The notes under the pieces are model-generated. The model saw only the letters and a program-made list of their open reading frames with translations. It had not been told where the DNA came from and made no database searches. 64,000 bases of DNA from positions 62,001 to 126,000 of the forward strand of contig NZ_JAAVTX010000001.1 in the NCBI RefSeq assembly GCF_012163145.1, read 5' to 3'. The first letter of the stretch is position 1; each line of letters starts with the position of its first letter. Made by a program: the position numbers and the translations under genes. Origin of the DNA: Falsiroseomonas frigidaquae (GTDB lineage: Bacteria > Pseudomonadota > Alphaproteobacteria > Acetobacterales > Acetobacteraceae). Shown here piece after piece: positions 1-64,000 of this stretch.

Positions 1-1109
1 CGGCCGCCAATGCGCGCGCCGCCAGCCTGCCCGCCGGCGCCCCCGGCGTGCTGCGGATGGAGGTCGGCCAGCCTGGCAACGGCGCGCCGCGCGGGGCGGA
101 GGAAGCCGCCATCCGCGCGCTGCAGTCGCGCCGGCCGATGGGCTATACGGAGGCCTTCGGCCTCGCCTCGCTGCGCGCCCGCATCGCCCGGCACTACCAG
201 GACAGCTACGGCGTGACGGTGGCGCCGGCACGGATCGCGGTGACGGTGGGGGCCTCCGGCGCCTTTCCGCTGGCCTTCCTGGCGGCCTTCGACGTGGGCG
301 ACCGCATCGCCATGGCGGCGCCCTTCTACCCGCCCTATGCCAATATCCTGACCACGCTCGGCATGGTGCCGCAGCTGCTGGCCTGCGATGCCGGCACCCG
401 CTTCCAGCCGACGCTGGCGATGCTGGAGAAGCTGGACCCGCTGCCCGCCGGGCTGATCGTCGCCAGCCCCTGCAACCCGGCCGGCACGATGCTGGCGCCG
501 GAGGAACTGGCCGCCATCGCCCGCTGGTGCCACGCGAACGGGGTGCGGCTGGTCTCGGACGAGATCTATCACGGGCTGTCCTGGGGCACCGTCGCCGAGA
601 GCTCCGCGGCGGCGTTCAGCGACAGCGCCATCGTGGTGAACAGCTTCTCCAAGTATTTCTGCATGACCGGCTGGCGGATCGGCTGGCTGCTGCTGCCGGA
701 GGATCTGTGCCGGCCGGTGGAATGCCTGGCGCAGAACCTGTTCATCAGCGCGCCCCACATCGCCCAGGTCGCCGCCGAGGCCGCCTTCGACTGCACGGCG
801 GAGCTGGAGGCGAACAAGGACGGCTACCGCCGCGCCCGCGCCGCCCTGCTGGAAGGCCTGCCGCAGGCCGGCTTCGACCGTATCGCCGCCGCCGATGGCG
901 CCTTCTACCTGTGGTGCGACATCGGGCACCTCAGCAATGACAGCCTGGATTTCTGCGCCCGGATGCTGGAGGGCGCCGATATCGCCGCCTCCGCAGGCGT
1001 CGATTTCGACCGTGAACGCGGCCACCGCTTCCTGCGCTTCAGCTATTGCGGGGCGGAAGCGGAGATGGTGCAGGCGCCGGCGCGGCTGAAGGCCTGGCTG
1101 CGGCGCTGA
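1..1109 (+). CDS. Class I/II pyridoxal-phosphate aminotransferase, 5'-truncated
   Basis: Fold-type I aminotransferase that should transfer an amino group between an amino acid and a 2-oxoacid in the cytoplasm; the substrate cannot be told from sequence. Visible motifs are SPCNPAGT (substrate/PLP contact), VSDEIYHGL (Asp that pairs with the PLP ring nitrogen) and SFSKYFCMTGWRIGW with the Schiff-base lysine. The frame is open from base 3. The first possible start inside the window (GTG at 48) lies just before the MEVGQP segment, which in this family is preceded by about 25-40 residues, so the true start is upstream of the window. It ends 4 bases from the convergent SRPBCC gene. Confidence 0.88.
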   Translation, partial: AANARAASLPAGAPGVLRMEVGQPGNGAPRGAEEAAIRALQSRRPMGYTEAFGLASLRARIARHYQDSYGVTVAPARIAVTVGASGAFPLAFLAAFDVGDRIAMAAPFYPPYANILTTLGMVPQLLACDAGTRFQPTLAMLEKLDPLPAGLIVASPCNPAGTMLAPEELAAIARWCHANGVRLVSDEIYHGLSWGTVAESSAAAFSDSAIVVNSFSKYFCMTGWRIGWLLLPEDLCRPVECLAQNLFISAPHIAQVAAEAAFDCTAELEANKDGYRRARAALLEGLPQAGFDRIAAADGAFYLWCDIGHLSNDSLDFCARMLEGADIAASAGVDFDRERGHRFLRFSYCGAEAEMVQAPARLKAWLRR

Positions 1110-1113
1110 AACC

Positions 1114-1584
1114 CTACGGGATTTCCCGGATCAGCGCCGCCAACTGGTCGATGGCGGTGCCCCAACCCTGCTGGAACCCCAGTTCGTCATGCCGGCGGCT
1201 ATCGGCCGCGTTCCGGTGCAGCACACGGGCGGCATAGCGGGTGCCATCCGCCTCGGCCGCGAAGCTGATGATGGCGGTCAGCGCCAGCCATGGCTCCGTC
1301 GGCCGCCAGCCCTCGGCCAGGGTCGTCGTCCATACCAGCCGCTGCTCCGGGATGATGTCGAGGAAGCAGGCCTCGACATGCGGCTTGAAGTCCCCTTCCC
1401 CCTCGCGCATCCGCGTCTCGAAGCCACCGCCGGGGCGCAGGTCCAGCTTGATGACCTTGCATTCGATCGGCCGGGGTATCCACCACCGCGCCAGATGCTC
1501 CGGCCTGCTCCAGGCCTTCCAGACCTTGGCCGGCGCGGCGTTGATGAAGCGGGAGATCGACAATTCGTTGCTGGCGGTGGTCAT
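1114..1584 (-). CDS. SRPBCC/AHSA1-family protein paired with an ArsR regulator
   Basis: A 156-residue START-like (SRPBCC, AHSA1/Aha1-C type) protein. Members form a helix-grip hydrophobic pocket; their ligands are mostly unknown. Typical features seen are the start SISRFINAAPAKVWKAW, then PEHLARWW, and a GW..TE..L motif in the middle. The ATG overlaps the stop of the upstream ArsR gene by four bases (ATGA), so the two are translationally coupled. This regulator-first ArsR/SRPBCC pair is a recurring arrangement in which the regulator is thought to control its partner. No enzymatic function can be assigned. Confidence 0.85.
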   Translation of the reverse strand: MTTASNELSISRFINAAPAKVWKAWSRPEHLARWWIPRPIECKVIKLDLRPGGGFETRMREGEGDFKPHVEACFLDIIPEQRLVWTTTLAEGWRPTEPWLALTAIISFAAEADGTRYAARVLHRNAADSRRHDELGFQQGWGTAIDQLAALIREIP

Positions 1585-1925
1585 GCGGCATCGTCCTCCG
1601 ACATCTCGTTTTCCACATAGGCGGCAAGCCGATCGGTGCTGGCCCGCCAGAGCGCAAGCTGTTCGGCGAGCCACGCCTCCGTCTCCAACAGACGCTCCGG
1701 CCGGATGCGGCAGGTGCGGATGCGGCCCTGCTTCTCGGTCACGATCAGCCTGCTGTCCTCCAGCACGCGCAGATGCTTGAGGAAGGCGGGCAGCCCCATG
1801 GCGAAGGGTTGGGCGAGCTGCTTGACCGGCGCAGGGCCCGACATCAGGCGCGTGACCACGGCCCGCCGGGTCCGGTCGGCGAGCGCATGGAAGGCCGCGT
1901 CGAAGCCGGAAGCATGGTTCTCCAT
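1581..1925 (-). CDS. ArsR-family winged-helix transcriptional regulator
   Basis: A protein of about 114 residues with the ArsR-type helix-turn-helix (FHALADRTRRAVVTRLMSG, then KQLAQPFAMGLPAFLKHLRV, then a wing around LIVTEKQGR). No metal-binding cysteine pair is visible, so it belongs to the SRPBCC-associated branch rather than the arsenic sensors. I placed the start at ATG 1925, where homologues usually begin (MENH). The longest frame begins at a TTG at 1961 and would put coding sequence over a near-perfect palindrome. An ATG at 1937 is also possible. It probably represses its own two-gene operon through the palindrome at 1946-1963. Confidence 0.82.
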   Translation of the reverse strand: MENHASGFDAAFHALADRTRRAVVTRLMSGPAPVKQLAQPFAMGLPAFLKHLRVLEDSRLIVTEKQGRIRTCRIRPERLLETEAWLAEQLALWRASTDRLAAYVENEMSEDDAA

Positions 1926-1945
1926 CCGGCGAACCATAGCCCTCA

Positions 1946-1963
1946 GTTCGCCGATCGGCAAAC
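1946..1963. promoter_or_regulatory. Candidate ArsR operator (18-bp palindrome)
   Basis: Read on the minus strand the sequence is GTTTGCCGATCGGCGAAC, an inverted repeat with 8 of 9 matching pairs. It is centred about 30 bases upstream of the chosen ATG of the ArsR gene. A further half-site-like GTTCGCCGG lies closer to the start. ArsR regulators bind such 12-2-12-like or palindromic sites overlapping their own promoters, so autoregulation is the natural reading; binding itself is inferred. Confidence 0.5.
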
Positions 1964-2003
1964 CATCATGCGACGCCGAGGGGAGTCCCCCAGCCGCTGC
2001 CAG

Positions 2004-2864
2004 TCAGGGCTGGTCCGCCGGGACACCCAGGCCACCGCCCCAGCGCCACCAGCCGGCCGGCAGCGCGGCGGCGGCGGCCTCCGCCTCGGCAGGGCTGGGG
2101 AAGAGTCCGAAGCAGGTGGCGCCGGATCCGCTCATGCGCGCCAGCAGGCAGGCGGACTGGGTGGAGATGGCGGCCAGCACCTCCGCCACCTCCGGGCACA
2201 GGCTGATCGCGGCGGCCTGGAGGTCGTTGCCCAGGGGGCGCAGCCACTCGGCCAGCGCTTCGGCATCCGCCCAGCCTGCGGGGAAGCTGGCCGGCTCGGA
2301 AAAGCCACCCGACCGGGCGCGAAATACAGCCGGCGTCGCCAGCGGCAGGCGCGGATTGGCCAGCAGGAACCCGCAGTGCGGCAGGGTGGGTACCGGCGAA
2401 AGCACCTCCCCCACCCCCTGCATCCGCGCCGGGCGGCCGGCGACGCAGACCGGCACATCGGCGCCGAGCGTCGCCGCGATGGCGCCGAGATCCGCCTGCA
2501 CGCCCCAAAGCCCCGCCAGCACGCGCAGCGCGGCCGCCGCATCGGCCGAGCCGCCGCCGATGCCCGACGCCACCGGCAGGCGCTTCTCCAGCCGCAGCAT
2601 GGCCCCGGGTGGGCAGCCGGCCGCTGCTGCCAAAGCGCGGGCGGCGCGTAGCACGAGATTATCCGCCTCCGCCGCCAGCTCCCCCGCTTCCGGCCCGTCC
2701 AGCGCCAGGATGAGGCGCCGGGACCGAAGGGCGGAGACCCGGTCACCGACGCCGGCAAACACCGCGAGGCTGTCCAGCAGATGAAAGCCGTCCGCGCGCC
2801 GGCCGGTGACGCGCAGATACAGGTTCACCTTCGCCGGGGCGAAGCCCGGATCCTGCGAGCTCAA
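2004..2864 (-). CDS. ispE: 4-diphosphocytidyl-2-C-methyl-D-erythritol kinase
   Basis: GHMP kinase of the MEP isoprenoid pathway. It phosphorylates the 2-hydroxyl of CDP-methylerythritol using ATP. Family marks are the N-terminal APAKVNLYLRVTGRRADGFH, the glycine-rich GHMP loop LPVASGIGGGSADAAAAL, and the C-terminal GSGATCFGLF. At 286 residues it has normal length. The AP-K-N segment must be inside the protein, and the only start before it is a TTG at 2864 whose T and G overlap the TGA of the upstream TPR lipoprotein gene (TTGA). This suggests start by translational coupling rather than from a strong ribosome binding site, which is absent. Confidence 0.93.
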   Translation of the reverse strand: MSSQDPGFAPAKVNLYLRVTGRRADGFHLLDSLAVFAGVGDRVSALRSRRLILALDGPEAGELAAEADNLVLRAARALAAAAGCPPGAMLRLEKRLPVASGIGGGSADAAAALRVLAGLWGVQADLGAIAATLGADVPVCVAGRPARMQGVGEVLSPVPTLPHCGFLLANPRLPLATPAVFRARSGGFSEPASFPAGWADAEALAEWLRPLGNDLQAAAISLCPEVAEVLAAISTQSACLLARMSGSGATCFGLFPSPAEAEAAAAALPAGWWRWGGGLGVPADQP

Positions 2865-4576
2865 TCGCGGCGCTGCGCCGTGGCTGCCGGCGGGTTGGGC
2901 AGGCCGTCGCGCAGCTTGGTGGTGATCTTCGCCAGCTCCGCCGCCTCCGGCTCCAGCCCCAGCGCGCGGCGCCACTGGAAGCGGGCCTCCTGCCGGCGCC
3001 CGGCCGCCCAATAGGCATCGCCCAGATGGTCGTTGATGACGGAGTTGCGCGGCTCCAGCTCCACCGCCCGTTCCAGCGCGGCGATGGCGCCCGGGATGTC
3101 GCCCATGCGGAACAGCGCCCAGCCGAGGCTGTCGACGATGTTGCCGTCATTCGGGCGCAGCGCGACCGCGCGTTCCAGCATGCGCCGCGCCTCCGGCAGC
3201 TCGCGGCCCTGCTCCACCCAGGTATAGGCGAGGTAGTTCAGGACGTAGGGCTGTTCCGGCGCCAGTTCCAGCGCCCGCTTGAAATCCGCCTCGGCCTGCG
3301 GCCAGTTGCCGGAGCGCTCGTTGGAAATGCCGCGGGCGTAGAACAGCGGCCAGTCGGTCGCACCCGGCGTCGAGATGCGCGCCAGCGCGGCATCATAGGC
3401 CTGCACCGAATCCGGGAAGCGGTTGCGCGCCCGCAGCAGGTCGCCGAGCCGCACCAGGGGCTGCGGCTGCTCCGGCAGGTCCGCGGCCAGGCCGCGCAGC
3501 GCCGCCTCGGCCTCCTCGACCCGGTCCATGCGGTCGAACAGCGCCGCGCGGCGCAGCGCGGCGACCGGGGCCAGCGCGTCGCTGCCCGGCAACGACTCCA
3601 GCACCTGCAGCGCGGTTTCCGGGTGGCTTTCCTCGGCGTAGTTCTCCGCGATCAGCAGCAGGGTCGGCGCGAAATCCGGGCGCAGCCGCAGCGACAGCCG
3701 CGCCAGGATCAGCGCCGCATCGCCCGCCCCCTGCTGGCGCAGCGGCACCGCGAGCGCCAGGTAGGCTTCGGCAATGCCCTCGACCGCGGAGGAAACCGGC
3801 CGGGTCTCCAGCAGGGCGCGGCGCTGCGCCGGGTTGCTGGCGGCCAGCGCATAGTCGCCGAGCGCGCGCGCCAGCCCATCAACCAGCGCCATCGCCTCCG
3901 CCTCCCGCCCGCTGCGGGCGAAGATGGCGGTGGCGATCTGTACCAGCCGCAGCGAGGGTTGCGGCGTTTCCGCCAGCGCCACCCGGATGGCGCGCTCCGC
4001 CTCCCGCTTCCTGCCGGCGAGGTCGGCGATCAGCGCCATGTGCAGCGCGTGGATGCCGCGCAGCCGGCCGGCGTCGGCCAGCGGGCGCAGCGTGGCGAGC
4101 GCGGCATCGGTCTGGCCGCGGCCCTGCTGCACCCAGGCGAGAAGCAGCGGCTGCAGCAGCTGGGCCGGCCCCTGCCGCGGCAGGGCGCGCACCCTTTGTT
4201 CCGCCCGTTCCCAGCGCCCGGCGAGCGATTCGGAGCCGACCAGCAGCAGCGCCGCGGCCTGGTTCTGCGGCAGCCGGCGGGCCAGGCGCAAAGCCTCCGG
4301 CCGTCCATCCAGCAGGGCGGCGGCGAAGGCCCGGTTCAGCACCTCGGCCTGGTTCGGGTCCCGCCGCAGCGCTTCCAGCAGCCGGTCGGCGGCAGCGCGC
4401 GTATCGGTCTCGGATTGCGCGAAGCGGCCGGAAAGGTAGCTGCCGAACACGCCATCCGGCTCCGCGGCTTCCGCGGCCGGGGTGGTGGCGGGGCTGGGCG
4501 TGCCGGCCGCGGCACAGCCGGACAGCAGCGCAGCCACGAGCAGAAGGGCACGGCGGGGCGGGACGGACCATGTCAT
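2861..4576 (-). CDS. TPR-repeat lipoprotein
   Basis: A 571-residue exported protein. MTWSVPPRRALLLVAALL is a lipoprotein signal peptide ending in the lipobox LSGC, so it should be an inner-face envelope lipoprotein. The rest is almost entirely helical repeats; clear TPR units sit in the last 200 residues (for example PYVLNYLAYTWVEQGRELPEA and VDSLGWALFRMGDIPGAIAA). TPR proteins are scaffolds, and no catalytic motif is present. It lies directly upstream of ispE with overlapping stop and start. That order (TPR protein then ispE) recurs in alphaproteobacteria without a known functional link. Confidence 0.85.
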   Translation of the reverse strand: MTWSVPPRRALLLVAALLSGCAAAGTPSPATTPAAEAAEPDGVFGSYLSGRFAQSETDTRAAADRLLEALRRDPNQAEVLNRAFAAALLDGRPEALRLARRLPQNQAAALLLVGSESLAGRWERAEQRVRALPRQGPAQLLQPLLLAWVQQGRGQTDAALATLRPLADAGRLRGIHALHMALIADLAGRKREAERAIRVALAETPQPSLRLVQIATAIFARSGREAEAMALVDGLARALGDYALAASNPAQRRALLETRPVSSAVEGIAEAYLALAVPLRQQGAGDAALILARLSLRLRPDFAPTLLLIAENYAEESHPETALQVLESLPGSDALAPVAALRRAALFDRMDRVEEAEAALRGLAADLPEQPQPLVRLGDLLRARNRFPDSVQAYDAALARISTPGATDWPLFYARGISNERSGNWPQAEADFKRALELAPEQPYVLNYLAYTWVEQGRELPEARRMLERAVALRPNDGNIVDSLGWALFRMGDIPGAIAALERAVELEPRNSVINDHLGDAYWAAGRRQEARFQWRRALGLEPEAAELAKITTKLRDGLPNPPAATAQRRD

Positions 4577-4780
4577 GCCCGTAAGCCTAGCAGGCCTGCG
4601 CGGCGCTTCGCCAGGATGCATCGCAGCATGGATCCCCCCGGGAGGCAGTCGGGGCCGAGGATGCCGGCGGTTCGGCCACGGGCGCGAAACAACACGAAAT
4701 CAAATGGAGAGATGTTCATCCGGCATCCACCCCGGCGCTGTTACATCTTGAACTTGTCCAGAAAATTGGGAGTTCGCCAG

Positions 4781-5410
4781 ATGCGTCGCCACGTCCTTGC
4801 CCTGTTCGCGCTACTTGCCGGCCTCGTGGCCGCCGGCTCGGCGCAGGCGCAGAACCGGTTCTGGCTGGTCAATGAGACCGGACGAACCATCGAGCGTGCC
4901 TATGTCTCCTCCTCCCGCGTCTCCAACTGGGGCCCGGACATCCTGGGCACCTCCGTACTGCCCTATGGCGAGCGCGTCTGGGTGGTGCCGTCCTTCGGCG
5001 ATTGCCTCCTCGATCTGCGGGTGACCTTCCAGGGCGGCGGCGAATCGACCCGGATGCAGGTGAATGCCTGCCGCATCAGCCAGGTGGTTTTCGGCGGTCG
5101 TGGCGGCGCCGGGGCCGGTGCCGGTGCGCAGGTCAGGCCGGCGCGGCCGGCCTCGATGAACCCGTCCTTCAACTTCGTGAACGGCAGCAACACCACGATC
5201 CGCGAGCTTTACGTCTCCCTGGCCACCGATGGCGGCTGGGGCCCGGACCGGTTGGGCACGCAGGTGATACGGCCGGGCCAGCGCATCGCGGTTTCCCTGC
5301 CCGCCGGCGTGACCTGCGCGGTGGATATGCGGGTCGTCTACATGGACGGTCGCGCCTTCGAACGGCGGCGGCAGGAAACCTGCAGCCTCAACAGCTTCGT
5401 CTGGCGCTGA
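4781..5410 (+). CDS. Exported protein with a tandemly duplicated domain, function unknown
   Basis: A 209-residue protein with a Sec signal peptide (MRRHVLALFALLAGLVAAGSAQAQ). The mature part is two copies of one unit of about 80 residues separated by a glycine/alanine-rich linker. Copy one has NRFWLVNETGRTIERAYVS, WGPDILGTSVLPYGERV and a Cys pair. Copy two has FNFVNGSNTTIRELYVS, WGPDRLGTQVIRPGQRI and a Cys pair. Each unit looks like a small beta-sandwich secured by one disulfide. I chose ATG 4781 because it begins a signal peptide and has GGGAG eight bases upstream; the frame stays open far upstream only as antisense to the TPR gene. I do not recognise a characterised relative. Confidence 0.85.
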   Translation: MRRHVLALFALLAGLVAAGSAQAQNRFWLVNETGRTIERAYVSSSRVSNWGPDILGTSVLPYGERVWVVPSFGDCLLDLRVTFQGGGESTRMQVNACRISQVVFGGRGGAGAGAGAQVRPARPASMNPSFNFVNGSNTTIRELYVSLATDGGWGPDRLGTQVIRPGQRIAVSLPAGVTCAVDMRVVYMDGRAFERRRQETCSLNSFVWR

Positions 5411-5422
5411 GGCACCCACCGG

Positions 5423-5443
5423 GCCACGCCGTTCAGGCGTGGC
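5423..5443. terminator. Hairpin between convergent genes
   Basis: GCCACGCC and GGCGTGGC form a perfect 8-bp stem around the loop GTTCA. The loop holds the TGA stop of the minus-strand gene. There is no T run on either side, so it is at best a weak bidirectional terminator or a 3'-end stabiliser. Confidence 0.45.
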
Positions 5444-5723
5444 TCAACACCAGCAGCAGCGCGGTGCCGGCGGCCCAGAGCACCATGGTCGCCATTTCGC
5501 TGGCGCCGAGCCGCTCGGCGATCGCGGCCGGTATGGCGGCCGAGAGCAGGGTGGCGGTGGCGACGATCAGGCTGGCCCCGTAATAGACCAGCTCCTGCAC
5601 CGGGGTGACCACCTGCGGGTACCAGAGCGGCCAGAGGCCGAAGACCAGGCCGGTGGCCGGGCTGGTCATGCCGTTCAGCAGGCTGAGCGACATCGCGATC
5701 AGGAAGAAGGTCTGCGGGGTCAT
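5433..5723 (-). CDS. Small membrane protein, function unknown
   Basis: A 96-residue protein with three predicted membrane segments (roughly residues 4-30, 42-62 and 70-92). I see no residues pointing to a function. The start is ATG 5723, ten bases after the stop of the neighbouring membrane protein gene, so the pair is probably co-transcribed. The longer open frame to 5855 is a shadow of that neighbour. Confidence 0.7.
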   Translation of the reverse strand: MTPQTFFLIAMSLSLLNGMTSPATGLVFGLWPLWYPQVVTPVQELVYYGASLIVATATLLSAAIPAAIAERLGASEMATMVLWAAGTALLLVLSHA

Positions 5724-5733
5724 CGGCAGGCCC

Positions 5734-6054
5734 TCATCCGGCCGTCGGCGCGACGCTCGGCGCCAGGCCGGCGGCGAACATGGCGATGCCGAAGCCCATC
5801 CGCACCGTGAACACCCAGAAGGCGGCGACCAGCGGCAGCCATTGCGGCTGCACATAGCGCGGCACCAGCAACGCCGCCGCCCGCACCGCCCAATCCGTCA
5901 GCAGCCGGAACCAGCGCCAGATATACAACCGGCTGTCGGGCGCCACGAAGAACTGCATCAGGAACCGCCCGAACAGCGTCCAGCCGACCACCGCCAGGCT
6001 GTAGGTCACCAGCCAGAAGGGCAGGTGGCCGAGGATGAAATGCGGCTGGTCCAT
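5734..6054 (-). CDS. Small YggT-like membrane protein
   Basis: A 106-residue protein with two to three membrane segments. It starts MDQPHFILGHLPFWLVTYS. The central RLYIWRWFRLLTDWAV and the VPRYVQPQWLPLVAAFW segment (Pro-rich loop then hydrophobic helix) recall YggT proteins, but the match is by eye only. It sits 29 bases after the candidate terminator of the symporter operon and 10 bases before the next small membrane protein, so it likely forms its own two-gene unit. Confidence 0.65.
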   Translation of the reverse strand: MDQPHFILGHLPFWLVTYSLAVVGWTLFGRFLMQFFVAPDSRLYIWRWFRLLTDWAVRAAALLVPRYVQPQWLPLVAAFWVFTVRMGFGIAMFAAGLAPSVAPTAG

Positions 6055-6082
6055 TCACGCCTCATGCAAAGGGAGGGCGGGC

Positions 6083-6118
6083 AAAAGGAAGGGCGGGGCA
6101 CCTTCCGGCACCCCGCCC
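6083..6118 (-). terminator. Rho-independent terminator of the symporter operon
   Basis: On the minus strand a stem of 12 pairs (two of them G-U; arms 6107-6118 and 6091-6102, GGAA loop) is followed by TTCCTTTT. It begins 26 bases after the stop of the sodium/solute symporter gene. Confidence 0.7.
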
Positions 6119-6143
6119 CGGTTTCAGGCTGCAGCGGGGTGTG

Positions 6144-7931
6144 TCAGTCCAGCACCTTCTCGCCGCCCACCATCCGCACGCCGCCGCGCGGTGTCCGGAT
6201 GCTGTCGATGAAGTCCTGCATCGCCTGCGATGGGGCCTGCGTCATCAGGCTGACCACGAAGGTGGTGAGGAAGGCGGCCGGAATGCCGAACAGGCCGCAG
6301 GAGATGTTGCGGATGCCGAACCACAGCGGCATGCCGTAGTACTGCGTGCCGATCAGGTAGAACAGGCAGACGCCATAGCCCACCACCATGCCGGCCACCG
6401 CACCGGCCGAGGTCGTGCGTTTCCACCACACGCCCATGACCAGCGCCGGGAACAGCCCCGAGGCCGCGATGGAGAAGGCCCATGCCACCATGGCCAGGAT
6501 GCCCGCGGGCCGCGTGCTCGCCACCCAGGCGGCGATGATCGCGACCACCACCAGCAGGATGCGCGCCACCACCAGCCGGCGCTTGGAGTTCGCCTGCGGG
6601 TCGATCATCCGGTAGTAGACGTCGTGGCTCAGCGCATTGGCGATGGCCAACAACAGGCCATCCGCCGTCGATAGCGCCGCCGCCAGGCCGCCGGCGGCCA
6701 CCAGCCCCGCGATGACGTAGGGCAGGCCGGCGATTTCCGGCGTCGCCAGCACGATGGCATCCGCGTTGATGACGAATTCGCGGAATTGCAGGATGCCGTC
6801 CGCATTCGCGTCGGTCACGCGCACCAGGCCGATATTGGACCAGATGCTGACCCATTCCGGCAGGCTGGCGATCGGTGCGCCGATGACGTTGGTGAAGACT
6901 TCCAGCTTGGCGAAGGCCGCATAGGCCGGCGCGGTGAAGTACAGCAGGAAGATGAAGAACAGGCTCCACGCCACGCTCTGCCGCGCATCGCGCACGGAAG
7001 GCGTGGTGAAGTAGCGCATCAGGATGTGCGGCAGGGACGCGGTGCCGAGCATCAGGCAGAAGATCAGCCCGAAGAAGTTGATCGGGTCCGAGTTGATGAA
7101 GGGCGTGATGTGCGATGGCGCACCGGCCAACGCCTCCTTCGTCAGGCGCAGCGCCTCGATCTGTTCCAGCGCCTGGCCGTACATCAGCTGCGGCACCGGC
7201 ACCCCGGTCACTTTGGCGGATAGCAGCACCACCGGCAGCAGGTAGGCGATGATCAGGATGATGTACTGCGCCACCTGGGTCCAGGTGACGGCGCGCATGC
7301 CGCCCAGCATGGAGCACACCAGGATGCCGGCGAGGCCGACGAAGACCGACACCTCGAAGGAGATGCCGAGGAAGCGGGAGGCGATGATGCCGGTGCCGAA
7401 GATCTGCGCCACCACATAGGTGAAGGACGCCGACATCAGCACGATCACGCCGGCCAGCCGCGCCAGGTTGCCGCCATACCGCGCGCCCAGGAAGTCCGGC
7501 ACGGTATAGGCGCCGAACTTGCGCAGGTAGGGCGCCAGCAGGATCGCCACCAGCACATAGCCGCCGGTCCAGCCCAGCACGAAGGCCAGGCCATCATAGC
7601 CCTGGAGATACAGCGTGCCCGCCATGCCGATGAAGGAGGCGGCGGACATCCAGTCCGAGCCCGTCGCCATGCCGTTGTACAGCGCCGGGACCCGCCGTCC
7701 CGCCACGTAGTACTCCGACACCTGCGCGGTGCGCGAGAGGTAGCCGATCAGCGCATAGACGCCGATGGTCAGGAAGACGAACAGGTAGCCGATGATCCGG
7801 TTCGGCACGCCGACCTGTTCCAGCAGCGCCAGGACCAGTACGAAGGCGGCGAAGCCGCCGGTGTACCAGCCGTAGATGCGGCCGAGGTTCGAAAGGAAGT
7901 CGCCGGATTGGGCCTTCGGGGCGTCGGACAT
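6144..7931 (-). CDS. Sodium:solute symporter, large subunit (SSS family, VC_2705 type)
   Basis: A 595-residue inner-membrane transporter of the sodium/solute symporter family, with about 13 membrane segments. The family core is visible: EYYVAGRRVPALYNGMATGSDWMSAASFIG near residues 73-102, then AYTVPDFLGARYG (141-153), GGMRAVTWTQVAQ and LSTADGLLLAIANALSHD. The substrate is probably a small organic acid such as acetate, by analogy with ActP and VC_2705-type relatives. An extramembrane loop carries DANADGILQFRE (374-385), which matches the calcium-binding EF-hand loop. The DUF4212 gene 3 bases upstream is its usual small-subunit partner. Confidence 0.9.
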   Translation of the reverse strand: MSDAPKAQSGDFLSNLGRIYGWYTGGFAAFVLVLALLEQVGVPNRIIGYLFVFLTIGVYALIGYLSRTAQVSEYYVAGRRVPALYNGMATGSDWMSAASFIGMAGTLYLQGYDGLAFVLGWTGGYVLVAILLAPYLRKFGAYTVPDFLGARYGGNLARLAGVIVLMSASFTYVVAQIFGTGIIASRFLGISFEVSVFVGLAGILVCSMLGGMRAVTWTQVAQYIILIIAYLLPVVLLSAKVTGVPVPQLMYGQALEQIEALRLTKEALAGAPSHITPFINSDPINFFGLIFCLMLGTASLPHILMRYFTTPSVRDARQSVAWSLFFIFLLYFTAPAYAAFAKLEVFTNVIGAPIASLPEWVSIWSNIGLVRVTDANADGILQFREFVINADAIVLATPEIAGLPYVIAGLVAAGGLAAALSTADGLLLAIANALSHDVYYRMIDPQANSKRRLVVARILLVVVAIIAAWVASTRPAGILAMVAWAFSIAASGLFPALVMGVWWKRTTSAGAVAGMVVGYGVCLFYLIGTQYYGMPLWFGIRNISCGLFGIPAAFLTTFVVSLMTQAPSQAMQDFIDSIRTPRGGVRMVGGEKVLD

Positions 7932-7934
7932 GGC

Positions 7935-8240
7935 CTATTCCTCCTCGACGCCGAATTCCTCATCGATCGCGTTCTGGCGCTTGGCGAACCAGAACAGCTG
8001 CACGACGAAGATGATGAGGCTGCCCTGGGCCGCCATGTAGAAGCCCAGCGGAAATCCGAACACGGTGATGGTGTTCAGGCTGGTGGCGAACAGGTGCACG
8101 CCGAAGCCCGCAACGGCCCAGATCGCCAGCATCAGCCACATCAGGTTGGAGGTTCGACGCCAGTAGGCATCGCCCGTCGCCTTGTCCACATCGGCCGCAA
8201 CCGGCCCACGCGGTCCCTTCACATCCCCGACAAGCGGCAT
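7935..8240 (-). CDS. DUF4212 protein, symporter small subunit
   Basis: A 101-residue protein with two membrane helices (WLMLAIWAVAGFGVHLFA and FYMAAQGSLIIFVVQLFWF), preceded by the YWRRTSNLMW segment typical of DUF4212. DUF4212 proteins are encoded next to VC_2705-type sodium/solute symporters, as here, and are annotated as their small subunit. The start is ATG 8240, supported by GGGGAG nine bases upstream. The acidic tail IDEEFGVEEE ends 3 bases before the large-subunit gene. Confidence 0.88.
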   Translation of the reverse strand: MPLVGDVKGPRGPVAADVDKATGDAYWRRTSNLMWLMLAIWAVAGFGVHLFATSLNTITVFGFPLGFYMAAQGSLIIFVVQLFWFAKRQNAIDEEFGVEEE

Positions 8241-8398
8241 GCGGACACACTCCCCTTCTCTTGGCGCCGGTTTTCCGGCCTGTTCCCCTCGCCCCCGGCT
8301 GTTCTGATCGCTCCGGGTTGCGATCGTATGCGATCCTTCGGCTAGCATGGGCCGGAATCGTCACGCAATATCGTTGCCGATCGGGAGGCAAGAACGCA

Positions 8399-9022
8399 AT
8401 GCTATCGTGGCTCACGCGCCACTTTCCTCGGCCTCTCCTTGCTCGGCCGCTCAGCGCCGATCCTGCCGAATTCGGCGACTTCCTGGCCCGCCAGGCGGCC
8501 TTCCTGGCGCAGAAGCCGCTCTATGATTACTGCAAGGTCAAGGCTGGCCGGGGCGAGCGGATGCTGTTCGAGGATGCCGAATTCCAGGCGGCGCTGGCGC
8601 ATTGCCGCTGGCAGACCCTGGCCGGCGCGACGCTCGACATCCTCGCGGTGGCCGAGGGCTGGCTGCGGCCGCATGCCACGGGCGCGGAGCCGGCGCTGGC
8701 CGCGGCGCTGGCGGCCCTCGGCCGCCAGGGTTTGCGCGAAGCGCCGGCCCCGCCGGAGGAACGGGCCGATCTCGATTCGGTGGCGGAAACGCTGGAGGCC
8801 CATCTGCTGGCGCAGCAGGTGGCACCGCCGGCGGGCGCCGACCGCCTGCCGATGCGCTGCGAGCCGCCGCTGATGGCCACCCTGCCGATCCACCCCGACC
8901 AGCGGCGTGGCGAAACGCCGGCCATCCGCGGCGCGCTGCGCTTCCACCTGGTGGCAGCTCAGCAGATGATCGAGAAAAGCTTCGACCCGGCGCCGCTCGC
9001 TGCCCGCCTGGTGGGGCGATGA
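8399..9022 (+). CDS. Conserved hypothetical protein
   Basis: A 207-residue soluble protein with no signal peptide or membrane segment. It is mostly helical and alanine-rich. Recognisable segments are FLAQKPLYDYCKVKAGRGE, which looks like the conserved core, and the C-terminal RGALRFHLVAAQQMIEKSF. I do not recognise a characterised family. The start at ATG 8399 is backed by GGGAGG ten bases upstream. It reads in the same direction as the acyl-CoA genes 100 bases downstream, so shared transcription is possible. Confidence 0.75.
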   Translation: MLSWLTRHFPRPLLARPLSADPAEFGDFLARQAAFLAQKPLYDYCKVKAGRGERMLFEDAEFQAALAHCRWQTLAGATLDILAVAEGWLRPHATGAEPALAAALAALGRQGLREAPAPPEERADLDSVAETLEAHLLAQQVAPPAGADRLPMRCEPPLMATLPIHPDQRRGETPAIRGALRFHLVAAQQMIEKSFDPAPLAARLVGR

Positions 9023-9121
9023 GAGGAGCGATGATGCGCCCTCCCACGCCGGGCAGTTGCACGGCCGCCCGCCCCCGGCGCAGGCTGCGGACCGGATTGG
9101 CCAGAAAGGGAAGCCCGTAAG

Positions 9122-9928
9122 ATGCCGGATGGCACCACCCCCCTGCTGCTGCGGCAGGACAGCGCGGCCGGCGCCACCCGGCTGACGCTGAACCGCCCGG
9201 ACAGCCGCAACGCCCTGTCCTTCGCCATGCTCGGCGCGCTGCTGCATGCGCTGGAGGAAATCGCGCAGGATGACGCGGTCCGCGTCGTCGTGCTCGCCGC
9301 CGGTGGACCGGTGTTCTGCGCCGGCCATGACCTGCGGGAGATAACGGCCCATCGCAACGACGAGGATGCCGGCCGCGGCTTCTACACGGCCGCGATGCAG
9401 CGCTGCGCCGCCGTGATGCAGACGATCGTGGCCTTGCCCCAGCCTGTGATCGCGGAGGTGCAGGGCATCGCCACCGCCGCCGGCTGCCAGCTGGTCGCGA
9501 GCTGCGACCTGGCGGTGGCGAGCGAGGCGGCGAAGTTCTGCACGCCCGGCGTCGATATCGGCCTGTTCTGCTCGACCCCGGCCGTTGCCCTGTCCCGCGC
9601 CGTGCCGGCCAAGCCGGCGCTGGAAATGCTGCTGACCGGCCAGATGGTGCCGGCCGCGGAAGCCCAGCGCATCGGCCTGGTCAACCGCGTGGTGCCGGCG
9701 GCCCAGCTGACCGAGGCGACGACGGCGCTGGCGGAGCAGATCGCCGCGCGGTCCGCGCATACCGTGCGGCTCGGCAAGGCGGCCTTCCACCGCCAGCGCA
9801 ACCTGCCGCTGGACCAGGCCTATGCCCATTGCGCGGCGGTGATGACCGACAACCTGCTGGCGGCGGATGCGGAGGAAGGCATCGGCGCCTTCCTGGCCAA
9901 GCGCAGCCCCGTCTGGCAGGACCGCTGA
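9122..9928 (+). CDS. Enoyl-CoA hydratase/isomerase family protein, ECHDC3-like
   Basis: A 268-residue crotonase-fold protein. CoA-binding and oxyanion-hole segments are present (NRPDSRNALS, FCAGHDLREI, QGIATAAGCQLVASCDLAVAS). The two catalytic glutamates of true hydratases are not: GGCE is GCQ here, and the QPE segment reads CTPGVDIGLFCSTP. This is the pattern of the ECHDC3 group, whose reaction is unsettled. The next gene, an acyl-CoA synthetase 64 bases downstream, suggests a joint role in acyl-CoA handling. Hydratase activity should not be assumed. Confidence 0.88.
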   Translation: MPDGTTPLLLRQDSAAGATRLTLNRPDSRNALSFAMLGALLHALEEIAQDDAVRVVVLAAGGPVFCAGHDLREITAHRNDEDAGRGFYTAAMQRCAAVMQTIVALPQPVIAEVQGIATAAGCQLVASCDLAVASEAAKFCTPGVDIGLFCSTPAVALSRAVPAKPALEMLLTGQMVPAAEAQRIGLVNRVVPAAQLTEATTALAEQIAARSAHTVRLGKAAFHRQRNLPLDQAYAHCAAVMTDNLLAADAEEGIGAFLAKRSPVWQDR

Positions 9929-9992
9929 GACCACCCGGCACCCGGCGCTCCAGAAGCACGGCGCCCAAGAATTCGCCCGAGGATATCCAGGA

Positions 9993-11633
9993 ATGGCTGC
10001 CACCGACTACGACGCGCTGCCCCGCACGCCCGCCAACCACCAGCCGCTGACGCCGCTGCTGTTCCTGGAACGCGCGGCCACCACCTTCCCCGACCACACC
10101 GCCGTGGTGCATGGCGCCGTGCGCCGCAACTACCGCGACCTGCGCGCCCGCTGCGTCGCGCTGGCCGATGCACTGGCCCGCCGCGGCGTGGTGCGGGGGG
10201 ATACGGTGGCGGCGCTGTTGCCGAACATCCCGGAGATGCTGGAATGCCACTACGGCGTGCCGATGTCGGGCGCCGTGCTGAACACGCTGAACACGCGGCT
10301 GGATGCCGCGACCATCGCCTATTGCCTCGACCATGGTGAGGCGAAGGTGCTTGTGGTGGACCGCGAATTCGTGCCGCTGGCGCGCATGGCGCTGGAGCAA
10401 TGCCAGGTGAAGCCGCTGCTGGTGGAGGTGAATGACCCCGAGGCCAGCGACGCGGCGCGCGCCAACCGGCTGGAAGGTGCCATCGACTATGAATCGCTGA
10501 TCGCGGAGGGCAGCCCGGATTTCGCCTGGCCGCTGCCGGGCGATGAGTGGGACGCGATCTCGCTGAACTACACCTCCGGCACCACGGGGCGGCCGAAGGG
10601 CGTGGTCTATCACCATCGCGGCGCGCAGTTGCTGGCCGTCGGCAACATGCTGTCCGCCGGCATCGGCAAGCATCCGGTCTATCTCTGGACGCTGCCGATG
10701 TTCCATTGCAATGGCTGGTGCTTCCCCTGGTCCATCACGGCGCAGGCCGGCACGCATGTCTGCCTGCGCGCGGTGCGCGGCAACGCCATGTGGGCGCTGA
10801 TGGCGGCGGAGGGCGTGACGCATATGTGCGGCGCGCCGATCGTCATGGCGACGCTGCTGGCGACCGCCGAAGCCGAGAAGAAGCCGCTGGCCCACCAGGT
10901 GCAGTTCGTCACCGCCGGCGCCCCACCGCCGGAGGCGGTCCTCGGCGCGATGAAGGAATCCGGTTTCGCCGTCTGCCATGTCTATGGCCTGACCGAATGC
11001 TACGGCCCATCGGTGGTGAATGAATGGAACCACGCCTGGGACGCGAAGCCGGCGCAGGAACAGGCCGCGCTGATGGCGCGCCAGGGCGTGCGCTACATCG
11101 CGCTGGAGGGCCTGGCCGTGATGGACCCCGACAGCATGGCACCGATCCCGGCCGACGGCACCTCGATGGGCGAGGTGATGATGCGCGGCAACGTGGTGAT
11201 GAAGGGCTACCTCAAGGACGAGGCCGCGACGCAGAAGGCCTTCGCCGGCGGCTGGTTCCACACCGGCGACCTCGCCGTGACCTTCCCGGATGGCTACATC
11301 CAGCTCAAGGACCGTTCCAAGGACATCATCATCTCGGGCGGGGAGAACATCTCCTCCATCGAGGTCGAGGACGCGCTGTACAAGCACCCGGCCGTTGCGG
11401 TGGCCGCCGTGGTGGCAAGGCCGGACGAGAAATGGGGCGAGACGCCCTGCGCCTTCATCGAGCTGAAGCCGGGCGCCGCGGCAACGGCGGAGGATCTCAT
11501 CGCCTGGTGCAAGGGCAGGCTCGCCAGCTTCAAGGTGCCGCGCCACGTGGTGTTCGCGGAACTGCCGAAGACCAGCACCGGCAAGATCCAGAAGCATGTA
11601 CTGCGGGCCCAGGCGCGGGAAGGCAGCGTCTGA
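9993..11633 (+). CDS. Acyl-CoA synthetase (AMP-forming, ANL superfamily)
   Basis: A 546-residue adenylating ligase that activates a carboxylic acid with ATP and then forms its CoA thioester. Motifs in order are YTSGTTGRPKGV (phosphate loop), YGLTECYGP, FHTGDLA, KDRSKDIIISGGENISS (hinge and A8) and PKTSTGKIQKHVLR with the catalytic lysine. The overall type resembles medium/long-chain fatty acyl-CoA ligases of the AlkK/ACSF2 kind; the chain length cannot be read from sequence. The start is ATG 9993. Co-directional with the ECHDC3-like gene, so probably one operon. Confidence 0.9.
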   Translation: MAATDYDALPRTPANHQPLTPLLFLERAATTFPDHTAVVHGAVRRNYRDLRARCVALADALARRGVVRGDTVAALLPNIPEMLECHYGVPMSGAVLNTLNTRLDAATIAYCLDHGEAKVLVVDREFVPLARMALEQCQVKPLLVEVNDPEASDAARANRLEGAIDYESLIAEGSPDFAWPLPGDEWDAISLNYTSGTTGRPKGVVYHHRGAQLLAVGNMLSAGIGKHPVYLWTLPMFHCNGWCFPWSITAQAGTHVCLRAVRGNAMWALMAAEGVTHMCGAPIVMATLLATAEAEKKPLAHQVQFVTAGAPPPEAVLGAMKESGFAVCHVYGLTECYGPSVVNEWNHAWDAKPAQEQAALMARQGVRYIALEGLAVMDPDSMAPIPADGTSMGEVMMRGNVVMKGYLKDEAATQKAFAGGWFHTGDLAVTFPDGYIQLKDRSKDIIISGGENISSIEVEDALYKHPAVAVAAVVARPDEKWGETPCAFIELKPGAAATAEDLIAWCKGRLASFKVPRHVVFAELPKTSTGKIQKHVLRAQAREGSV

Positions 11634-11696
11634 CTGCGAATCTATGCTTGCACATCCCGCGGCGCCTCCCCATCATCCTGGCAGTCTTCAACAACC

Positions 11697-11711
11697 GAAA
11701 GGAGGTGATCC
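11697..11711 (+). promoter_or_regulatory. Perfect extended Shine-Dalgarno
   Basis: GAAAGGAGGTGATCC is complementary over all 15 bases to the conserved 3' end of 16S rRNA. Its GGAGG lies seven bases before a GTG codon opening a 25-codon frame. No other gene here has a site this strong, so it marks deliberate initiation at that frame. Confidence 0.75.
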
Positions 11712-11712
11712 A

Positions 11713-11790
11713 GTGTCTCATGGTATCAATGCGGGCGTCCGTTCCGCGGCCTGGATCATCGCCACCGCCACTGCGGCGGCGAGTCACTAG
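11713..11790 (+). CDS. 25-residue ORF, candidate leader peptide or small protein
   Basis: GTG-initiated frame of 25 codons ending in TAG, placed behind a perfect Shine-Dalgarno. The peptide starts MSHGINAGVRSA, has one tryptophan, and ends in an alanine/threonine-rich stretch (IIATATAAASH). It has no run of a single regulatory amino acid such as Trp, His, Leu or Ile beyond one Ile pair, so classical amino-acid attenuation is not obvious. A strong terminator begins 36 bases after its stop, and the MFS gene starts 70 bases further. It may be a leader peptide controlling read-through into the MFS gene, or a small hydrophobic protein in its own right. Confidence 0.55.
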   Translation: MSHGINAGVRSAAWIIATATAAASH

Positions 11791-11826
11791 GCTCAAGGCG
11801 GCAACGCCACAGGATCCATGCAAAGG

Positions 11827-11859
11827 CCCCGGCGGAGCGATCCGCCGGGGTTTTTCTTT
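11827..11859 (+). terminator. Strong Rho-independent terminator
   Basis: A perfect 10-bp stem (CCCCGGCGGA with TCCGCCGGGG) around a GCGA tetraloop is followed by TTTTTCTTT. It is the clearest terminator in the window. It ends the transcript carrying the small ORF, or acts as an attenuator ahead of the MFS gene. Confidence 0.88.
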
Positions 11860-11929
11860 GTCCGCAGGTGAAACCCCTGTGGTTGCGGCGCGATGTGCAT
11901 AACGCCTGCGCAAGGATCCGCTGCCGCCC

Positions 11930-13123
11930 ATGTCCTCCATCACCGCGCTCAACGCGCTGAACTTCTTCATGGCCGATGTGCGGGACGGGCTCGGCCCCTT
12001 CCTCGGCGTGTTCCTGCAGCAACAGGGCTGGCAACCGGCGGCGATCGGCCTGGTGATGACGCTGGGCGGCATTGCCGGCATGGCGGCGACCACGCCACTC
12101 GGCCTGCTGGTCGATGCCACCCGGCACAAGCGCGCGCTCATCGTCATCGCCGCGATCGCCATCATCGCAGCCTGCACCATCAACTACTTCGCCCCACTGT
12201 TCGCCGTGACGGCGGTGGCGCAGGCGGTGGCGGGCATCGGCGGCGCGCTGGTGGTGCCCTGCATCGCCGCCATCACCCTCGGCCTGGTGCGCCAGAAGGG
12301 CTACGCGCATCAACTCGGCCGCAACGAGGCGTTCAACCACGCCGGCAATGCCTCCGCCGCCGCGCTGGCCGGGTTGTTCGGCTGGTGGTTCGGGCTGGTC
12401 GCGGTCTTCGTGCTGATGGCGGTCATGGCGCTGGGCGCCGTGCTGGCCGTGCTGCTGATCCGCCCGGGCGAGATCGACCACGCCGCCGCGCGCGGCCTGA
12501 CGGCCAAGGCGCCGGAGCCCTTGCTGCCCACCCTGTTCGGCACCCACGCGCTGCTGCTGCTGGCAATCACGCTGATGCTGTTCCACCTGGCCAATGCCGC
12601 GATGCTGCCGCTGCTCGGCCAGGCGATGGTGGCGCGCGACCCGACGGTGGACCCGGCCGGCTACACCGCCGCCACGGTGATCCTGGCGCAGGTGACGATG
12701 ATTCCGATGGCACTGCTCGCCGCCCGGCTGGCGACGCGGCGCGGCTATTGGGTGGTGTTCGTCCTCGCGCTCGCCGCCTTGCCGCTGCGTGGCATGCTGG
12801 CGGGCTTCGTGGTGCATCCGCTGGTGCTGGTGCCGGTACAGATGCTGGATGGTGTCGGCGCGGGCATGCTGGGCGTCGCGGTGCCGGGCCTGGTTTCCCG
12901 CATCCTCGATGGCAGCGGCCATGTCACGGCGGGCCTTGCCGCGGTGATGACGCTGCAGGGCGTGGGCGCGGCGCTGAGCGCCACGCTGGGCGGGCTGGTG
13001 GCGCAGCATTACGGCTATGGCGCCGCCTTCCTGGTGCTCGGTGGCGTGGCGGCGGCGGCGCTGCTGCTTTGGCTCGCCGCCTCCTCCATCCTGCGTCCGG
13101 CGGGTGCGGTGCAAGCTGCCTGA
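11930..13123 (+). CDS. MFS transporter
   Basis: A 397-residue major facilitator protein with about 12 hydrophobic segments. The loop between segments two and three carries the MFS signature in the form GLLVDATRHKR (G-x3-D-x2-x-x-R/K). The substrate is unknown; the drug/proton antiporter and sugar-efflux groups are equally possible. It starts at ATG 11930, after the terminator at 11827-11859, so either it has a promoter in the 70 bases between or it is reached by terminator read-through. Confidence 0.85.
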   Translation: MSSITALNALNFFMADVRDGLGPFLGVFLQQQGWQPAAIGLVMTLGGIAGMAATTPLGLLVDATRHKRALIVIAAIAIIAACTINYFAPLFAVTAVAQAVAGIGGALVVPCIAAITLGLVRQKGYAHQLGRNEAFNHAGNASAAALAGLFGWWFGLVAVFVLMAVMALGAVLAVLLIRPGEIDHAAARGLTAKAPEPLLPTLFGTHALLLLAITLMLFHLANAAMLPLLGQAMVARDPTVDPAGYTAATVILAQVTMIPMALLAARLATRRGYWVVFVLALAALPLRGMLAGFVVHPLVLVPVQMLDGVGAGMLGVAVPGLVSRILDGSGHVTAGLAAVMTLQGVGAALSATLGGLVAQHYGYGAAFLVLGGVAAAALLLWLAASSILRPAGAVQAA

Positions 13124-13185
13124 TTGACAGGCCCCGGCAGGCTGCGAGACCATTCGGCCTCGGCAATCAAACAGGGGCTTCAAAA

Positions 13186-14217
13186 ATGTCTTGGGCACGG
13201 GGCCTTGCGGCCGCGGTTGTCGCCGTTTGCGCGACCTTCTTCCAACCTGCACCGGCCGCGGCCGGCCCGACGCTGGATGCGATCCGCGCGCGCGGCCTGC
13301 TGGTCTGCGGCATCCACACGGGCGTCGCCGGCTTCGCGCTGCCGGACAGCCGCGGCGAATGGCAGGGCATGGATGTGGATCTCTGCCGCGGCGTCGCGGT
13401 GGCGATCTTCAACGATCCTGCCAAGGTGCGCTTCGTCGCGCTGTCCTCCTCCACCCGCTTCACGGCGCTGGGCTCGGGCGAGGTCGATGTGCTGTTCCGC
13501 ACCTCGACGCAAACGATGCTGCGCGACACCACGCTCGGCCTACGCCATGCGGTGACCTATTTCTACGATGGCCACGGCTTCATGGTGCGCAACAACCTCG
13601 GCGTCTCCAAGGTGGCGGAGATGCGCGGCGCCACCATCTGCCTGATCCAGGGCACGACGAACGAGCAGGTGACGGCGGATTACTTCCGTTCCATCAACGT
13701 GCCCTTCAGCCCGGTGCTGTATGAGCGCACGGACCAGGCGAGCGCCGCGCTGCAGGCCGGCCGCTGCGATGCCTTCGGCACGGATGCCTCGCAGCTCGCG
13801 GGCGTCAGGTCCTCCATGCCGCGGCCCAATGACTGGACCATCCTGGAGGAGCGGTTCTCCAAGGAGCCCTACGGCGCCTATATCCGCCGCGGCGACGATG
13901 AGTGGTTCGACCTGGTGCGCTGGTACACCTATGCCGTCATCGAGGCGGAGGAACAGGGCGTGACGCGCGCCAATGCGGAGGAGATGCGCCGCACCAGCGT
14001 GAACCCGAACACCCGCCGCCTGCTGGGCGTGACGCCGGAACTCGGCCAGTCGCTGAAGCTGGACCCGGCCTGGGCCTACAACATCGTCCGCACGCTGGGC
14101 AATTACGGCGAGATCTACGACCGGCATTTCGGCCCGAGCACGCCGGTCAACCTGCCGCGCGGCCCGAACCGGCTATGGACCGGCGGCGGCCTGATCTACG
14201 CGCTGCCCTTGAGATAG
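13186..14217 (+). CDS. Amino-acid ABC transporter periplasmic binding protein (AapJ/BztA type)
   Basis: A 343-residue protein with a signal peptide (MSWARGLAAAVVAVCATFFQPAPAAA), then an SBP_bac_3 domain: TLDAIRARGLLVCGI, GEWQGMDVDLCRGVAVAIF, TRFTALGSGEVDVLFRTST, and a C-terminal PRGPNRLWTGGGLIYALP tail. The length and this tail are those of general L-amino-acid receptors (AapJ, BztA). No permease or ATPase gene follows, so it is an orphan receptor that must work with a transporter encoded elsewhere, or serve a sensing role. GGGG lies ten bases before ATG 13186. Confidence 0.9.
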   Translation: MSWARGLAAAVVAVCATFFQPAPAAAGPTLDAIRARGLLVCGIHTGVAGFALPDSRGEWQGMDVDLCRGVAVAIFNDPAKVRFVALSSSTRFTALGSGEVDVLFRTSTQTMLRDTTLGLRHAVTYFYDGHGFMVRNNLGVSKVAEMRGATICLIQGTTNEQVTADYFRSINVPFSPVLYERTDQASAALQAGRCDAFGTDASQLAGVRSSMPRPNDWTILEERFSKEPYGAYIRRGDDEWFDLVRWYTYAVIEAEEQGVTRANAEEMRRTSVNPNTRRLLGVTPELGQSLKLDPAWAYNIVRTLGNYGEIYDRHFGPSTPVNLPRGPNRLWTGGGLIYALPLR

Positions 14218-14335
14218 ACCGCTCGGGCGCCGCGGGGCTCGCCGCAGGTGCGGCGGGCGCCATTCGGCGCCTCGGCCGCCTCTGGCGGCCACAGGTTGAA
14301 CCCCCTCAGGTGCAGGGCGGGGCGGGCGGCGGGGT

Positions 14336-15085
14336 TCAGATCCCGCCGCCATCCACCACGAAATGCTGCGCCGTCACCATCGCGCTGTCATCGGCGGCCA
14401 GCCACAGCACCATCCGCGCGATGTCGGGCGGCATCACCTTGCGCTTCAGGCATTGCTTCTGCAGGTGGCGTTCCACCCCCTCCGGCGTCGCCCACAGGGC
14501 CTCCTGCCGCTCGGTGAACACCCAGCCCGGCACCACCTCGTTCACCCTGATGCCATCCGTGCCGAGGTCGCGCGCCAGGCCGCGGGTCAGGCCCCGCACG
14601 GCGGATTTCGCCGCGGTGTAGGCGGGCATGCCGCCCTGCGCGCCCATCCAGCTGACGCTGCCCATGTTGATGATGGACCCCGCACCGGCCTTGCGCATGT
14701 CCGGCGCCACGGCCTGGGCGCAGAAGAACATGTGGCGCAGGTTGGTCGCCATGCGCTCGTCCCAGTAGTCGGGCTCGACGCTTTCCATCGCGTGCCGGTC
14801 GTCGCGCGCGGCGTTGTTCACCAGCACCTGCACGGCGCCAAAGGTCAGCGCCACATGGTCGATGGCGGCCCGCAGCGCGGCGATGTCGCGCAGGTCGCAA
14901 TGGATGAACAGCGCCCCGGTCTGCCGCGCCACGCGCTGGCCGCCGGCATCGTCGAAATCCAGGAAGGCCACGCGCGCATCCTGCCCGGCGAATGCCGCCA
15001 CGACCTCCGCCCCGATGCCGGAGGCGCCGCCGGTGACCAGCACCACGCGGTGGGCGAGGGAGGGGTAGCGCGCGAAGCCGGTCAT
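14336..15085 (-). CDS. SDR-family oxidoreductase
   Basis: A 249-residue classical short-chain dehydrogenase. It has the nucleotide loop TGGASGIG, an acidic residue after beta-2 (FLDFDD) that favours NAD over NADP, the NNAA motif, catalytic serine in MGSVSW, YTAAK with catalytic Tyr and Lys, and the C-terminal FVVDGG typical of 3-oxoacyl-ACP reductase-like and sugar dehydrogenases. The substrate is unknown. Its ATG overlaps the stop of the upstream M23 peptidase gene (ATGA), although the two products have no evident functional link. Confidence 0.88.
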   Translation of the reverse strand: MTGFARYPSLAHRVVLVTGGASGIGAEVVAAFAGQDARVAFLDFDDAGGQRVARQTGALFIHCDLRDIAALRAAIDHVALTFGAVQVLVNNAARDDRHAMESVEPDYWDERMATNLRHMFFCAQAVAPDMRKAGAGSIINMGSVSWMGAQGGMPAYTAAKSAVRGLTRGLARDLGTDGIRVNEVVPGWVFTERQEALWATPEGVERHLQKQCLKRKVMPPDIARMVLWLAADDSAMVTAQHFVVDGGGI

Positions 15086-15903
15086 CCCTGCTGCGCCGGT
15101 AGCAACGGCTGCGGGTCCAGGAAGGTCTGGTACCAGGACAGCGAGAAATGCAGATGCGGCCCGGTGACGCGGCCGGTCGCGCCCATCAGCGCGATCCGCT
15201 CGCCCTTCTCCACCATCTGGCCATCGCGCGCGATGCGCTCCGACAGATGCGCATACAGCGTGTTCACCCCATGCCCGTGGTCCACCACCAGCACCTGGCC
15301 GAAGAAGAAGTAATCGCCGGACAGCGAAACCCGCCCCGGCAATGCGGCCTGGATCGGCGTGCCGGTGGGGGCGGCCACATCCAGCCCGTAATGCGGCTGG
15401 CGCGGCTGGCCGTTCAGGATTCGCTGGCTGCCGAAGATGCCGCTGATGCGCCCGCGCGCCGGCCAGGCCATCTCCGCCATGAATCCCGTGCCCGCGCTGT
15501 CCACCGCCCGCGCCGCGGCCAGCAGCGCGCGTTCGCGGGTGATGCGGCGCAGCGCCGCCGCATCCGGGCTGACCATGCCGCCGGGCAGGCCGGTGATGCG
15601 CTGGATGTCCCAATCCCGCTTCGCCACCGGCAGGCGCCGTTCCTCCCGCCGCCCATCGGGGTGGATGATGGCCAGGGTGGCGCTGTCGTCATGGTCGCGG
15701 CTGAAGCCCATGGCGAACTCCCCGCCCGGCGCCACGCGCAGCGGCCTGCCATCCAGCGTCATGCGCGTGCCGGGCGCCGCCTGGCCACGCAGCAGCCCGC
15801 CCTGGGCGGGCACGCCGTTCCAGGTGATGGGCTGGGCCGTGGCACGGCGGGCGCAGGCCAGCAGAAGAGCCGGCGCGGCGAGCATCAGACGACGAGCGAT
15901 CAA
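15082..15903 (-). CDS. M23-family peptidoglycan endopeptidase
   Basis: A 273-residue exported LytM-type protein. An N-terminal signal with an Arg pair (IARRLMLAAPALLLACARRATA) is followed by a beta-rich prodomain and a C-terminal peptidase_M23 domain: HYGLDVAAPTGTPI (zinc His and Asp), YAHLSERI and GPHLHFSL (catalytic and zinc His). All metal ligands are present, so it should cut peptide cross-links rather than be a degenerate EnvC-type activator. The start is probably TTG 15903, which overlaps the xseA stop (TTGA) and supplies the positive n-region; ATG 15885 is the alternative. Confidence 0.88.
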   Translation of the reverse strand: MIARRLMLAAPALLLACARRATAQPITWNGVPAQGGLLRGQAAPGTRMTLDGRPLRVAPGGEFAMGFSRDHDDSATLAIIHPDGRREERRLPVAKRDWDIQRITGLPGGMVSPDAAALRRITRERALLAAARAVDSAGTGFMAEMAWPARGRISGIFGSQRILNGQPRQPHYGLDVAAPTGTPIQAALPGRVSLSGDYFFFGQVLVVDHGHGVNTLYAHLSERIARDGQMVEKGERIALMGATGRVTGPHLHFSLSWYQTFLDPQPLLPAQQG

Positions 15904-17366
15904 AGCAGGGTCTCCTGCGCTGGTGGGGTCTTGGCCGTGCGGGTTCGGCGGGGCGCCTCGCCCTCCGCCGTGGCGGACACATCCCCATCGGCGAAGGCGA
16001 TCGAGAGTTTCGCGCCAGGTGCCACCTGCGCGGCGCGGGTCAGCGCCTGGCCCTGCGCGTCGCGGACCAACGAGAAGCCACGCGCCAGCACGGATTGGTA
16101 GGACCCGGCCTCCAGCCGCGCCGACAGCCCGGCCAGTTTCGCCGCCTTCTCCCGCATCAGCGCGGCCAGCGGCGCGGCGGAAAAGGCCTGCAACGCGCGG
16201 GCGCCCTGGGCACGTTGCGCCAGCCGCGCGAAGGCGGCGCCCTTGCGGCCCTCCAGCAGGGCGAGCGTCGCGCGGCGGGCGGCGATGCCGGCACGGGGAT
16301 GCGGCATCGGCAGCCGGGCCAGCGCCTCATGCCGCCGCCGCACGAAGGCGACGAGGGCGGGGGCCAATCCTTCCTCCGCCTCGTCCAGCCGGCGACGCAG
16401 ATCCGTCACACGCGCCGGCACATCCGGCAGGCGGCGCTCCAGCCGCAGCAGCACGGTCTCCGCCGCCCGCAACTGCCGCACCATGGCGCCGCGCAGCCGT
16501 GCCTCCCGCTGTGACAGGTCGGCCATCAGATCGGCCCGCGCCGGCACCGCCATCTCCGCCGCCGCGGTGGGCGTCGGCGCGCGGCGGTCGGAGGCGAAGT
16601 CGATCAGCGTGGTGTCCGTCTCATGCCCCACGGCGGAGATCAGCGGGATGGCGGAGGTGGCGGCGGCGCGCACCACCACCTCCTCGTTGAAGGCCATCAG
16701 GTCTTCCAGGCTGCCGCCGCCGCGCGCCACGATGATCACGTCCGGGCGGGGGATCGCCCCACCCAGGGGCAGCGCGTTGAAGCCGGCGATGGCGGCGGCG
16801 ATCTTCTCGGCCGCCCCCTGCCCCTGCACGGGCACCGGCCACAGGATCACGCGGCGCGGGAATCGCCGCGAAATGGTGGTGCGGATGTCCTGGATCACCG
16901 CGCCGGCCTCGCTGCTGACCACGCCGATCACCACCGGCAGCCGCGGCAGGGCGCGCTTGCGGTCCTCCTCGAACAGGCCTTCCGCCAGCAGCTTCTTCCG
17001 CAGCATCTCGATGCGCGCCAGCAGCGCGCCCTCGCCGGCGAATTCCAGGCGGTCGATCACCAGCTGATATTTGGAGCGGTCGGCATAGGTGGTGATGCGC
17101 CCCGTCGCGATCACCTCCACGCCATTCTCCGGCTGGATCGCCAGCCGCGGCACGGTGGTCTTCCAGATCACCGATTCCAGCTTGGCATTCTCATCCTTCA
17201 GCGAGAGGTACCAGTGGCCGGAGGGGTAGCGCTTGGCCTCGCAGACCTCGCCCCGCACGCGGACGCGGCCGAAGGCGCCTTCCAGCGTGCGGCGGACGGC
17301 GCCGGCAATCTCGGAGACTGCGTATTCGGGAACATTACTGGTCGGGGCGGCGGGCGTCGTGTCCAT
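15900..17366 (-). CDS. xseA: Exodeoxyribonuclease VII large subunit
   Basis: A 488-residue subunit of the single-strand-specific exonuclease that degrades DNA from both ends in repair. It has the N-terminal OB-fold (VRVRGEVCEAKRYPSGHWYLSLKD), then the catalytic core with GVVSSEAGAVIQDI, DVIIVARGGGSLEDLMAFNE and PLISAVGHETDTTLIDFASDRRAPTP, then a coiled-coil region and a C-terminal segment (SVLARGFSLVRDAQG). The small-subunit gene xseB is not adjacent. It is divergent from purD with 54 bases between, so the two share a promoter region. Confidence 0.95.
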   Translation of the reverse strand: MDTTPAAPTSNVPEYAVSEIAGAVRRTLEGAFGRVRVRGEVCEAKRYPSGHWYLSLKDENAKLESVIWKTTVPRLAIQPENGVEVIATGRITTYADRSKYQLVIDRLEFAGEGALLARIEMLRKKLLAEGLFEEDRKRALPRLPVVIGVVSSEAGAVIQDIRTTISRRFPRRVILWPVPVQGQGAAEKIAAAIAGFNALPLGGAIPRPDVIIVARGGGSLEDLMAFNEEVVVRAAATSAIPLISAVGHETDTTLIDFASDRRAPTPTAAAEMAVPARADLMADLSQREARLRGAMVRQLRAAETVLLRLERRLPDVPARVTDLRRRLDEAEEGLAPALVAFVRRRHEALARLPMPHPRAGIAARRATLALLEGRKGAAFARLAQRAQGARALQAFSAAPLAALMREKAAKLAGLSARLEAGSYQSVLARGFSLVRDAQGQALTRAAQVAPGAKLSIAFADGDVSATAEGEAPRRTRTAKTPPAQETLL

Positions 17367-17420
17367 GCGCGGACCCTATGCTAAGGGGCCGCCAGCGCGA
17401 AGCCGGGCGGAGAGATCGTG

Positions 17421-18692
17421 ATGCGGGTGCTGGTGGTGGGCGGCGGCGGCCGGGAACATGCGCTGTGCTGGGCCATCGCCCGCTCGCCGAAGCTGGGCAA
17501 GCTGTGGTGCGCGCCCGGCAACCCGGGCATCGCCGCGGTGGCGGAATGCGTGCCGATCGGGGTGGAGGATATCGCGGCGCTGGCCACCTTCGCCCAGGCC
17601 AATGCCGTGGACCTGGTGGTGGCGGGGCCGGAGGCGCCGCTGACACTCGGCCTCGCCGATGCCTGCGCCGCCGCCGGCATCCCCTGCTTCGGCCCTTCCG
17701 CCGCCGCCGCGCAGCTCGAGGGCAGCAAGGCCTTCTGCAAGCAGGTGGCGGATGCCGCCGGGGTGCCCACCGCCGCCTGGGCCCGCTTCGAGGATGCCGC
17801 CGCCGCCCGCGCCTATCTGGCGCAGAAGGGCGCGCCGATCGTGGTGAAGGCGGATGGCCTGGCCGCCGGCAAGGGCGTGGTGGTGGCGATGACCGTGGAG
17901 GAAGCCGAATCGGCCATCGCCGCCATCATGGAGGACCGCATCCATGGCAGCGCCGGCGCCGCCGTGGTGATCGAGGAGTTTCTGGAAGGCGAGGAAGTCT
18001 CGTTCTTTGCCCTGTGCGATGGCACGGAAGCGCTGGCCTTCGGCGCGGCGCAGGACCACAAGCGCGTCGGCGATGGCGATACCGGCCCGAACACCGGCGG
18101 CATGGGCGCCTACAGCCCCGCCCCCGCCTTCACGGATGCGCTGCGGGAGGAGGTGATGGCCCGCTTCATCCGCCCAACGCTGGACGAAATGGCCGGCCGC
18201 GGCACCCCCTTCCGCGGCGTGCTTTTCGCCGGGCTGATGCTGACCGCCACCGGCCCGAAGCTGATCGAATACAACGTCCGCTTCGGCGACCCGGAATGCG
18301 AGACGCTGCTGCCCCTGCTGCGGTCGGACCTGCTGCCCGTGCTGCACGCCGCCGCCACCGGCAGCCTGGCCGGCCAGACGCTGGACTGGGACGCCGCGCA
18401 TAGCCTGGTGGTGATCCTGGCCGCCGAGGGCTACCCCGGCACCCCGCGCCGCGGCACGGAAATCCGCGGGCTGGAGGCAGCCTCGGCCATCCCCGGCGTG
18501 CTGGTGTTCCACGCCGGCACCGCCCGCGACGAAGCCGGCACCATCCGCGCCGCCGGCGGCCGCGTGCTGGCGGTGCAGGGCCGCGGGGCCAGCCTGGCAG
18601 CCGCGCGGGATGCCGCCTATGCGGCGGTGGACGCGGTCGACTGGCCGGAAGGCTTCGCGCGCCGCGATATCGGCTGGCGCGCCCTGGGCTGA
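17421..18692 (+). CDS. purD: Phosphoribosylamine–glycine ligase
   Basis: A 423-residue GAR synthetase, the second step of de novo purine synthesis: phosphoribosylamine plus glycine and ATP gives GAR. Motifs include [25 protein letters not shown], the ATP-grasp segments [16 protein letters not shown] and [21 protein letters not shown], and metal-binding [11 protein letters not shown]. The start is ATG 17421; a GTG three bases earlier is equally close to the GGAGAG site. Its length is normal for the family. Confidence 0.96.
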
Positions 18693-18839
18693 GCCCGCGC
18701 TGGTAAACGCCGGAATGTGAACACCCGCCAAGCGTCCCGTGGTTGGGGCCGGGACTGCGCCTTTGGTAAAAGCGTTCCGTCACGCTCCCGCGGCGGGCAA
18801 CACATGTTGCCGCAAGGTGCGCTGGCGGGGGAAAGACCC

Positions 18840-19523
18840 ATGCGGAACGCGCTGGCGGCCGGCCTGGCTCTGCTGATGAGTGCGACGCTTGCGCCGCCGC
18901 CCGCCTCGGCCGCGATCATCTTCGGTTTCGAGCAAGCCGGGCCGACCGTCGCCACCCACATCGGCCCCCACCCAGGCGGTCCGAACGACGTGCTGACGGT
19001 CGGCCAGTTCATCCTGGAGGACCGGATCGTCGGCGGCGGCTACCGCCTGAGCGCAGACAACAACCGGCACCCGGTCGGTGCGCCCATCGCGCCAGCGCCC
19101 CCGGGATTGCTGGACCTGTTCTTCGCGACCTTCGACCGGGGCTCGGCGCTGATTGGCGGGCTGGCGCAGTTCCTGACGCCGAATGCCAATCCGGGGAACG
19201 GCCAGTACTACAACTTCCTGCTGGCGGGCGCGGCGGGATCCGTGTTCCCGACCGGCAGCATCACCTACAACAACAGCGAATCCGACGCGCGACTGGTGCT
19301 CGGCGCCGACGGCGCGGTTTCCGGCCGATACAACACGGATCGCGGCGGTCCCTGCGGCTGGACCGGCGCCTGCAGCTTCAGCGGCCAGCTGACCGCGACG
19401 CGCATTCCCGACCCCGCCCCGGTGGTCGCGGTGCCGGAGCCGGCCTCCCTGGCGCTGTTCGGACTCGGTCTGGCCGGCCTCGCCGCGCTGCGGCGGTGGG
19501 TCAGACCGGCTCGGGCCAGATGA
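18840..19523 (+). CDS. PEP-CTERM sorting-domain protein
   Basis: A 227-residue exported protein. It has a signal peptide (MRNALAAGLALLMSATLAPPPASA), a beta-rich body with many Gly, Asn and Tyr residues, one Cys pair (CGWTGAC), and a C-terminal VPEPASLALFGLGLAGLAALRRW segment: the VPEP motif, a membrane helix and an Arg-rich tail. PEP-CTERM proteins are cleaved by exosortase, whose gene is not in this window; they commonly associate with exopolysaccharide loci, as here. GGGGGAAAG precedes the start. Its last 23 bases overlap the 3' end of the convergent glycosyltransferase gene. Confidence 0.88.
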   Translation: MRNALAAGLALLMSATLAPPPASAAIIFGFEQAGPTVATHIGPHPGGPNDVLTVGQFILEDRIVGGGYRLSADNNRHPVGAPIAPAPPGLLDLFFATFDRGSALIGGLAQFLTPNANPGNGQYYNFLLAGAAGSVFPTGSITYNNSESDARLVLGADGAVSGRYNTDRGGPCGWTGACSFSGQLTATRIPDPAPVVAVPEPASLALFGLGLAGLAALRRWVRPARAR

Positions 19524-21693
19524 AGCGCTGGCGTTCCAGATAGGCCAGCCGCGCGGCCAGATCCTGCGCCGCGCAGGCCATCACGGACACCACGCCGACG
19601 CCCACCTCCCGCGCTGCCGGGTCGGCGCTTTCTGGCGCGGCATCCGCCTCGATGGCGAGTTCCAGCACGCGGCCGGCGCCCGCCGGCACCTCCAGTGCCG
19701 CCACGGCACGCGAATCGGCGGCCAGCTCCATCACCAGCGGCTCTGCCCCCGGCCCGGACCCCGGCATGGCAAGCGTCACGCGCTGCGCCCGGGCCGGCCC
19801 GCGCAGCATCAGGTGCAGGCGCAGCACGCCCTCGGCGGAGGCGGGAAGCGGCAGGCGCAGCAGCGCGCGGCCGGGGCGCGTCCAGCAGCCCCATTCCTCC
19901 GCGCCGTGCCACCCCTCGCCTGCGCGCAGCAGGTCGGCGAGGGCCATTTCCGGGCTGGGCAACGGGGCCGCGATCTCGGCCAGACGGTGCAGGGTGCCCA
20001 ACGGCGGAGCCAGGGGGGAGGCCGGGCCCGGCGGGCCTTCGGCGGGTGCGTCGGCAGACAGGCGGCCGAGCAGGTCCTCCGTCACCTGTTTCCAGGCGCG
20101 CAACTGCAGCCCGGCCCGCACCTTGGACTCCTGCGCGTGGCGGTAGGCGGCGTCGAAGGTCAGGCGCTCCACCGCCTCAAGGAAATCCGGCTCGCTCTGG
20201 TGGCGGAAATGCAGGGCCAGGCCGAGCCCCGCCTCCAGCAGCCCGCTATGGTCCGGCGCCAGCACCGCCTTGCCATGCGACAGCGCCTCCGTCACCGGCA
20301 GGCCCCAGCCTTCATGGAAGGAGTTGTACAGGGTGAACAGCGCGCCCTCATACAGCCCGGCCAGGGCCGAATCCGGCACATCCACCAGCAGCCGCACCCC
20401 GTCCCGCAAGGCCGGGGCGTTGCGCAGCAGGGCCAAGGCGGGATCGGAGAGGTAGCCAGGGCGCCCGACCAGCACCAGCAGCGGCAGCGCCGCCGCGCCG
20501 TGCTTGCGGGTCAGCGCCAGCCAGGCGTTCAGCACGAACAGGTGGTTCTTGCGCGATTCCAGCGTGCCGACGAACAGCGCATAGGGCCGCCCGGCGAGTG
20601 CCGCGATGCCGGGATGCGGCCGCGGCGCCGGCGGCACGCGCACCGGCTGGGCATCCAGCCGCAGCACGGAGACGGGCGGCGCCGGCAGGCCGGGCAGCAG
20701 CTTCGCGCGCAGCGCCTCGATGTCCTTCCGCGTCGCCTCGGAAACCGCCAGCAGCAGGTCGGCATGGGCGCCGAGGCCGGCGAACCAGCGGGCGAACTCC
20801 GCCACCATCGCCGGCGCATTGTGCTCCGGCACCACCAGCGGTCCGCAATCATGCACCAGGGCGGCGTAGCGCAGGCCATGCCGCGCCTTCGCCGCGCGCA
20901 GCGCCAGGTTGTAGTCGCGCAGCCACCAGGAGGAGCCGAGATTCACCAGCCAGGCGCCCTGCGGGAAGACCAGTTCCGGCGCCGCCGCCACCGCCTCCCG
21001 CGCCAGGCCCACGGCCTCCCGCCATGCCGGGTCCAGCGGGTCGGCGCCGGCCCGTGCCAGGCTGGCCAGGCGCAGGAAGATCTCCCGCGGCAAGGCGCGC
21101 CACAGGCCGGCCTCGGCATCGAACACCGCCAGCAGCACGGTGGACGCCGCGCCGCCGGGCCGCAGCGCCGGGCCGACGATCTCCATCTGCACGCGCTGAA
21201 TGCCGGATGGCGCCCGGTTGCCGCCGAACCAGGACAGCAGGTCGGACAGGTCGAAGACCACGGACAGGTCGCCGAGCAGGGTCAGCCCGGCACCTTCCTC
21301 CGCCGCCGCCTCCGCCAGTCCACCCTCGGCCAGCAGCGTCGCGACCTCACGCCAGGCGAGGTCGCTGTCGGGCGTCAGGTCCAGCGCGCGGGCATAGGCG
21401 GCGCGCGCCCCGGCACGGTCGCCGGCACGCTTCAGGGCGTGGCCGATCTGGATCTGCAGGTCCGCATCCTCCGCCAGCCCACGTTCAGCCTGGCGGTAGG
21501 AGGCGACGGCGGCGAGCGGGTCGCCCTGTTCCTTCAGGCAATGGCCGTGCTGGACCCAGATGCCCCAGTCATCCGGGTGCTGCGCCAGCCAGGCGGCGTA
21601 GCCTTCGGCGGCGCCGCGCCAGTCGCGCGCATCGCGCCGGCGATCCGCCTCCCCCAGCACGCCCGCACCTTCGCTCCGCCGCACACCATCCAT
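19501..21693 (-). CDS. TPR–glycosyltransferase family 4 fusion with C-terminal accessory domain
   Basis: A 730-residue three-part protein. Residues about 20-125 are TPR-like (WGIWVQHGHCLKEQGDP, ALKRAGDRAGARAAYARAL). Residues about 140-590 form a GT-B glycosyltransferase: SGIQRVQMEIVGPAL, ALFVGTLESRKNHLFVLNAW, and FHEGWGLPVTEALSHGK with the E-x7-E-type nucleotide-sugar site. Residues about 600-700 contain GWHGAEEWGCWTRPGRALL and look like a beta-sandwich accessory domain I cannot name. The donor is unknown, but manC follows 40 bases upstream on the same strand, making GDP-mannose a reasonable guess. Confidence 0.85.
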   Translation of the reverse strand: MDGVRRSEGAGVLGEADRRRDARDWRGAAEGYAAWLAQHPDDWGIWVQHGHCLKEQGDPLAAVASYRQAERGLAEDADLQIQIGHALKRAGDRAGARAAYARALDLTPDSDLAWREVATLLAEGGLAEAAAEEGAGLTLLGDLSVVFDLSDLLSWFGGNRAPSGIQRVQMEIVGPALRPGGAASTVLLAVFDAEAGLWRALPREIFLRLASLARAGADPLDPAWREAVGLAREAVAAAPELVFPQGAWLVNLGSSWWLRDYNLALRAAKARHGLRYAALVHDCGPLVVPEHNAPAMVAEFARWFAGLGAHADLLLAVSEATRKDIEALRAKLLPGLPAPPVSVLRLDAQPVRVPPAPRPHPGIAALAGRPYALFVGTLESRKNHLFVLNAWLALTRKHGAAALPLLVLVGRPGYLSDPALALLRNAPALRDGVRLLVDVPDSALAGLYEGALFTLYNSFHEGWGLPVTEALSHGKAVLAPDHSGLLEAGLGLALHFRHQSEPDFLEAVERLTFDAAYRHAQESKVRAGLQLRAWKQVTEDLLGRLSADAPAEGPPGPASPLAPPLGTLHRLAEIAAPLPSPEMALADLLRAGEGWHGAEEWGCWTRPGRALLRLPLPASAEGVLRLHLMLRGPARAQRVTLAMPGSGPGAEPLVMELAADSRAVAALEVPAGAGRVLELAIEADAAPESADPAAREVGVGVVSVMACAAQDLAARLAYLERQRFIWPEPV

Positions 21694-21733
21694 GCCAGAC
21701 GACCCTGTTCCGTCGCCCCCGGTCTACATCACA

Positions 21734-23191
21734 TCAGGCCCGGCCGTAATTGTCCTCGAGCCGCACGATGTCATCCTCGCCGAGATAGGACCCGGACTGC
21801 ACCTCGATCAGCGTCAGCGGGATCATCCCCGGATTCTCCAGCCGGTGGACGCAGCCTAGCGGCAGGTAGACGCTCTCATTCTCCCGCAGCAGGATCCGTT
21901 CCCCGTCGCGTTCCACCATGGCGGTGCCGGCGACGACCACCCAATGCTCGGCCCGGTGATAGTGCTTCTGCAGCGACAGCTTGCGGCCCGGCCGGACGGA
22001 AATCTTCTTGACCTGGAAGCGGTTGCCGAGCGCCACGCCCTCATAGGCACCCCAGGGGCGGTAGACGCGGCGGTGTTCCGTGGCTTCGCGGCGGCCGGTG
22101 GCCTTGAGCTGCTCGACCATCTTCTTCACGTCCTGGGCGCGGTCGCGGTGGCAGGCCAGCACCGCGTCATCCGTCACCACCAGCACCACATCCTCCAGCC
22201 CGACCACGGCGCTGAGAATGCCCTCGGACCGCACGAAGCAGCGCCGCGCGCCGAGCAGGGCGACCGGGCCGCTGGTCGCGTTGCCCTCGGCATCCTTCGG
22301 CGCGATGTCCCACAGCGAGGACCAGTTGCCGACATCGGACCAGCCCGGATCGCAGGGCACCACGGCGGCCAGGCTGGTGCGTTCCATCACCGCCGTGTCG
22401 ATCGACACGGAAGGCGCCTGGGCGAAGCCGGCGCCGAGGCGGACGAAGCCGAGGTCCCGCGTGCCCTCGGCCACGGCGCCACGGGCGGCGCGCAGCACAT
22501 CCGGCGCATGCGCCTCGAGCTCGGCCAGCAGCGTGGCGGTGGAGGCGACGAACATGCCGCTGTTCCACAGATGCCGGCCGCCGGCCAGGAAGCGCGCGGC
22601 GGTCGCCGCATCCGGCTTCTCGACGAAGCGGGCGATCTCCAGCGCGCCTTCCACGCCCTGCAGCGCGGCGCCGGCCTCGATGTAGCCATAGCCGGTCTCC
22701 GGCACCGTGGGCCGGATGCCGAAGGTGGCGATGCGGCCGGCGGCGGCGGCCGCGGCCGCGGCGCCCAGCGCGCGGAGCAGCGCCGGCACATCCTGCACCG
22801 CGGCGTCGGCAGCCATGATCCAGAGGGTGACGCCGGGGGCTTCCTCGCCGATCAGCACGGCGGCGGCGGCGATGGCGGCGGCGCTGTTGCGCGCCTCCGG
22901 CTCCAGGATGATGCGCGATCCCTCGATGCCGGCTTCGCGCAGCTGTTCGGCCACCAGGAAGCGATGCGCCTCGCCGCAGACCACCACGGGGGCGGCGAAG
23001 CCGGGGCCGCGAGCGCGCTCCGCGGTTTCCTGCAACATGGTGCCGGCCGAGACCAGCGGCCAGAACTGCTTGGGATAGCCTTCGCGCGAAAGCGGCCAGA
23101 GCCGGCTGCCGGTGCCGCCACACAGGATGACGGGGACGATCGCATCCCGCGGGGCGTCCGTGGTGTGGGCCTGCATCGCACTCATGGGCAT
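21734..23191 (-). CDS. manC: Mannose-1-phosphate guanylyltransferase / mannose-6-phosphate isomerase
   Basis: A bifunctional type II enzyme of about 485 residues that makes GDP-mannose. The N-terminal nucleotidyltransferase has PVILCGGTGSRLWPLSRE, YPKQFWPL, and VEKPD then LWNSGMFVA. The C-terminal cupin isomerase domain has RPWGAYEG, VKKISVRPGRKLSLQKHYHR and HWVVVAGTA. It supplies GDP-mannose for surface polysaccharide and probably serves the flanking glycosyltransferases. The start is not certain: ATGs at 23191, 23185 and 23176 are in frame; I chose 23191 because a weak GGAA lies at workable distance. Confidence 0.92.
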   Translation of the reverse strand: MPMSAMQAHTTDAPRDAIVPVILCGGTGSRLWPLSREGYPKQFWPLVSAGTMLQETAERARGPGFAAPVVVCGEAHRFLVAEQLREAGIEGSRIILEPEARNSAAAIAAAAVLIGEEAPGVTLWIMAADAAVQDVPALLRALGAAAAAAAAGRIATFGIRPTVPETGYGYIEAGAALQGVEGALEIARFVEKPDAATAARFLAGGRHLWNSGMFVASTATLLAELEAHAPDVLRAARGAVAEGTRDLGFVRLGAGFAQAPSVSIDTAVMERTSLAAVVPCDPGWSDVGNWSSLWDIAPKDAEGNATSGPVALLGARRCFVRSEGILSAVVGLEDVVLVVTDDAVLACHRDRAQDVKKMVEQLKATGRREATEHRRVYRPWGAYEGVALGNRFQVKKISVRPGRKLSLQKHYHRAEHWVVVAGTAMVERDGERILLRENESVYLPLGCVHRLENPGMIPLTLIEVQSGSYLGEDDIVRLEDNYGRA

Positions 23192-23405
23192 GGGGCGGTC
23201 ATTTCCGGGCATGCCCGGGGGTATGTCGCAGGGGGTGGGAAAAAGAAAGGCGAAGGCAAGGTGGCTCCGTGTCATCGCGTGTCGCCCGGCCCGGGGCGCG
23301 CGGTGCGGCGGCCGGAGGTTGACGGCCGCCGCCGCAGGTCGCTTAACCCCCGCGGGCCCGCCTTGCCCCGGCAGGGCGGCGCGGTGCGACAGGAAAGGGT
23401 GACCG

Positions 23406-24761
23406 GTGTCGAAGCCACGGATCGCGATCGACGGCTACAACCTGGCGCTGGACCAGGGGACGGGCGTGGCGACCTACGCCCGCAACCTGTCGCATCGGCT
23501 GGGCGCCCTGGGGGCGGAGGTCGGCGTGCTATACGGCCAGCGCGGCTCCACCGGCAAGGATGAGCTTCTGCGCGAGGTCACCCTCTACGATGCGCGGCCC
23601 CGGCCGCCGCATTGGCTGAAGCGCGCCATCGACGATGCCATCCATGGCGTGAAGCTGTCCTATGGCGAGGAAGCGAAGCGCGTGCCGCTGACCGACCGCG
23701 TCATCCGGCAGGGGCTGGAGGCGCGGCTGCCGCATGCGGACACGCTGTGGAATGCGCCGGAGCTGTTCCGCGCCGCGGTGCAGAGCTTCGGCCTGAAGAA
23801 CAAGATGGGCCGGGTGAAGCTGCCGGACCAGCAGGACGTGATGCACTGGACCTACCCGCTGCCGCTGCGGGTGGAGGGCACGAAGAACATCTACACCATC
23901 CACGACCTGGTGCCGCTGCGGATGCCGTATGCCACGCTGGACGTGAAGCGCCGCTACCTCGGCACCTGCCGCGCCATCGCCGCCCATGCCGACCATATCG
24001 TGACGGTCAGCGAGGCCTCGAAGCGGGACATCATCAACCTGCTCGGCGTGCCGGCGGAGAAGATCTCCAACACCTACCAATCCGTGGAAATCCCGGACCG
24101 CCTGGCCCGCAAGCCGGAGAACCTGGCCCGCGCCGAGGTGAAGGGCGCCTTCGGGCTGGAATGGGGCGAGTACTGGCTGTTCTTCGGCGCGATCGAGCCG
24201 AAGAAGAATGTCGGCCGGCTGATCGAGGCCTACCTCGCCTCCGGCAGCACCAAGCCGCTGGTGATCTGCGGCAAGCAGGCCTGGCAGATGCGCCAGGAGC
24301 TCGGCCTGATCTACGAGGACGACCAGCGCGTCATGGCCGACCCCGGCCCCTTCGACGGCGTGCAGGCGCTGACCCGCAAGCTGCGCGACCGCGTCATCCT
24401 GCTGGATTATGCGCCGTTCCGCCTGCTGGTCAGCCTGGTGCGCGGCGCCCGCGCCCTGCTGTTCCCCTCGTTGTATGAGGGCTTCGGCCTGCCGGCGCTG
24501 GAGGCGATGCTGCTCGGCACCCCGGTGATGACCAGCAACACATCCTCCCTGCCGGAAGTGGTGGGCGATGCGGCGCTGACGGTAGACCCTTACGACACGC
24601 GCGCGATGGCGGAGGCGATCCAGGCGCTGGACGGCGATGCCGAACTTCGTGCGGCGCTTTCCGGCAAGGGGCCGGGCCAAGCGGCGCTGTTCGACGGGGC
24701 GCATTACGGCCGGCGGCTGGCTGAGATGTACGCCCGCATCGGCATCACGCTGAACCCGTAG
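23406..24761 (+). CDS. Glycosyltransferase family 4
   Basis: A 451-residue GT-B glycosyltransferase. The N-terminal acceptor domain starts [26 protein letters not shown], with [14 protein letters not shown] and [13 protein letters not shown]. The donor domain has [21 protein letters not shown] and [21 protein letters not shown], the E-x7-E site of GT4. The enzyme is cytoplasmic and membrane-associated by analogy. It starts with GTG 23406 behind AAGGGTG. It is divergent from manC with 214 bases between, and its product likely acts in the same polysaccharide. Confidence 0.9.
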
Positions 24762-24786
24762 CGGGCTGAGAAATTCGCTCTGAAAG

Positions 24787-24882
24787 CCCTCTCCCCCACT
24801 TCTTCTGGGGAAGAGGGTTGGGTCAGGGGGAAGTGCAAGCGTCTGAACGACCTCCGGTTTTCGCAGCCCCCTCACCCAAGCC
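24787..24882. repeat. Intergenic inverted-repeat element between convergent genes
   Basis: Two nested inverted repeats. CCCTCTCCCCC pairs with GGGGAAGAGGG (one mismatch). GTTGGGTCAGGGGG further on pairs with CCCCCTCACCCAAG near 24868-24881 (two mismatches). Short GC-palindromes of this type are scattered between genes in many proteobacteria. It sits between the convergent GT4 and chemoreceptor genes, where it can also act as a bidirectional terminator. Confidence 0.65.
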
Positions 24883-24884
24883 TG

Positions 24885-26363
24885 CTAACGCACCAGCACT
24901 TCCGCCGCCCGGCGCGTGGTCGCCACCGCCTCCGCCGCCCGCAGCACCGCCGCCGAAATGCCGCCGACGCTGGTGGAGACGGTGGTCACGGCGGTGGAGG
25001 CGCCATGCATGTTGCCGGACATGCTGCGCGTCACCACGGATTGCTCCTCCACCGCCGCCGCGGTCTGCGTCACGCTTTCCCGCACCGTCGTGACGGCGTC
25101 GCGGATCGTGCCGAGCGCGCTGGCCACGGCGGCGGAGGTGGCCTGGATGCCGTCGATCTCGCCGGAGATCTGCTGCGTCGCCGCCGCCGCCTGCACCGCC
25201 AGGTTCTTCACCTCGCTGGCCACCACGGCGAAGCCCTTCCCGGCCTCCCCGGCACGCGCCGCCTCGATGGTCGCGTTCAGCGCCAGCAGGTTGATCTGGC
25301 TGGCGACGTTGCGGATCAGGCCGACGATGCTGGTCATCGCCTGCGCCGCATTGGCCAGCGCCTCCGTGCTCTGCGCCACGCTGACCGTCTGTTCGAAGGC
25401 GGCATCGGTGGCGGTGCGGGAATTGGCCATGGAGCGGGCGATCTCGCCGATCGAGGCGGCCAGTTCCTCCGACGCCGCGGCGACGAGCTGCACGTTGCTT
25501 GCGGTCTCGTCGGCCGCGGCGGATGCGGCGCTCGCCTCCTCCGTCGATTCGCCGATGGCCTGGTCGATCGCGCTGAAATTGCGGTCGATCATGGTCTTCA
25601 GATCCGTCAGCAGCTTCACCTGCACGGTGATATCGCTGGCGAACTTCACCACCTTCGCCACCTTGCCGGCGCCATCCAGGATCGGGTTGTAGGTCGCCTC
25701 CAGCCAGACCTCGCGGCCGCCCTTGCCGAAGCGGCGGAACTGCCCCATCCGCGGCTTGCCGGATCGCAAATCCGACCAGAGCTCCTGGTAGGTCGCCTCG
25801 TCGAATTGCTGGCCCATGAACATCCGGTGCGGCTGTCCCCGCACCTCCTCGATGCCGTAGCCCATCGTCTTCAGCAGGTTGTCATTCGCCTCGATCACCG
25901 TGCCATCCACCGTGAAGGCGATGACCGCCTGCGACCGGTCGATGGCCGCCAGCTGCGCCGCATAGTCGAGGTTGAGCAGCCGCGCCTTGGCATCGGCCCA
26001 TTCGACGACGAAGCCGCTGCGCCGGGTGCCGTCCCATAGCGGGGTCACCAGCAGGTCGAAGGCGCGCGGCCCGATGCGGATGGTGGCCGCGTGCGGCGCC
26101 TTCAGCGCGGCAAGCATCTGGCGCTGATGCGCCGGCTTCTTGTGAAAGATGTCGATGTTGCTGCCGACCAGCCGGGCCATGCTGAAATGCGGCAATTCCT
26201 TCCGCAGGTCGGCTTCCGCCTCCCGCATCAGCGCGGTCGCGCTGGCATTCATGTAGGTGATGTTCAGGTCGGTATCAGCCAGCATCACATTGGTGCGCAG
26301 CACATCGAGTGCCCCGCCATCAAGACCAGCTACGCGCGCCTTCCTATTCTGGTAGCCAAACAT
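24885..26363 (-). CDS. Soluble methyl-accepting chemotaxis protein with two PAS domains
   Basis: A 492-residue chemoreceptor without signal peptide or membrane helix, so it should be cytoplasmic. PAS 1 spans about residues 15-125 ([19 protein letters not shown]) and PAS 2 about 135-250 ([23 protein letters not shown], ending [10 protein letters not shown]). From about 270 on there is a long coiled coil with the receptor tip ([20 protein letters not shown]) that contacts CheA and CheW. PAS domains in such receptors often bind haem, flavin or small ligands, but no cofactor residue is certain here. There is no che gene nearby. Confidence 0.92.
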
Positions 26364-26449
26364 CGGATGCTGTCCCCGGCATCATTGCCCGGAATCACAT
26401 CTAGTTCAGTTCGGTTACCCGATCCTTTGTGCTGCTGCCGAATCCTCGA

Positions 26450-27214
26450 TCAGCCGTGCCGCAGCGGCGCCAGCACATCCTCCGGCTTCGCCAGCCCCTC
26501 CAGCACCGGCCGCGCGAACAGGAAGCCCTGCATGAAGCGAAGCCCGGTGTCGCGCAGAGCGACGACCTCCCCCGGCTGTTCCACGCCCTCGGCCACCACC
26601 TCGATGTCCAGTTCCGCCCCCAGCCCCACCAGCGCGGCGATGATGGCCAGGCGGACGCGGTCCCGGTCGCAGCCTTGCACCAGGGCCCGGTCCAGCTTGA
26701 TGACGTCCGGCCGCAGCTCGGCGAGGCGGGACAGGCCGGAATAGCCGGTGGCGAAATCGTCCAGCGCGATCTTGAAGCCGTGCCGACGGTATTCCTCGAT
26801 GATGCTGCGGGTGTGGTCCAGGTCGGCGATGTGCTCGCTCTCGACGATCTCGAAGGTCAAACGGTTCAGCGGAAAGCCGGTGCGGCGCGCGGTATCCAGG
26901 GTGCGGCGGATGCAGGCACGCGGCTCATACACCGCATTCGGCAGGAAATTGATGTTGAGCCCGCAATCCACGCCAAGTGCCGCCGCCATCTCGATGGCGC
27001 GGACCCGGCAGGCCTGATCGAAGGCATAGCGGTTCAGGTCGGTGACCTGGTCGAGGACATGACCCGCGCCCTCCCCCGCCGGTCCGCGCACCAGCGCCTC
27101 ATGCGCCACGATTCGGCCTGCGACCACGTCCACCACCGGCTGGAAGGCCATGGTGAAGGGGAACAGGCTGGCTTCGGTCCTGCAGGCGGCACAGTTGGCG
27201 GCGCTTGGCGGCAT
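26450..27214 (-). CDS. EAL-domain cyclic-di-GMP phosphodiesterase
   Basis: A 254-residue stand-alone EAL domain. Metal and catalytic motifs are kept: HEALVRG (EAL), NINFLPN, FEIVESEHIAD, LDDFATGYSGLSRL, DVIKLDR, EVVAEGVE and QGFLFARP. It should therefore hydrolyse c-di-GMP to pGpG. No GGDEF, PAS or membrane part is fused. The short N-terminus has a CxxC (NCAACRTE, residues about 7-14) that could sense redox state or bind metal; that is speculation. It lies 86 bases upstream of the chemoreceptor gene on the same strand, and the two may share regulation of motility and surface life. Confidence 0.92.
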   Translation of the reverse strand: MPPSAANCAACRTEASLFPFTMAFQPVVDVVAGRIVAHEALVRGPAGEGAGHVLDQVTDLNRYAFDQACRVRAIEMAAALGVDCGLNINFLPNAVYEPRACIRRTLDTARRTGFPLNRLTFEIVESEHIADLDHTRSIIEEYRRHGFKIALDDFATGYSGLSRLAELRPDVIKLDRALVQGCDRDRVRLAIIAALVGLGAELDIEVVAEGVEQPGEVVALRDTGLRFMQGFLFARPVLEGLAKPEDVLAPLRHG

Positions 27215-27314
27215 GGGGTCGGCAATCCGTCGGTCGATGGTTGTCCAATCGATACGCGGCGCGCCAATCCAAGTTGTAAATGCCAGCGATCAAATGTTGC
27301 GGGGGCGGATATCC

Positions 27315-28028
27315 TCACGCAAATGCCGGCAGCGTCTCCGGGTAGAAGCGGTGCAGCAGCGGCGCCAGATGGGCGCGCAGATAGCCGATCGCCGAGTCCG
27401 GCAATTCGCTGCGCCACTGCCCGGCGGTGCCGGCACGGTAGTGCGAGCCGGCGTCCACCTGCCCCGGCGGGCGCCCGGCCACCGCAGCGAAGCTGTGCTG
27501 GTCCGCCGGCGGCAACAGGTGGCCGGGGTGCGATGCCTTCAGCAGACCGCCCAGGCGCTCCGTCGGCCGCTGCACCACATCCTCCATCCGCAGCGTGACG
27601 AAGCGCGCATCGTCGAAATCCCAATGCCGCAGGGCGTGCAGCGGGCCGACCGCGCCGGGGTGGAAATCCGCCCGTTCCAGGAAGGCCAGGGTCAGCAGCA
27701 ACCCGTCCTCCGCCGGCACCCGCCGCAGCAGGTCCTGCTGCGCCGCCAGTTGCGGCCAGCCCTCGGTCGGGTGGGTGTTGCGATGGGAGTGATAGGCGGA
27801 GACCACCAGGTCCAGCGGATTGCGGATGATGTGGATGCCGCCCGGGATGCGCCCCGCCAGGAACGGATAGGCCGCATTGGCCAGCAGCACGAGCTGCGCC
27901 GCATCCTCCGGCAGATGCGCGCTGAGATGCGTGGCGGACAGCGACAGCCCGTTCATCCGCGCATAGGCGCCGAGGTAGCGTGCCAGCCAGGCGCTGGCAC
28001 ATTTGTGGTGCGTCAGGACGTAGGTCAT
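27315..28028 (-). CDS. Sulfotransferase-family protein
   Basis: A 237-residue protein with the PAPS-binding marks of sulfotransferases: an N-terminal THHKCASAWLARYL loop (5'-phosphosulfate site), IHIIRNPLDLVVSAYHSHRN (3'-phosphate site) and a C-terminal RAGTAGQWRSEL (RxGxxGxW). It would move a sulfuryl group from PAPS to a hydroxyl, most likely on a carbohydrate. There is no signal peptide or membrane anchor. PAPS synthesis genes are not nearby. Given the glycosyltransferases within 8 kb, an exported polysaccharide is a possible acceptor. Confidence 0.82.
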   Translation of the reverse strand: MTYVLTHHKCASAWLARYLGAYARMNGLSLSATHLSAHLPEDAAQLVLLANAAYPFLAGRIPGGIHIIRNPLDLVVSAYHSHRNTHPTEGWPQLAAQQDLLRRVPAEDGLLLTLAFLERADFHPGAVGPLHALRHWDFDDARFVTLRMEDVVQRPTERLGGLLKASHPGHLLPPADQHSFAAVAGRPPGQVDAGSHYRAGTAGQWRSELPDSAIGYLRAHLAPLLHRFYPETLPAFA

Positions 28029-28613
28029 CGCAGGCTCCGCAGCCTCGCCTGCAAAGCGTAACGAAGCCCGGCTGTCCAGCCTCAGGCCGCGCGCAGGAAG
28101 GCCACCCGCACCGCGCCGTGCTCCCGCGCCGCCACCTCGGTGAAGCCGGGGGCTTCCAGCGCCTCCTCCCGCCCCGTCTCGGCCACCACCAGCGCGCCGG
28201 GCGCGATCCAGCCGGCGGCAGACAGCGCGGCCAGCGCCTTCGGCACCAGGTCCCTTCCATAGGGCGGGTCGAGCAGCACCAGGCCGCAGGGGGCGGGCGC
28301 CGCACGGGGGCGCAGCACGTCGCCGCCCAGCACGGTGCAGCGGGCTTCCTCCTTCAGCGCGACGACGTTCTGCCGCAGCACGGCCAGCGCCACGCGGTCG
28401 CTTTCCAGGAAGCAGGCATGGGCGGCGCCGCGCGACAGCGCCTCCAGCCCCAGCGCGCCGGAACCGGCGAAGGCGTCCAGCACGCGCTGGCCCTCCACGG
28501 CACCTTCACCCGTCCCGTTATCCGCCCAGGGCGCATGCAGCAGCATGTCGAACACCGCCTGGCGCACCCTGTCGCTGGTCGGCCGCGTGGTTTCCCCCGG
28601 CGGCGCGGCCAGC

Positions 28614-29590
<977 letters not shown>

Positions 29591-29594
<4 letters not shown>

Positions 29595-30307
29595 CGGCGG
29601 GCCGCCTCGACAAAGGCCGAAAGGATATCCGGGTCGCGCGGGTCCACCGCATATTCCGGGTGCCATTGCACGCCGAGGGCGAAGCGGTGGCCGGGCAGCT
29701 CGATCCCCTCCACCACGCCATCCGGCGCCACGGCATTGACCACGGCGCCCAGCCCCGGCGTCGCCACCGCCTGGTGATGCGCCGAATTCACCGCCATCAT
29801 CTGCGTGCCGACGATGCGGGCCAGCAGCGTGTCCGGCGTGATCGCCACCTGGTGCCCAGGCTCCGTCCGCGGATTCGGCTGCTCATGCGCCAGCGCGCCC
29901 GGCACCTCGTCCGGGATGTGCTGGATCAGCGTGCCGCCGAGCGCCACCGCCAGCAATTGCTGGCCGCCGCAGATGCCGAGCACCGGCAGGTCCCGGTTCA
30001 GGGCCGCGCGCGTCGCGGCGAGTTCGAAATCCGTGCGCCCCGGCTTCAGCGTCACCTTCGGATGCGGCGCACCGCCGCCCCACAGCGCCGGGTCCACGTC
30101 GAAGGCGCCGCCGGTGACCAGCAGCCCGTCGATCACGTCGAGATACTCGACCGCCAGTTCGGGATGGTGCGGCAGCGCGACGGGCAGGCCCCCGGCCGCG
30201 ATGATACTGGCGAAATAATTCTGGCGGAGCGCGTACCAGGGCAGCTTGGACCAGCCGCCGGCCGGTTCCGCATCCAGGGTCACGCCGATGACCGGGCGTC
30301 TGTTCAT
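29591..30307 (-). CDS. Class I glutamine amidotransferase-like hydrolase (PuuD-type peptidase C26)
   Basis: A 238-residue cytoplasmic hydrolase. It starts MNRRPVIGVTLD and has LLVTGGAFDVDPALWG, the nucleophile elbow VLGICGGQQLLAVALGG and the catalytic GVQWHPEY (His and Glu). This pattern belongs to gamma-glutamyl-gamma-aminobutyrate hydrolases (PuuD) and related C26 peptidases, which cut gamma-glutamyl amides. No putrescine-pathway gene is adjacent, so the exact substrate is open. Its stop overlaps the rluB start. It is divergent from tadA with 101 bases between. Confidence 0.9.
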
Positions 30308-30408
30308 CCGGCCGCTATAGCACTTCCGCGCCGCCCGGCACGCCCGAAGGCGACGAAATCCGGGCGAAACCGCTCGACCCGCCACGCCCGCCGGGGCAAA
30401 TCAGCCGC

Positions 30409-30849
30409 ATGTCGCCCATGGAGATCGCATTGCAGGAAGCCCGCGCCGCCGCCGCGCGCGGGGAGGTGCCGGTAGGCGCGGTGGTGACGGATGCCGCCGG
30501 GCAGGTGCTGGCCCGCGCGGGCAACGAGGTGGAGGCCCGCCGCGACCCCTCTGCCCATGCCGAGCTGCTGGCGCTGCGCGCCGCCGCGGCGGCCACCGGC
30601 GACAAGCTGCTGCCGCAGGCGACCCTGTGGGTGACGCTGGAGCCGTGCGCCATGTGCGCCCAGGCCACCGCCTTCTTCCGGGTCAAGCGCCTGGTCTTCG
30701 GTGCCTATGACCCGAAGGGCGGCGGCGTGGAGCACGGCCCCCGCATCTTCAGCCAGCCCACCTGCCACCACGTCCCGGAAGTGGTGGGCGGGGTGCGGGA
30801 GGGTGAGGCAGCCGCCCTGCTGCGGGAATTCTTCGCGGGGCTGCGGTAG
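30409..30849 (+). CDS. tadA: tRNA-specific adenosine deaminase
   Basis: A 146-residue zinc deaminase that converts A34 of tRNA-Arg(ACG) to inosine. The zinc site is complete: AHAE (His ligand and catalytic Glu) and PCAMCA (two Cys ligands). FGAYDPKGGGVEHG is the TadA-specific loop. ATG 30409 and ATG 30418 are both possible starts; the first has GGGG twelve bases upstream. The location next to rluB/rsmD is typical of alphaproteobacteria and separates it from guanine or cytosine deaminases. Confidence 0.92.
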   Translation: MSPMEIALQEARAAAARGEVPVGAVVTDAAGQVLARAGNEVEARRDPSAHAELLALRAAAAATGDKLLPQATLWVTLEPCAMCAQATAFFRVKRLVFGAYDPKGGGVEHGPRIFSQPTCHHVPEVVGGVREGEAAALLREFFAGLR

Positions 30850-30860
30850 CATCCAGATCC

Positions 30861-30882
30861 CGGTGATCGCGGCCGATCACCG
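30861..30882. terminator. Hairpin between convergent tadA and Bug receptor genes
   Basis: CGGTGATCG and CGATCACCG form a perfect 9-bp stem around CGGC, 12 bases after the tadA stop. There is no T run, so Rho-independent termination is uncertain. Confidence 0.45.
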
Positions 30883-30953
30883 CCTCGATCGCCGGCGTGG
30901 CTCCGCGCCACATGGCGCGGCGGCCGCAGGTTCCAGGCGATGGCTTCCTTGTC

Positions 30954-31910
30954 TCACTCCATCGGGATGTTGAAGCGCCGGATCACCGCGCCGTACTGCG
31001 TCACGGTGTCCTGCATCAGCCGCTCCAGTTCCTCCGGCGTGGAGGACACCGCCGCGGCGCCGGTGCCTTCCACAGCCGCGCGATATTCGGGGGAGGCGAC
31101 GGCCGCGGTGACCAGTTCGTTCATCCGCCGCACCACCGCCGGCGGCGTGCCGCCCCCGCCGCAGATCCCGAGCCAGCCGAAGGCGACCAGCTCCATCCCC
31201 TGCTCCGCCAGCGTCGGCACGTCCGGCGCCACCGCAAGGCGCTGCGGGCTGGTGACGCCGATCGCCCGCACCTGGCCGGATTGCGCCAGCGGCATGGTGT
31301 TGACCAGCGGCCCGACGAAAAGCTGCAGCCGCCCGGCAATCAGGTCCTGCAGCACCGGCGGCGTGCCGCGATACGGCACCTCCACCATGGTGACCCCGGC
31401 CGCCCCCTCGAACATCCGCGCCACCAGGTTGGGCATCGAGGCGGGGCCGACATGGCCGAATGCCATCCCCTCCGGCCGTGCCTTCGCCAGGGCGACGAAT
31501 TCCGCGAGGCTGGCCGCCGGCAGGGCGTTGGGCACCACCAGCGCGTAATAGGCGCGGGTGATCTGGCTGATCGGCGCCAATTCCCCCAGCGCATAGGGGC
31601 GCGAGGCGCTCATCGAATTCAGCGCGTCGATATAGGTGCAGACCAGCAGCGTGTGGCCATCCCGCGGCTGCGACAGGACATGGTCCATGGCGATGCGGCC
31701 GCCTGCGCCGGTACGGTTCTCCACCACCACCGGCTGGCTGAGCTGGCCGCGCAGCTTTTCCGCGATGATGCGGGCCGGGATGTCGGTGGGGCCGCCGGCC
31801 GGGAAGCCCACCACCAGCCGCACCGGCCGCTCCGGCCAGGCCCCCTGCGCCGCCGCCGGCAGTGCCGTCAAAAGGCTTAAGGCTGCAGCCGCGATGATCC
31901 GCATGCGCAT
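30954..31910 (-). CDS. Bug-family tripartite tricarboxylate transporter receptor
   Basis: A 318-residue periplasmic binding protein with a signal peptide (MRMRIIAAAALSLLTALPAAAQ). Bug marks are WPERPVRLVVGFPAGGPTDIPARI, VVENRTGAGGRIAMD and VPYRGTPPVLQDLIAGRLQ. Bug proteins bind small carboxylates, amino acids or related compounds for TctAB permeases. No TctA or TctB gene is in the window. AGGA lies nine bases before ATG 31910; a second ATG at 31904 is possible. Confidence 0.93.
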   Translation of the reverse strand: MRMRIIAAAALSLLTALPAAAQGAWPERPVRLVVGFPAGGPTDIPARIIAEKLRGQLSQPVVVENRTGAGGRIAMDHVLSQPRDGHTLLVCTYIDALNSMSASRPYALGELAPISQITRAYYALVVPNALPAASLAEFVALAKARPEGMAFGHVGPASMPNLVARMFEGAAGVTMVEVPYRGTPPVLQDLIAGRLQLFVGPLVNTMPLAQSGQVRAIGVTSPQRLAVAPDVPTLAEQGMELVAFGWLGICGGGGTPPAVVRRMNELVTAAVASPEYRAAVEGTGAAAVSSTPEELERLMQDTVTQYGAVIRRFNIPME

Positions 31911-32004
31911 GACATTCGTCCTGACGTTTCCCCGGCGGGCAGCATGGCGCGGGCCGGGGGTCGCCTCAACCCCGCGCGGCGCGGCTCCCGCCGCGGCCGG
32001 CCGC

Positions 32005-32985
32005 CTAAAGCATCCGCCCCAGCCGCAGCGCCAGCAGCACCCCGCCGACCGAGGCGGCGATGAGGCTCAGCGCCATGGCGAAGCCGCCGGGCGATTCAAC
32101 GCCCGGCAGGCCGCCCACATTCATGCCGAAGATGCCGGCCACCAGGCTCGCCGGCAGCATCGCGGCGGAGATGACCGAAAGCACCAGCAGGCGGCGGTTG
32201 GTTTCCTCGGCGACGCGCGACGCCGCCTGGTCCTGCGCGATCCGGCCGCGTTCCAGCACCGCGGCCAGGGCCCGGGCCGCCGCCCGGCTGCGCCTTGCCT
32301 CCAGCAGCAGCGGCGCCGCCAGCGGGGCGAGGGGCGCGGGGCAATCCTCCGCCAGATCGTCCAGCGCCTCGGCCAGCGGGTCCAGGTGGCGCGACAGGCG
32401 CAGCGCCTCCCGCCGCAGGGTGGCCAATGCGTCGCGCGGCGGGTTGCGGTCGGGGCGCAGAAGCTGGTCCTCGATCAGCGCCATCTGCCGCGCCAGCAGA
32501 CCGATGACCTGGGCGAACTCCAGCATGGCGTGGCGCAGCACGCTGCCCAGCGCCTCGGCCGGAAGCGTCACCCGCGGGGTCTCCAGCGCCAGGTGGACGC
32601 CGCGCAGCGGGTGCCGGCGGGCGGTGACCAGCAGCCCGGGCGACAGCGCAAAATGCAGCAGGCCGACCGGCGGCGCGCCCTGCGCCTCCGCGTCGAAATG
32701 GATGTCCGGCAGGCAGCCGAACAGCGCGCCTGCGGCGACTTCGACGCGCGTCGTCTCCTCCGCCTCCACCAGCGCGGCGCGGGCGGCGGCGGGCAGGCCG
32801 GGCAGCGCCAGCAGGAATTGCCGGGCCCGCGCATCGACCAGGTCGAGATGCAGCCAGAGCGGCCCCTCCCCGTCCTCGACCATCCGCGCCACATCTGGCG
32901 GGGTCAGCGGCGTTGCGGCATCGCCCAGCCGCCAGGCGGCAATCAGGCCATGGCAGGGTGGCAGGTTGGCGGCGGAATCGGGCAT
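32005..32985 (-). CDS. CorA-family divalent cation transporter, ZntB-like
   Basis: A 326-residue inner-membrane protein: a large cytoplasmic domain (GPLWLHLDLVDARARQFL) with long helices, then two C-terminal membrane helices separated by FGMNVGGLPG, which holds the GMN selectivity signature. The MNxGGxPG form of the loop and the absence of the acidic MPEL-type motif of magnesium CorA suggest a ZntB-type zinc transporter. This is a family-level judgement. It is monocistronic by spacing. Confidence 0.88.
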   Translation of the reverse strand: MPDSAANLPPCHGLIAAWRLGDAATPLTPPDVARMVEDGEGPLWLHLDLVDARARQFLLALPGLPAAARAALVEAEETTRVEVAAGALFGCLPDIHFDAEAQGAPPVGLLHFALSPGLLVTARRHPLRGVHLALETPRVTLPAEALGSVLRHAMLEFAQVIGLLARQMALIEDQLLRPDRNPPRDALATLRREALRLSRHLDPLAEALDDLAEDCPAPLAPLAAPLLLEARRSRAAARALAAVLERGRIAQDQAASRVAEETNRRLLVLSVISAAMLPASLVAGIFGMNVGGLPGVESPGGFAMALSLIAASVGGVLLALRLGRML

Positions 32986-33039
32986 GGGCGATCGGACCGG
33001 AGGGCGTGGCGGGTTTATACCCGCGCCCAGCCCGCCGCG

Positions 33040-33969
33040 TCAGGCCGCGTGGTGGACGCCGGCAGCGCGCGGATCCCACCACCAGAGCGGGTCCGGCCCC
33101 ACCATCACCGCCCCCTGGAAGCGCGGCGCCGGGCGGTGCTTCGCCTCGCCCGCCAGGACGGCGGCGCCGCGTTCCGTCAGCCGCCAGGGCGCCTCGCGGG
33201 TGATCAGCCGGTGCGGGCCGGTGGCCAGGCGCTGCGCCACCTCCCGCACGATCAGGTCGGTGACGTGGAACACCGGGTCGGCCGCCAGCAGGGCGCGCAG
33301 CACGGCCGCCTCGTCCGCCGCGCCATCCGCCACCGCGCGCAGCAGCAGCCGCTCGGTCAGGGCCAGGCCATCGGCGCGCCAGGGCAGGTCCTTCAGGTGG
33401 CGCCGCATCGCCGCGGCCAGATGCGGCAGCGGCGAGGCGCGGCGGCTCAGGCGGTCCAGCGCCGTGGGATCGGGGCTGGCGAAGGCGGCCCAGGCCTCGG
33501 CCCCGGCCTGGAGTTGCAGCGCGCCGAGCGGCACGGGCTGCAGCGCCGCCAGTTCCTCCACCGCCAGATGGGCGAAGGGCCGGCGACCATCGGCCGGCAT
33601 CAGGAACAGCCGGTCCGCCAGCGGCGCCCCCGCTGCCGAGGCACGATCCGCCAGCAGCGACAGCACGCGGATCAGGCAGGCCTGATCCCACAGGTCGTGC
33701 TCGAACCACAGCAGCACCCGGTCGAACCGCGCCAGCCCGTTCAGCGCCATGTATTCCCGGCCCAGCCGCAGCCGCGCTTCCTGCCCGTCCACCCCTGCAT
33801 GCAGCGCGATCACGCGAGCGCGCAGGCCAAGATAGGCCATCAGCTCGTCATCGGAGACGGCGCCGACGCAGACCGGGTCCGCGATCGGCAGGTACGCCCC
33901 GTCATGGCCGGCGCGCGGCAGCAGGTCCCGCAGGTCGTCGCCGCAACGGATATGGGCGGTGGAGGTCAT
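33040..33969 (-). CDS. DUF1835 domain-containing protein
   Basis: A 309-residue soluble protein of the DUF1835 family: HIRCGDDLRDLLPRAG at the start, ADPVCVGAVSDDELMAY, and LLWFEHDLWDQACLIRVLSLL as the conserved core. The C-terminal 100 residues carry a winged-helix-like part (PWRLTERGAAVLAG, GPDPLWWWDP). Function is unknown; the family resembles a sigma/kinase-associated fold without an assigned reaction. The start is ATG 33969; the GTG 15 bases upstream is less likely. Confidence 0.85.
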   Translation of the reverse strand: MTSTAHIRCGDDLRDLLPRAGHDGAYLPIADPVCVGAVSDDELMAYLGLRARVIALHAGVDGQEARLRLGREYMALNGLARFDRVLLWFEHDLWDQACLIRVLSLLADRASAAGAPLADRLFLMPADGRRPFAHLAVEELAALQPVPLGALQLQAGAEAWAAFASPDPTALDRLSRRASPLPHLAAAMRRHLKDLPWRADGLALTERLLLRAVADGAADEAAVLRALLAADPVFHVTDLIVREVAQRLATGPHRLITREAPWRLTERGAAVLAGEAKHRPAPRFQGAVMVGPDPLWWWDPRAAGVHHAA

Positions 33970-34029
33970 GCCCCGGGATGCCACAGCCCCGCCGCCCCGG
34001 CCAGATGTCTGGCCGGGCGGCGGTTCACA

Positions 34030-35010
34030 TCACAGACGCAGGCCGAGGCGACGGATCATCTCGCCTTCCTCGGCATATTGGCGGCGGGCGAAGGCGGCGT
34101 ATTCATCCGGGCCGAGGTGGAAGGGCGCCATGTCGAAGCGGTCCAGGATGGCGATATGGGCCGGGTCGAACAGCGCCCCCCGGAACGCATCGTGCAGCAC
34201 CTTCACATGGTCCGGGTTCATCCCCTTCGGACCGGCCAGCCCGTAGGGGGAGGCCGAGACGATGTCGATGCCGTTCTCCTTAAGCGTCGGCACATTGGGG
34301 AAGCGCTTGGCACGCTCCGCGGTCCAGGTCGTCAGCAGGCGCAGGCGGCCAGACAGCACGAGCTCCGCCCAGCCGGAGCTGTCGGCGCTGGCCTGGATCT
34401 GGTTGCCGAGCAGCGCCTGGCTGTTCTCCGCCCAGCCGCGGAACGGCACATGCGTCCATTCGATGCCGCGCTGGCCGGCGATCTGCTCCATGGTGATGTG
34501 CAGCGAGGTGCCGACCCCCGGCGTGCCGTAGTTCACCTTGCCCGGATTGGCCTTCGCGTAGTCCAGGAACTGCGACAGGGTCTGCCAGGGGCTGTCCGCG
34601 TTCACCACGATGCCGAACAGGTAGCCGGTCAGGTGGATGACGTAGGTGAAGTCTTCCAGCGGGTTGAACAGCGCGCGCGGGGCCATCTGCGGATGGCGGA
34701 ACACGCTGATCGGCATCTGCGACAGCACGTAGCCATCCGGCCGCTCATTCAGCAATTGCTGCGGTGCCAGGATGCCACCGGCACCGGCGCGGTTCTCCAC
34801 CACGATCGGCTGGCCGAGCCGCTTCGAAGCCTGGTCGGCCAAGGCGCGCATCTGGATATCGGTGGTGCCGCCGGCGGCCCAGGGCACCAGCAGGCGGATC
34901 GGCCGGTTCGGGTAGCGGTCCTGCGCCCATACCGCCGGCGCCGAGAGCAGCGCGGCGCCGAGGCCGAGTGCGGTGCGGCGGCCGATGGGCGGAATCGTGG
35001 TCTTGGTCAC
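34030..35010 (-). CDS. Bug-family tripartite tricarboxylate transporter receptor
   Basis: A 326-residue periplasmic binding protein, the second Bug receptor here. Its signal peptide has a twin-arginine-like GRRTALGLGAALLSAP segment. Mature motifs are YPNRPIRLLVPWAAGGTTDI, VVENRAGAGGILAPQQ and VPFRGWAENSQALLGNQIQ. The start is GTG 35010, backed by GGGAGG ten bases upstream. It differs clearly from the receptor at 30954-31910 and so probably binds another ligand. No permease gene is adjacent. Confidence 0.93.
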   Translation of the reverse strand: MTKTTIPPIGRRTALGLGAALLSAPAVWAQDRYPNRPIRLLVPWAAGGTTDIQMRALADQASKRLGQPIVVENRAGAGGILAPQQLLNERPDGYVLSQMPISVFRHPQMAPRALFNPLEDFTYVIHLTGYLFGIVVNADSPWQTLSQFLDYAKANPGKVNYGTPGVGTSLHITMEQIAGQRGIEWTHVPFRGWAENSQALLGNQIQASADSSGWAELVLSGRLRLLTTWTAERAKRFPNVPTLKENGIDIVSASPYGLAGPKGMNPDHVKVLHDAFRGALFDPAHIAILDRFDMAPFHLGPDEYAAFARRQYAEEGEMIRRLGLRL

Positions 35011-35140
35011 TGCGGTGCGGCCTCCCTGCCAGGTGCCGGCCTTGGGCCGGTCTTCACCTGATCTGGTATCGCGCCCCGCGCCGCGCCGCAATCTCCACTG
35101 CGCGGCGCGGCATCACTCAGCAAATCACGCCCGCGCGGGC

Positions 35141-36934
35141 TCAGTTCATGAAGACGCGGGCGGACAGGGCCGACTGGAAGATCAGGTTCAGCAGGTCGCG
35201 GGCGATCTGGAAGTTCTTCGGGTCCAGACGCGGCAGGGCGATCAGCTCGTCGCCGGGCGCCGGGCCCTCGGTCGGCTCCAGGATCAGCTCGCCGGATGCC
35301 TTGCGGATCATCACCTGGCTTTCCACGCCGCGTTCCGCGAAGCCGCCGGCGGCGCGCACATAGTCGGGGATGCGCATGTCCGGCCGCCACACCACGGCCT
35401 GCGGCACCGCCACCTCGCCGGAGACCAGCACCGTCTGCACCCGCTCCGGGACGACGATGACATCGCCATCCTCCAGCCGCACATCGGCGCAGCGGCCGGT
35501 GCGGTCCATCACCACCAGGCGGCCTTCCGGCCGGGTGCGGCGGGCGCGCTGGATGTAGGAGGAGACCAGGTTGGCCTCCACCGCGCGGATCTCGGCGACG
35601 CCGGTGGTGGAGGAGACGGACATGAAAAGCTGGCGCTCCAGCCGGTCCATCGCCTCATTGATCACGCGCGTCTGCTGCGCCGCGACGGAGGGCCGCAGCA
35701 GGAAGACGCCGGCCGGGTTGGCCAGCACCGGGTCCACCGCGACATGGTCCAGCAGCGTGCAGAGCGAGGTATCGCGATCCGCGATCAGCACGGAGGGTCC
35801 AATGCGGCTGCCCTCGACCGAAACGCGCACGGTGGGCGCCGGGGCATCGGTGATGAAGGTGACGGTGTCCTGGTCCATCATCTGCAGCCCGCCCAGTTCC
35901 CGCACCGTGACGTAGCGGGCGAAGGGCTGGCCGCCGCGGGTGCCGCGGATCACCACATTGGTCGCCGCCGGCAGGGGCGAGGCGAGGTTCAGCAATTCGC
36001 GCCCCGGCATCGACCGGCCGCTGACCTCGAACAGGAAGTTGTTTCGGACCGCGCCATCGGCGCCGACCATGGCGCCCTGCGGCGCGACGACGACGGTATC
36101 ACCTTCCTGCATGGTGATGTTGGGCAGCTGCCCGGTCAGCAGGAAGCGGTAAAGGTCCACCCGCGCCACGGTACGGCCGCCGCGGTTCACCACGATGTCG
36201 CGGTAGGACCCGCGGCCCGGATCCACGCCGCCGGCGCGCGTCAGGTAGTCCAGGATGCTGTCGGAACCGGCGCCCATGTGGCGGCCGGGCAGGCGGACGT
36301 AGCCGGTGACGAAGACGCCGACCTGGCTGGCATTCAGCAGCACGGCATAGACCTGCACCTGCTGCGAGTAGACGCGCCGGACCTCGGCCTCCACCACCCG
36401 CTGCACATCGCCGGCGCGGGTGCCGGCCAGGCGGACCGGGCCGATCTGCGGCAGGAACAGGTTGCCCTCGGGGTCCACCACGCCGACCACCGAGGCCTCG
36501 ATGAAGCCCCAGATGGTGACGGAAACGCGGTCGCCCGGCCGGATCACATAGTTCGGGTTGGGCGAATCGGTGGCCGAGGGGGGCGCCCGGGTGAACAGCG
36601 CCGCGCCGAACACCACGGTGGCCGGGCCCGCGGCGCGCGCCGGGTCGCCGATCGGCCCGACGGCCACGGGGCCGCCCTCCGCCGCGGTGGATGTGCCGGC
36701 GCGGGCGGTGTTGATGGTGTCGCCGGTATTGCCGAGCAGCGCCGGCAGGCTGCCCACGGCCGGGCCACGAATTGCCTGGCCCGCATTCGGCAGCCCCGGC
36801 GCCTGGATCTGCGCGCCCGCAATCCCTGGCAGCAGCAGCGCCAGCAGCAGGGCCAGCAGCGGCACCATGCGGGGGAGGCGGTGCCAGGCCAGGCGGTGGA
36901 TCGCGGCAGTCGGGCGGCGGGCGAAGTCGAGCAT
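35141..36934 (-). CDS. Capsule polysaccharide export protein, KpsD/Wza-type (Poly_export and SLBB)
   Basis: A protein of about 597 residues forming or gating the outer-membrane/periplasmic channel for capsule. It has an N-terminal signal (MVPLLALLLALLLPGIAGAQ) preceded by about 22 extra residues if ATG 36934 is used; ATG 36868 is the alternative. A Poly_export domain follows (NYVIRPGDRVSVTIWGFIEA, DPEGNLFLPQIGPVRLAGT), then SLBB repeats (VFVTGYVRLPGRHMGAGS; VLVSGEVAVPQAVVWRP). There is no lipobox, unlike Wza, which fits KpsD-type proteins. It is the last gene of the export arm with kpsE-, kpsT- and kpsM-type genes. Confidence 0.87.
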   Translation of the reverse strand: MLDFARRPTAAIHRLAWHRLPRMVPLLALLLALLLPGIAGAQIQAPGLPNAGQAIRGPAVGSLPALLGNTGDTINTARAGTSTAAEGGPVAVGPIGDPARAAGPATVVFGAALFTRAPPSATDSPNPNYVIRPGDRVSVTIWGFIEASVVGVVDPEGNLFLPQIGPVRLAGTRAGDVQRVVEAEVRRVYSQQVQVYAVLLNASQVGVFVTGYVRLPGRHMGAGSDSILDYLTRAGGVDPGRGSYRDIVVNRGGRTVARVDLYRFLLTGQLPNITMQEGDTVVVAPQGAMVGADGAVRNNFLFEVSGRSMPGRELLNLASPLPAATNVVIRGTRGGQPFARYVTVRELGGLQMMDQDTVTFITDAPAPTVRVSVEGSRIGPSVLIADRDTSLCTLLDHVAVDPVLANPAGVFLLRPSVAAQQTRVINEAMDRLERQLFMSVSSTTGVAEIRAVEANLVSSYIQRARRTRPEGRLVVMDRTGRCADVRLEDGDVIVVPERVQTVLVSGEVAVPQAVVWRPDMRIPDYVRAAGGFAERGVESQVMIRKASGELILEPTEGPAPGDELIALPRLDPKNFQIARDLLNLIFQSALSARVFMN

Positions 36935-37059
36935 GTCGGGCAGAATCCGGAAATGGAGCCGGCGCGAGGCCGGCCAGCGGTTAGACCCAGCGATCAACCT
37001 GGCTTGGCAATCTGTGCGAGCAGCCTTTCGGGGGCAGCCTCGTCGGGGCAACTTGTCCT

Positions 37060-37085
37060 GGCGGCGTGGAAAAGGCCACGCCGCC
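37060..37085 (-). other. Hairpin between the kpsE-type and kpsD-type genes
   Basis: A perfect 10-bp stem (GGCGGCGTGG with CCACGCCGCC), loop CCTTTT on the minus strand, lies in the 212-base gap of the export operon. No T run follows, so it may be a processing or mRNA-stability element that sets different amounts of the two proteins rather than a full terminator. Confidence 0.45.
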
Positions 37086-37146
37086 GTGATGCACGGGCCT
37101 GGATTGCCCGCTTCTGTTGCCGCAGACCCTCACCTCGGCCCTCGCC

Positions 37147-38373
37147 TCAGCTGGCGTGCTCACGGGCGCCAGCCAGTACCAGCCAGCCGATCGCGAACAG
37201 CACGGTCAGCGCCACAAGCAGCGTGATCGTGTTGAACATCGCCTTCGGGAAGGTCGCCCGCTCCGGCATGTTCGGCTCGACAACGCGCATCAGGAACACC
37301 TGCTGGCGCTGGGCATCGGCGCGCGCCGCCTCCATCGACCCGATGGCGGAGGCATAGACCCGTTCCGCGAATTCACGCTCGAGCTGCAGGCGCTCATAAC
37401 CCGAAAGCTGCTGCGTCAGCGTCTCGTCGCCACTGGTGCGGCGCTGCCGTTCGGTCGCGATCTGGGCCTGCAGCGCCGCGATGCGGTTGTTGAGCACCTG
37501 GACCTGCGGATTGTCGCGCCGCATGAAGGCCTGCTTTTCCTGCAGTTCCGTCCGTGCGGCCGAAAGCGCCGCCTCCAGCCGCCCGATCGTCTGCACGGCG
37601 GAACCGACGGAGGCGGTGGGGTCCAGCGTCTGCTCCCGCTCGCGGAAGGCGGTCACGGCCGCGCGGGCGGACAGCACGCGTTGCTCGGCGATCTGCACCT
37701 CCTCGCGCCCGACGCGCAGCGTGTCCTGAGAGGTCCGGGCGGAGAAGCGGTTGACCAGATCCTCGGACAGCGCCAGCAGCGCCTCGGCGAGCGCTTGCGC
37801 ATCCTCCGGCCGGTAGGCCAGCACCTTCAGGGTGATGATGCCGGTCTCCAGGTCGTATTCCACGGAGACGCGGCGCCGGTAGTAGCGCAGCAGCCGCTCG
37901 GCTTCCGGATCCTCGTACCAGAGGCGGGAAACGCGGTCGGCTTCGGGCCGGCGCCAGATCTCGGCCAGGTTGAACCGCTGGCTGAGACCGTCCACTGCAT
38001 CGCGGCTATCCACGAAGGACCGTACCGCCTGCGCCTCCTCCGCCCCCGGCCGGACCGCGCCGGCGGAAGCGCCGAGGATGCTGGCGATGCCGGCCGCCCC
38101 GCCGCCGCCGCTGGCACCGGGCCGCCCGCGCACCAGGATGCGGGCCTCGGCCTCGTACATGTCGGCCGCATAGGTCATGTAGTAGGCGCCGACGATGGCG
38201 GTGGGCAGCAGCACGAGCAGCACGTACCAGCCGAGCGCGCTTTTCGGCCGCAGTCGCGCGAACAGGCTGCGCCGCGGCCGCGGCCGCGGCCGCGCCTGCG
38301 GCAGCGGCGCGTCCACGCCGGAGGTGGTGGCGGCCTCAGAGGGCCTTATAGGTGGCGACAGCTTCATCGACAT
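37147..38373 (-). CDS. Capsule export inner-membrane protein, KpsE/PCP-type
   Basis: A 408-residue polysaccharide co-polymerase-like protein with two membrane helices: about residues 48-70 (GWYVLLVLLPTAIVGAYY) and 383-402 (TITLLVALTVLFAIGWLVLA). A large periplasmic coiled-coil part lies between them (EEVQIAEQRVLSARAAVTAF; QLQREFAERVYASAIGSME-like segment near 340). The N-terminus is Pro/Arg-rich and cytoplasmic. KpsE links the ABC transporter to the KpsD channel. Its first 38 bases overlap the 3' end of kpsT. Confidence 0.88.
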   Translation of the reverse strand: MSMKLSPPIRPSEAATTSGVDAPLPQARPRPRPRRSLFARLRPKSALGWYVLLVLLPTAIVGAYYMTYAADMYEAEARILVRGRPGASGGGGAAGIASILGASAGAVRPGAEEAQAVRSFVDSRDAVDGLSQRFNLAEIWRRPEADRVSRLWYEDPEAERLLRYYRRRVSVEYDLETGIITLKVLAYRPEDAQALAEALLALSEDLVNRFSARTSQDTLRVGREEVQIAEQRVLSARAAVTAFREREQTLDPTASVGSAVQTIGRLEAALSAARTELQEKQAFMRRDNPQVQVLNNRIAALQAQIATERQRRTSGDETLTQQLSGYERLQLEREFAERVYASAIGSMEAARADAQRQQVFLMRVVEPNMPERATFPKAMFNTITLLVALTVLFAIGWLVLAGAREHAS

Positions 38374-38986
38374 CCTCGAAGAAGGTCAGACTGCCTTCGT
38401 TCAGCACCGCGGCGGAGCGGCAATACATTTTCAGGTGTTCGGGCACGTGGCTGACCAGCACGAGGGATCGGCCGCGGGTCTTCTCCGCCAGCAATGCCTG
38501 CGCCCGCGCCACGAAGCGCTGGTCGCCGGTCGCCGTCACCTCGTCGATCAGGTAGCAGTCGAAATCAACCGCAAAGGACAAGCCGAGCAGCAGCCGCCCC
38601 ATCATGCCGACCGAATAGGTCTTGGCCGGCATGTCCATGTACGGGCCGAGTTCAGCGAAATCCTCGACGAAGTCGAGCACCTTCTTGATCGGCTGGTTGT
38701 AGATGCGGGCGATGAAGCGGGCATTGTCGGCGCCCGACATCGAATTCTGCAGCCCGACGCCATGCGCCAGCGGCCAGGACACCGTCATCCGGCGCTCGAT
38801 GCGCCCGGAATTGGGGTGCTCCACCCCGGCCAGCATCCGCACCAGCGTCGATTTGCCGGCGCCGTTGCGGCCCAGGATACCCAGCGCATCGCCGGGCCGG
38901 ATGATGCCGGAGACGTTGCGCAGCACGTGCTTCTTGCCGCCGCCGCGCAATTCGTAGTGCTTGGAGACCCGGTCGAAGTAGATCAT
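38336..38986 (-). CDS. kpsT: Capsule polysaccharide ABC transporter, ATPase subunit
   Basis: A 216-residue ATPase that powers capsule export. It has Walker A GRNGAGKST, the ABC signature in the loose form YSVGMMGRLLLGLSFA typical of KpsT, Walker B CYLIDEVTATGD and switch HVPEH. No C-terminal carbohydrate-binding extension is present, matching KpsT rather than the Wzt of O-antigen systems. Its ATG shares one base with the kpsM stop (TGATG) and its 3' end runs into the kpsE-type gene, so the three are one translational unit. Confidence 0.93.
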   Translation of the reverse strand: MIYFDRVSKHYELRGGGKKHVLRNVSGIIRPGDALGILGRNGAGKSTLVRMLAGVEHPNSGRIERRMTVSWPLAHGVGLQNSMSGADNARFIARIYNQPIKKVLDFVEDFAELGPYMDMPAKTYSVGMMGRLLLGLSFAVDFDCYLIDEVTATGDQRFVARAQALLAEKTRGRSLVLVSHVPEHLKMYCRSAAVLNEGSLTFFEDVDEAVATYKAL

Positions 38987-39837
38987 CAGAATTCTAGCTT
39001 CGTGCGCACGGCGCGCACCGCGGCCATGCCGAGCAGGTTAACCAGCACCACCCAGGCGAGCACATAGGGCACATCGTAGTAGGCGGGGATCTGGTCGCCG
39101 AACATGCCGTCGCGCAGCATCTCATGCACATTGGCCTGCGGGTTCCACAGCAGCATCTCGCGCCAGGAACGCGGCAGGTAGTGCAGCGCGAACAGCGCGC
39201 CGGAGAAGGGCAGCGAGATGTAGGTCAGCGGATGCACGATGCGGTCCACCACCTCCCACCGTGCGGCGCCGGCGGCAACCAGCAGGCCAAGGCCATTGGC
39301 GAAGGCGAACAGCAGCAGCAGCGCGAATACCATCGTCGGCAGGTCATGCGGCATGAAGCCGGTGATCCAGGACGTGCCGGCCAGCACGATGATCAGCACG
39401 CAGGTGACCGCGGCCATCTCCAGCAGGTGGCGCGCCAGCATGATGTCGATCAGCCGCACTTGGCGGTGATACATCAGCGTCATATTGGCCTGGAAGGCGG
39501 TGGTGGCGCGGTTGATGATGGCGCGGAAGGCGAAATACGGCGCGTAGCCCACCACCGAGAACAGGAAGGGCGGCACGTTGCCCATTTCCCGCGACGAGAC
39601 GAACGACTTGATGACGCCGATCATGCTGGCCAGCAGCAGCGGCTCCAGGAACAGCCAGAGGAAGCCAAGATGTCCGCGGCCGAAGCGGGTCTGCAACTCG
39701 CGCAGCAGCAGGGCGTGGATGACCCGCCCCTGGACCTTCAGCCCCTCGATCGTACGGTCGAATTGACTCCGCGCAGCCGGAAACCCATCCGGCAACCCCC
39801 TGGGCGGCCCTCCCGGGCCACCGGTGGCCGCACTCAC
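38986..39837 (-). CDS. kpsM: Capsule polysaccharide ABC transporter, permease subunit
   Basis: A 283-residue ABC-2 permease with six predicted membrane helices, partner of KpsT. The amphipathic start (RVIHALLLRELQTRFGRGHLGFLW, here split as RVIHALLLRELQ and FGRGHLGFLWLFLEP) is typical of KpsM. The start is GTG 39837, whose last two bases overlap the TGA of the upstream lipoprotein gene (GTGA). The much longer frame reaching 41244 is antisense to the kpsC-type gene and is not coding. Confidence 0.92.
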   Translation of the reverse strand: MSAATGGPGGPPRGLPDGFPAARSQFDRTIEGLKVQGRVIHALLLRELQTRFGRGHLGFLWLFLEPLLLASMIGVIKSFVSSREMGNVPPFLFSVVGYAPYFAFRAIINRATTAFQANMTLMYHRQVRLIDIMLARHLLEMAAVTCVLIIVLAGTSWITGFMPHDLPTMVFALLLLFAFANGLGLLVAAGAARWEVVDRIVHPLTYISLPFSGALFALHYLPRSWREMLLWNPQANVHEMLRDGMFGDQIPAYYDVPYVLAWVVLVNLLGMAAVRAVRTKLEF

Positions 39838-40250
39838 GGCCTGGCGGCCCCGCCGCCACGCAGCAGGGACCGTGCCTCGACCCAGCCACCCGGAACGGCG
39901 CAGACCAGGCGGGATCGTTCCACCATGCCGGCACCGACCAGCATCTCGCGGCATTCGCGCCCGCTGGCGGCGTAATAGGCGCGCACCAGCCGAACCTGCG
40001 CGGTCTGCCCGTTCGCCAACGTCACCCGATCCACCGCACCGGGCTGCGCCTGGCCCGCCCACACCACCAGCGGGTCGCTCGAGGCCGGGGCGCTGGCCAC
40101 GGGCGTCGCACGACTGCCCAGCCCCTCCGCCCCCAGTCGCGCGCAACCGGTCAAGGCCACCAGCCCCAGCAGCACAACCGTGGCGCGCAGGAGCACAGGG
40201 GCATTGGAGAAGGCAGCCGGCTTGGCCGGCACCTGTGTGCAGTGCATCAT
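39834..40250 (-). CDS. Small lipoprotein of the capsule operon
   Basis: A 138-residue exported protein. The signal peptide (LLRATVVLLGLVALTGC) ends in a lipobox. The mature part has a compact C-terminal domain with YYAASGRECREMLV, then VCAVPGGWVEARSLL: two Cys that can pair. It resembles small DVU3141-like surface lipoproteins found in alphaproteobacterial capsule and exopolysaccharide loci; function is unknown. ATGs at 40250 and 40247 are adjacent. First gene of the kpsM-kpsT-kpsE-kpsD arm, with a 48-base divergent promoter region to the kpsC-type gene. Confidence 0.78.
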   Translation of the reverse strand: MMHCTQVPAKPAAFSNAPVLLRATVVLLGLVALTGCARLGAEGLGSRATPVASAPASSDPLVVWAGQAQPGAVDRVTLANGQTAQVRLVRAYYAASGRECREMLVGAGMVERSRLVCAVPGGWVEARSLLRGGGAARP

Positions 40251-40298
40251 GGTTGTCGAGACTAGCCGAAGCCCTCCGCTTAGGCAAAATGCAAATAC

Positions 40299-42236
40299 AT
40301 GCAGCGACCCATGCAAGGACCCCGGCAAGCACCCCCGCAAGCCGGGGATCACGGCCCCACGCCGGCGGACGCCGCGCTGCCGCCGCTCCGGCTGCCGCCT
40401 GCCGCACTGGCGGCCATCCCTTACCTGCCCGCCTTCTTCCCTGGCCACAGCCTGCTGGCCACGACAGCGGGCGAGGCGCCGACGCTGCAACCAGCCGGGC
40501 CCGACGGCATCCGAAGGGGGAACACCCCTGCGGATCACGCCATGTTGCATTATACAACCGGGCCCTTCCGCTCGCCGCGCCTCGGTGCGCGGCAACTCCC
40601 GCTGCTGCTGGTGATCGCCACCGGACCGGACCCGGTGGCAACTGCGCTGTCCCGCCAGCCGGCAGCACCCGGCCTGGCGCAGGCGCGCCAGGTGATGGCG
40701 GCGATGGCGGCCGGCCGACTCGGCGCCCCACCCGGCCTGCCCCGGCACCACCCCGAGGTCGGTGCTGCCCGCCACATCCTGCTCGACCCCTGCGACCCGG
40801 CCGGGCGGCAGGCCGCGCTGGCCAGGCTGCATGCGCTAAAGGCAGCAGACGAGCCGGTGCTGCTGCTGCGCGACCCCTTCGCGGCTGGCGCCCCCGTGCT
40901 GCCGGGCAGCCTGCCGGCGACCGATCCCTGGTGCCTGCTCGACCTCGGCCTGCCCCTGCACGGCGCCAGCCGCGACCTGGCGCTGCTGGCACTCGCCGCC
41001 GGCGCTGAACTGGCCGATGGCCCCCTGGCCGGCGCCGACGCCGCCACCACCTGGGCCGCCCTGCTCGCCGCCACCCGCGCCGCCGATCCGTTCCGCGGCG
41101 AAGCCTGCAGCATCGAGCAGGGCCTGGACCTGCTCGCCCTGTGGCAGGCGCGGGAGGCAGAGGGGCGCGGCATCGCCGCCTGCCTCGGCATCCACCCCTA
41201 CAAGCGGGAGCGAGTACGCGAACTGCTCGCCTCCGCCGCGCCACCGCCCAGCTTCAGCGGCAATCCGGAACGCGCCGTGGCGCTGGCCGCCCGCCGCGGC
41301 GGCGCCCTGCTCGCCTGGTCCGCCAGCGCGCCCGAGGACCTGCCGGCGCGCTGCGCCGCCGCCGGGGTGGAATTGCGCTGGCTGGAGGATGGCTTCATCC
41401 GCTCCGCCGGCCTTGGCGCCGCCTTCCGCGCCGGCGCCTCCTTCGCCCTGGACCAGTGCGGCCCCTACTACGATCCGGGGCGGGAGAGCGACCTGGCGCG
41501 GCTGCTGGCCACCGCCGAATTCCCGCCCGCCCTGCTCACCCGTGCCCGCGCCCTGCGCCTGGCCGTCGTGGCGCGCGGCGTCACCAAATACAACCTGACC
41601 GGCGCCGTGCCGGAGATCGCAGCACCACCCGGCCGCATCCGCATCCTGGTGCCCGGCCAGGTGGAGGACGACGCCTCCATCCGGCTTGGCGCCGGCCGCG
41701 TGCGCCAGAACCTGCATCTGCTGCGCGCCGTCCGCGCCGCCGCGCCGAAGGCCTTCATCCTGTACAAGCCGCATCCGGACATCGAGGCCGGCTTCCGCCG
41801 CGGCCGCATCGCCGAGGCGGAGCTGGAGGGTCTGGCCGACCAGGTGCTGCGCGGCGTGCCCATGGCGCCGCTGTTCGGGCTGGTGGACGAGGTCCATACC
41901 ATCACCTCCCTCACCGGGTTCGAGGCGCTGCTGCGCGGCCTGCCCGTCACCTGCTGGGGCACGCCCTTCTATGCCGGCTGGGGCCTGACGGAGGATCGCG
42001 GCCCGCCCGCCACCCCGCCCCGCAGCCGCCACCTGACGCTTGACGAACTGGTGGCCGGGGCGCTGATCCTCTATCCGCGCTGCATCGACCCGCTGACCCG
42101 CCTGCCCTGCCCGCCCGAGGTGCTGCTGGACCGTATGGACCGCCCGGACCTGTTCCCCACCGGCCGCCGCGCCCGGCTGCGCGCGCTGCAGGGCTTCCTC
42201 ACGCGCAGCATCGCCCGCCTGCGAGGCTGGCAATGA
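40299..42236 (+). CDS. Capsule polysaccharide biosynthesis protein, KpsC/RkpJ-type Kdo transferase
   Basis: A 645-residue protein. Residues about 290-620 form one KpsC-type module: LGIHPYKRERVRELL, LEDGFIRSAGLGA, YYDPGRESDLARLL, VARGVTKYNL, PGQVEDDASIRLGAG, YKPHPDIEAG, TSLTGFEALLRG and PFYAGWGLTEDRG. KpsC builds the poly-beta-Kdo linker that ties capsule to its lipid. E. coli KpsC has two such modules; here the first 290 residues are only distantly related or unrelated. The start is uncertain (ATG 40299 or 40311; no clear ribosome site). Its stop overlaps the next SDR gene (ATGA). Confidence 0.88.
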   Translation: MQRPMQGPRQAPPQAGDHGPTPADAALPPLRLPPAALAAIPYLPAFFPGHSLLATTAGEAPTLQPAGPDGIRRGNTPADHAMLHYTTGPFRSPRLGARQLPLLLVIATGPDPVATALSRQPAAPGLAQARQVMAAMAAGRLGAPPGLPRHHPEVGAARHILLDPCDPAGRQAALARLHALKAADEPVLLLRDPFAAGAPVLPGSLPATDPWCLLDLGLPLHGASRDLALLALAAGAELADGPLAGADAATTWAALLAATRAADPFRGEACSIEQGLDLLALWQAREAEGRGIAACLGIHPYKRERVRELLASAAPPPSFSGNPERAVALAARRGGALLAWSASAPEDLPARCAAAGVELRWLEDGFIRSAGLGAAFRAGASFALDQCGPYYDPGRESDLARLLATAEFPPALLTRARALRLAVVARGVTKYNLTGAVPEIAAPPGRIRILVPGQVEDDASIRLGAGRVRQNLHLLRAVRAAAPKAFILYKPHPDIEAGFRRGRIAEAELEGLADQVLRGVPMAPLFGLVDEVHTITSLTGFEALLRGLPVTCWGTPFYAGWGLTEDRGPPATPPRSRHLTLDELVAGALILYPRCIDPLTRLPCPPEVLLDRMDRPDLFPTGRRARLRALQGFLTRSIARLRGWQ

Positions 42237-43015
42237 TGGGCGCACCGAACGGCATCGTCATCAGCGGCGCCTCCCGCGGCCTCGGCGCCGCGCTGGCCCG
42301 GCGCTTCGCCGCCCCCGGCACCCGCCTGCTGCTGACCGCGCGCTCCGCCACGGCGCTGGAGGCGGTGGCGCAGGAATGCCGGACCCGCGGCGCCAGCGTC
42401 ACCACCGCCCCGCTCGACATCACCGACGCCGCCGGCATCGCCACGGCGCTGGCCGCCTTCGAGGCCACCGGGCCGGTGGACCTGGTCGTCGCCAATGCCG
42501 GCACCTCCGCCGGCACCGCGCCGGACGGCACGCCCGAAGACACCGCCGCCGCCGCACGACAGGTCGCGGTGAACCTGATCGGCGCCATCAACCTGATCGG
42601 TCCCCTGCTGCCCGGCATGCGGGCGCGCGGCGCCGGGCGGATCGGCCTGATCGCCTCCGTCGCCGGCTTCCGCGGCCTGCCCGACTTTCCCGCCTACTGC
42701 GCCAGCAAGGCAGGGCTGATCGCCTGGGGCCAGGGCCTGCGCGCCGCCGAAGCGCCGCGCGGCCTGCGCGTCACCATCATCACCCCCGGCTTCTTCGAAA
42801 GCGCCATGGGCGAACGCTTCCACGGCCCCCGCCTGTTCCTGCTGACCCAGGACCAGGCCGCCGACCGGGTCCACCAGGCCCTGCAAGCCGGCCACCCCAA
42901 CGCCGCCTTCCCCTGGCCCCTCGCCCTGACCCTGCGCCTGCTCGCCCTGATGCCCCCGCGCCTCGGTGACTGGGCCAGCCGCCGCATGCGGTTCCGGGTG
43001 AGCCCGGAGGGGTAA
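42233..43015 (+). CDS. SDR-family reductase of the capsule locus (RkpH-like)
   Basis: A 260-residue short-chain dehydrogenase: nucleotide loop ISGASRGLGAALA with a following Arg (TARSATAL) that favours NADPH, VANAGTSAG, catalytic IASVAGFRG and YCASKAGL. The C-terminal part with LRLLALMPPRLGDW is hydrophobic, suggesting a membrane-associated lipid substrate, as in 3-ketosphinganine reductases and RkpH. Translationally coupled to the kpsC-type gene. I infer that it reduces the 3-keto group left by the alpha-oxoamine synthase encoded at 45748-47070. Confidence 0.87.
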   Translation: MMGAPNGIVISGASRGLGAALARRFAAPGTRLLLTARSATALEAVAQECRTRGASVTTAPLDITDAAGIATALAAFEATGPVDLVVANAGTSAGTAPDGTPEDTAAAARQVAVNLIGAINLIGPLLPGMRARGAGRIGLIASVAGFRGLPDFPAYCASKAGLIAWGQGLRAAEAPRGLRVTIITPGFFESAMGERFHGPRLFLLTQDQAADRVHQALQAGHPNAAFPWPLALTLRLLALMPPRLGDWASRRMRFRVSPEG

Positions 43016-43029
43016 GGCGCGGGTGGCTT

Positions 43030-43233
43030 GCAGGAGGGGCGCTGCCCCTCCTGCACCTCCCCGCCAGGACCCGGGTCCTGGACCTCGTGATTCGTCAGTG
43101 ATGGTGGCGGAGGGGCCGGTGCGCGCTCCATGCTCGCGGTCGTCCCGGCCCCTCCGCCACCTTCACCCAGGTCCTCGCGGTCCAGGGGCCCGAGGCCCCT
43201 GGTCGGGGGTGCAGGGGGCTGACGCCCCCCTGC
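43030..43233. repeat. Cluster of five palindromes between convergent capsule genes
   Basis: Within about 200 bases there are five inverted repeats: 43030-43054 (11-bp arms, GCT loop), 43064-43081 (CCAGGACCCGGGTCCTGG, perfect), 43103-43119 with 43145-43161 (17-bp perfect arms), 43182-43202 (9-bp arms, CGA loop) and 43211-43233 (imperfect). The block fills the gap between the convergent SDR and kpsS-type genes. It contains no open frame I would support. It could block transcription from both sides; similar GC-palindrome blocks occur between genes in this bacterial group. Confidence 0.8.
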
Positions 43234-43244
43234 CATCACCCGCG

Positions 43245-44564
43245 CTACACCTCGGCGCTGGTCCGTGCCGGCGCCTGCAGGCCCGGGCCGACGCGGTCGG
43301 CGTGGAGGGTCGCGACGATGGCCTGCACGGCCGCGGCGCGGCCTTCGGTGCCGTAGAATACGCCGCGGAGTTGGGTGGTGGCTTGCAGGGCGGCCAGGAA
43401 GGCGTCGCGCAGCGACAGGTCGGGCAGTTCCGCCTCGGCCCAGAAGCGGTCGAGCGGCCCCTGGTGCGCCAGGCCCGGCACGTTCCACACCGCCTCGCCC
43501 AGCGCCTTGGCCGGGCGGCCGAGGGCCAGGGCGCGCAGCCCCACGGTGCTGTTGATGGTGATCAGGCCGCGCCCGCGCAGCAGCATGGCGTCCAGCGGCC
43601 CGTGATGCGCCACATGGACGCGGCCCTGCACTCCGGCGCGGCGCGCCATGGCGTTCACCCGGCGACCCCAGCGTTTCACGCAGGGGTCCAGCGGGTGCAC
43701 CTTCACCAGAAGCTGCGCCTCGGGTGGGGCCATGCGGGCAAAGCTGTCGAGCACCTCCGCGATCGGCGTGTCGAGGTCGGGGTAGGGCGAATAGGCGCGG
43801 ACGGAGAAATCCGTCTCCATCTGCATGGCGAACAGCCAGAACGGCGCGCTGCCGATCGCCTCCAGCGCGCGCAGCCCTTCCGCATGCTCCGCGCGGCGCC
43901 GCAGCAGGCGCCGGGCGATGCCGAGATAGGTGTAGATCGGGTGGTGCAGCTGGTGGCTGACGTAGCGCGGGAACGGCCAGGGGGCGAGGTTGGCCAGGTG
44001 GTAGGCCACGTCCCATTGTGCCTGCAGGCGAAAATCGTCGCGATAGCGCTCCGTCAGGTCGGCCGGCGGCAGGCCCTGGGCGAGGGCCTGGATGGCGCCC
44101 GGGTCGCGCGGGAAATGACTGTCCCCACCCATGCCGTCGCGTTCCAGGGTCACCCAATCCGGGCGGAAATAGCCGAAATCGGTCACGGCCACGGTCACGC
44201 CGCGCCGATGCGCGGCGGCGATGGCGGCACGGTGGTAGGCGCGCTGTTCGCCGAGCAGCAGGATATCCGTGATGCCATGCTTATCGAGGTAGTCGGCGAT
44301 GAACTCCGGCCAGGCGGTCTGCGTCCCCTGGTAGTCCACCGCCGGGCGCACGCCCGGCATCTGGCGCCAGAACAGGCGGTCGCCCAGCGACAGGTTGATG
44401 CGGTGCACGACATGGCCGAGCTGCGCGAGCCCGGCCGCGACCTCGAAGAAGACCGGGCTGATCGGCCCCTGAAGGAACAGGAAGTGCCGAGGGCCGGTCC
44501 GGGGCCGGGCCTGAGTTTCCCCGGTCCGGTCCGGCGGAGATGCGTGCGAAGGATGGGGCGGCAT
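43245..44564 (-). CDS. Capsule polysaccharide biosynthesis protein, KpsS-type
   Basis: A 439-residue protein of the capsule_synth (KpsS/LipB) family, which adds the first Kdo to the lipid acceptor in group 2 capsules. Marks are FLFLQGPISPVFFEVAAGL, RINLSLGDRLFW, VTDFGYFRPDWVTLE, LVKVHPLDP and ITINSTVGLRALALGRP. I chose ATG 44564; the frame upstream is antisense or out of phase with the GNAT gene. It is the last gene of the arm that begins with the glycosyltransferase and PKS, 71 bases after the GNAT gene. Confidence 0.88.
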   Translation of the reverse strand: MPPHPSHASPPDRTGETQARPRTGPRHFLFLQGPISPVFFEVAAGLAQLGHVVHRINLSLGDRLFWRQMPGVRPAVDYQGTQTAWPEFIADYLDKHGITDILLLGEQRAYHRAAIAAAHRRGVTVAVTDFGYFRPDWVTLERDGMGGDSHFPRDPGAIQALAQGLPPADLTERYRDDFRLQAQWDVAYHLANLAPWPFPRYVSHQLHHPIYTYLGIARRLLRRRAEHAEGLRALEAIGSAPFWLFAMQMETDFSVRAYSPYPDLDTPIAEVLDSFARMAPPEAQLLVKVHPLDPCVKRWGRRVNAMARRAGVQGRVHVAHHGPLDAMLLRGRGLITINSTVGLRALALGRPAKALGEAVWNVPGLAHQGPLDRFWAEAELPDLSLRDAFLAALQATTQLRGVFYGTEGRAAAVQAIVATLHADRVGPGLQAPARTSAEV

Positions 44565-44635
44565 GTGCACCCCATAGCCATCACCGGTGCCGAAACTGTC
44601 AATGCCGGGAAGTACCTGGTCGGTTTCGCGAGGTT

Positions 44636-45751
44636 TCACACAACCGTGCCCCGCCACAGCCGCCAGCGCCCGCTGACCGGCGCGGGCAGCCGCGCCATGG
44701 CATTCCGCATTGCCGCGTTGCCCTCCAGGATCCAGGAGATTTCCAGCCTTTGCCAACCGCGCCGTGCGGCGAGGCCGATCGCCTCCCGCAGCAGGGCGCC
44801 CATGGCGAGCGCGCTGGCCGGGTGCCCCCGGAAGGCCTGTGTGATGCCGAGCATGGGCACCCGCGCGGAGGCCACGCGCCCGGCCAGCACGCCCACCAGC
44901 CGCAGCCAGCCGAACGGCAGCAGGCGGCCATTGGCGGGCATCGCCGCGGCCAGGTTCGGCACCACGGCGACCAGCCCGACCGGCGTACGGTCCCAATCGG
45001 CGAAGACGACCTCGCCGGACCACAACAGCGGGCGCAGCAGCTTGCCGAGGCTTTCCACCTCCGCCGGGCGCAGCGGCACGGCGCCCCAATTGGCGCCCCA
45101 GGCATCGTTGTAGAGCGCGGCGATGCGGCGGACCTCGCCGGCGAAGTCGCGCCGGTCCATCACCCGCAGGCGCAGCCGCGCCATATCCGCCGGGCGTTTC
45201 AGCGCCAGCGCGGCGAACCGCGCCGAGTGGCGCTCGGCCGGCACATCCAGCGTGCAGGCCAGTACGTCCTGCACCGGCAGCAGGCCAGCGGCATCCAGCA
45301 TGGCGGGCAGCCATCCGGGCGTGCCCGGCATGCGGAGCATCGGCGGCCGGTCATGGAAGCCGATCTGCGCGCCGACCTCATGGTTGATGGTGAAGGACAA
45401 CGGGCCGGTCATCTCCGCCCGGCCCTGTGCGCGGATGAAGTCACGCGCCGCACCCAGCAGCGCCGCCACCACCGCCGGGTCCTGCTCGGTGCAGAGGAAG
45501 CCGAAGCTGGCGGGTGCGGTGGCATCATGCGGCACGCAGGCGGCGATGCGCCCGACCGGGTTGCCATCGCGCCAGGCCAGGAAGCGGGCCACGTGATGAT
45601 CCGCCAGGAAGTGAAAAAAGCCCGGATCGAACATCCGCGCCTCCTCCCACCGCAGCGGCACGGACCAGCCGAGGTGGCGCAGCCGTGCCGGCAGGGCGTG
45701 GAAGGCGCGTGCTTCCGCGGCGGTGGCGACAAGGCTGGCGTGCAGGCTCAC
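44636..45751 (-). CDS. GNAT-superfamily N-acyltransferase, YghO-type
   Basis: A 371-residue protein related to E. coli YghO: PARLRHLGWSVPLRW, DPGFFHFLADHHVARFLAW, RIAACVPHDAT then FGFLCTEQDPAVVAALLGAA, GPLSFTINHEVGAQIGFHD and PPMLRMPGTPGWLPAMLDAAG. Two GNAT-like halves are apparent. A GNAT-superfamily enzyme serves as ceramide synthase in Caulobacter; whether this protein is its functional equivalent is inference from position. It starts with GTG 45751, overlapping the alpha-oxoamine synthase stop (GTGA), so the two are made together. Confidence 0.82.
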   Translation of the reverse strand: MSLHASLVATAAEARAFHALPARLRHLGWSVPLRWEEARMFDPGFFHFLADHHVARFLAWRDGNPVGRIAACVPHDATAPASFGFLCTEQDPAVVAALLGAARDFIRAQGRAEMTGPLSFTINHEVGAQIGFHDRPPMLRMPGTPGWLPAMLDAAGLLPVQDVLACTLDVPAERHSARFAALALKRPADMARLRLRVMDRRDFAGEVRRIAALYNDAWGANWGAVPLRPAEVESLGKLLRPLLWSGEVVFADWDRTPVGLVAVVPNLAAAMPANGRLLPFGWLRLVGVLAGRVASARVPMLGITQAFRGHPASALAMGALLREAIGLAARRGWQRLEISWILEGNAAMRNAMARLPAPVSGRWRLWRGTVV

Positions 45752-47070
45752 CCGGCGAGGTCGGCCGGCGCCACGCCGTCCGTCGCGGCCACCAGCGCCG
45801 CCACGGCATCCCGTACGTCCTGTTCGGAATGCTCGGCCGAGAGGAAGAAGCGCAGCCGTGCCAGCTTCTCCGGCACCGCCGGGAAGACGATGGGCAGCGC
45901 GTTGACGCCATGGTCCAGCAGCGCCGCCGAGACGCGGATGGCGCGCACGGAGCTGCCGAGCACCACGGGAACGATGCCCAGCCCCTCCGAATTTCCGGTG
46001 TCGAAGCCGCGCGACCGGCACAGGTCGCGGAACAGCGTGGCGTTGGCCTGCAGCTTGGTCACCCGCCAGGGTTCCGCCGCCATCACGTCCATCGCCGCGG
46101 CGGCGGAAGCCGCCAGCGGCGGCGACAGGCCGACGGAATAGACGAAGCCCGGCACGGTGTGGCGCATCCAGTCGATCAGGTCGCCGCGCGCCGCGATGTA
46201 GCCGCCGGCGGCACAGAGCGTCTTGGACAGGGTGCCCATCCAGATATCGACCTCGGCGGGATCGACCCCGGCGGCCTCGAACACCCCCTTGCCGGTGGCG
46301 CCGACGCAGCCCAGGCCATGCGCGTCATCCACCATCAGCCAGGCGTCGTGCTTGCGGGCGATGCGGACCAGCGCGGCCAGGTCCGGCACGTCGCCATCCA
46401 TGGAATAATGCCCCTCGACCAGCAGCAGCGCCCGCCCGGCGCTGCGCCGCACGCTGGCCATCTCGCGCTCCGCCGCGCGGGTGTCGTTATGGGCGAAGGA
46501 CACGCGCCGGGCGCCGGACAGCTTGGCCCCCTCGACGCAGGAATTGTGAATGGCGGCGTCGTGCACGATGACATCGCGCGGCCCCATCAGATGGCCGATG
46601 ACCGTCACATTCGTCGCATGCCCGCTGACGAAGGCGAGCGCCGCCTGCTGGCCGTAATGCGCCGCCAGCCGCCGCTCCAGCTCCCCATGCACCGGCCTTT
46701 CGCCGGAGACGAGGCGCGAGGCGCTGGCGGAGATGCCGTAGCGCGCCATGGCGTCCGCCGCCGCCTTGTGCAGGCGCGGGTCGCCGTTCAGCCCGAGATA
46801 GTCGTAGGAGCCGAAATTGATGGTGTCGCGGTTGCCGATCAGGCTGTGCGCCCCGGCCCTTCCCTCATGCGCGCGGAAGAACGGGCTTTCGATGGACAGC
46901 GCGCCCATCGCCTCCTGCATCAGGCCGAAATCGCGCAGCCCCTGGATGGCCCCGAAGCCCTTCTGGTCCGAGGCGGCCTGCGCCTCCTGCCCCTCGCGCC
47001 GCCGCGCAAGGCGTTGGACCAGCGCAAGCCGCGCGGCGTTGGAAAGGCCGAATCCCTGACCGCGACTCAT
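45748..47070 (-). CDS. Alpha-oxoamine synthase (serine palmitoyltransferase/RkpG-like)
   Basis: A 440-residue PLP enzyme that condenses an acyl thioester with an amino acid, losing CO2. It has a 60-residue N-terminal extension, INFGSYDYLGLNGDPRL, ASRLVSGERPVHGELE, HDAAIHNSCVEGA, VEGHYSMDGD, VDDAHGLG (PLP-ring Asp at about 248-249) and GTLSKTLCAAGGY with the Schiff-base Lys at about 283. BioF, KBL and SPT share this fold. The genome position behind a PKS without thioesterase suggests an acyl-ACP donor and chain release by condensation. The amino acid (Ser, Ala or Gly) is not readable. Confidence 0.9.
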   Translation of the reverse strand: MSRGQGFGLSNAARLALVQRLARRREGQEAQAASDQKGFGAIQGLRDFGLMQEAMGALSIESPFFRAHEGRAGAHSLIGNRDTINFGSYDYLGLNGDPRLHKAAADAMARYGISASASRLVSGERPVHGELERRLAAHYGQQAALAFVSGHATNVTVIGHLMGPRDVIVHDAAIHNSCVEGAKLSGARRVSFAHNDTRAAEREMASVRRSAGRALLLVEGHYSMDGDVPDLAALVRIARKHDAWLMVDDAHGLGCVGATGKGVFEAAGVDPAEVDIWMGTLSKTLCAAGGYIAARGDLIDWMRHTVPGFVYSVGLSPPLAASAAAAMDVMAAEPWRVTKLQANATLFRDLCRSRGFDTGNSEGLGIVPVVLGSSVRAIRVSAALLDHGVNALPIVFPAVPEKLARLRFFLSAEHSEQDVRDAVAALVAATDGVAPADLAG

Positions 47071-47105
47071 GCTCTGGTGCTGATCCTTAGCTGTCCCGCC
47101 GGCCG

Positions 47106-50100
47106 CTATTCGGCCGCACGTACCGCCCCGGCGCTCGGTTCGAAGGATTCCATCAAGGTGGAGATGGTGACCTCATCGCCCGGCGGCGCCAGCGCCGCAT
47201 CCGCGATCTGCCGTGCCAAGGCCCCCACCGTCAACTCCTCCGTGAGCGCGGCGAGCGCCACCTGCACCCCGAGGCGCTGTTCCAGCCCGCCGCGCAACTC
47301 CAGCGCGCCGAGGCTGTCGAGGCCGAGGCCGGTCACTGCCGCATCCGCCGCCACCGCCTCGGCCGGCAGCCGCAGGATGCGGGCGATCTCCTCCGTCACC
47401 AGGCGCAGGATCAGCGCCTCCGCCTCCGGCCGCGGCAGGGTGGGCAGGCGGGCGCGCAGGTCGTCCGAGGCCGCGGGAGCCTCCGCGCCGGCCAGCGCCG
47501 CCAGCATCGGCTCCGCCATGATCGGCAAGGCCAAGCGGCCTTCCCCGTTGGACAGCCGCACCAGCAGCGGCGCGGCATCGGCGGCGGCCAGCAGCGCCGG
47601 CAGGGCGGCGAGGGATTCCGCGGCGGTCATGCCGGTGACGCCGAGCCGGCGGTTCAGCTTCTCGGCCTTCTCCCGGTCATCGGCCAGCATGCCGACATCG
47701 GCGATCGGCCCCCAGCCGATGGCCAGCGCCGGCCGGCCGGCGGCGCGGCGGCGGCGGGCCAGCGCCTCCAGCGCCGCGTTGGCGGCGACGTAGTTGGCCT
47801 GGCCGGGATTGCCGAAGGTGGTGGTGGCGGAGCTGAACAGCAGGAAAAGCGTGAGCGGATCGCCCGCCGTCAGCCGGTCCAGATTCTCCGCCGCCCGCAG
47901 CTTCGGCGCCAGCACCCGGCGGAAGCGGGCCGTATCCATCGCCGTGGCGGCGCCGTCATCCAGCACCGCGGCGCAATGCACCACGCCGCCGATCGGCCGT
48001 GCCGCGCGGATTTTCGTCAGTGTCGCCCCAAGCGCCTCGGCATCCGCCGCATCGCACAGATGCAGGGCGGGACGGGCGCCGAGTGCCGAAAGCTCACGCA
48101 AGGCGGAAGCCGCTTCCTCGCCGCCGCTGCGGCCGATCAGCGCGAGGTGCTTCGCCCCCTGCCCGACCAGCCAGCGCGCGGTGGCGAGGCCGAAGCCGCG
48201 GGTGCCGCCGACGACGATCAGGGTCTGGTCGGCCGGCGGCGCCCAGGGGGCCGCCAGCGCCGGACGCTCCGCGGGCGGGCGGATCACCAGCTTGCCGATA
48301 TGGGCGGAGGCCTGCAGCGTGCGGAAGGCGGCCTCCACCTCCTCCGGCCCGAACAGCGCATGCGGCAGCGGCCGCAGCGAACCATCCTGCAGCCGGTCAC
48401 GCACCTGGCCGAGCAGGCGGGAGGCCTGGCCCGGGCGGGCGCGCGGCAACTCGTCCACATCCACCGCGAAGTAGCTGGCATTGCGGCGCAGCGGGCGGAT
48501 CGGCGCGCGGCGGTTCTCCACATAGTCCCGCTTGCCGAGCTCGACGAAGCGCCCGAACGGCTTCACCAGGCCCAGCGAGCGTTCCATCGCCTCCCCGGCC
48601 AGGGAGTTCAGCACCACGTCCACACCCTCCGGCCAGGCGGCGCGCAGCGCGTCGGCGAAGCCGGGGTCGCGGCTGTCCAGCACCAGCTCGGCGCCGGCGG
48701 CGCGCAGGAAGGCGCGCTTGGCGGCGCTGCCCGCGGTCATCGCGATGCGCGCGCCGATCGCCTGCGCCACCTGCAGCGCAGCGAGGCCCACCGCGCCGGC
48801 GCCACCATGGATCAGTACCGTCTCGCTGGCCTGCAAGTCGGCACAGGTCTCCAGCGCATGCAGCGCGGTCATGAAGGCGACCGGGATGGTCGCCGCCTGC
48901 ACCGGGTCCAGCCCCTCCGGCAGCGGCGCGATCGCCTCCACCCGGGTGATCACCCGCGCGGCGAGGGCGCCGGGGGCGAAGCCGAAGACGCGGGTGCCGG
49001 GGCGCAGCGCGACGCCCGGCCCGGCCTGTTCGACGATGCCGGCGCATTCCATGCCGAGCGTCGGCCCGGCGAAGCCTGCCTCCAGCACTTCCTCCGGCAG
49101 CAGCCCCTGCGCCCACATCAGGTCGCGGAAATTCAGGCCGGCGGCCTCGACGCGCAGCGCCACCTCCCCGGGTCCGGGGGCGCGGACCTCGGCAGGCTCC
49201 CAGCGCAGCGTGCCGAGCCGGCCCGGCTGGCCGATGCCGAGCGCCAGCGGCCCGCCGGGTGCCGGCGTCGTCAGGCCGCGTTGCAGGCGGGGCACCAGCC
49301 GTGCATCCGGGCCGAGCACCACCTCCGCCTCCGGCACCAGCTGGGCCAGTTCGGCGGCCAGGCGCCGCGCCGCGGCCTCCGGCGCCAGGCCGGGCGCCAG
49401 GTCGATGCGCCGCGGCCGCAGCGCCGGCATCTCATTCGTCAGCACCCGCGCCAGGCCCAGCAGGGCGGCGGCCTGCGGCACATGGCAGCCCTCCGGCGGC
49501 TGCAGCCCGCCCTGGGTCACCAGCACGAAGCCGCCGGCAACGCCAACGGCGGCTTCCGCCAGGCGGGTGACGGTGGCCAGCGTCGCGGCCAGCGCCGGCT
49601 CCTCCGGTGCCGCCAGCACCAGCAGGCGCACGCCGCGCAGGCTGCCGGCGGCGGGCATCTCGTCCAGCGTCGCCTGCTCCACCTCCGCCCCGCGGCGCCG
49701 CAGCCGCGCGGCCAGGGCATCGGCCAGCGGCGCCGATTCGGCATCCGCCAGCAGCAGGCTGCGCGGCGGCGCCGGGAGGGCGGCGGCGGAGGGTGGCGGC
49801 TGTTCGGCGGCCAGCAGCAGGGCCGGCCAGGGCGCACAGGAAAGCGGTTCGGCCACGGTGGCGCGGAAGCCGCCCTCCGCCAGACGGCCGAGCCACAACG
49901 CCGCATCCGGCAGCGCGCCGCCGGCCGAGCCACCTGCCGCATCCGGCCCGAGACCGGTCCACCAGGCCGGGTCCTGGCCGCAGACGAAGGTCCAGACGCG
50001 GCCCGGCAGGGGTTCCACCAGCAGCAGCGCGCCGCCTTCCGCCAGCGCCGGGCGCAGGGCGGCGGCGAGCGTGGTGCCCGCCTTGGCGCGGGCGGCCGGC

Positions 50101-53100
50101 GCCAGCCCGATGACGAGGTCAGCCACCAGCGGTGGCGGTGCATCCCCGAGGGGGTCCCAGACGACGCCGCGGATCTCGCTGCCCGCCGGCATGCCTTCCG
50201 GCAGTTCGGGCAGCGGCACCCGCCCCTCGCCGGCCGCGATATAGACCAGCGCGCGGCCCATCGGCGCCAGGCGCGCCAGCACGCGGCGCGCCAGCACGCC
50301 ACCGGCGGCGCCCACTTCCAGGATCCGCAGCGGCCGGGTTTCGGGCCAGGAGGCGGCGAGCGCGCCGACCGCGGCGGCCAGTGCCTCCGCCAATCGTGCC
50401 ATGCCCTCCCCCTGTGCCGGCGGCGGCGCCGGGTCGCGGGTGCGACCGCGCAACGCATCCGGCAGGCGTTCCGCGGCTTCGGCGATCCAGGCGAGGTCCA
50501 GCGCCAGCGCCGGCTGCTCCGCCAGCACCGATCGCCAGATCTCCGCGGCGTCCGGCAGCGCGTTGTCGGGCAGCAGGCGGATGCCGCCAGGCGTGCCCTT
50601 CTGCACCGGCTCCGCCGCGCCATCCTCGACCAGCGCGCGGCGCAGGAAGGCCTCGTAGGCCGAGGCCTCGGGGGCGGCTTCATGCAGGGAAGGCTCGGCG
50701 GCGTAGAGGCGCTGCGCGGCGGCGGCGACATGCGCCTCCAGCAGCAGGGTTGCCTCGGTCAGGTCCAGCGCTGCGGCGGCGGCGCGGGCGGCTTCCAGGG
50801 CGGGCGCGAGCGCCGGGGCGGGCGGCGCACCTTCGGCGGCCGGTGCCAGGCCGATGCGGTAGGCGGCATCCTCCGCATTCGCGGCGCCAGGCAGGGCGAA
50901 GCGCTGGAACACCGCATCCTCGATGCGGGCGACGATGCTGCCCACCGCATCGCGCAACACCATCCGCGCGGTGGCGGAGCGTGCGCCGCGGCGGGTCAGC
51001 GTGATCTCGGCACTCACCGCCGGCGCGGCGCCGGCCAGCGCCACCAGCCGGCCGAAGCGCACCGGCACCAGGCCTGTGCCAGGCGGCGGCGGCGATTCGG
51101 CCAGCAGCGCGAACAGCCCCTGCATGGCGCCATCCAGGCGGGAGGGGTGCAGCAGATAGCCGGCATCCGGCGGCGCCGATTCGGGCAGCGACAGCCGCAC
51201 CCGCACCTGCCCCGGAACCTGGGTCGGCGCCACGCTGTCCACCGCCGCGAAGGCCGGGCCATAGGTCAGGCCGAGCCGCGCCGCGATGCCGCGCAGGGCC
51301 GCGCCATCCAGCGCCGCCGGGCTGCCGCCCAGGCTGCCAAGGGGGGGGCCGGGTGGCAAGGCGGGCGGGGCCAGCGCCGCGGCCGTGGCGGCGCGCAGCT
51401 CGCCTTCCGCATGCAGCGCCCAGGCTTCCTCCGACAGACGGCGGCGGCCCTCGATGCGGAACAGGCCGGTGGCGGCATCCAGCGTGCAGCGCAATTCCCG
51501 CGCCCGTCCGTGTTCGAGCTGCACGGCGCGCAGGATGCGGAATTCCCCCACCTCCAGCGCCGCGGCGTCGGGGAAACGGGTGCGGGCGGCGGCCAGCGCC
51601 ATGTCGAGCATGCCCGAGGCCGGCAGCACCGCATCCGGGCCCAGCCGGTGGTCGGCCAGCCAGGGCATCAACTCCGTGTCCAGCGACACGGTCCAGACCG
51701 CCGCCTCCGCGCCCCGGCGGAAGCCGAGCAGCGGGTGGTCCTGCACCGGATCCACCAGCCGGCTCGCCTCCACCGTCTCCGGCTGCCAGACCGGCTTGCG
51801 GTCGAAGGGGGTCAGCGGCAGGCGGGTGGTGCCAATATCTGCGAAGGTCGGGCCGGCGAAGGCCGGGCCGCCGCGTGGATCAGCGCCGGCGGCAAAGGCG
51901 CGGTCGGCAATGGCGGGGAACGGGTCCGCGCCCTCGACATCCCGCTTGCTGAGGCTGACCAGGTTCGCCGCTTCCACCCCGGCCGCTCGCGCGGTCTCGC
52001 GCAGATAGGACTGCAGCACCGGGTTGGGGCCGATCTCGAGGAACAGCCGGGCGCCGCGGGCGATGGCGGTGCGCAGCGCAGGCTCGAACTTCACCGGCTG
52101 GCGCAGGTTGCGCCACCAGTACAGGGGACCCACCGCATCGCCCGCCAGCATCTCGCCGGTCACGGTCGAGACCATCGGCAGCTGGCCGGGCTGGCCGGCG
52201 AGCCCGATCAGTTCCTCCAGCAGCCCATCGCGCACCGCATCCATGGCGGCGCTGTGGAAGGCGTAGTCCAGGTCCAGCGGTACATAGGCGAAGCGCCGCG
52301 CCTCCGCCGCCTGCCGCAGTACGGCGAGGTCGGCCTCCGGCCCGGCCAGCGTCACCGCGGCGGGGCCGTTCAGCGCGCCGATCTCGACACGGGATTCCAG
52401 CCCGGCGGCGGCGATCAGCGCCGTGGCATCGGCCGCGGTGGCGCCCAGCGCCGCCATGCGGCCCTGGCCACGGGTGCGGTGCTGCTGGCGCGACCTTGCG
52501 ACCACCAGCCGTGCGGCGGCCGGCAGGTCCAGCAGGCCGGCGGCATGGGCCGCGGCCACTTCGCCCACCGAATGGCCGAGCACGAGGTCCGGCCGCAGCC
52601 CCTCCGCCGCCAGCGCCTGCAGGCTGGCCACCTGGATGGCGAACAGCAGCGGCTGGGCGATGTCGGTCGCGGCCAGCTGCTCCGCCGTCACGCCCGTCTC
52701 GACCATGGCGCGGGGCGACCAGCCGAGCAGCGGCGCCAGCGCGGCATCCGCCTGCGCCATGCCGGCGCGGAACGGGGCAGAGGTGGCGAGCGCCAGGCGA
52801 CCCATGCCGGCGAATTGCGCGCCATTGCCACTGAACACGAAGCACAGCCCGCCGGATGCTGCGGCGACGCCGGACACCGCCCTCGGCGCGCCACGGCGCC
52901 AATCGGCCAGTTGCGCGGCCAACGTCGGGCCATCCTCGCCTCGCAGCACCAGGCGATGCGGGTGCAGGTCGCGGTGCCGGGCGGCGCCACGGGCCAGCGC
53001 CGCGGCCTCCGCCGGCTCGGCCGCGACCAGCCGCGCCTCCCAATTCGCGGCCAGCGCGGACAGCGCGGCGGCGGAACGCGCCGAGAGCAGCAGCGGCGGC

Positions 53101-54452
53101 GGCGGGCCGGCCTTCGCGGCCCGCGCGAGACGCTTCGGCGCAGGCGCCGGGCCGAGCAGGACGGAGGCATTGGTGCCGCCGAAGCCGAAGGAATTCACCC
53201 CCACCACCGGCTGCGCGATATCCGCCAGCGGCTCCAGCGCCGCCGGGACGCGGATGTTCAGCCCGGCGAAGTCGATGTTCGGATTGGGCTCGCCCTGGTG
53301 CAGCGTGGCCGGCACCTGCCGCCGTTCCAGCACCAGCATCGCCTTGGCCAGCCCGGCAACGCCGGAGGCCGGCTCCAGATGCCCGATATTGGACTTGATG
53401 GACCCCACCGGCAGCGGCGCATCGCGGCCCGCAGCGGCCTGGCCGATCGCCCAGGCCTCGGCCGGGTCGCCCGCCTGGGTGCCGGTGCCATGCGCTTCCC
53501 AATAGGCCAGGCGATCGGCGGTGACGCCGGCATCCTGCATCACCTGGCGGATCAGCTTGGCCTGCGAATCGCGGTTCGGCAGCGACAGGCCGATGCTGCG
53601 GCCCACCGCGCTGACGCCGCTCGCCAGGATCACGCCACGTATCGAATCGCCGGCCGCCAGCGCGGCATCCAGCGGCTTCAGCAGGAAGGCCGCCGAACCC
53701 TCCGCCCGCACATAGCCATCCGCCCCCGCCGTGAAGGCGCGGCAGCGCCCGGTGGGGGACAGCATGCCGGCGCGGGAGAAGCCGACGAAGGGGAACGGCG
53801 AGAGCAGCATCTGCACCCCCGCCACCACCGCCGCTTCCAGACGACCCTCCGCCAGCGCCTGGCAGGCCGCGTGCAGCGCGACGAGGGAGGAGGCGCAGGC
53901 GGTGTCGATGGTCTCGGCCGGGCCGCGCAGGTCGAAGACATTGGTCAGCCGGTTGGACAGGATCGACAGCGCATTGCCGGTCATGAAGTACCGGTCGCCA
54001 CCCGCGTGATCCAGGAGGCGCAGATCGCCGTAGTCGGTGGAGGAACCGCCGACGAAGACGCCGACATCGCGCCCCGCCAGGGCGGAGGGCCGCACCCCGG
54101 CATCCTCCATCGCCGCCAGCGTCACCTCCAGCAGCAGGCGCTGCTGCGGGTCCATCTCCGCGGCCTCACGCGGTGAGATGCCGAAGGCGCCGGCATCGAA
54201 GCCGCGCACATCGCCCAGCGCTCCGGCGGCGAAGGTATAGGCGCGCCCCGGCTCGCTGCGGCGCGGATGCAGGAAGGCGGCCTGGTTGAAGCGGTCCGCC
54301 GGCAGGGTGGAGACGGCATCGCGGCCGGATTCCAGCAGGGACCACAGCGCTTCGGCATCGGCGGCCCCGGGCAACCGGCAGCCCATGCCGAGGATGGCGA
54401 TGGGCATTGCGGCACGCTGCTGGGCCACCCGGGGAGGACGGGTGGATTTCAT
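47106..54452 (-). CDS. Type I reducing polyketide synthase (KS-AT-DH-[MT-like]-ER-KR-ACP), RkpA-like
   Basis: A 2448-residue megasynthase. KS: DTACASS (Cys 186), EAHGTGT (His 321), KSNIGHLE (His 358). AT: GHSVG (Ser 628) and YAFHS (730-734), which points to malonyl-CoA. DH: HRLGPDAVLP (His 935) and DGAMQ (Asp 1107). About 1220-1550: a methyltransferase-like fold with only EVGAAGG left of the SAM motif. ER: GGAGAVGLAALQVA (about 1883-1896). KR: GGTRGFG (2082-2088) and QANYVAAN (Tyr 2221). ACP: GLDSL (Ser 2380). All reductive domains look active, so a saturated chain is expected. There is no thioesterase. AAAGGGG precedes ATG 54452. Confidence 0.93.
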   Translation of the reverse strand: MKSTRPPRVAQQRAAMPIAILGMGCRLPGAADAEALWSLLESGRDAVSTLPADRFNQAAFLHPRRSEPGRAYTFAAGALGDVRGFDAGAFGISPREAAEMDPQQRLLLEVTLAAMEDAGVRPSALAGRDVGVFVGGSSTDYGDLRLLDHAGGDRYFMTGNALSILSNRLTNVFDLRGPAETIDTACASSLVALHAACQALAEGRLEAAVVAGVQMLLSPFPFVGFSRAGMLSPTGRCRAFTAGADGYVRAEGSAAFLLKPLDAALAAGDSIRGVILASGVSAVGRSIGLSLPNRDSQAKLIRQVMQDAGVTADRLAYWEAHGTGTQAGDPAEAWAIGQAAAGRDAPLPVGSIKSNIGHLEPASGVAGLAKAMLVLERRQVPATLHQGEPNPNIDFAGLNIRVPAALEPLADIAQPVVGVNSFGFGGTNASVLLGPAPAPKRLARAAKAGPPPPLLLSARSAAALSALAANWEARLVAAEPAEAAALARGAARHRDLHPHRLVLRGEDGPTLAAQLADWRRGAPRAVSGVAAASGGLCFVFSGNGAQFAGMGRLALATSAPFRAGMAQADAALAPLLGWSPRAMVETGVTAEQLAATDIAQPLLFAIQVASLQALAAEGLRPDLVLGHSVGEVAAAHAAGLLDLPAAARLVVARSRQQHRTRGQGRMAALGATAADATALIAAAGLESRVEIGALNGPAAVTLAGPEADLAVLRQAAEARRFAYVPLDLDYAFHSAAMDAVRDGLLEELIGLAGQPGQLPMVSTVTGEMLAGDAVGPLYWWRNLRQPVKFEPALRTAIARGARLFLEIGPNPVLQSYLRETARAAGVEAANLVSLSKRDVEGADPFPAIADRAFAAGADPRGGPAFAGPTFADIGTTRLPLTPFDRKPVWQPETVEASRLVDPVQDHPLLGFRRGAEAAVWTVSLDTELMPWLADHRLGPDAVLPASGMLDMALAAARTRFPDAAALEVGEFRILRAVQLEHGRARELRCTLDAATGLFRIEGRRRLSEEAWALHAEGELRAATAAALAPPALPPGPPLGSLGGSPAALDGAALRGIAARLGLTYGPAFAAVDSVAPTQVPGQVRVRLSLPESAPPDAGYLLHPSRLDGAMQGLFALLAESPPPPGTGLVPVRFGRLVALAGAAPAVSAEITLTRRGARSATARMVLRDAVGSIVARIEDAVFQRFALPGAANAEDAAYRIGLAPAAEGAPPAPALAPALEAARAAAAALDLTEATLLLEAHVAAAAQRLYAAEPSLHEAAPEASAYEAFLRRALVEDGAAEPVQKGTPGGIRLLPDNALPDAAEIWRSVLAEQPALALDLAWIAEAAERLPDALRGRTRDPAPPPAQGEGMARLAEALAAAVGALAASWPETRPLRILEVGAAGGVLARRVLARLAPMGRALVYIAAGEGRVPLPELPEGMPAGSEIRGVVWDPLGDAPPPLVADLVIGLAPAARAKAGTTLAAALRPALAEGGALLLVEPLPGRVWTFVCGQDPAWWTGLGPDAAGGSAGGALPDAALWLGRLAEGGFRATVAEPLSCAPWPALLLAAEQPPPSAAALPAPPRSLLLADAESAPLADALAARLRRRGAEVEQATLDEMPAAGSLRGVRLLVLAAPEEPALAATLATVTRLAEAAVGVAGGFVLVTQGGLQPPEGCHVPQAAALLGLARVLTNEMPALRPRRIDLAPGLAPEAAARRLAAELAQLVPEAEVVLGPDARLVPRLQRGLTTPAPGGPLALGIGQPGRLGTLRWEPAEVRAPGPGEVALRVEAAGLNFRDLMWAQGLLPEEVLEAGFAGPTLGMECAGIVEQAGPGVALRPGTRVFGFAPGALAARVITRVEAIAPLPEGLDPVQAATIPVAFMTALHALETCADLQASETVLIHGGAGAVGLAALQVAQAIGARIAMTAGSAAKRAFLRAAGAELVLDSRDPGFADALRAAWPEGVDVVLNSLAGEAMERSLGLVKPFGRFVELGKRDYVENRRAPIRPLRRNASYFAVDVDELPRARPGQASRLLGQVRDRLQDGSLRPLPHALFGPEEVEAAFRTLQASAHIGKLVIRPPAERPALAAPWAPPADQTLIVVGGTRGFGLATARWLVGQGAKHLALIGRSGGEEAASALRELSALGARPALHLCDAADAEALGATLTKIRAARPIGGVVHCAAVLDDGAATAMDTARFRRVLAPKLRAAENLDRLTAGDPLTLFLLFSSATTTFGNPGQANYVAANAALEALARRRRAAGRPALAIGWGPIADVGMLADDREKAEKLNRRLGVTGMTAAESLAALPALLAAADAAPLLVRLSNGEGRLALPIMAEPMLAALAGAEAPAASDDLRARLPTLPRPEAEALILRLVTEEIARILRLPAEAVAADAAVTGLGLDSLGALELRGGLEQRLGVQVALAALTEELTVGALARQIADAALAPPGDEVTISTLMESFEPSAGAVRAAE

Positions 54453-54491
54453 GACAAGGCCCCTTTCAGGGTCGGCCTGCGCGGGCGGCGG

Positions 54492-55787
54492 TCACGGCAA
54501 CCCCTCGTCGCGCCGAACGGCGCCGGGCAGCGGCATGGACCAGTCGCGGTCGCGCTCAGGCAGGCTGGCGGGCTGGTCGGGGCGAGGCGCCGTCCGGTCG
54601 GACGGACGCTTCACCAGGTCGCGGAAAAGCTGTTCCACCGCGACGAAGTGGTTCTCCCAGCTCGGCGGCTTCCAGCCTGCCATGCGGCCCATCTGGGCGC
54701 GGCGGCTGCCGCTGTCCGGGCGGGCGTAGTCCAGCACGGCACTGCGCCAGGACATGCCATCCAGCGGATCCAGGTAGTCCGGCACCTGGCGGCCCACCTC
54801 GCGCAGCGCCGGCAGGTCGGATGCCAGGGCCGGCACGCCGAGCGCCAGGCTTTCCGCCAGCGGCAGGCCGAAGCCCTCGGCGAAGGAGGGGAACAGCAGG
54901 GCGCGCGCGCCGCGCAGCAGGGACGCCACTTCCCGGTCGGGCAGCGAGCCGGATTCCCGCACCAGGCCATCCAGCGCGGAACACCGCTCCAGCATGTCCA
55001 GCACGTTCTCATTCTCCCAGCCGCGGCGGCCGACCACCACCAGGCGCGGCGCGGCGCCGCCCATGGTGCTGGCGAACTGGCGCCAGAGGTTCAGCAGCAG
55101 CAGGTGGTTCTTGCGCGGCTCGATGGTGCCCAGCGCCACGAAATAGGGCCGAAGCGCCACCGGCGGCGCCTCCACCGCCGGCGGCGTCACGCCGAGCGGC
55201 GCGACGGCGACCAGCGGGCGGTCCGGCCGCGCCGCCAGCCAGGGCGAGAGCTCGGCTGCCGTCGCCGCGGAATTGACGATGATGGCATCCGCCAGCGCCG
55301 CCGTCGTGATGATGCGGCGCTTGTGCTTCTCGGCCTGTCCGGCGCGGGCGAATTCCGGGTGGTGCAGCGGGATCAGGTCGTGGATCAGCGGCACGAAATG
55401 GCAGCCGTTGCGCCGCATGCTGGAAATCCGCGCGGGCCGTTCCAGGGCCCGGTGCGAGACCAGCAGGAAGCATTTGTCACCGGGGCGGCGCAGCGCCTCG
55501 TTCAGCGCGGGCCGGCCGAAGGGCAGCGCCAGCCGGGCGCGGCGCGCGGTGCCGGCAGCCAGCCGCGTGCCGCTTTCCCAGGATTCCTCCAGCGCCACCA
55601 CCAGCTCCCGCACCAGGGAGGTGGGCAGCGCCGCGAATCCGAGCAGCGGAACCTCCGCCACGAAGGTGCAATGGGCGGGGTCGTTCGTCGCCCAGTGGCG
55701 GGCATAGGCAAGCTCGACCCGGTCGATCCCCGACGGCGCCGAGCGGTGGGCAACCATGAGGAGACGGGAGATGTCGAGAAAGACATG
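54492..55787 (-). CDS. Glycosyltransferase family 4, first gene of the PKS operon
   Basis: A 431-residue GT-B glycosyltransferase: SGIDRVELAYARHWA, VPLIHDLIPLHHPEFA, AIIVNSAATAAEL, ALGTIEPRKNHLLLLNLW and PSFAEGFGLPLAESLALG with the E-x7-E site. It starts with GTG 55787, with GAGGAG eleven bases upstream. It lies 39 bases before the PKS gene and likely shares its transcript. A possible role is the first sugar added to the PKS-derived lipid or a step of the capsule repeat unit; the donor is unknown. Confidence 0.87.
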   Translation of the reverse strand, partial: HVFLDISRLLMVAHRSAPSGIDRVELAYARHWATNDPAHCTFVAEVPLLGFAALPTSLVRELVVALEESWESGTRLAAGTARRARLALPFGRPALNEALRRPGDKCFLLVSHRALERPARISSMRRNGCHFVPLIHDLIPLHHPEFARAGQAEKHKRRIITTAALADAIIVNSAATAAELSPWLAARPDRPLVAVAPLGVTPPAVEAPPVALRPYFVALGTIEPRKNHLLLLNLWRQFASTMGGAAPRLVVVGRRGWENENVLDMLERCSALDGLVRESGSLPDREVASLLRGARALLFPSFAEGFGLPLAESLALGVPALASDLPALREVGRQVPDYLDPLDGMSWRSAVLDYARPDSGSRRAQMGRMAGWKPPSWENHFVAVEQLFRDLVKRPSDRTAPRPDQPASLPERDRDWSMPLPGAVRRDEGLP

Positions 55788-55885
55788 CACGCCTAGCAAT
55801 CTCCTCGGAGCATGGGGACCCGCCGAAGCTGCGGGACCACCCAGGGGGGGTGCAGCACCGACCAAACCTCATGGTGCACCGCAAT

Positions 55886-55909
55886 ATGTCGCGGAGATGG
55901 CCGCGACAT
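55886..55909. promoter_or_regulatory. Perfect 9-bp inverted repeat at the start of the PKS operon transcript
   Basis: ATGTCGCGG, six bases, CCGCGACAT. It begins about 7 bases downstream of the candidate -10 element on the minus strand and about 100 bases before the first GTG. At this position it could be a repressor operator or a hairpin in the 5' leader of the glycosyltransferase–PKS operon. Confidence 0.5.
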
Positions 55910-55916
55910 GTCTCAC

Positions 55917-55946
55917 AATACTGTGTTGATTAACGCTCAACGTCAA
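55917..55946 (-). promoter_or_regulatory. Candidate promoter of the glycosyltransferase–PKS operon
   Basis: On the minus strand TTGACG (55941-55946), an 18-base spacer and AGTATT (55917-55922). The -35 is good, the -10 only fair. It lies in the most AT-rich stretch of the window (about 55870-56010), between two same-direction genes and ahead of a 12-kb operon. Confidence 0.45.
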
Positions 55947-56004
55947 TCTCTTTTTTGCAACGCAACCCCTGGATTCGCGGGCCGCGTGTATCGGCCCGCC
56001 AAGT

Positions 56005-57024
56005 TTACCCTTTATCCGGGAGAATGACGTTGGTGGACAACCCGAGCAGCAGGACGTCCCGCATGGTTTCGGCGCTCTTGCGCCGAATGTCCAGCCAGGC
56101 TTCCGGGGTGTGGAAGGCGCTGTGCGGCGTGATGACCACGCGGCCCTGCAGCCAGGGCTCCCTTGCCCGGTAGGCGGCAAGCAGGCTCGGCACCGGGTCC
56201 ACCGGCGGTTCGACCGGAATCACGTCGAGCCCGGCGCCGGCGATTTGACCGGAGCGCAAACCGGCTTCCAGCGCATCGATATCGAGGCTTGTACCGCGCG
56301 CGGTGTTCACCACAACGGCGCCTTCCGGCAGCCAGGCCAGTTCCCGCGCGCCGATCATCCCGCGCGTCTCCCGCGTATCCGGCGCATGGATCGACAACAC
56401 GTCGGCGTCGCGCATCAGGTCTTCCAGCGTCCGGCAGCGGGTGATGCCGAGCGCCCGGTCCACGCCATTCGGAAGGTGCGGGTCGTAGAAGCGGACCTTG
56501 AAGCCGAAGGCCTTGGCCCGCAGCGCCACGGCCATGCCGATGCGGCCGAGGCCGACGATGCCGAAGCCCTGCACCTCCGCCCGGCGGATCAGCGGGCTGT
56601 CCACGTAGCGCCACGGCGCGGGCGGATCGCTGCGCTGCATCTCATGATGCAGGAACAGGCCGCGCCGCAGGCCCAGCGCCAGCGAGATGGCGTGGTCCGC
56701 CACTTCCTGCGTGCCGTAATCCGGCACGTTGCAGACGGTGATGCCGCGCGCGGCGCAGGCGGCACGGTCCAGCCTGTCGTAGCCCACGCCCATCCGCACC
56801 ACGACGCGCAGCTTGGGAAAACGCGCCAGGTCCTTGGGCGTCAGCCAGTGGCGGAAGATCTGCAGGCCATCGACCCTGGCGCAGACGGCATCCGGCAGGG
56901 CATCCAGCGTGCCGGTATGCGGCGCGCCACCATGCAGGAACTCGACCCCGGGGCCGAAGACCTCCTGCTCCAAATTCGTGTCCGGATACATGCCCTCGGG
57001 TTCGAGGACGGTCAGTTGCGCCAC
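56005..57024 (-). CDS. D-isomer-specific 2-hydroxyacid dehydrogenase (C-terminal-binding-protein type)
   Basis: A 339-residue NAD-dependent dehydrogenase. Rossmann loop GIVGLGRIGMAVA; catalytic Arg in NTARGTSLD, Glu in VIPVEPP and His in TPHSAF; substrate loop VVRMGVGYDRLD. The CtBP-like group includes phosphoglycerate and glyoxylate dehydrogenase relatives; the substrate cannot be set. There is no ACT domain, so it is not a classical SerA. It lies upstream of the PKS operon on the same strand, separated by 217 bases with a separate promoter candidate, so a link to that operon is not required. Confidence 0.87.
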   Translation of the reverse strand: MAQLTVLEPEGMYPDTNLEQEVFGPGVEFLHGGAPHTGTLDALPDAVCARVDGLQIFRHWLTPKDLARFPKLRVVVRMGVGYDRLDRAACAARGITVCNVPDYGTQEVADHAISLALGLRRGLFLHHEMQRSDPPAPWRYVDSPLIRRAEVQGFGIVGLGRIGMAVALRAKAFGFKVRFYDPHLPNGVDRALGITRCRTLEDLMRDADVLSIHAPDTRETRGMIGARELAWLPEGAVVVNTARGTSLDIDALEAGLRSGQIAGAGLDVIPVEPPVDPVPSLLAAYRAREPWLQGRVVITPHSAFHTPEAWLDIRRKSAETMRDVLLLGLSTNVILPDKG

Positions 57025-57133
57025 GCTTGCTACTCCCTCCCGGCCGCGCCGGTACCGGCACGGTCTCAGGCGGGCATCCTCGCCGCTGGCGCGGCGGGCC
57101 GCAACCGGACCGCCGGCTTAATCAGAGATAAGC

Positions 57134-57157
57134 GGCCCGGGCGTTGCCGCCCGGGCC
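57134..57157 (-). terminator. Hairpin terminator of rne
   Basis: GGCCCGGGCG and CGCCCGGGCC form a perfect 10-bp stem with a 4-base loop, seven bases after the rne stop. The following GCTTATCTCTGATT is only moderately T-rich. Confidence 0.65.
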
Positions 57158-57164
57158 CTCGGGG

Positions 57165-60100
57165 TCAGGCGCGCCACCAGCCCCGCTTGCGCGGCAGTTC
57201 CGGCACTGCGCCCTCACCCAGCACGATCGGCGCCACCGGCGGCGCGGCGACCGGCTCGGCGGGGGCCTCTGTGGCGGCGGGCGCCGGTTCGGGCGCCGGC
57301 TCGGGCGCCGGTTCACGCGCCGGGACCGGTGTCGGAACGGCGGCAGCCGGCGGCTCGGCCAGGGCCGAATCGGGCGGTGCCACCGGCTCGACCATGGCGG
57401 GCGCCGCCGCGATGGCGACCGGCGCCGGCAACTCGGCGGGCGGCTGCTCAGCCGGTGGCGTCTCGGCCACCGGAGCCTGAACCACCGGCTCCTGCACCAC
57501 CGGCTCCTGAACAACCGGCACTTCCGCAACCGGCTGTACGGCCGGCTGGGCGTGGCGGCGGGACTTCACGGCGCGCTCGGCGGCCTCCTCGGCTGCCTCC
57601 ATCGCCATGAAGATGTCGTCCATATGCCCGGCGAAGGGGTCGGCCGGGGTCGGCGCGCGGCGGGCCGGCGGCGGGGATTGCGGCGGCGTCGGGCTCGGCA
57701 GGGCGGCAACCGGCTCGGCCGGCTGTTCGCCTTCCTCACGCCGGCGACGACCGCCGCGGCGGCCACGGCGACGCCGACGGGCGGCCTCATCCTCCTCGGA
57801 TTCATCCGTGGTCTCGGCGAGGGATTCCTCGCCGGCCGCGGCGGGAACACGGGGGCCGGTCGCGGCAGGAACACTGGTGCCCTCGGCAGCAACGGCAGGG
57901 TCGGCCAGGCCGGGCTGCGGCACGGGCGATGCCTCGGCCGTCTCCTCGCCGTCCTCGGCCTCATCCTCCTCGGTTCCGCCGGACTCACCCGCCTGGCCCT
58001 CGACGCCCTCGACCCCGTCGCGACGGCCGCCACGGCGACGACGGCGGCGACGGCGACGACCGGCCTCGCCCTCGGCGCCTTCAGCCGGCTTCTCGCCCGG
58101 GCGCTCGCCCGACTTCTCGGCCGGCGCCTCGGCCCGCTGGCGCGGCTCGGATTCGGCTCGCGGCGGCGGCTCGGCCTCGATCTCCTCGATGTCGGGCTCC
58201 TCCTCGACCGGCTCCGGCTCCGGCGCGAAATCCATCCGCAGGGCGGAGGGACGCTCCGGCATCGCATCCGGGTTGGCGGCGCGGGTCTTCTCGATCCGCA
58301 GGGCGGGCGGGATCAGCGTGTCGTCGGGCTGCACCAGCACGCGCATGCCGAAGCGCTGCTCGATCTGGCCAAGCCGCTCGCGCTTCTGGTTCAGCAGCCA
58401 CAGCATCACCGGCATGGCACAGTGGACGATGATCTCGGCGGCGCGGCGGCGGGCGCCCTCCTCCTCGATCTGGCGCAGCACCTGCAGGCCGCTGGATTCC
58501 ACGCTGCGGACCAGGCCGCGGCCCTGGCAATGCGGGCAGGCGACATAGGCGTGTTCCACCACGGAAGGCCGCAGCCGCTGGCGGGACATCTCCAGCAGGC
58601 CGAAATGGCTGATCCGGCCGACCTGGATGCGGGCCCGGTCCTGCTTCAGGGCTTCCTTCAGGCGACGCTCGACCTGCGCATCGTTGCGCGCCGATTCCAT
58701 GTCGATGAAGTCGATGACGATCAGGCCGGCCAGATCGCGCAGGCGAAGCTGGCGCGCCACCTCATCCGCCGCTTCCAGGTTGGTGCGCAGCGCCGTGTCC
58801 TCGATGTGCCGGTCGCGGGTGGCGCGGCCGGAGTTCACGTCGATGGAAACCAGCGCTTCCGTCTGGTTGATGACGATGTAGCCGCCCGACTTCAGCTGCA
58901 CATTCGGGCTGTGCATGGCATCGAGCTGGGCATCGACGCCGTAGCGGGCAAACAGCGGCACGCCGTCGCGCACCGGCTTCACCTTGTTCACGTGCGCGGG
59001 CATCAGCATGCGCATGAATTCGCGCGCATCCTGATAGGCTTCCTCGCCCTCCACATACACTTCCTCGACGTCCTTGCCGTAGACGTCGCGGATCGAGCGC
59101 TTGATGAGGTCGGCTTCCTCATAGATCAGCGCCGGGGCGGTGGAGGCGAAGGTGCGCTCGCGGATGTTGTCCCACAGGCGCAGCAGGTACTCGCAGTCCC
59201 GCTTGATCTCGGGCTTCGGGCGCTGGGCGCCGGCGGTGCGGACGATCAGGGACATGCCCTGCGGCAGCTGCTGCTCGTCGATGATCTCGCGCAGGCGCTT
59301 GCGGTCGCCGGCCGAGGTGATCTTGCGGGAGACGCCGCCGCCGCGCGGCGAGTTCGGCATCAGGACCGAGAAGCGGCCGGCCAGCGAGATATAGGTGGTC
59401 AGCGCGGCACCCTTACCGCCGCGCTCCTCCTTCACCACCTGGATCAGCATGATCTGGCGGCGCTTGATGACCTCCTGGATCTTGTAGTGGCGCAGGAAGC
59501 GCGGCGGGATGCGGCGCTCGCGCGCGTCGTCCTCGGTGGTGCCGCCGAGCGATTCGGGCGGCGGCGCCTCGGAATTGCCGACGCTCTCGACCTCGTCGTC
59601 CTGGCGCGCACGATCGCCGCCCCGGTCACCACCCCGGTCGCCGCCCCGGTCACCACCCCTGTCGCGGTCACGGCCGCGATCCCGGTCGCGGCCCCGGCCG
59701 CGGCCGCCACGGTCCTGGCGCCCGCGGGCCTGGCGCGGCTCGCCGCCCGGCTCCCCGGCCACCGAATCCGCAGTGTAAGTGTCGCCGTTCTCCGAGTCGC
59801 CGGTCTCGGAGTCGCCGGTCTCGGAGTCGCCATTCTCCGGATCACCGGTTTCCGAATCGCCGCCGCGCCCGTCCTCGCGGCCGTCATCATCGGCGCCGCT
59901 ATCCTCGGACGCCTCCATGTCGCCGGCGGCCTCGGCGTTCTCGCGCCGCTCCGCGGCCAGGGCCGCGTCTTCCGCGGCGGCTTCGGCCTCGGCCTGCGTC
60001 GTGGCCTCGGGCGGTTCGTCGGCGGTGATGCGGTCCACCTGCATCGCCATCGGCATGGCGCGCCCCGGGTCGCGATCACCCTCCGCATCGAACCCGGCAT

Positions 60101-60632
60101 CGCCGGAGCCGGCCTGGTCGGACCCGGCGTCGTCGGATCGGGTGTCATCGGATCGGGCGTCGTCGGATCGGGCATCTGCCGATCGGACCTGCTCGCCCGC
60201 CGCGTCTTCGGACCCGGCCTCTGCCGCATCCTCTGCCACGACCTCGGCCTCGCCCTCGATGGCGGCCTGCAACGCGCCGGTCAGGGCCTCGTCGCCGTCG
60301 CGGGCCGCTTCCTCGGCGTCCTCGCGTTCCTGTTCCTCGCGCGCCTCGGCCTGCTGCATCTCGATCAGGCGCTGCCGGTCGGCGACGGGCAGTTGGTAGT
60401 AGTCCGGGTGGATCTCGCTGAAGGCGAGGAAGCCATGCCGGTTGCCGCCATACTCGACGAAGGCGGCCTGCAGGCTGGGTTCGACCCGCACGACGCGGGC
60501 CAGGTAGATGTTGCCCTTCAGGGGCATCTTGTTCGCCGACTCGATATCGAAGGCTTCGAGCCGGTTGCCATCCAGCACCACCACCCGGGTTTCCTCGGGG
60601 TGGGATGCGTCGATCAGCATGCGCTTGGTCAT
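57165..60632 (-). CDS. rne: Ribonuclease E/G
   Basis: A 1155-residue endoribonuclease for mRNA decay and rRNA processing. The S1 domain (from MTKRMLIDAS, GNIYLARVVRVEPSLQAAFVEYG) is split by about 280 low-complexity residues (about 95-375), with acidic SDDAR-type, ETGDS-type and GGDR repeats, and resumes at RHYKIQEVIKRRQIM. The catalytic DNase I-like part has VSIDVNSGR (Asp about 598) and VIDFIDM (about 639-645). Zn-link CPHCQGRG (about 699-706). The C-terminal 450 residues are Arg-, Pro- and Ala-rich degradosome scaffold ending in RKRGWWRA. The start is ATG 60632, with GGAG ten bases before it. Confidence 0.95.
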   Translation of the reverse strand: MTKRMLIDASHPEETRVVVLDGNRLEAFDIESANKMPLKGNIYLARVVRVEPSLQAAFVEYGGNRHGFLAFSEIHPDYYQLPVADRQRLIEMQQAEAREEQEREDAEEAARDGDEALTGALQAAIEGEAEVVAEDAAEAGSEDAAGEQVRSADARSDDARSDDTRSDDAGSDQAGSGDAGFDAEGDRDPGRAMPMAMQVDRITADEPPEATTQAEAEAAAEDAALAAERRENAEAAGDMEASEDSGADDDGREDGRGGDSETGDPENGDSETGDSETGDSENGDTYTADSVAGEPGGEPRQARGRQDRGGRGRGRDRDRGRDRDRGGDRGGDRGGDRGGDRARQDDEVESVGNSEAPPPESLGGTTEDDARERRIPPRFLRHYKIQEVIKRRQIMLIQVVKEERGGKGAALTTYISLAGRFSVLMPNSPRGGGVSRKITSAGDRKRLREIIDEQQLPQGMSLIVRTAGAQRPKPEIKRDCEYLLRLWDNIRERTFASTAPALIYEEADLIKRSIRDVYGKDVEEVYVEGEEAYQDAREFMRMLMPAHVNKVKPVRDGVPLFARYGVDAQLDAMHSPNVQLKSGGYIVINQTEALVSIDVNSGRATRDRHIEDTALRTNLEAADEVARQLRLRDLAGLIVIDFIDMESARNDAQVERRLKEALKQDRARIQVGRISHFGLLEMSRQRLRPSVVEHAYVACPHCQGRGLVRSVESSGLQVLRQIEEEGARRRAAEIIVHCAMPVMLWLLNQKRERLGQIEQRFGMRVLVQPDDTLIPPALRIEKTRAANPDAMPERPSALRMDFAPEPEPVEEEPDIEEIEAEPPPRAESEPRQRAEAPAEKSGERPGEKPAEGAEGEAGRRRRRRRRRGGRRDGVEGVEGQAGESGGTEEDEAEDGEETAEASPVPQPGLADPAVAAEGTSVPAATGPRVPAAAGEESLAETTDESEEDEAARRRRRGRRGGRRRREEGEQPAEPVAALPSPTPPQSPPPARRAPTPADPFAGHMDDIFMAMEAAEEAAERAVKSRRHAQPAVQPVAEVPVVQEPVVQEPVVQAPVAETPPAEQPPAELPAPVAIAAAPAMVEPVAPPDSALAEPPAAAVPTPVPAREPAPEPAPEPAPAATEAPAEPVAAPPVAPIVLGEGAVPELPRKRGWWRA

Positions 60633-61472
60633 GGGGGTGGAAACTCCGCACCGCGCTGGCCAGGGGTTGGACCCGTGGGCCGGCAGCGGCGGTCGGGGGT
60701 GACGGGGCCCGAGACAGAACGGATCGGCGGCAGGAAATCGTCCATGCGGCGGCGAACCGGTCCTTGTCGCGGCGGGCCCGCCCCGGGGATGGCCCCTGGG
60801 ACAGACCCTGTTGGGTTCAGTGGGGCCGATGCGCCGGGGAAATCCTCCCTGGCAGACCGGTCCCGGCGGGCGCGCCTCGCGCTGCCCCGGAAACCCTTCA
60901 ATCGGCATGCCCCATGAACAGGGGCGCCGGTCGCAGGCGCAATCGGGCGGGCGGCTGGCCTGTGGGGCGCCCTGTCTCCAACCTCGTTTCTGCACGAATC
61001 GGTCGCAGGGTGTCCGCGCAGGCTCCGCGCCGGCCGGGCCGGCGTCGCGACACCTGGCGAAACACGACGCTGGGCAATGCCCATCACCATGCCAGGCAGT
61101 CCGGCCATTGACCCGAAACCCTGTCCACCGCGACAACGCGGGCGGATGCGGGGCCGGGCAGCCGCGCGACACGCAAACCAAGCCGGCGGCGGTTGCCACC
61201 GGGGCAGGTCACCATAGGCGGCCCGCCCAGCCTCCACAAGGCGCCGCCGACCATGGACCCGAAAAGGCCCCTGGCGCAGGCCGCGGCGGGCGCCAAACTC
61301 ACGCAGCCTCTCAACCAAAGCTGGCAAGCCACGGGCAGGATGTGGCAATCTGCCCGCATGGCCGGCACCGGGGGGTGGTCCGGCCTGCCGCGCCGGGGGG
61401 CCGTGCGCGGCCTGCCCATGCGGATTGGCCGGCGGTTGCCGCCGATCCGCCGGAATCAAGGGGGTGCCACCC
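60633..61472. other. 840-base intergenic region between divergent rne and amidase genes
   Basis: No frame here resembles a protein; the open frames are antisense or GC artefacts. The region should hold both promoters and the 5' leader of rne. It contains several GC-rich palindromes, for example GGCGGGCCCGCC near 60768 and CGCCGGCCGGGCCGGCG at 61028-61044. E. coli rne has a long structured leader used for autoregulation; a similar role here is inference only. Confidence 0.5.
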
Positions 61473-62612
61473 ATGCTCGGTCGCCGAGCCCTGGCGAGCC
61501 TCATGCTCGGCCTGGCGGCGCTGCCTGCGCCAACCGAAGTCCTTGCCGCTGTCACCGGCGCATCGCTGGAGGCGATAGGCCCCGGCGCACGCCTGACCAT
61601 CACCCTGCCCGCCGGGGCGCGCTGGAAGCTGCTGGCCGCGCGCCGGCCGAACCGCCTGCTGCTGGAAGTGCCCGGCCAGGCCTGGCGTGCCGCCACCAGG
61701 CTGCGCGGCGCCGGGCCGGTGCGCGCCGCCCGCATCGAGCGCGGCCGGCTGCGGCTCGACCTGTCCGGCCCGGTGGCGCTGCGCCGCGCCGCTTCCAGTG
61801 GCAACCAGCTGGTGATCGAGGTGGTGCCCGGCGCCGCCGCGCCCTTCGCGCGGCTGGCCGGCGGCGGCAGCGTGATGGCCGAGGGCGGCGGCCCCGCCTC
61901 CGCCGCCCGCCGCACGGCGGACCTGCCGCTGGTGGTGCTCGACCCCGGCCATGGCGGGCGCGACCCGGGCGCCATCGGCACCCGCGGCACGCAGGAAAAG
62001 CGCGTGGTGCTGGCCGCGGCGATCCAGCTCAAGCGCGTGCTGGAGGCCGGCGGCCGCTGCCGCGTGGCGCTGACCCGTAGCAATGACCGTTTCGTGGCCC
62101 TCGGCGCCCGGGTGGATTTCGCCCGCCGCCGCCAGGCCGCGCTGTTCGTCTCCCTGCATGCGGACAGCGCGCCGGGCGCGCGCGGCGCCAGCGTCTATAC
62201 CCTTGGCGACAGCTCCGACTCGCTGGCCGGGGCGCTGGCGCGGCGGGAGAACCAGGCGGATCGCGCCGGCGGGCTGCGCCTGCCCTCCGTGCCGCCGGAG
62301 GTGCAGGCCATCCTTGCCTCCCTGATCCAGGCGGAAACCCGGATCGGCAGCGCCCGCATGGCGCAGCAGGTGGTGGCGGAACTGGGGGAGGACGTGCCGC
62401 TGCTGCCCAACACGCACCGCCAGGCCGGCTTCGTGGTGCTGAAGGCGCCGGACGTGCCGGCGGTGCTGGTCGAGATGGGCTTCCTTTCCGACCCGCAGGA
62501 CGAGGCCGCGCTGCGCCGGGCGGATCATCGCGCCAAGCTGGCCCGCGCCATGGGCCGTGCCATCCATGGCTGGCTGGCGCAGTCGCGCGACATGGCGGCC
62601 GTCTTCGGCTGA
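61473..62612 (+). CDS. amiC: N-acetylmuramoyl-L-alanine amidase with AMIN domain
   Basis: A 379-residue periplasmic amidase that cuts the MurNAc–L-Ala bond during cell separation. Signal peptide MLGRRALASLMLGLAALPAPTEVLA; AMIN domain about residues 30-125 (peptidoglycan or septum targeting); amidase_3 domain from about 150 with zinc ligands in LDPGHGGRDPG, TQEKRVVL and SLHADS, and catalytic Glu in VEMGFLSDPQDE. ATG 61473 was chosen because it begins the signal peptide; AAGGGGG is upstream. The rne–amiC–mrcA order is common in alphaproteobacteria. Confidence 0.92.
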   Translation: MLGRRALASLMLGLAALPAPTEVLAAVTGASLEAIGPGARLTITLPAGARWKLLAARRPNRLLLEVPGQAWRAATRLRGAGPVRAARIERGRLRLDLSGPVALRRAASSGNQLVIEVVPGAAAPFARLAGGGSVMAEGGGPASAARRTADLPLVVLDPGHGGRDPGAIGTRGTQEKRVVLAAAIQLKRVLEAGGRCRVALTRSNDRFVALGARVDFARRRQAALFVSLHADSAPGARGASVYTLGDSSDSLAGALARRENQADRAGGLRLPSVPPEVQAILASLIQAETRIGSARMAQQVVAELGEDVPLLPNTHRQAGFVVLKAPDVPAVLVEMGFLSDPQDEAALRRADHRAKLARAMGRAIHGWLAQSRDMAAVFG

Positions 62613-62753
62613 GCCATGTCTGTTTGAACCGGCGGCGCTGCCCTCGAAAGCCGGGCGCGCCGACCCCAGTTCCGGCACACGTCTCCGCGGGTGCAGGGCA
62701 GAGTCATGCGGCTGGCATGTGCCGCGCACCGCCGGACAGTGTATGGGGAGCCC

Positions 62754-64000
62754 ATGGACACCCACGACCTCCGCGCCGAAGGCCCGATGGTGGGCAGCCG
62801 CCCGAATGCCGCTGACCCGCAACCGCCCGCCGGCAAGCCGCCGCGCCCGCCCAAGGCCCCGCGCCAGCGCAAGGCTCCGCGCCCGGGGCGCGGCTGGTTC
62901 TTCGGCACCATGGGCTTCCTGGCGAAGACCGTCATCATCCTGACGGTGGCGATCGGCCTGACCGGGGCCGGTGCCGCCTATGCGCTGTATCGCTCCGCCG
63001 CGGCGGAGCTGCCGGATTACCGCTGGCTGGCGGATTACCAGGCGCCGCAGATGAGCCGGATCTATGCCGGCGACAGCCGGCTGATGGCCGAGCTGGCCCA
63101 GGAACGCCGCGTCTTCGTGCCGATCGAGGCGATTCCGCGCCATGTGCAGCAGGCCTTCGTCTCCGCCGAGGACCAGCGCTTCTGGTCGCATCACGGCGTC
63201 GACCCGATCGGCATCGCGCGCACCGTGGTGTCCAACCTGGAGCAGCTGGGCACCGGCCGCCGCATGGGCGGCGCCTCCACCATCACCCAGCAGGTCGCCA
63301 AGAACATGCTGGTCGGCAACGACCGCACGCTGATGCGCAAGGTGCGGGAGGCGATCCTGGCGCTGCGGATCGAGCAGGCGATGCCGAAGGCCCGCATCCT
63401 CGAGATCTACCTGAACGAGATCTTCCTCGGCCAGCAGGCCTATGGCGTGGCGGCGGCGGCGCAGAACTACTTCAACAAGTCGCTGGATGACCTTTCGGCG
63501 GCGGAAGCCGCCTTCCTGGCCGCGCTGCCCAAGGCGCCGAACAACTACAACCCGGCCCGCTTCCCCGAGGCCGCGATCGGCCGGCGGAACTGGGTGATCG
63601 ACCGCATGGCGGAGGATGGCGCGCTGACCGTGGCGGATGCCACGCGCGCCAAGGCCGAGCCGCTGGTCCCCCGCCCGCAGCGGCGGCCGGACGTGGTGCC
63701 GGTGGGCCAGTACTTCACCGAGGAAGTGCGCCGCGAACTGGTCGCCCGCTTCGGCGCCGACCAGACCACGATGGGCGGCCTCGTGGTCCGCACCTCGCTC
63801 GACCCGGTGCTGCAGGAAGGCGCGGAGACGGCGCTGCGCAACGGGCTGCTGGCCTATGACCGCCGGCGCGGCGGCTGGCGCGGCCCGGTGGCGCGCATCC
63901 CGGCTGAGGCCACGGAATGGCTGCCCGCGCTGCAGGCGCAGCAGCGCCCACCCGGCGCGCCGGCCGAATGGCGCCTGGCCGTGGCGCTGGAGGTGCGCGA
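62754..64000 (+). CDS. mrcA: Penicillin-binding protein 1A, 3'-truncated by the window
   Basis: Bifunctional peptidoglycan glycosyltransferase/transpeptidase; only the first about 415 residues are in the window. A Pro/Arg/Lys-rich cytoplasmic tail (KPPRPPKAPRQRKAPRPGRG) precedes one membrane helix (TVIILTVAIGLTGAGAAYAL). The GT51 domain has SAEDQRFWSHHGVDP (catalytic Glu), GASTITQQVAKNM, RKVREAILALRIEQ and ILEIYLNEIFLGQQAYG. The transpeptidase domain lies beyond base 64000. It starts at ATG 62754, 141 bases after amiC. Confidence 0.93.
   Translation, partial: MDTHDLRAEGPMVGSRPNAADPQPPAGKPPRPPKAPRQRKAPRPGRGWFFGTMGFLAKTVIILTVAIGLTGAGAAYALYRSAAAELPDYRWLADYQAPQMSRIYAGDSRLMAELAQERRVFVPIEAIPRHVQQAFVSAEDQRFWSHHGVDPIGIARTVVSNLEQLGTGRRMGGASTITQQVAKNMLVGNDRTLMRKVREAILALRIEQAMPKARILEIYLNEIFLGQQAYGVAAAAQNYFNKSLDDLSAAEAAFLAALPKAPNNYNPARFPEAAIGRRNWVIDRMAEDGALTVADATRAKAEPLVPRPQRRPDVVPVGQYFTEEVRRELVARFGADQTTMGGLVVRTSLDPVLQEGAETALRNGLLAYDRRRGGWRGPVARIPAEATEWLPALQAQQRPPGAPAEWRLAVALEVR

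Follow-up and report, generated by a model that had tools for sequence, protein, structure and literature searches.

What lipid would a capsule locus make for itself when a polyketide synthase (PKS) stands among its capsule genes? The question is raised by a block at positions 35141-55790 of the window (the whole stretch of DNA that was analysed, 64,000 nucleotides long, from the Falsiroseomonas-type genome of an environmental bacterium), in which capsule-lipid and export genes lie together. To our knowledge, the product of the PKS and alpha-oxoamine synthase (AOS) of the rkp-1/wcb systems has been an open question since the 1990s. The reading favoured here, with a probability of roughly 0.55, is that a polyketide-derived, N-capped sphingoid-like lipid serves as acceptor or carrier for a Kdo-primed, ABC-transporter-dependent capsule. 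Gene content, gene order, conservation, predicted fold, lineages and the exchange of a GNAT for a formyltransferase are what the analysis supports directly.

An operon on the minus strand runs in the order GT4-type glycosyltransferase (GT4), PKS, AOS, GNAT and KpsS; a plus-strand pair of KpsC and a short-chain dehydrogenase/reductase (SDR) converges with it, and kpsM/T/E/D-type genes adjoin (Table 1). All of the genes named in the first-pass annotation were recovered in their places. The AOS stop and GNAT start overlap in the sequence GTGA, and the translationally coupled KpsC and SDR frames share 4 bases. Within the export set, whose presence fits an ABC-transporter-dependent capsule system, KpsT, KpsE and KpsD were assigned by family match and KpsM by conservation alone. 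A scan of named genomes for relatives, of which the best 80 matches were kept, found the GT4-PKS-AOS-GNAT-KpsS order again, with GNAT identity down to 50-57% among the matches listed and with GT4 keeping its position upstream of the PKS; the recurrence of the five-gene order argues that the arrangement is not due to chance. The viral contigs searched held no relative, an Rfam search returned no match, and promoter-like sites numbered 0 and terminator-like sites 5, as against 3.9 in shuffled sequences.

Table 1. Genes of the capsule-lipid and export block, in window positions.
Feature	Position	Strand	Basis of assignment
GT4-type glycosyltransferase	54492..55790	-	Glycos_transf_1 E 2.8e-14; first gene of the operon, GTG start at 55790
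Monomodular iterative-type reducing PKS, 2448 aa	47106..54452	-	Pfam: KS-AT-DH-(degenerate MT)-ER-KR-ACP
Alpha-oxoamine synthase, RkpG-like, 440 aa	45748..47070	-	Aminotran_1_2 E 1.5e-46; TIGR00858 bioF 339 bits (below cut-off)
YghO/bCerS-type tandem GNAT, 371 aa	44636..45751	-	GTG start; YghO alignment and predicted fold
KpsS-type beta-Kdo transferase	43245..44564	-	Capsule_synth E 3e-71; NF050054 KpsS 158 bits (below cut-off)
KpsC-type protein	40299..42236	+	PDB 6mgd KpsC E 6.9e-56, residues 332-597
SDR, RkpH-like	42233..43015	+	adh_short E 7.5e-40
KpsM-type ABC transporter permease, start uncertain	about 38986-39840	-	Reading frame, membrane-like sequence, conserved beside KpsT in relatives
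KpsT-type ABC transporter ATPase	38336..38986	-	ABC_tran E 1.6e-15
KpsE/BexC/CtrB-type inner-membrane export protein	37147..38373	-	TIGR01010 248 bits, E 1.5e-73 (below curated cut-off)
KpsD-type polysaccharide export protein	35141..37051	-	Poly_export E 1.4e-14; SLBB_2 E 4.3e-11

The Pfam scan of the PKS gave no thioesterase match, so that the chain would stay unreleased by the PKS itself. Motifs read in its sequence are DTACASS, HGTGT and KSNIGH, which we take to mark the KS, GHSVGE and YAFH, taken for the AT, and GLDSL, taken for the ACP. Between DH and ER lies one more stretch, degenerate and methyltransferase-like, which has a Pfam match in one relative (L061, E 7.4e-10), weak matches in two others (L099, L134) and none in the window PKS, L016, L117 or L121. 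According to the favoured reading, the PKS would assemble on its own ACP an acyl chain that is long and mostly reduced. The AOS would then set the chain free in a decarboxylative condensation, the partner being an amino acid and, in the simplest case, serine, whose use would leave a primary hydroxyl; the product would be a 3-keto amino lipid. In the AOS tree the 40 PKS-coupled AOS, that of the window included, group in a single clade (100/98), and 27 AOS of other GNAT loci and the SPT of E. coli BL21 fall outside it. The PKS has as its immediate neighbour an AOS of this PKS-coupled clade, as is characteristic of the rkp-1/wcb-type module. Identification of the window AOS as a true SPT was rejected because it falls outside the ceramide SPT clade. 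This placement counts against the favoured reading, as does the fact that the tree does not group together the AOS partners of the PKS-linked GNAT clade. One further AOS match, at 36% identity, occurs in the same genome.

The association with capsule genes extends beyond this locus. Full-length KpsS-like proteins were found in 7/12 PKS-AOS genomes of the class sample and in 10/277 others (Fisher p 4e-7, ignoring kinship), a PKS-AOS genome being one with an AOS in the PKS-coupled clade and a PKS in the stretch read around it; AOS matches in G297, G135 and G033 were dropped, as they have no PKS within about 9 kb and lie outside that clade. In five of the 12 genomes (G250, G247, G292, G223, G173) no PF05159 (KpsC/KpsS) match was found; these count against the favoured reading, as does one locus (L116) in which about 9 kb around PKS, AOS and GNAT hold no KpsS, the KpsS being on another contig. 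The same five genomes speak for a reading in which the PKS-AOS-GNAT product would be a free membrane lipid or secondary metabolite unrelated to the capsule, its genes merely lying nearby, and the varied extra genes of PKS-AOS loci (PhyH, LpxC, CDP-alcohol phosphatidyltransferase) and the unidentified aminolipid and glycolipid reported in Falsiroseomonas (PMC8414978) point the same way. This is nevertheless very unlikely in view of the genome-level association of PKS-AOS with KpsS, the adjacency of GNAT to KpsS and of KpsC to SDR that is kept across split loci, and the description of rkp-1 mutants as capsule-deficient in a review (PMC4881576). Even where the lipid and KpsC blocks are far apart, the SDR is still beside KpsC or KpsS in 10/12 KpsC regions (from 11 genomes; it is missing in L214 and L221), nine of these 10 regions adjoin KpsMTED genes, and an SDR with KpsS/KpsC relatives in the same system is again a feature of the rkp-1/wcb-type module.

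In the genome under study KpsS and KpsC are the only two PF05159 genes. A sequence search with KpsS met no solved relative up to E 0.1, and the protein keeps the motifs QMETD and VHP, of the kind described for the KpsS enzyme family (PMC10148158). The KpsC-type protein has one recognisable beta-Kdo transferase module, in its C-terminal half (residues 332-600, with QVEDD and KPHPD), and no QXXXD motif in the N-terminal half; of the features of a group 2-like capsule, the KpsS motifs are therefore present and only the C-terminal one of the dual KpsC modules can be recognised. This qualifies what had been called a KpsC-type gene.

Neither Pfam nor NCBIfam gave a match for the GNAT, and its description as YghO-type holds through 32% identity to E. 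coli BL21 YghO (380-column alignment) and a predicted model with a tandem GNAT fold, consistent with the GNAT superfamily. YghO/bCerS is a ceramide N-acyltransferase (PMC9386255, PMC11087976), and the window protein conforms to this type of bacterial ceramide synthesis enzyme as a separate lineage within the family: PKS-linked GNATs occupy one side of a branch (19/70 rows, 100/100), apart from the ceramide-type GNATs. In all 16 Roseomonas-group PKS-AOS loci with a full GNAT (the window, L013-L022, L133, L134 and L136-L138), KpsS directly follows it. Across the class sample the GNAT adjoins the AOS in only 2/12 PKS-AOS genomes, and five of the 12 (G253, G247, G292, G048, G173) yielded no YghO-type GNAT at E <= 1e-3; on these grounds a part in the general rkp-1 pathway was rejected. 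Such class-sample absences are not complete, since the class searches for GNAT, AOS and formyltransferase scored, in each genome, only the 5 to 9 candidates that ranked best at first look. In G574 the GNAT lies far from PKS-AOS, which counts against the favoured reading. Within the genus the GNAT is present in 14/16 genomes, partially in two of these (G005, G006), a count that follows from the finding that an apparent match in G009 is an overlap with the AOS end; a search of L023 and L226 with the GNAT residues past this overlap gave no significant match. To the PKS-AOS capsule module the GNAT is an addition, and since members of the genus itself (G009, G011) do without it, N-acylation would be one variant and not the core. 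The suggestion that the GNAT extends the rkp-1 model survives insofar as most of the rkp-type loci seen have none next to the AOS, and is weakened by this dispensability.

The best new evidence is that the GNAT and a formyltransferase replace each other in PKS-AOS loci. Of the 16 genomes of the genus, the two that lack the GNAT are exactly those with a strong formyltransferase match, and in both the gene lies directly upstream of KpsS; in another bacterial family, five PKS-AOS genomes have a member of the same enzyme family in the vicinity of KpsS or KpsC. Among the 43 genomes compared (PKS-AOS was not read in G005, G006 and G008), strong formyltransferase matches occur in seven, within about 1.1 kb of KpsS in six and beside SDR/KpsC in one, and in 0/21 GNAT genomes. 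Weak matches in further genomes (60-117 bits), among them three GNAT genomes (G010, G148 and G384, 61-73 bits), were left out of the count. In ten of the 43 (G420, G426, G437, G500, G494, G496, G344, G404, G531, G545) the GNAT was looked for only in about 9 kb around the AOS, contig permitting, so that among the seven formyltransferase genomes a genome-wide absence of the GNAT holds only for G253, G009 and G011. In 15/43 genomes the searches found no capsule-type GNAT and no strong formyltransferase, so that amine capping is either not universal or done by something else; extra genes beside the AOS in some of these loci showed no common replacement.

The named solved relatives of the formyltransferase family are ArnA, Fmt, sugar enzymes and PurN, which mostly formylate an amine. 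The use of two unrelated amine-capping enzymes suggests that the AOS makes a free-amine lipid that is later N-acylated or N-formylated. Both enzymes might instead act on an amino sugar, in the capsule or in its linker, with the PKS-AOS lipid left as a free amine, as many of the formyltransferase relatives are sugar N-formyltransferases (ArnA, VioF, WlaRD) and glucosamine N-acetyltransferases are among the best tandem-fold matches of the predicted GNAT model. This seems unlikely, as the GNAT is a full-length homologue of a ceramide-pathway gene, is placed between AOS and KpsS and overlaps the former, and as no Pfam match to amino-sugar synthesis was found among the genes of the block.

On the favoured reading, the KpsC-coupled SDR would reduce the ketone and the GNAT would acylate the amine to give a ceramide-like lipid, the formyltransferase formylating the amine in its place in some relatives. 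KpsS would add the first Kdo to the capped lipid, the single-module KpsC would extend it, GT4 may add a sugar, and the capsule would be built on the Kdo-primed lipid and exported via KpsMTED. We infer all of this chemistry, and likewise the role of the lipid as final anchor, transient carrier or regulator. The logic of condensation, reduction and N-acylation with a PKS as acyl source, proposed in the first-pass annotation, fits the enzyme set, and this set is linked to the export genes as well as to KpsS and KpsC; the annotation's further claim that ceramide logic is re-created here gains from the YghO homologue and the enzyme exchange and loses by the position of the AOS.

The PKS-AOS-SDR lipid could also be a transient carrier or assembly factor, with the exported chain ending in ordinary (lyso)phosphatidylglycerol. 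Rkp-1 products are said in a review to make and modify a specific lipid carrier for secretion, and the Kdo polymer of S. meliloti strain 1021, which needs rkp-1 for secretion, is titled in a work cited there as having a phospholipidic anchor (PMC4881576); this title, the one anchor report met for an rkp-1-dependent polymer, counts against the favoured reading, and the KpsS and KpsC motifs are canonical. We nonetheless hold a carrier of this kind to be rather doubtful, for KpsS is within the lipid operon in all 16 Roseomonas-group loci with a full GNAT, and the (lyso)phosphatidylglycerol used by E. coli (PMC10148158) is a membrane lipid, for which genes of its own should be unnecessary. As the rkp-1/wcb layout is already known to combine PKS-AOS with KpsS/KpsC and an SDR, the idea of a specific lipid carrier is itself not new.

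A wider proposal, possible but offered tentatively, is that PKS-AOS-SDR is a capsule-lipid platform that evolved apart from SPT-type sphingolipid synthesis, that unrelated enzymes can stand in for one another in capping its amine (a GNAT related to bCerS giving a polyketide ceramide, a formyltransferase an N-formyl sphingoid), and that the capped lipid, not phosphatidylglycerol, is Kdo-primed by KpsS. Were the enzyme-swap reading true, capsule lipid anchors would be a variable, enzyme-swapped trait, like the sugars; were the lipid the capsule anchor, the assumption of phosphatidylglycerol under Kdo-primed capsules would have to be revised, and a PKS route would give bacterial ceramide-like lipids a second origin. 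The swap also sharpens the question of the rkp-1/wcb product, as the free amine would receive an N-acyl group in one species and an N-formyl group in another species of the genus. The literature on rkp/wcb, KpsC/KpsS, and ceramide or sphinganine with capsule or PKS, as covered by titles and the beginnings of abstracts and with most subscription papers outside that coverage, gave no link of these.

Among known systems, rkp-1 includes the AOS-like RkpG, the SDR RkpH and the KpsS/KpsC-like RkpJ. The locus resembles rkp-1/wcb in its monomodular PKS (RkpA/WcbR in those systems), which goes together with genes for capsule synthesis and export (PMC3908369, PMC4881576, PMC7902896), RkpI being annotated as a capsule biosynthesis/export transmembrane protein (PMC9952627); the likeness is drawn from descriptions, the sequences compared being those of other genomes and of named Roseomonas-group loci. 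It differs in the extra YghO-type GNAT between AOS and KpsS, in KpsS being inside the lipid operon and in the coupling of the SDR to a single-module KpsC. With the bacterial ceramide pathway of Caulobacter and E. coli BL21 (spt, bcerS (aca, yghO) and cerR (epi)) it shares an AOS-fold condensing enzyme and a YghO-type N-acyltransferase, but its AOS is outside the SPT clade, its GNAT is a separate lineage, its reductase is a classical SDR whereas CerR is epimerase-type, and its acyl source would be a PKS-borne ACP in place of AcpR/AasR, for which no match was found among the scanned genes of the block. The E. coli group 2 capsule (KpsS, KpsC, KpsMTED) has the same QXXXD and HP Kdo transferase motifs and ABC export set, but the locus has dedicated lipid genes and one recognisable KpsC module where E. 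coli has two (PMC10148158). The fungal FUM1-FUM8-FUM13 (fumonisin) and ALT (AAL toxin) systems, the former reported as a PKS, AOS and SDR route to a sphinganine analogue, likewise join a PKS to an AOS that uses an amino acid and an SDR that reduces the 3-ketone (PMC7711896); the likeness is at the level of enzyme class only, and the locus stands apart from them as a bacterial capsule locus with Kdo transferases and an N-capping enzyme.

The first-pass annotation had described an operon of a PKS (reducing, without a thioesterase), an alpha-oxoamine synthase (AOS), a YghO-type GNAT and KpsS, converging on a KpsC-SDR pair next to kpsM/T/E/D, and this gene set was correctly recognised within the block at 35141-55790. 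The block falls into two parts, the lipid operon with KpsS (part A) and KpsC-SDR with the export genes (part B), and it is flanked on both sides by housekeeping genes such as RNase E/G (57165-61199) and exonuclease VII (15900-17366). Part A is a single tight operon, with gaps of about 40 bases or less except for about 70 ahead of KpsS, and with the AOS and GNAT overlapping in the bases GTGA. The N-terminal half of the KpsC-type protein (40299-42236) has no recognisable Kdo-transferase motif; one-module short KpsC frames were also found in two comparison genomes, G178 and G080. An uncalled small frame upstream of KpsM (about 39840-40250, minus strand) has, by eye, a lipoprotein-like start. Elsewhere in the window (19501-23275, minus), a GT4 with TPR repeats adjoins a ManC-type mannose-1-phosphate guanylyltransferase, and these two may be a further pair of polysaccharide genes.

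Genes of the capsule block and formyltransferases of related loci
Feature	Stretch	Coordinates	Strand	Remark
GT4 (part A)	window	54492-55790	minus	
PKS (part A)	window	47106-54452	minus	
AOS (part A)	window	45748-47070	minus	
GNAT (part A)	window	44636-45751	minus	
KpsS (part A)	window	43245-44564	minus	
KpsC-SDR (part B)	window	40299-43015	plus	genes overlap by 4 bases
KpsM/T/E/D (part B)	window		minus	adjoins KpsC-SDR
Formyltransferase	L222	7154-7921	minus	
Formyltransferase	L226	7548-8339	minus	
Formyltransferase	L099	1375-2154	minus	
Formyltransferase	L113	11289-12086	minus	

Judged by its relatives among named genomes, the window belongs to the Falsiroseomonas/Roseomonas group of Acetobacteraceae. 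Among the 12 genus loci read (the window and L013-L023; L129, L130, L131 and L132 lie on the same contigs as L013, L018, L021 and L020, and each was counted once), PKS-AOS is present in all, GT4 in 11 (the L013 contig stops within the PKS), and GNAT followed by KpsS in 11, neither being found after PKS-AOS in L023 of genome G009. In L023 a DAG-kinase-type lipid kinase adjoins a metallophosphatase (1776-3656), some 4 to 6 kb from PKS-AOS. Loci of Roseomonas, Pseudoroseomonas and Siccirubricoccus (L133, L134, L136, L137, L138) keep part A, with part B not adjoining. In 12 KpsC regions fetched from 11 genomes whose loci are split or far apart, the SDR adjoined KpsC or KpsS in 10 (the misses being L214 and L221) and KpsMTED genes were present in 9; thus KpsC keeps the SDR as its companion and KpsS the lipid genes, and this linkage is our strongest argument for assigning the lipid enzymes to the capsule.

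The best 80 GNAT loci among the matches listed in the named-genome scan include nine with PKS, AOS, GNAT and KpsS together, and one short fragment with GNAT and KpsS (L135). No PKS-sized match was found in the other 70 (L190 and L193 each have one weak domain match); about 40 of these resemble ceramide loci, with an AOS present in the stretch that was fetched. At L123:9197-14335 and L125:9308-13481, AOS and YghO-type GNAT are accompanied by a fatty-acid hydroxylase and a fatty-acid desaturase (the latter, in L123, also matching PF08557, the model for sphingolipid Delta4-desaturases), with no PKS adjoining the AOS. Judged by Pfam for L123 and by similarity to L123 for L125, these seem to be bacterial loci for making ceramides that are both desaturated and hydroxylated.

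In G009 and G011, both of the same genus, PKS and AOS are kept, no GNAT was found, and a formyltransferase lies directly upstream of KpsS (PF00551, E 5.9e-21 and 7.3e-21). It occupies the AOS-KpsS interval in G011 (L226), and precedes KpsS elsewhere on the contig in G009 (L222). The same family follows KpsS and SDR in L099 and adjoins SDR and KpsC in L113, both PKS-AOS loci with no GNAT found within the fetched stretch. Its best solved relatives are ArnA and methionyl-tRNA and sugar N-formyltransferases, and Asn128, His130 and Asp166, which we take to be the catalytic residues, are invariant in all four proteins. Strong matches (at least 366 bits) occur in 7 of 43 genomes, namely G009, G011 and five of one other family, f58 (G253, G437, G420, G426, G500); according to the match coordinates, six are no more than about 1.1 kb from KpsS, and the one in G437 adjoins SDR/KpsC. 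The next best match anywhere scores 117 bits (G250). A strong match is missing from all 21 genomes that have a capsule-type GNAT, an absence of overlap with a chance of about 0.005 over the 43 genomes (kinship ignored, and GNAT read only about 9 kb around the AOS in 10 of them) and of 1 in 120 within the genus, kinship again ignored. Amine capping is common to both enzyme classes. The exchange of such enzymes beside AOS and KpsS would point to an amine made by the AOS, which fits these gene arrangements better than any other single reading found.

Other neighbours of PKS-AOS in loci without GNAT are a PhyH dioxygenase (L106:10739-11653), an LpxC homologue that separates PKS from AOS (L118:8185-9180) and a CDP-alcohol phosphatidyltransferase (L100:12358-13059).

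One sample of 289 genomes, drawn evenly from the Alphaproteobacteria, has YghO-type GNATs in 45 genomes, PKS-coupled AOS in 12 (after three PKS-less matches were dropped), full-length KpsS-like proteins (at least 150 bits) in 17, and a strong formyltransferase match in one, itself a PKS-AOS genome. KpsS accompanies PKS-AOS in 7 of the 12 as against 10 of the 277 others (Fisher p 4e-7, kinship ignored), an association limited by the five PKS-AOS genomes in which no PF05159 match was found. The GNAT adjoins the AOS in two of the 12, the window genome and G148, with a third case (L116 of G384) in the phylum sample. Elsewhere G148 has a second GNAT, of the ceramide type (L072), paired with a separate SPT-type AOS, so one genome can contain both kinds.

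In the AOS tree the 40 PKS-coupled rows group in a single clade (100/98), which excludes the 27 AOS from other GNAT loci together with the BL21 SPT, and also BioF and the own genome's other AOS. The PKS-linked GNATs, which make up 19 of the 70 rows and include L139 of G574, lie on one side of a branch (100/100), with YghO on the opposite side. Their partners are not united in the AOS tree, which means that the GNAT either moved or was lost on many occasions. An AOS also adjoins a PKS in distant relatives that fall outside the main clade (L124, L128), and in L128 an AOS profile match and a KS share one 1937-aa frame, which suggests a fusion.

The lipid-carrier idea is already known for rkp-1, the rhizobial PKS/AOS/SDR capsule genes: passages of a review credit their products with making a specific lipid carrier that serves secretion, and state that poly-Kdo secretion in S. 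meliloti 1021 requires them, and a title in its reference list gives the 1021 polymer a phospholipidic anchor (PMC4881576). If the PKS lipid is not the anchor there, it may not be the anchor here. As far as our searches show, the literature holds no description of the GNAT variant, the separate GNAT lineage or the formyltransferase replacement. Falsiroseomonas has been described as containing one aminolipid and one glycolipid, both unidentified (PMC8414978); this is in keeping with the locus, but the aminolipid could be an ornithine lipid.

In the fungal route to a sphinganine analogue, as reported in PMC7711896, PKS, AOS and SDR are represented by FUM1, FUM8 (alanine condensation) and FUM13 (3-ketoreduction); the window locus differs in that N-capping would be added and the product then passed to Kdo transferases. 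For Caulobacter, passages of another paper (PMC11087976) report a proposal of N-acylation before reduction, with a periplasmic reductase, and of the eukaryotic order by other authors. The SDR here is classical and coupled to KpsC, and more likely works in the cytoplasm.
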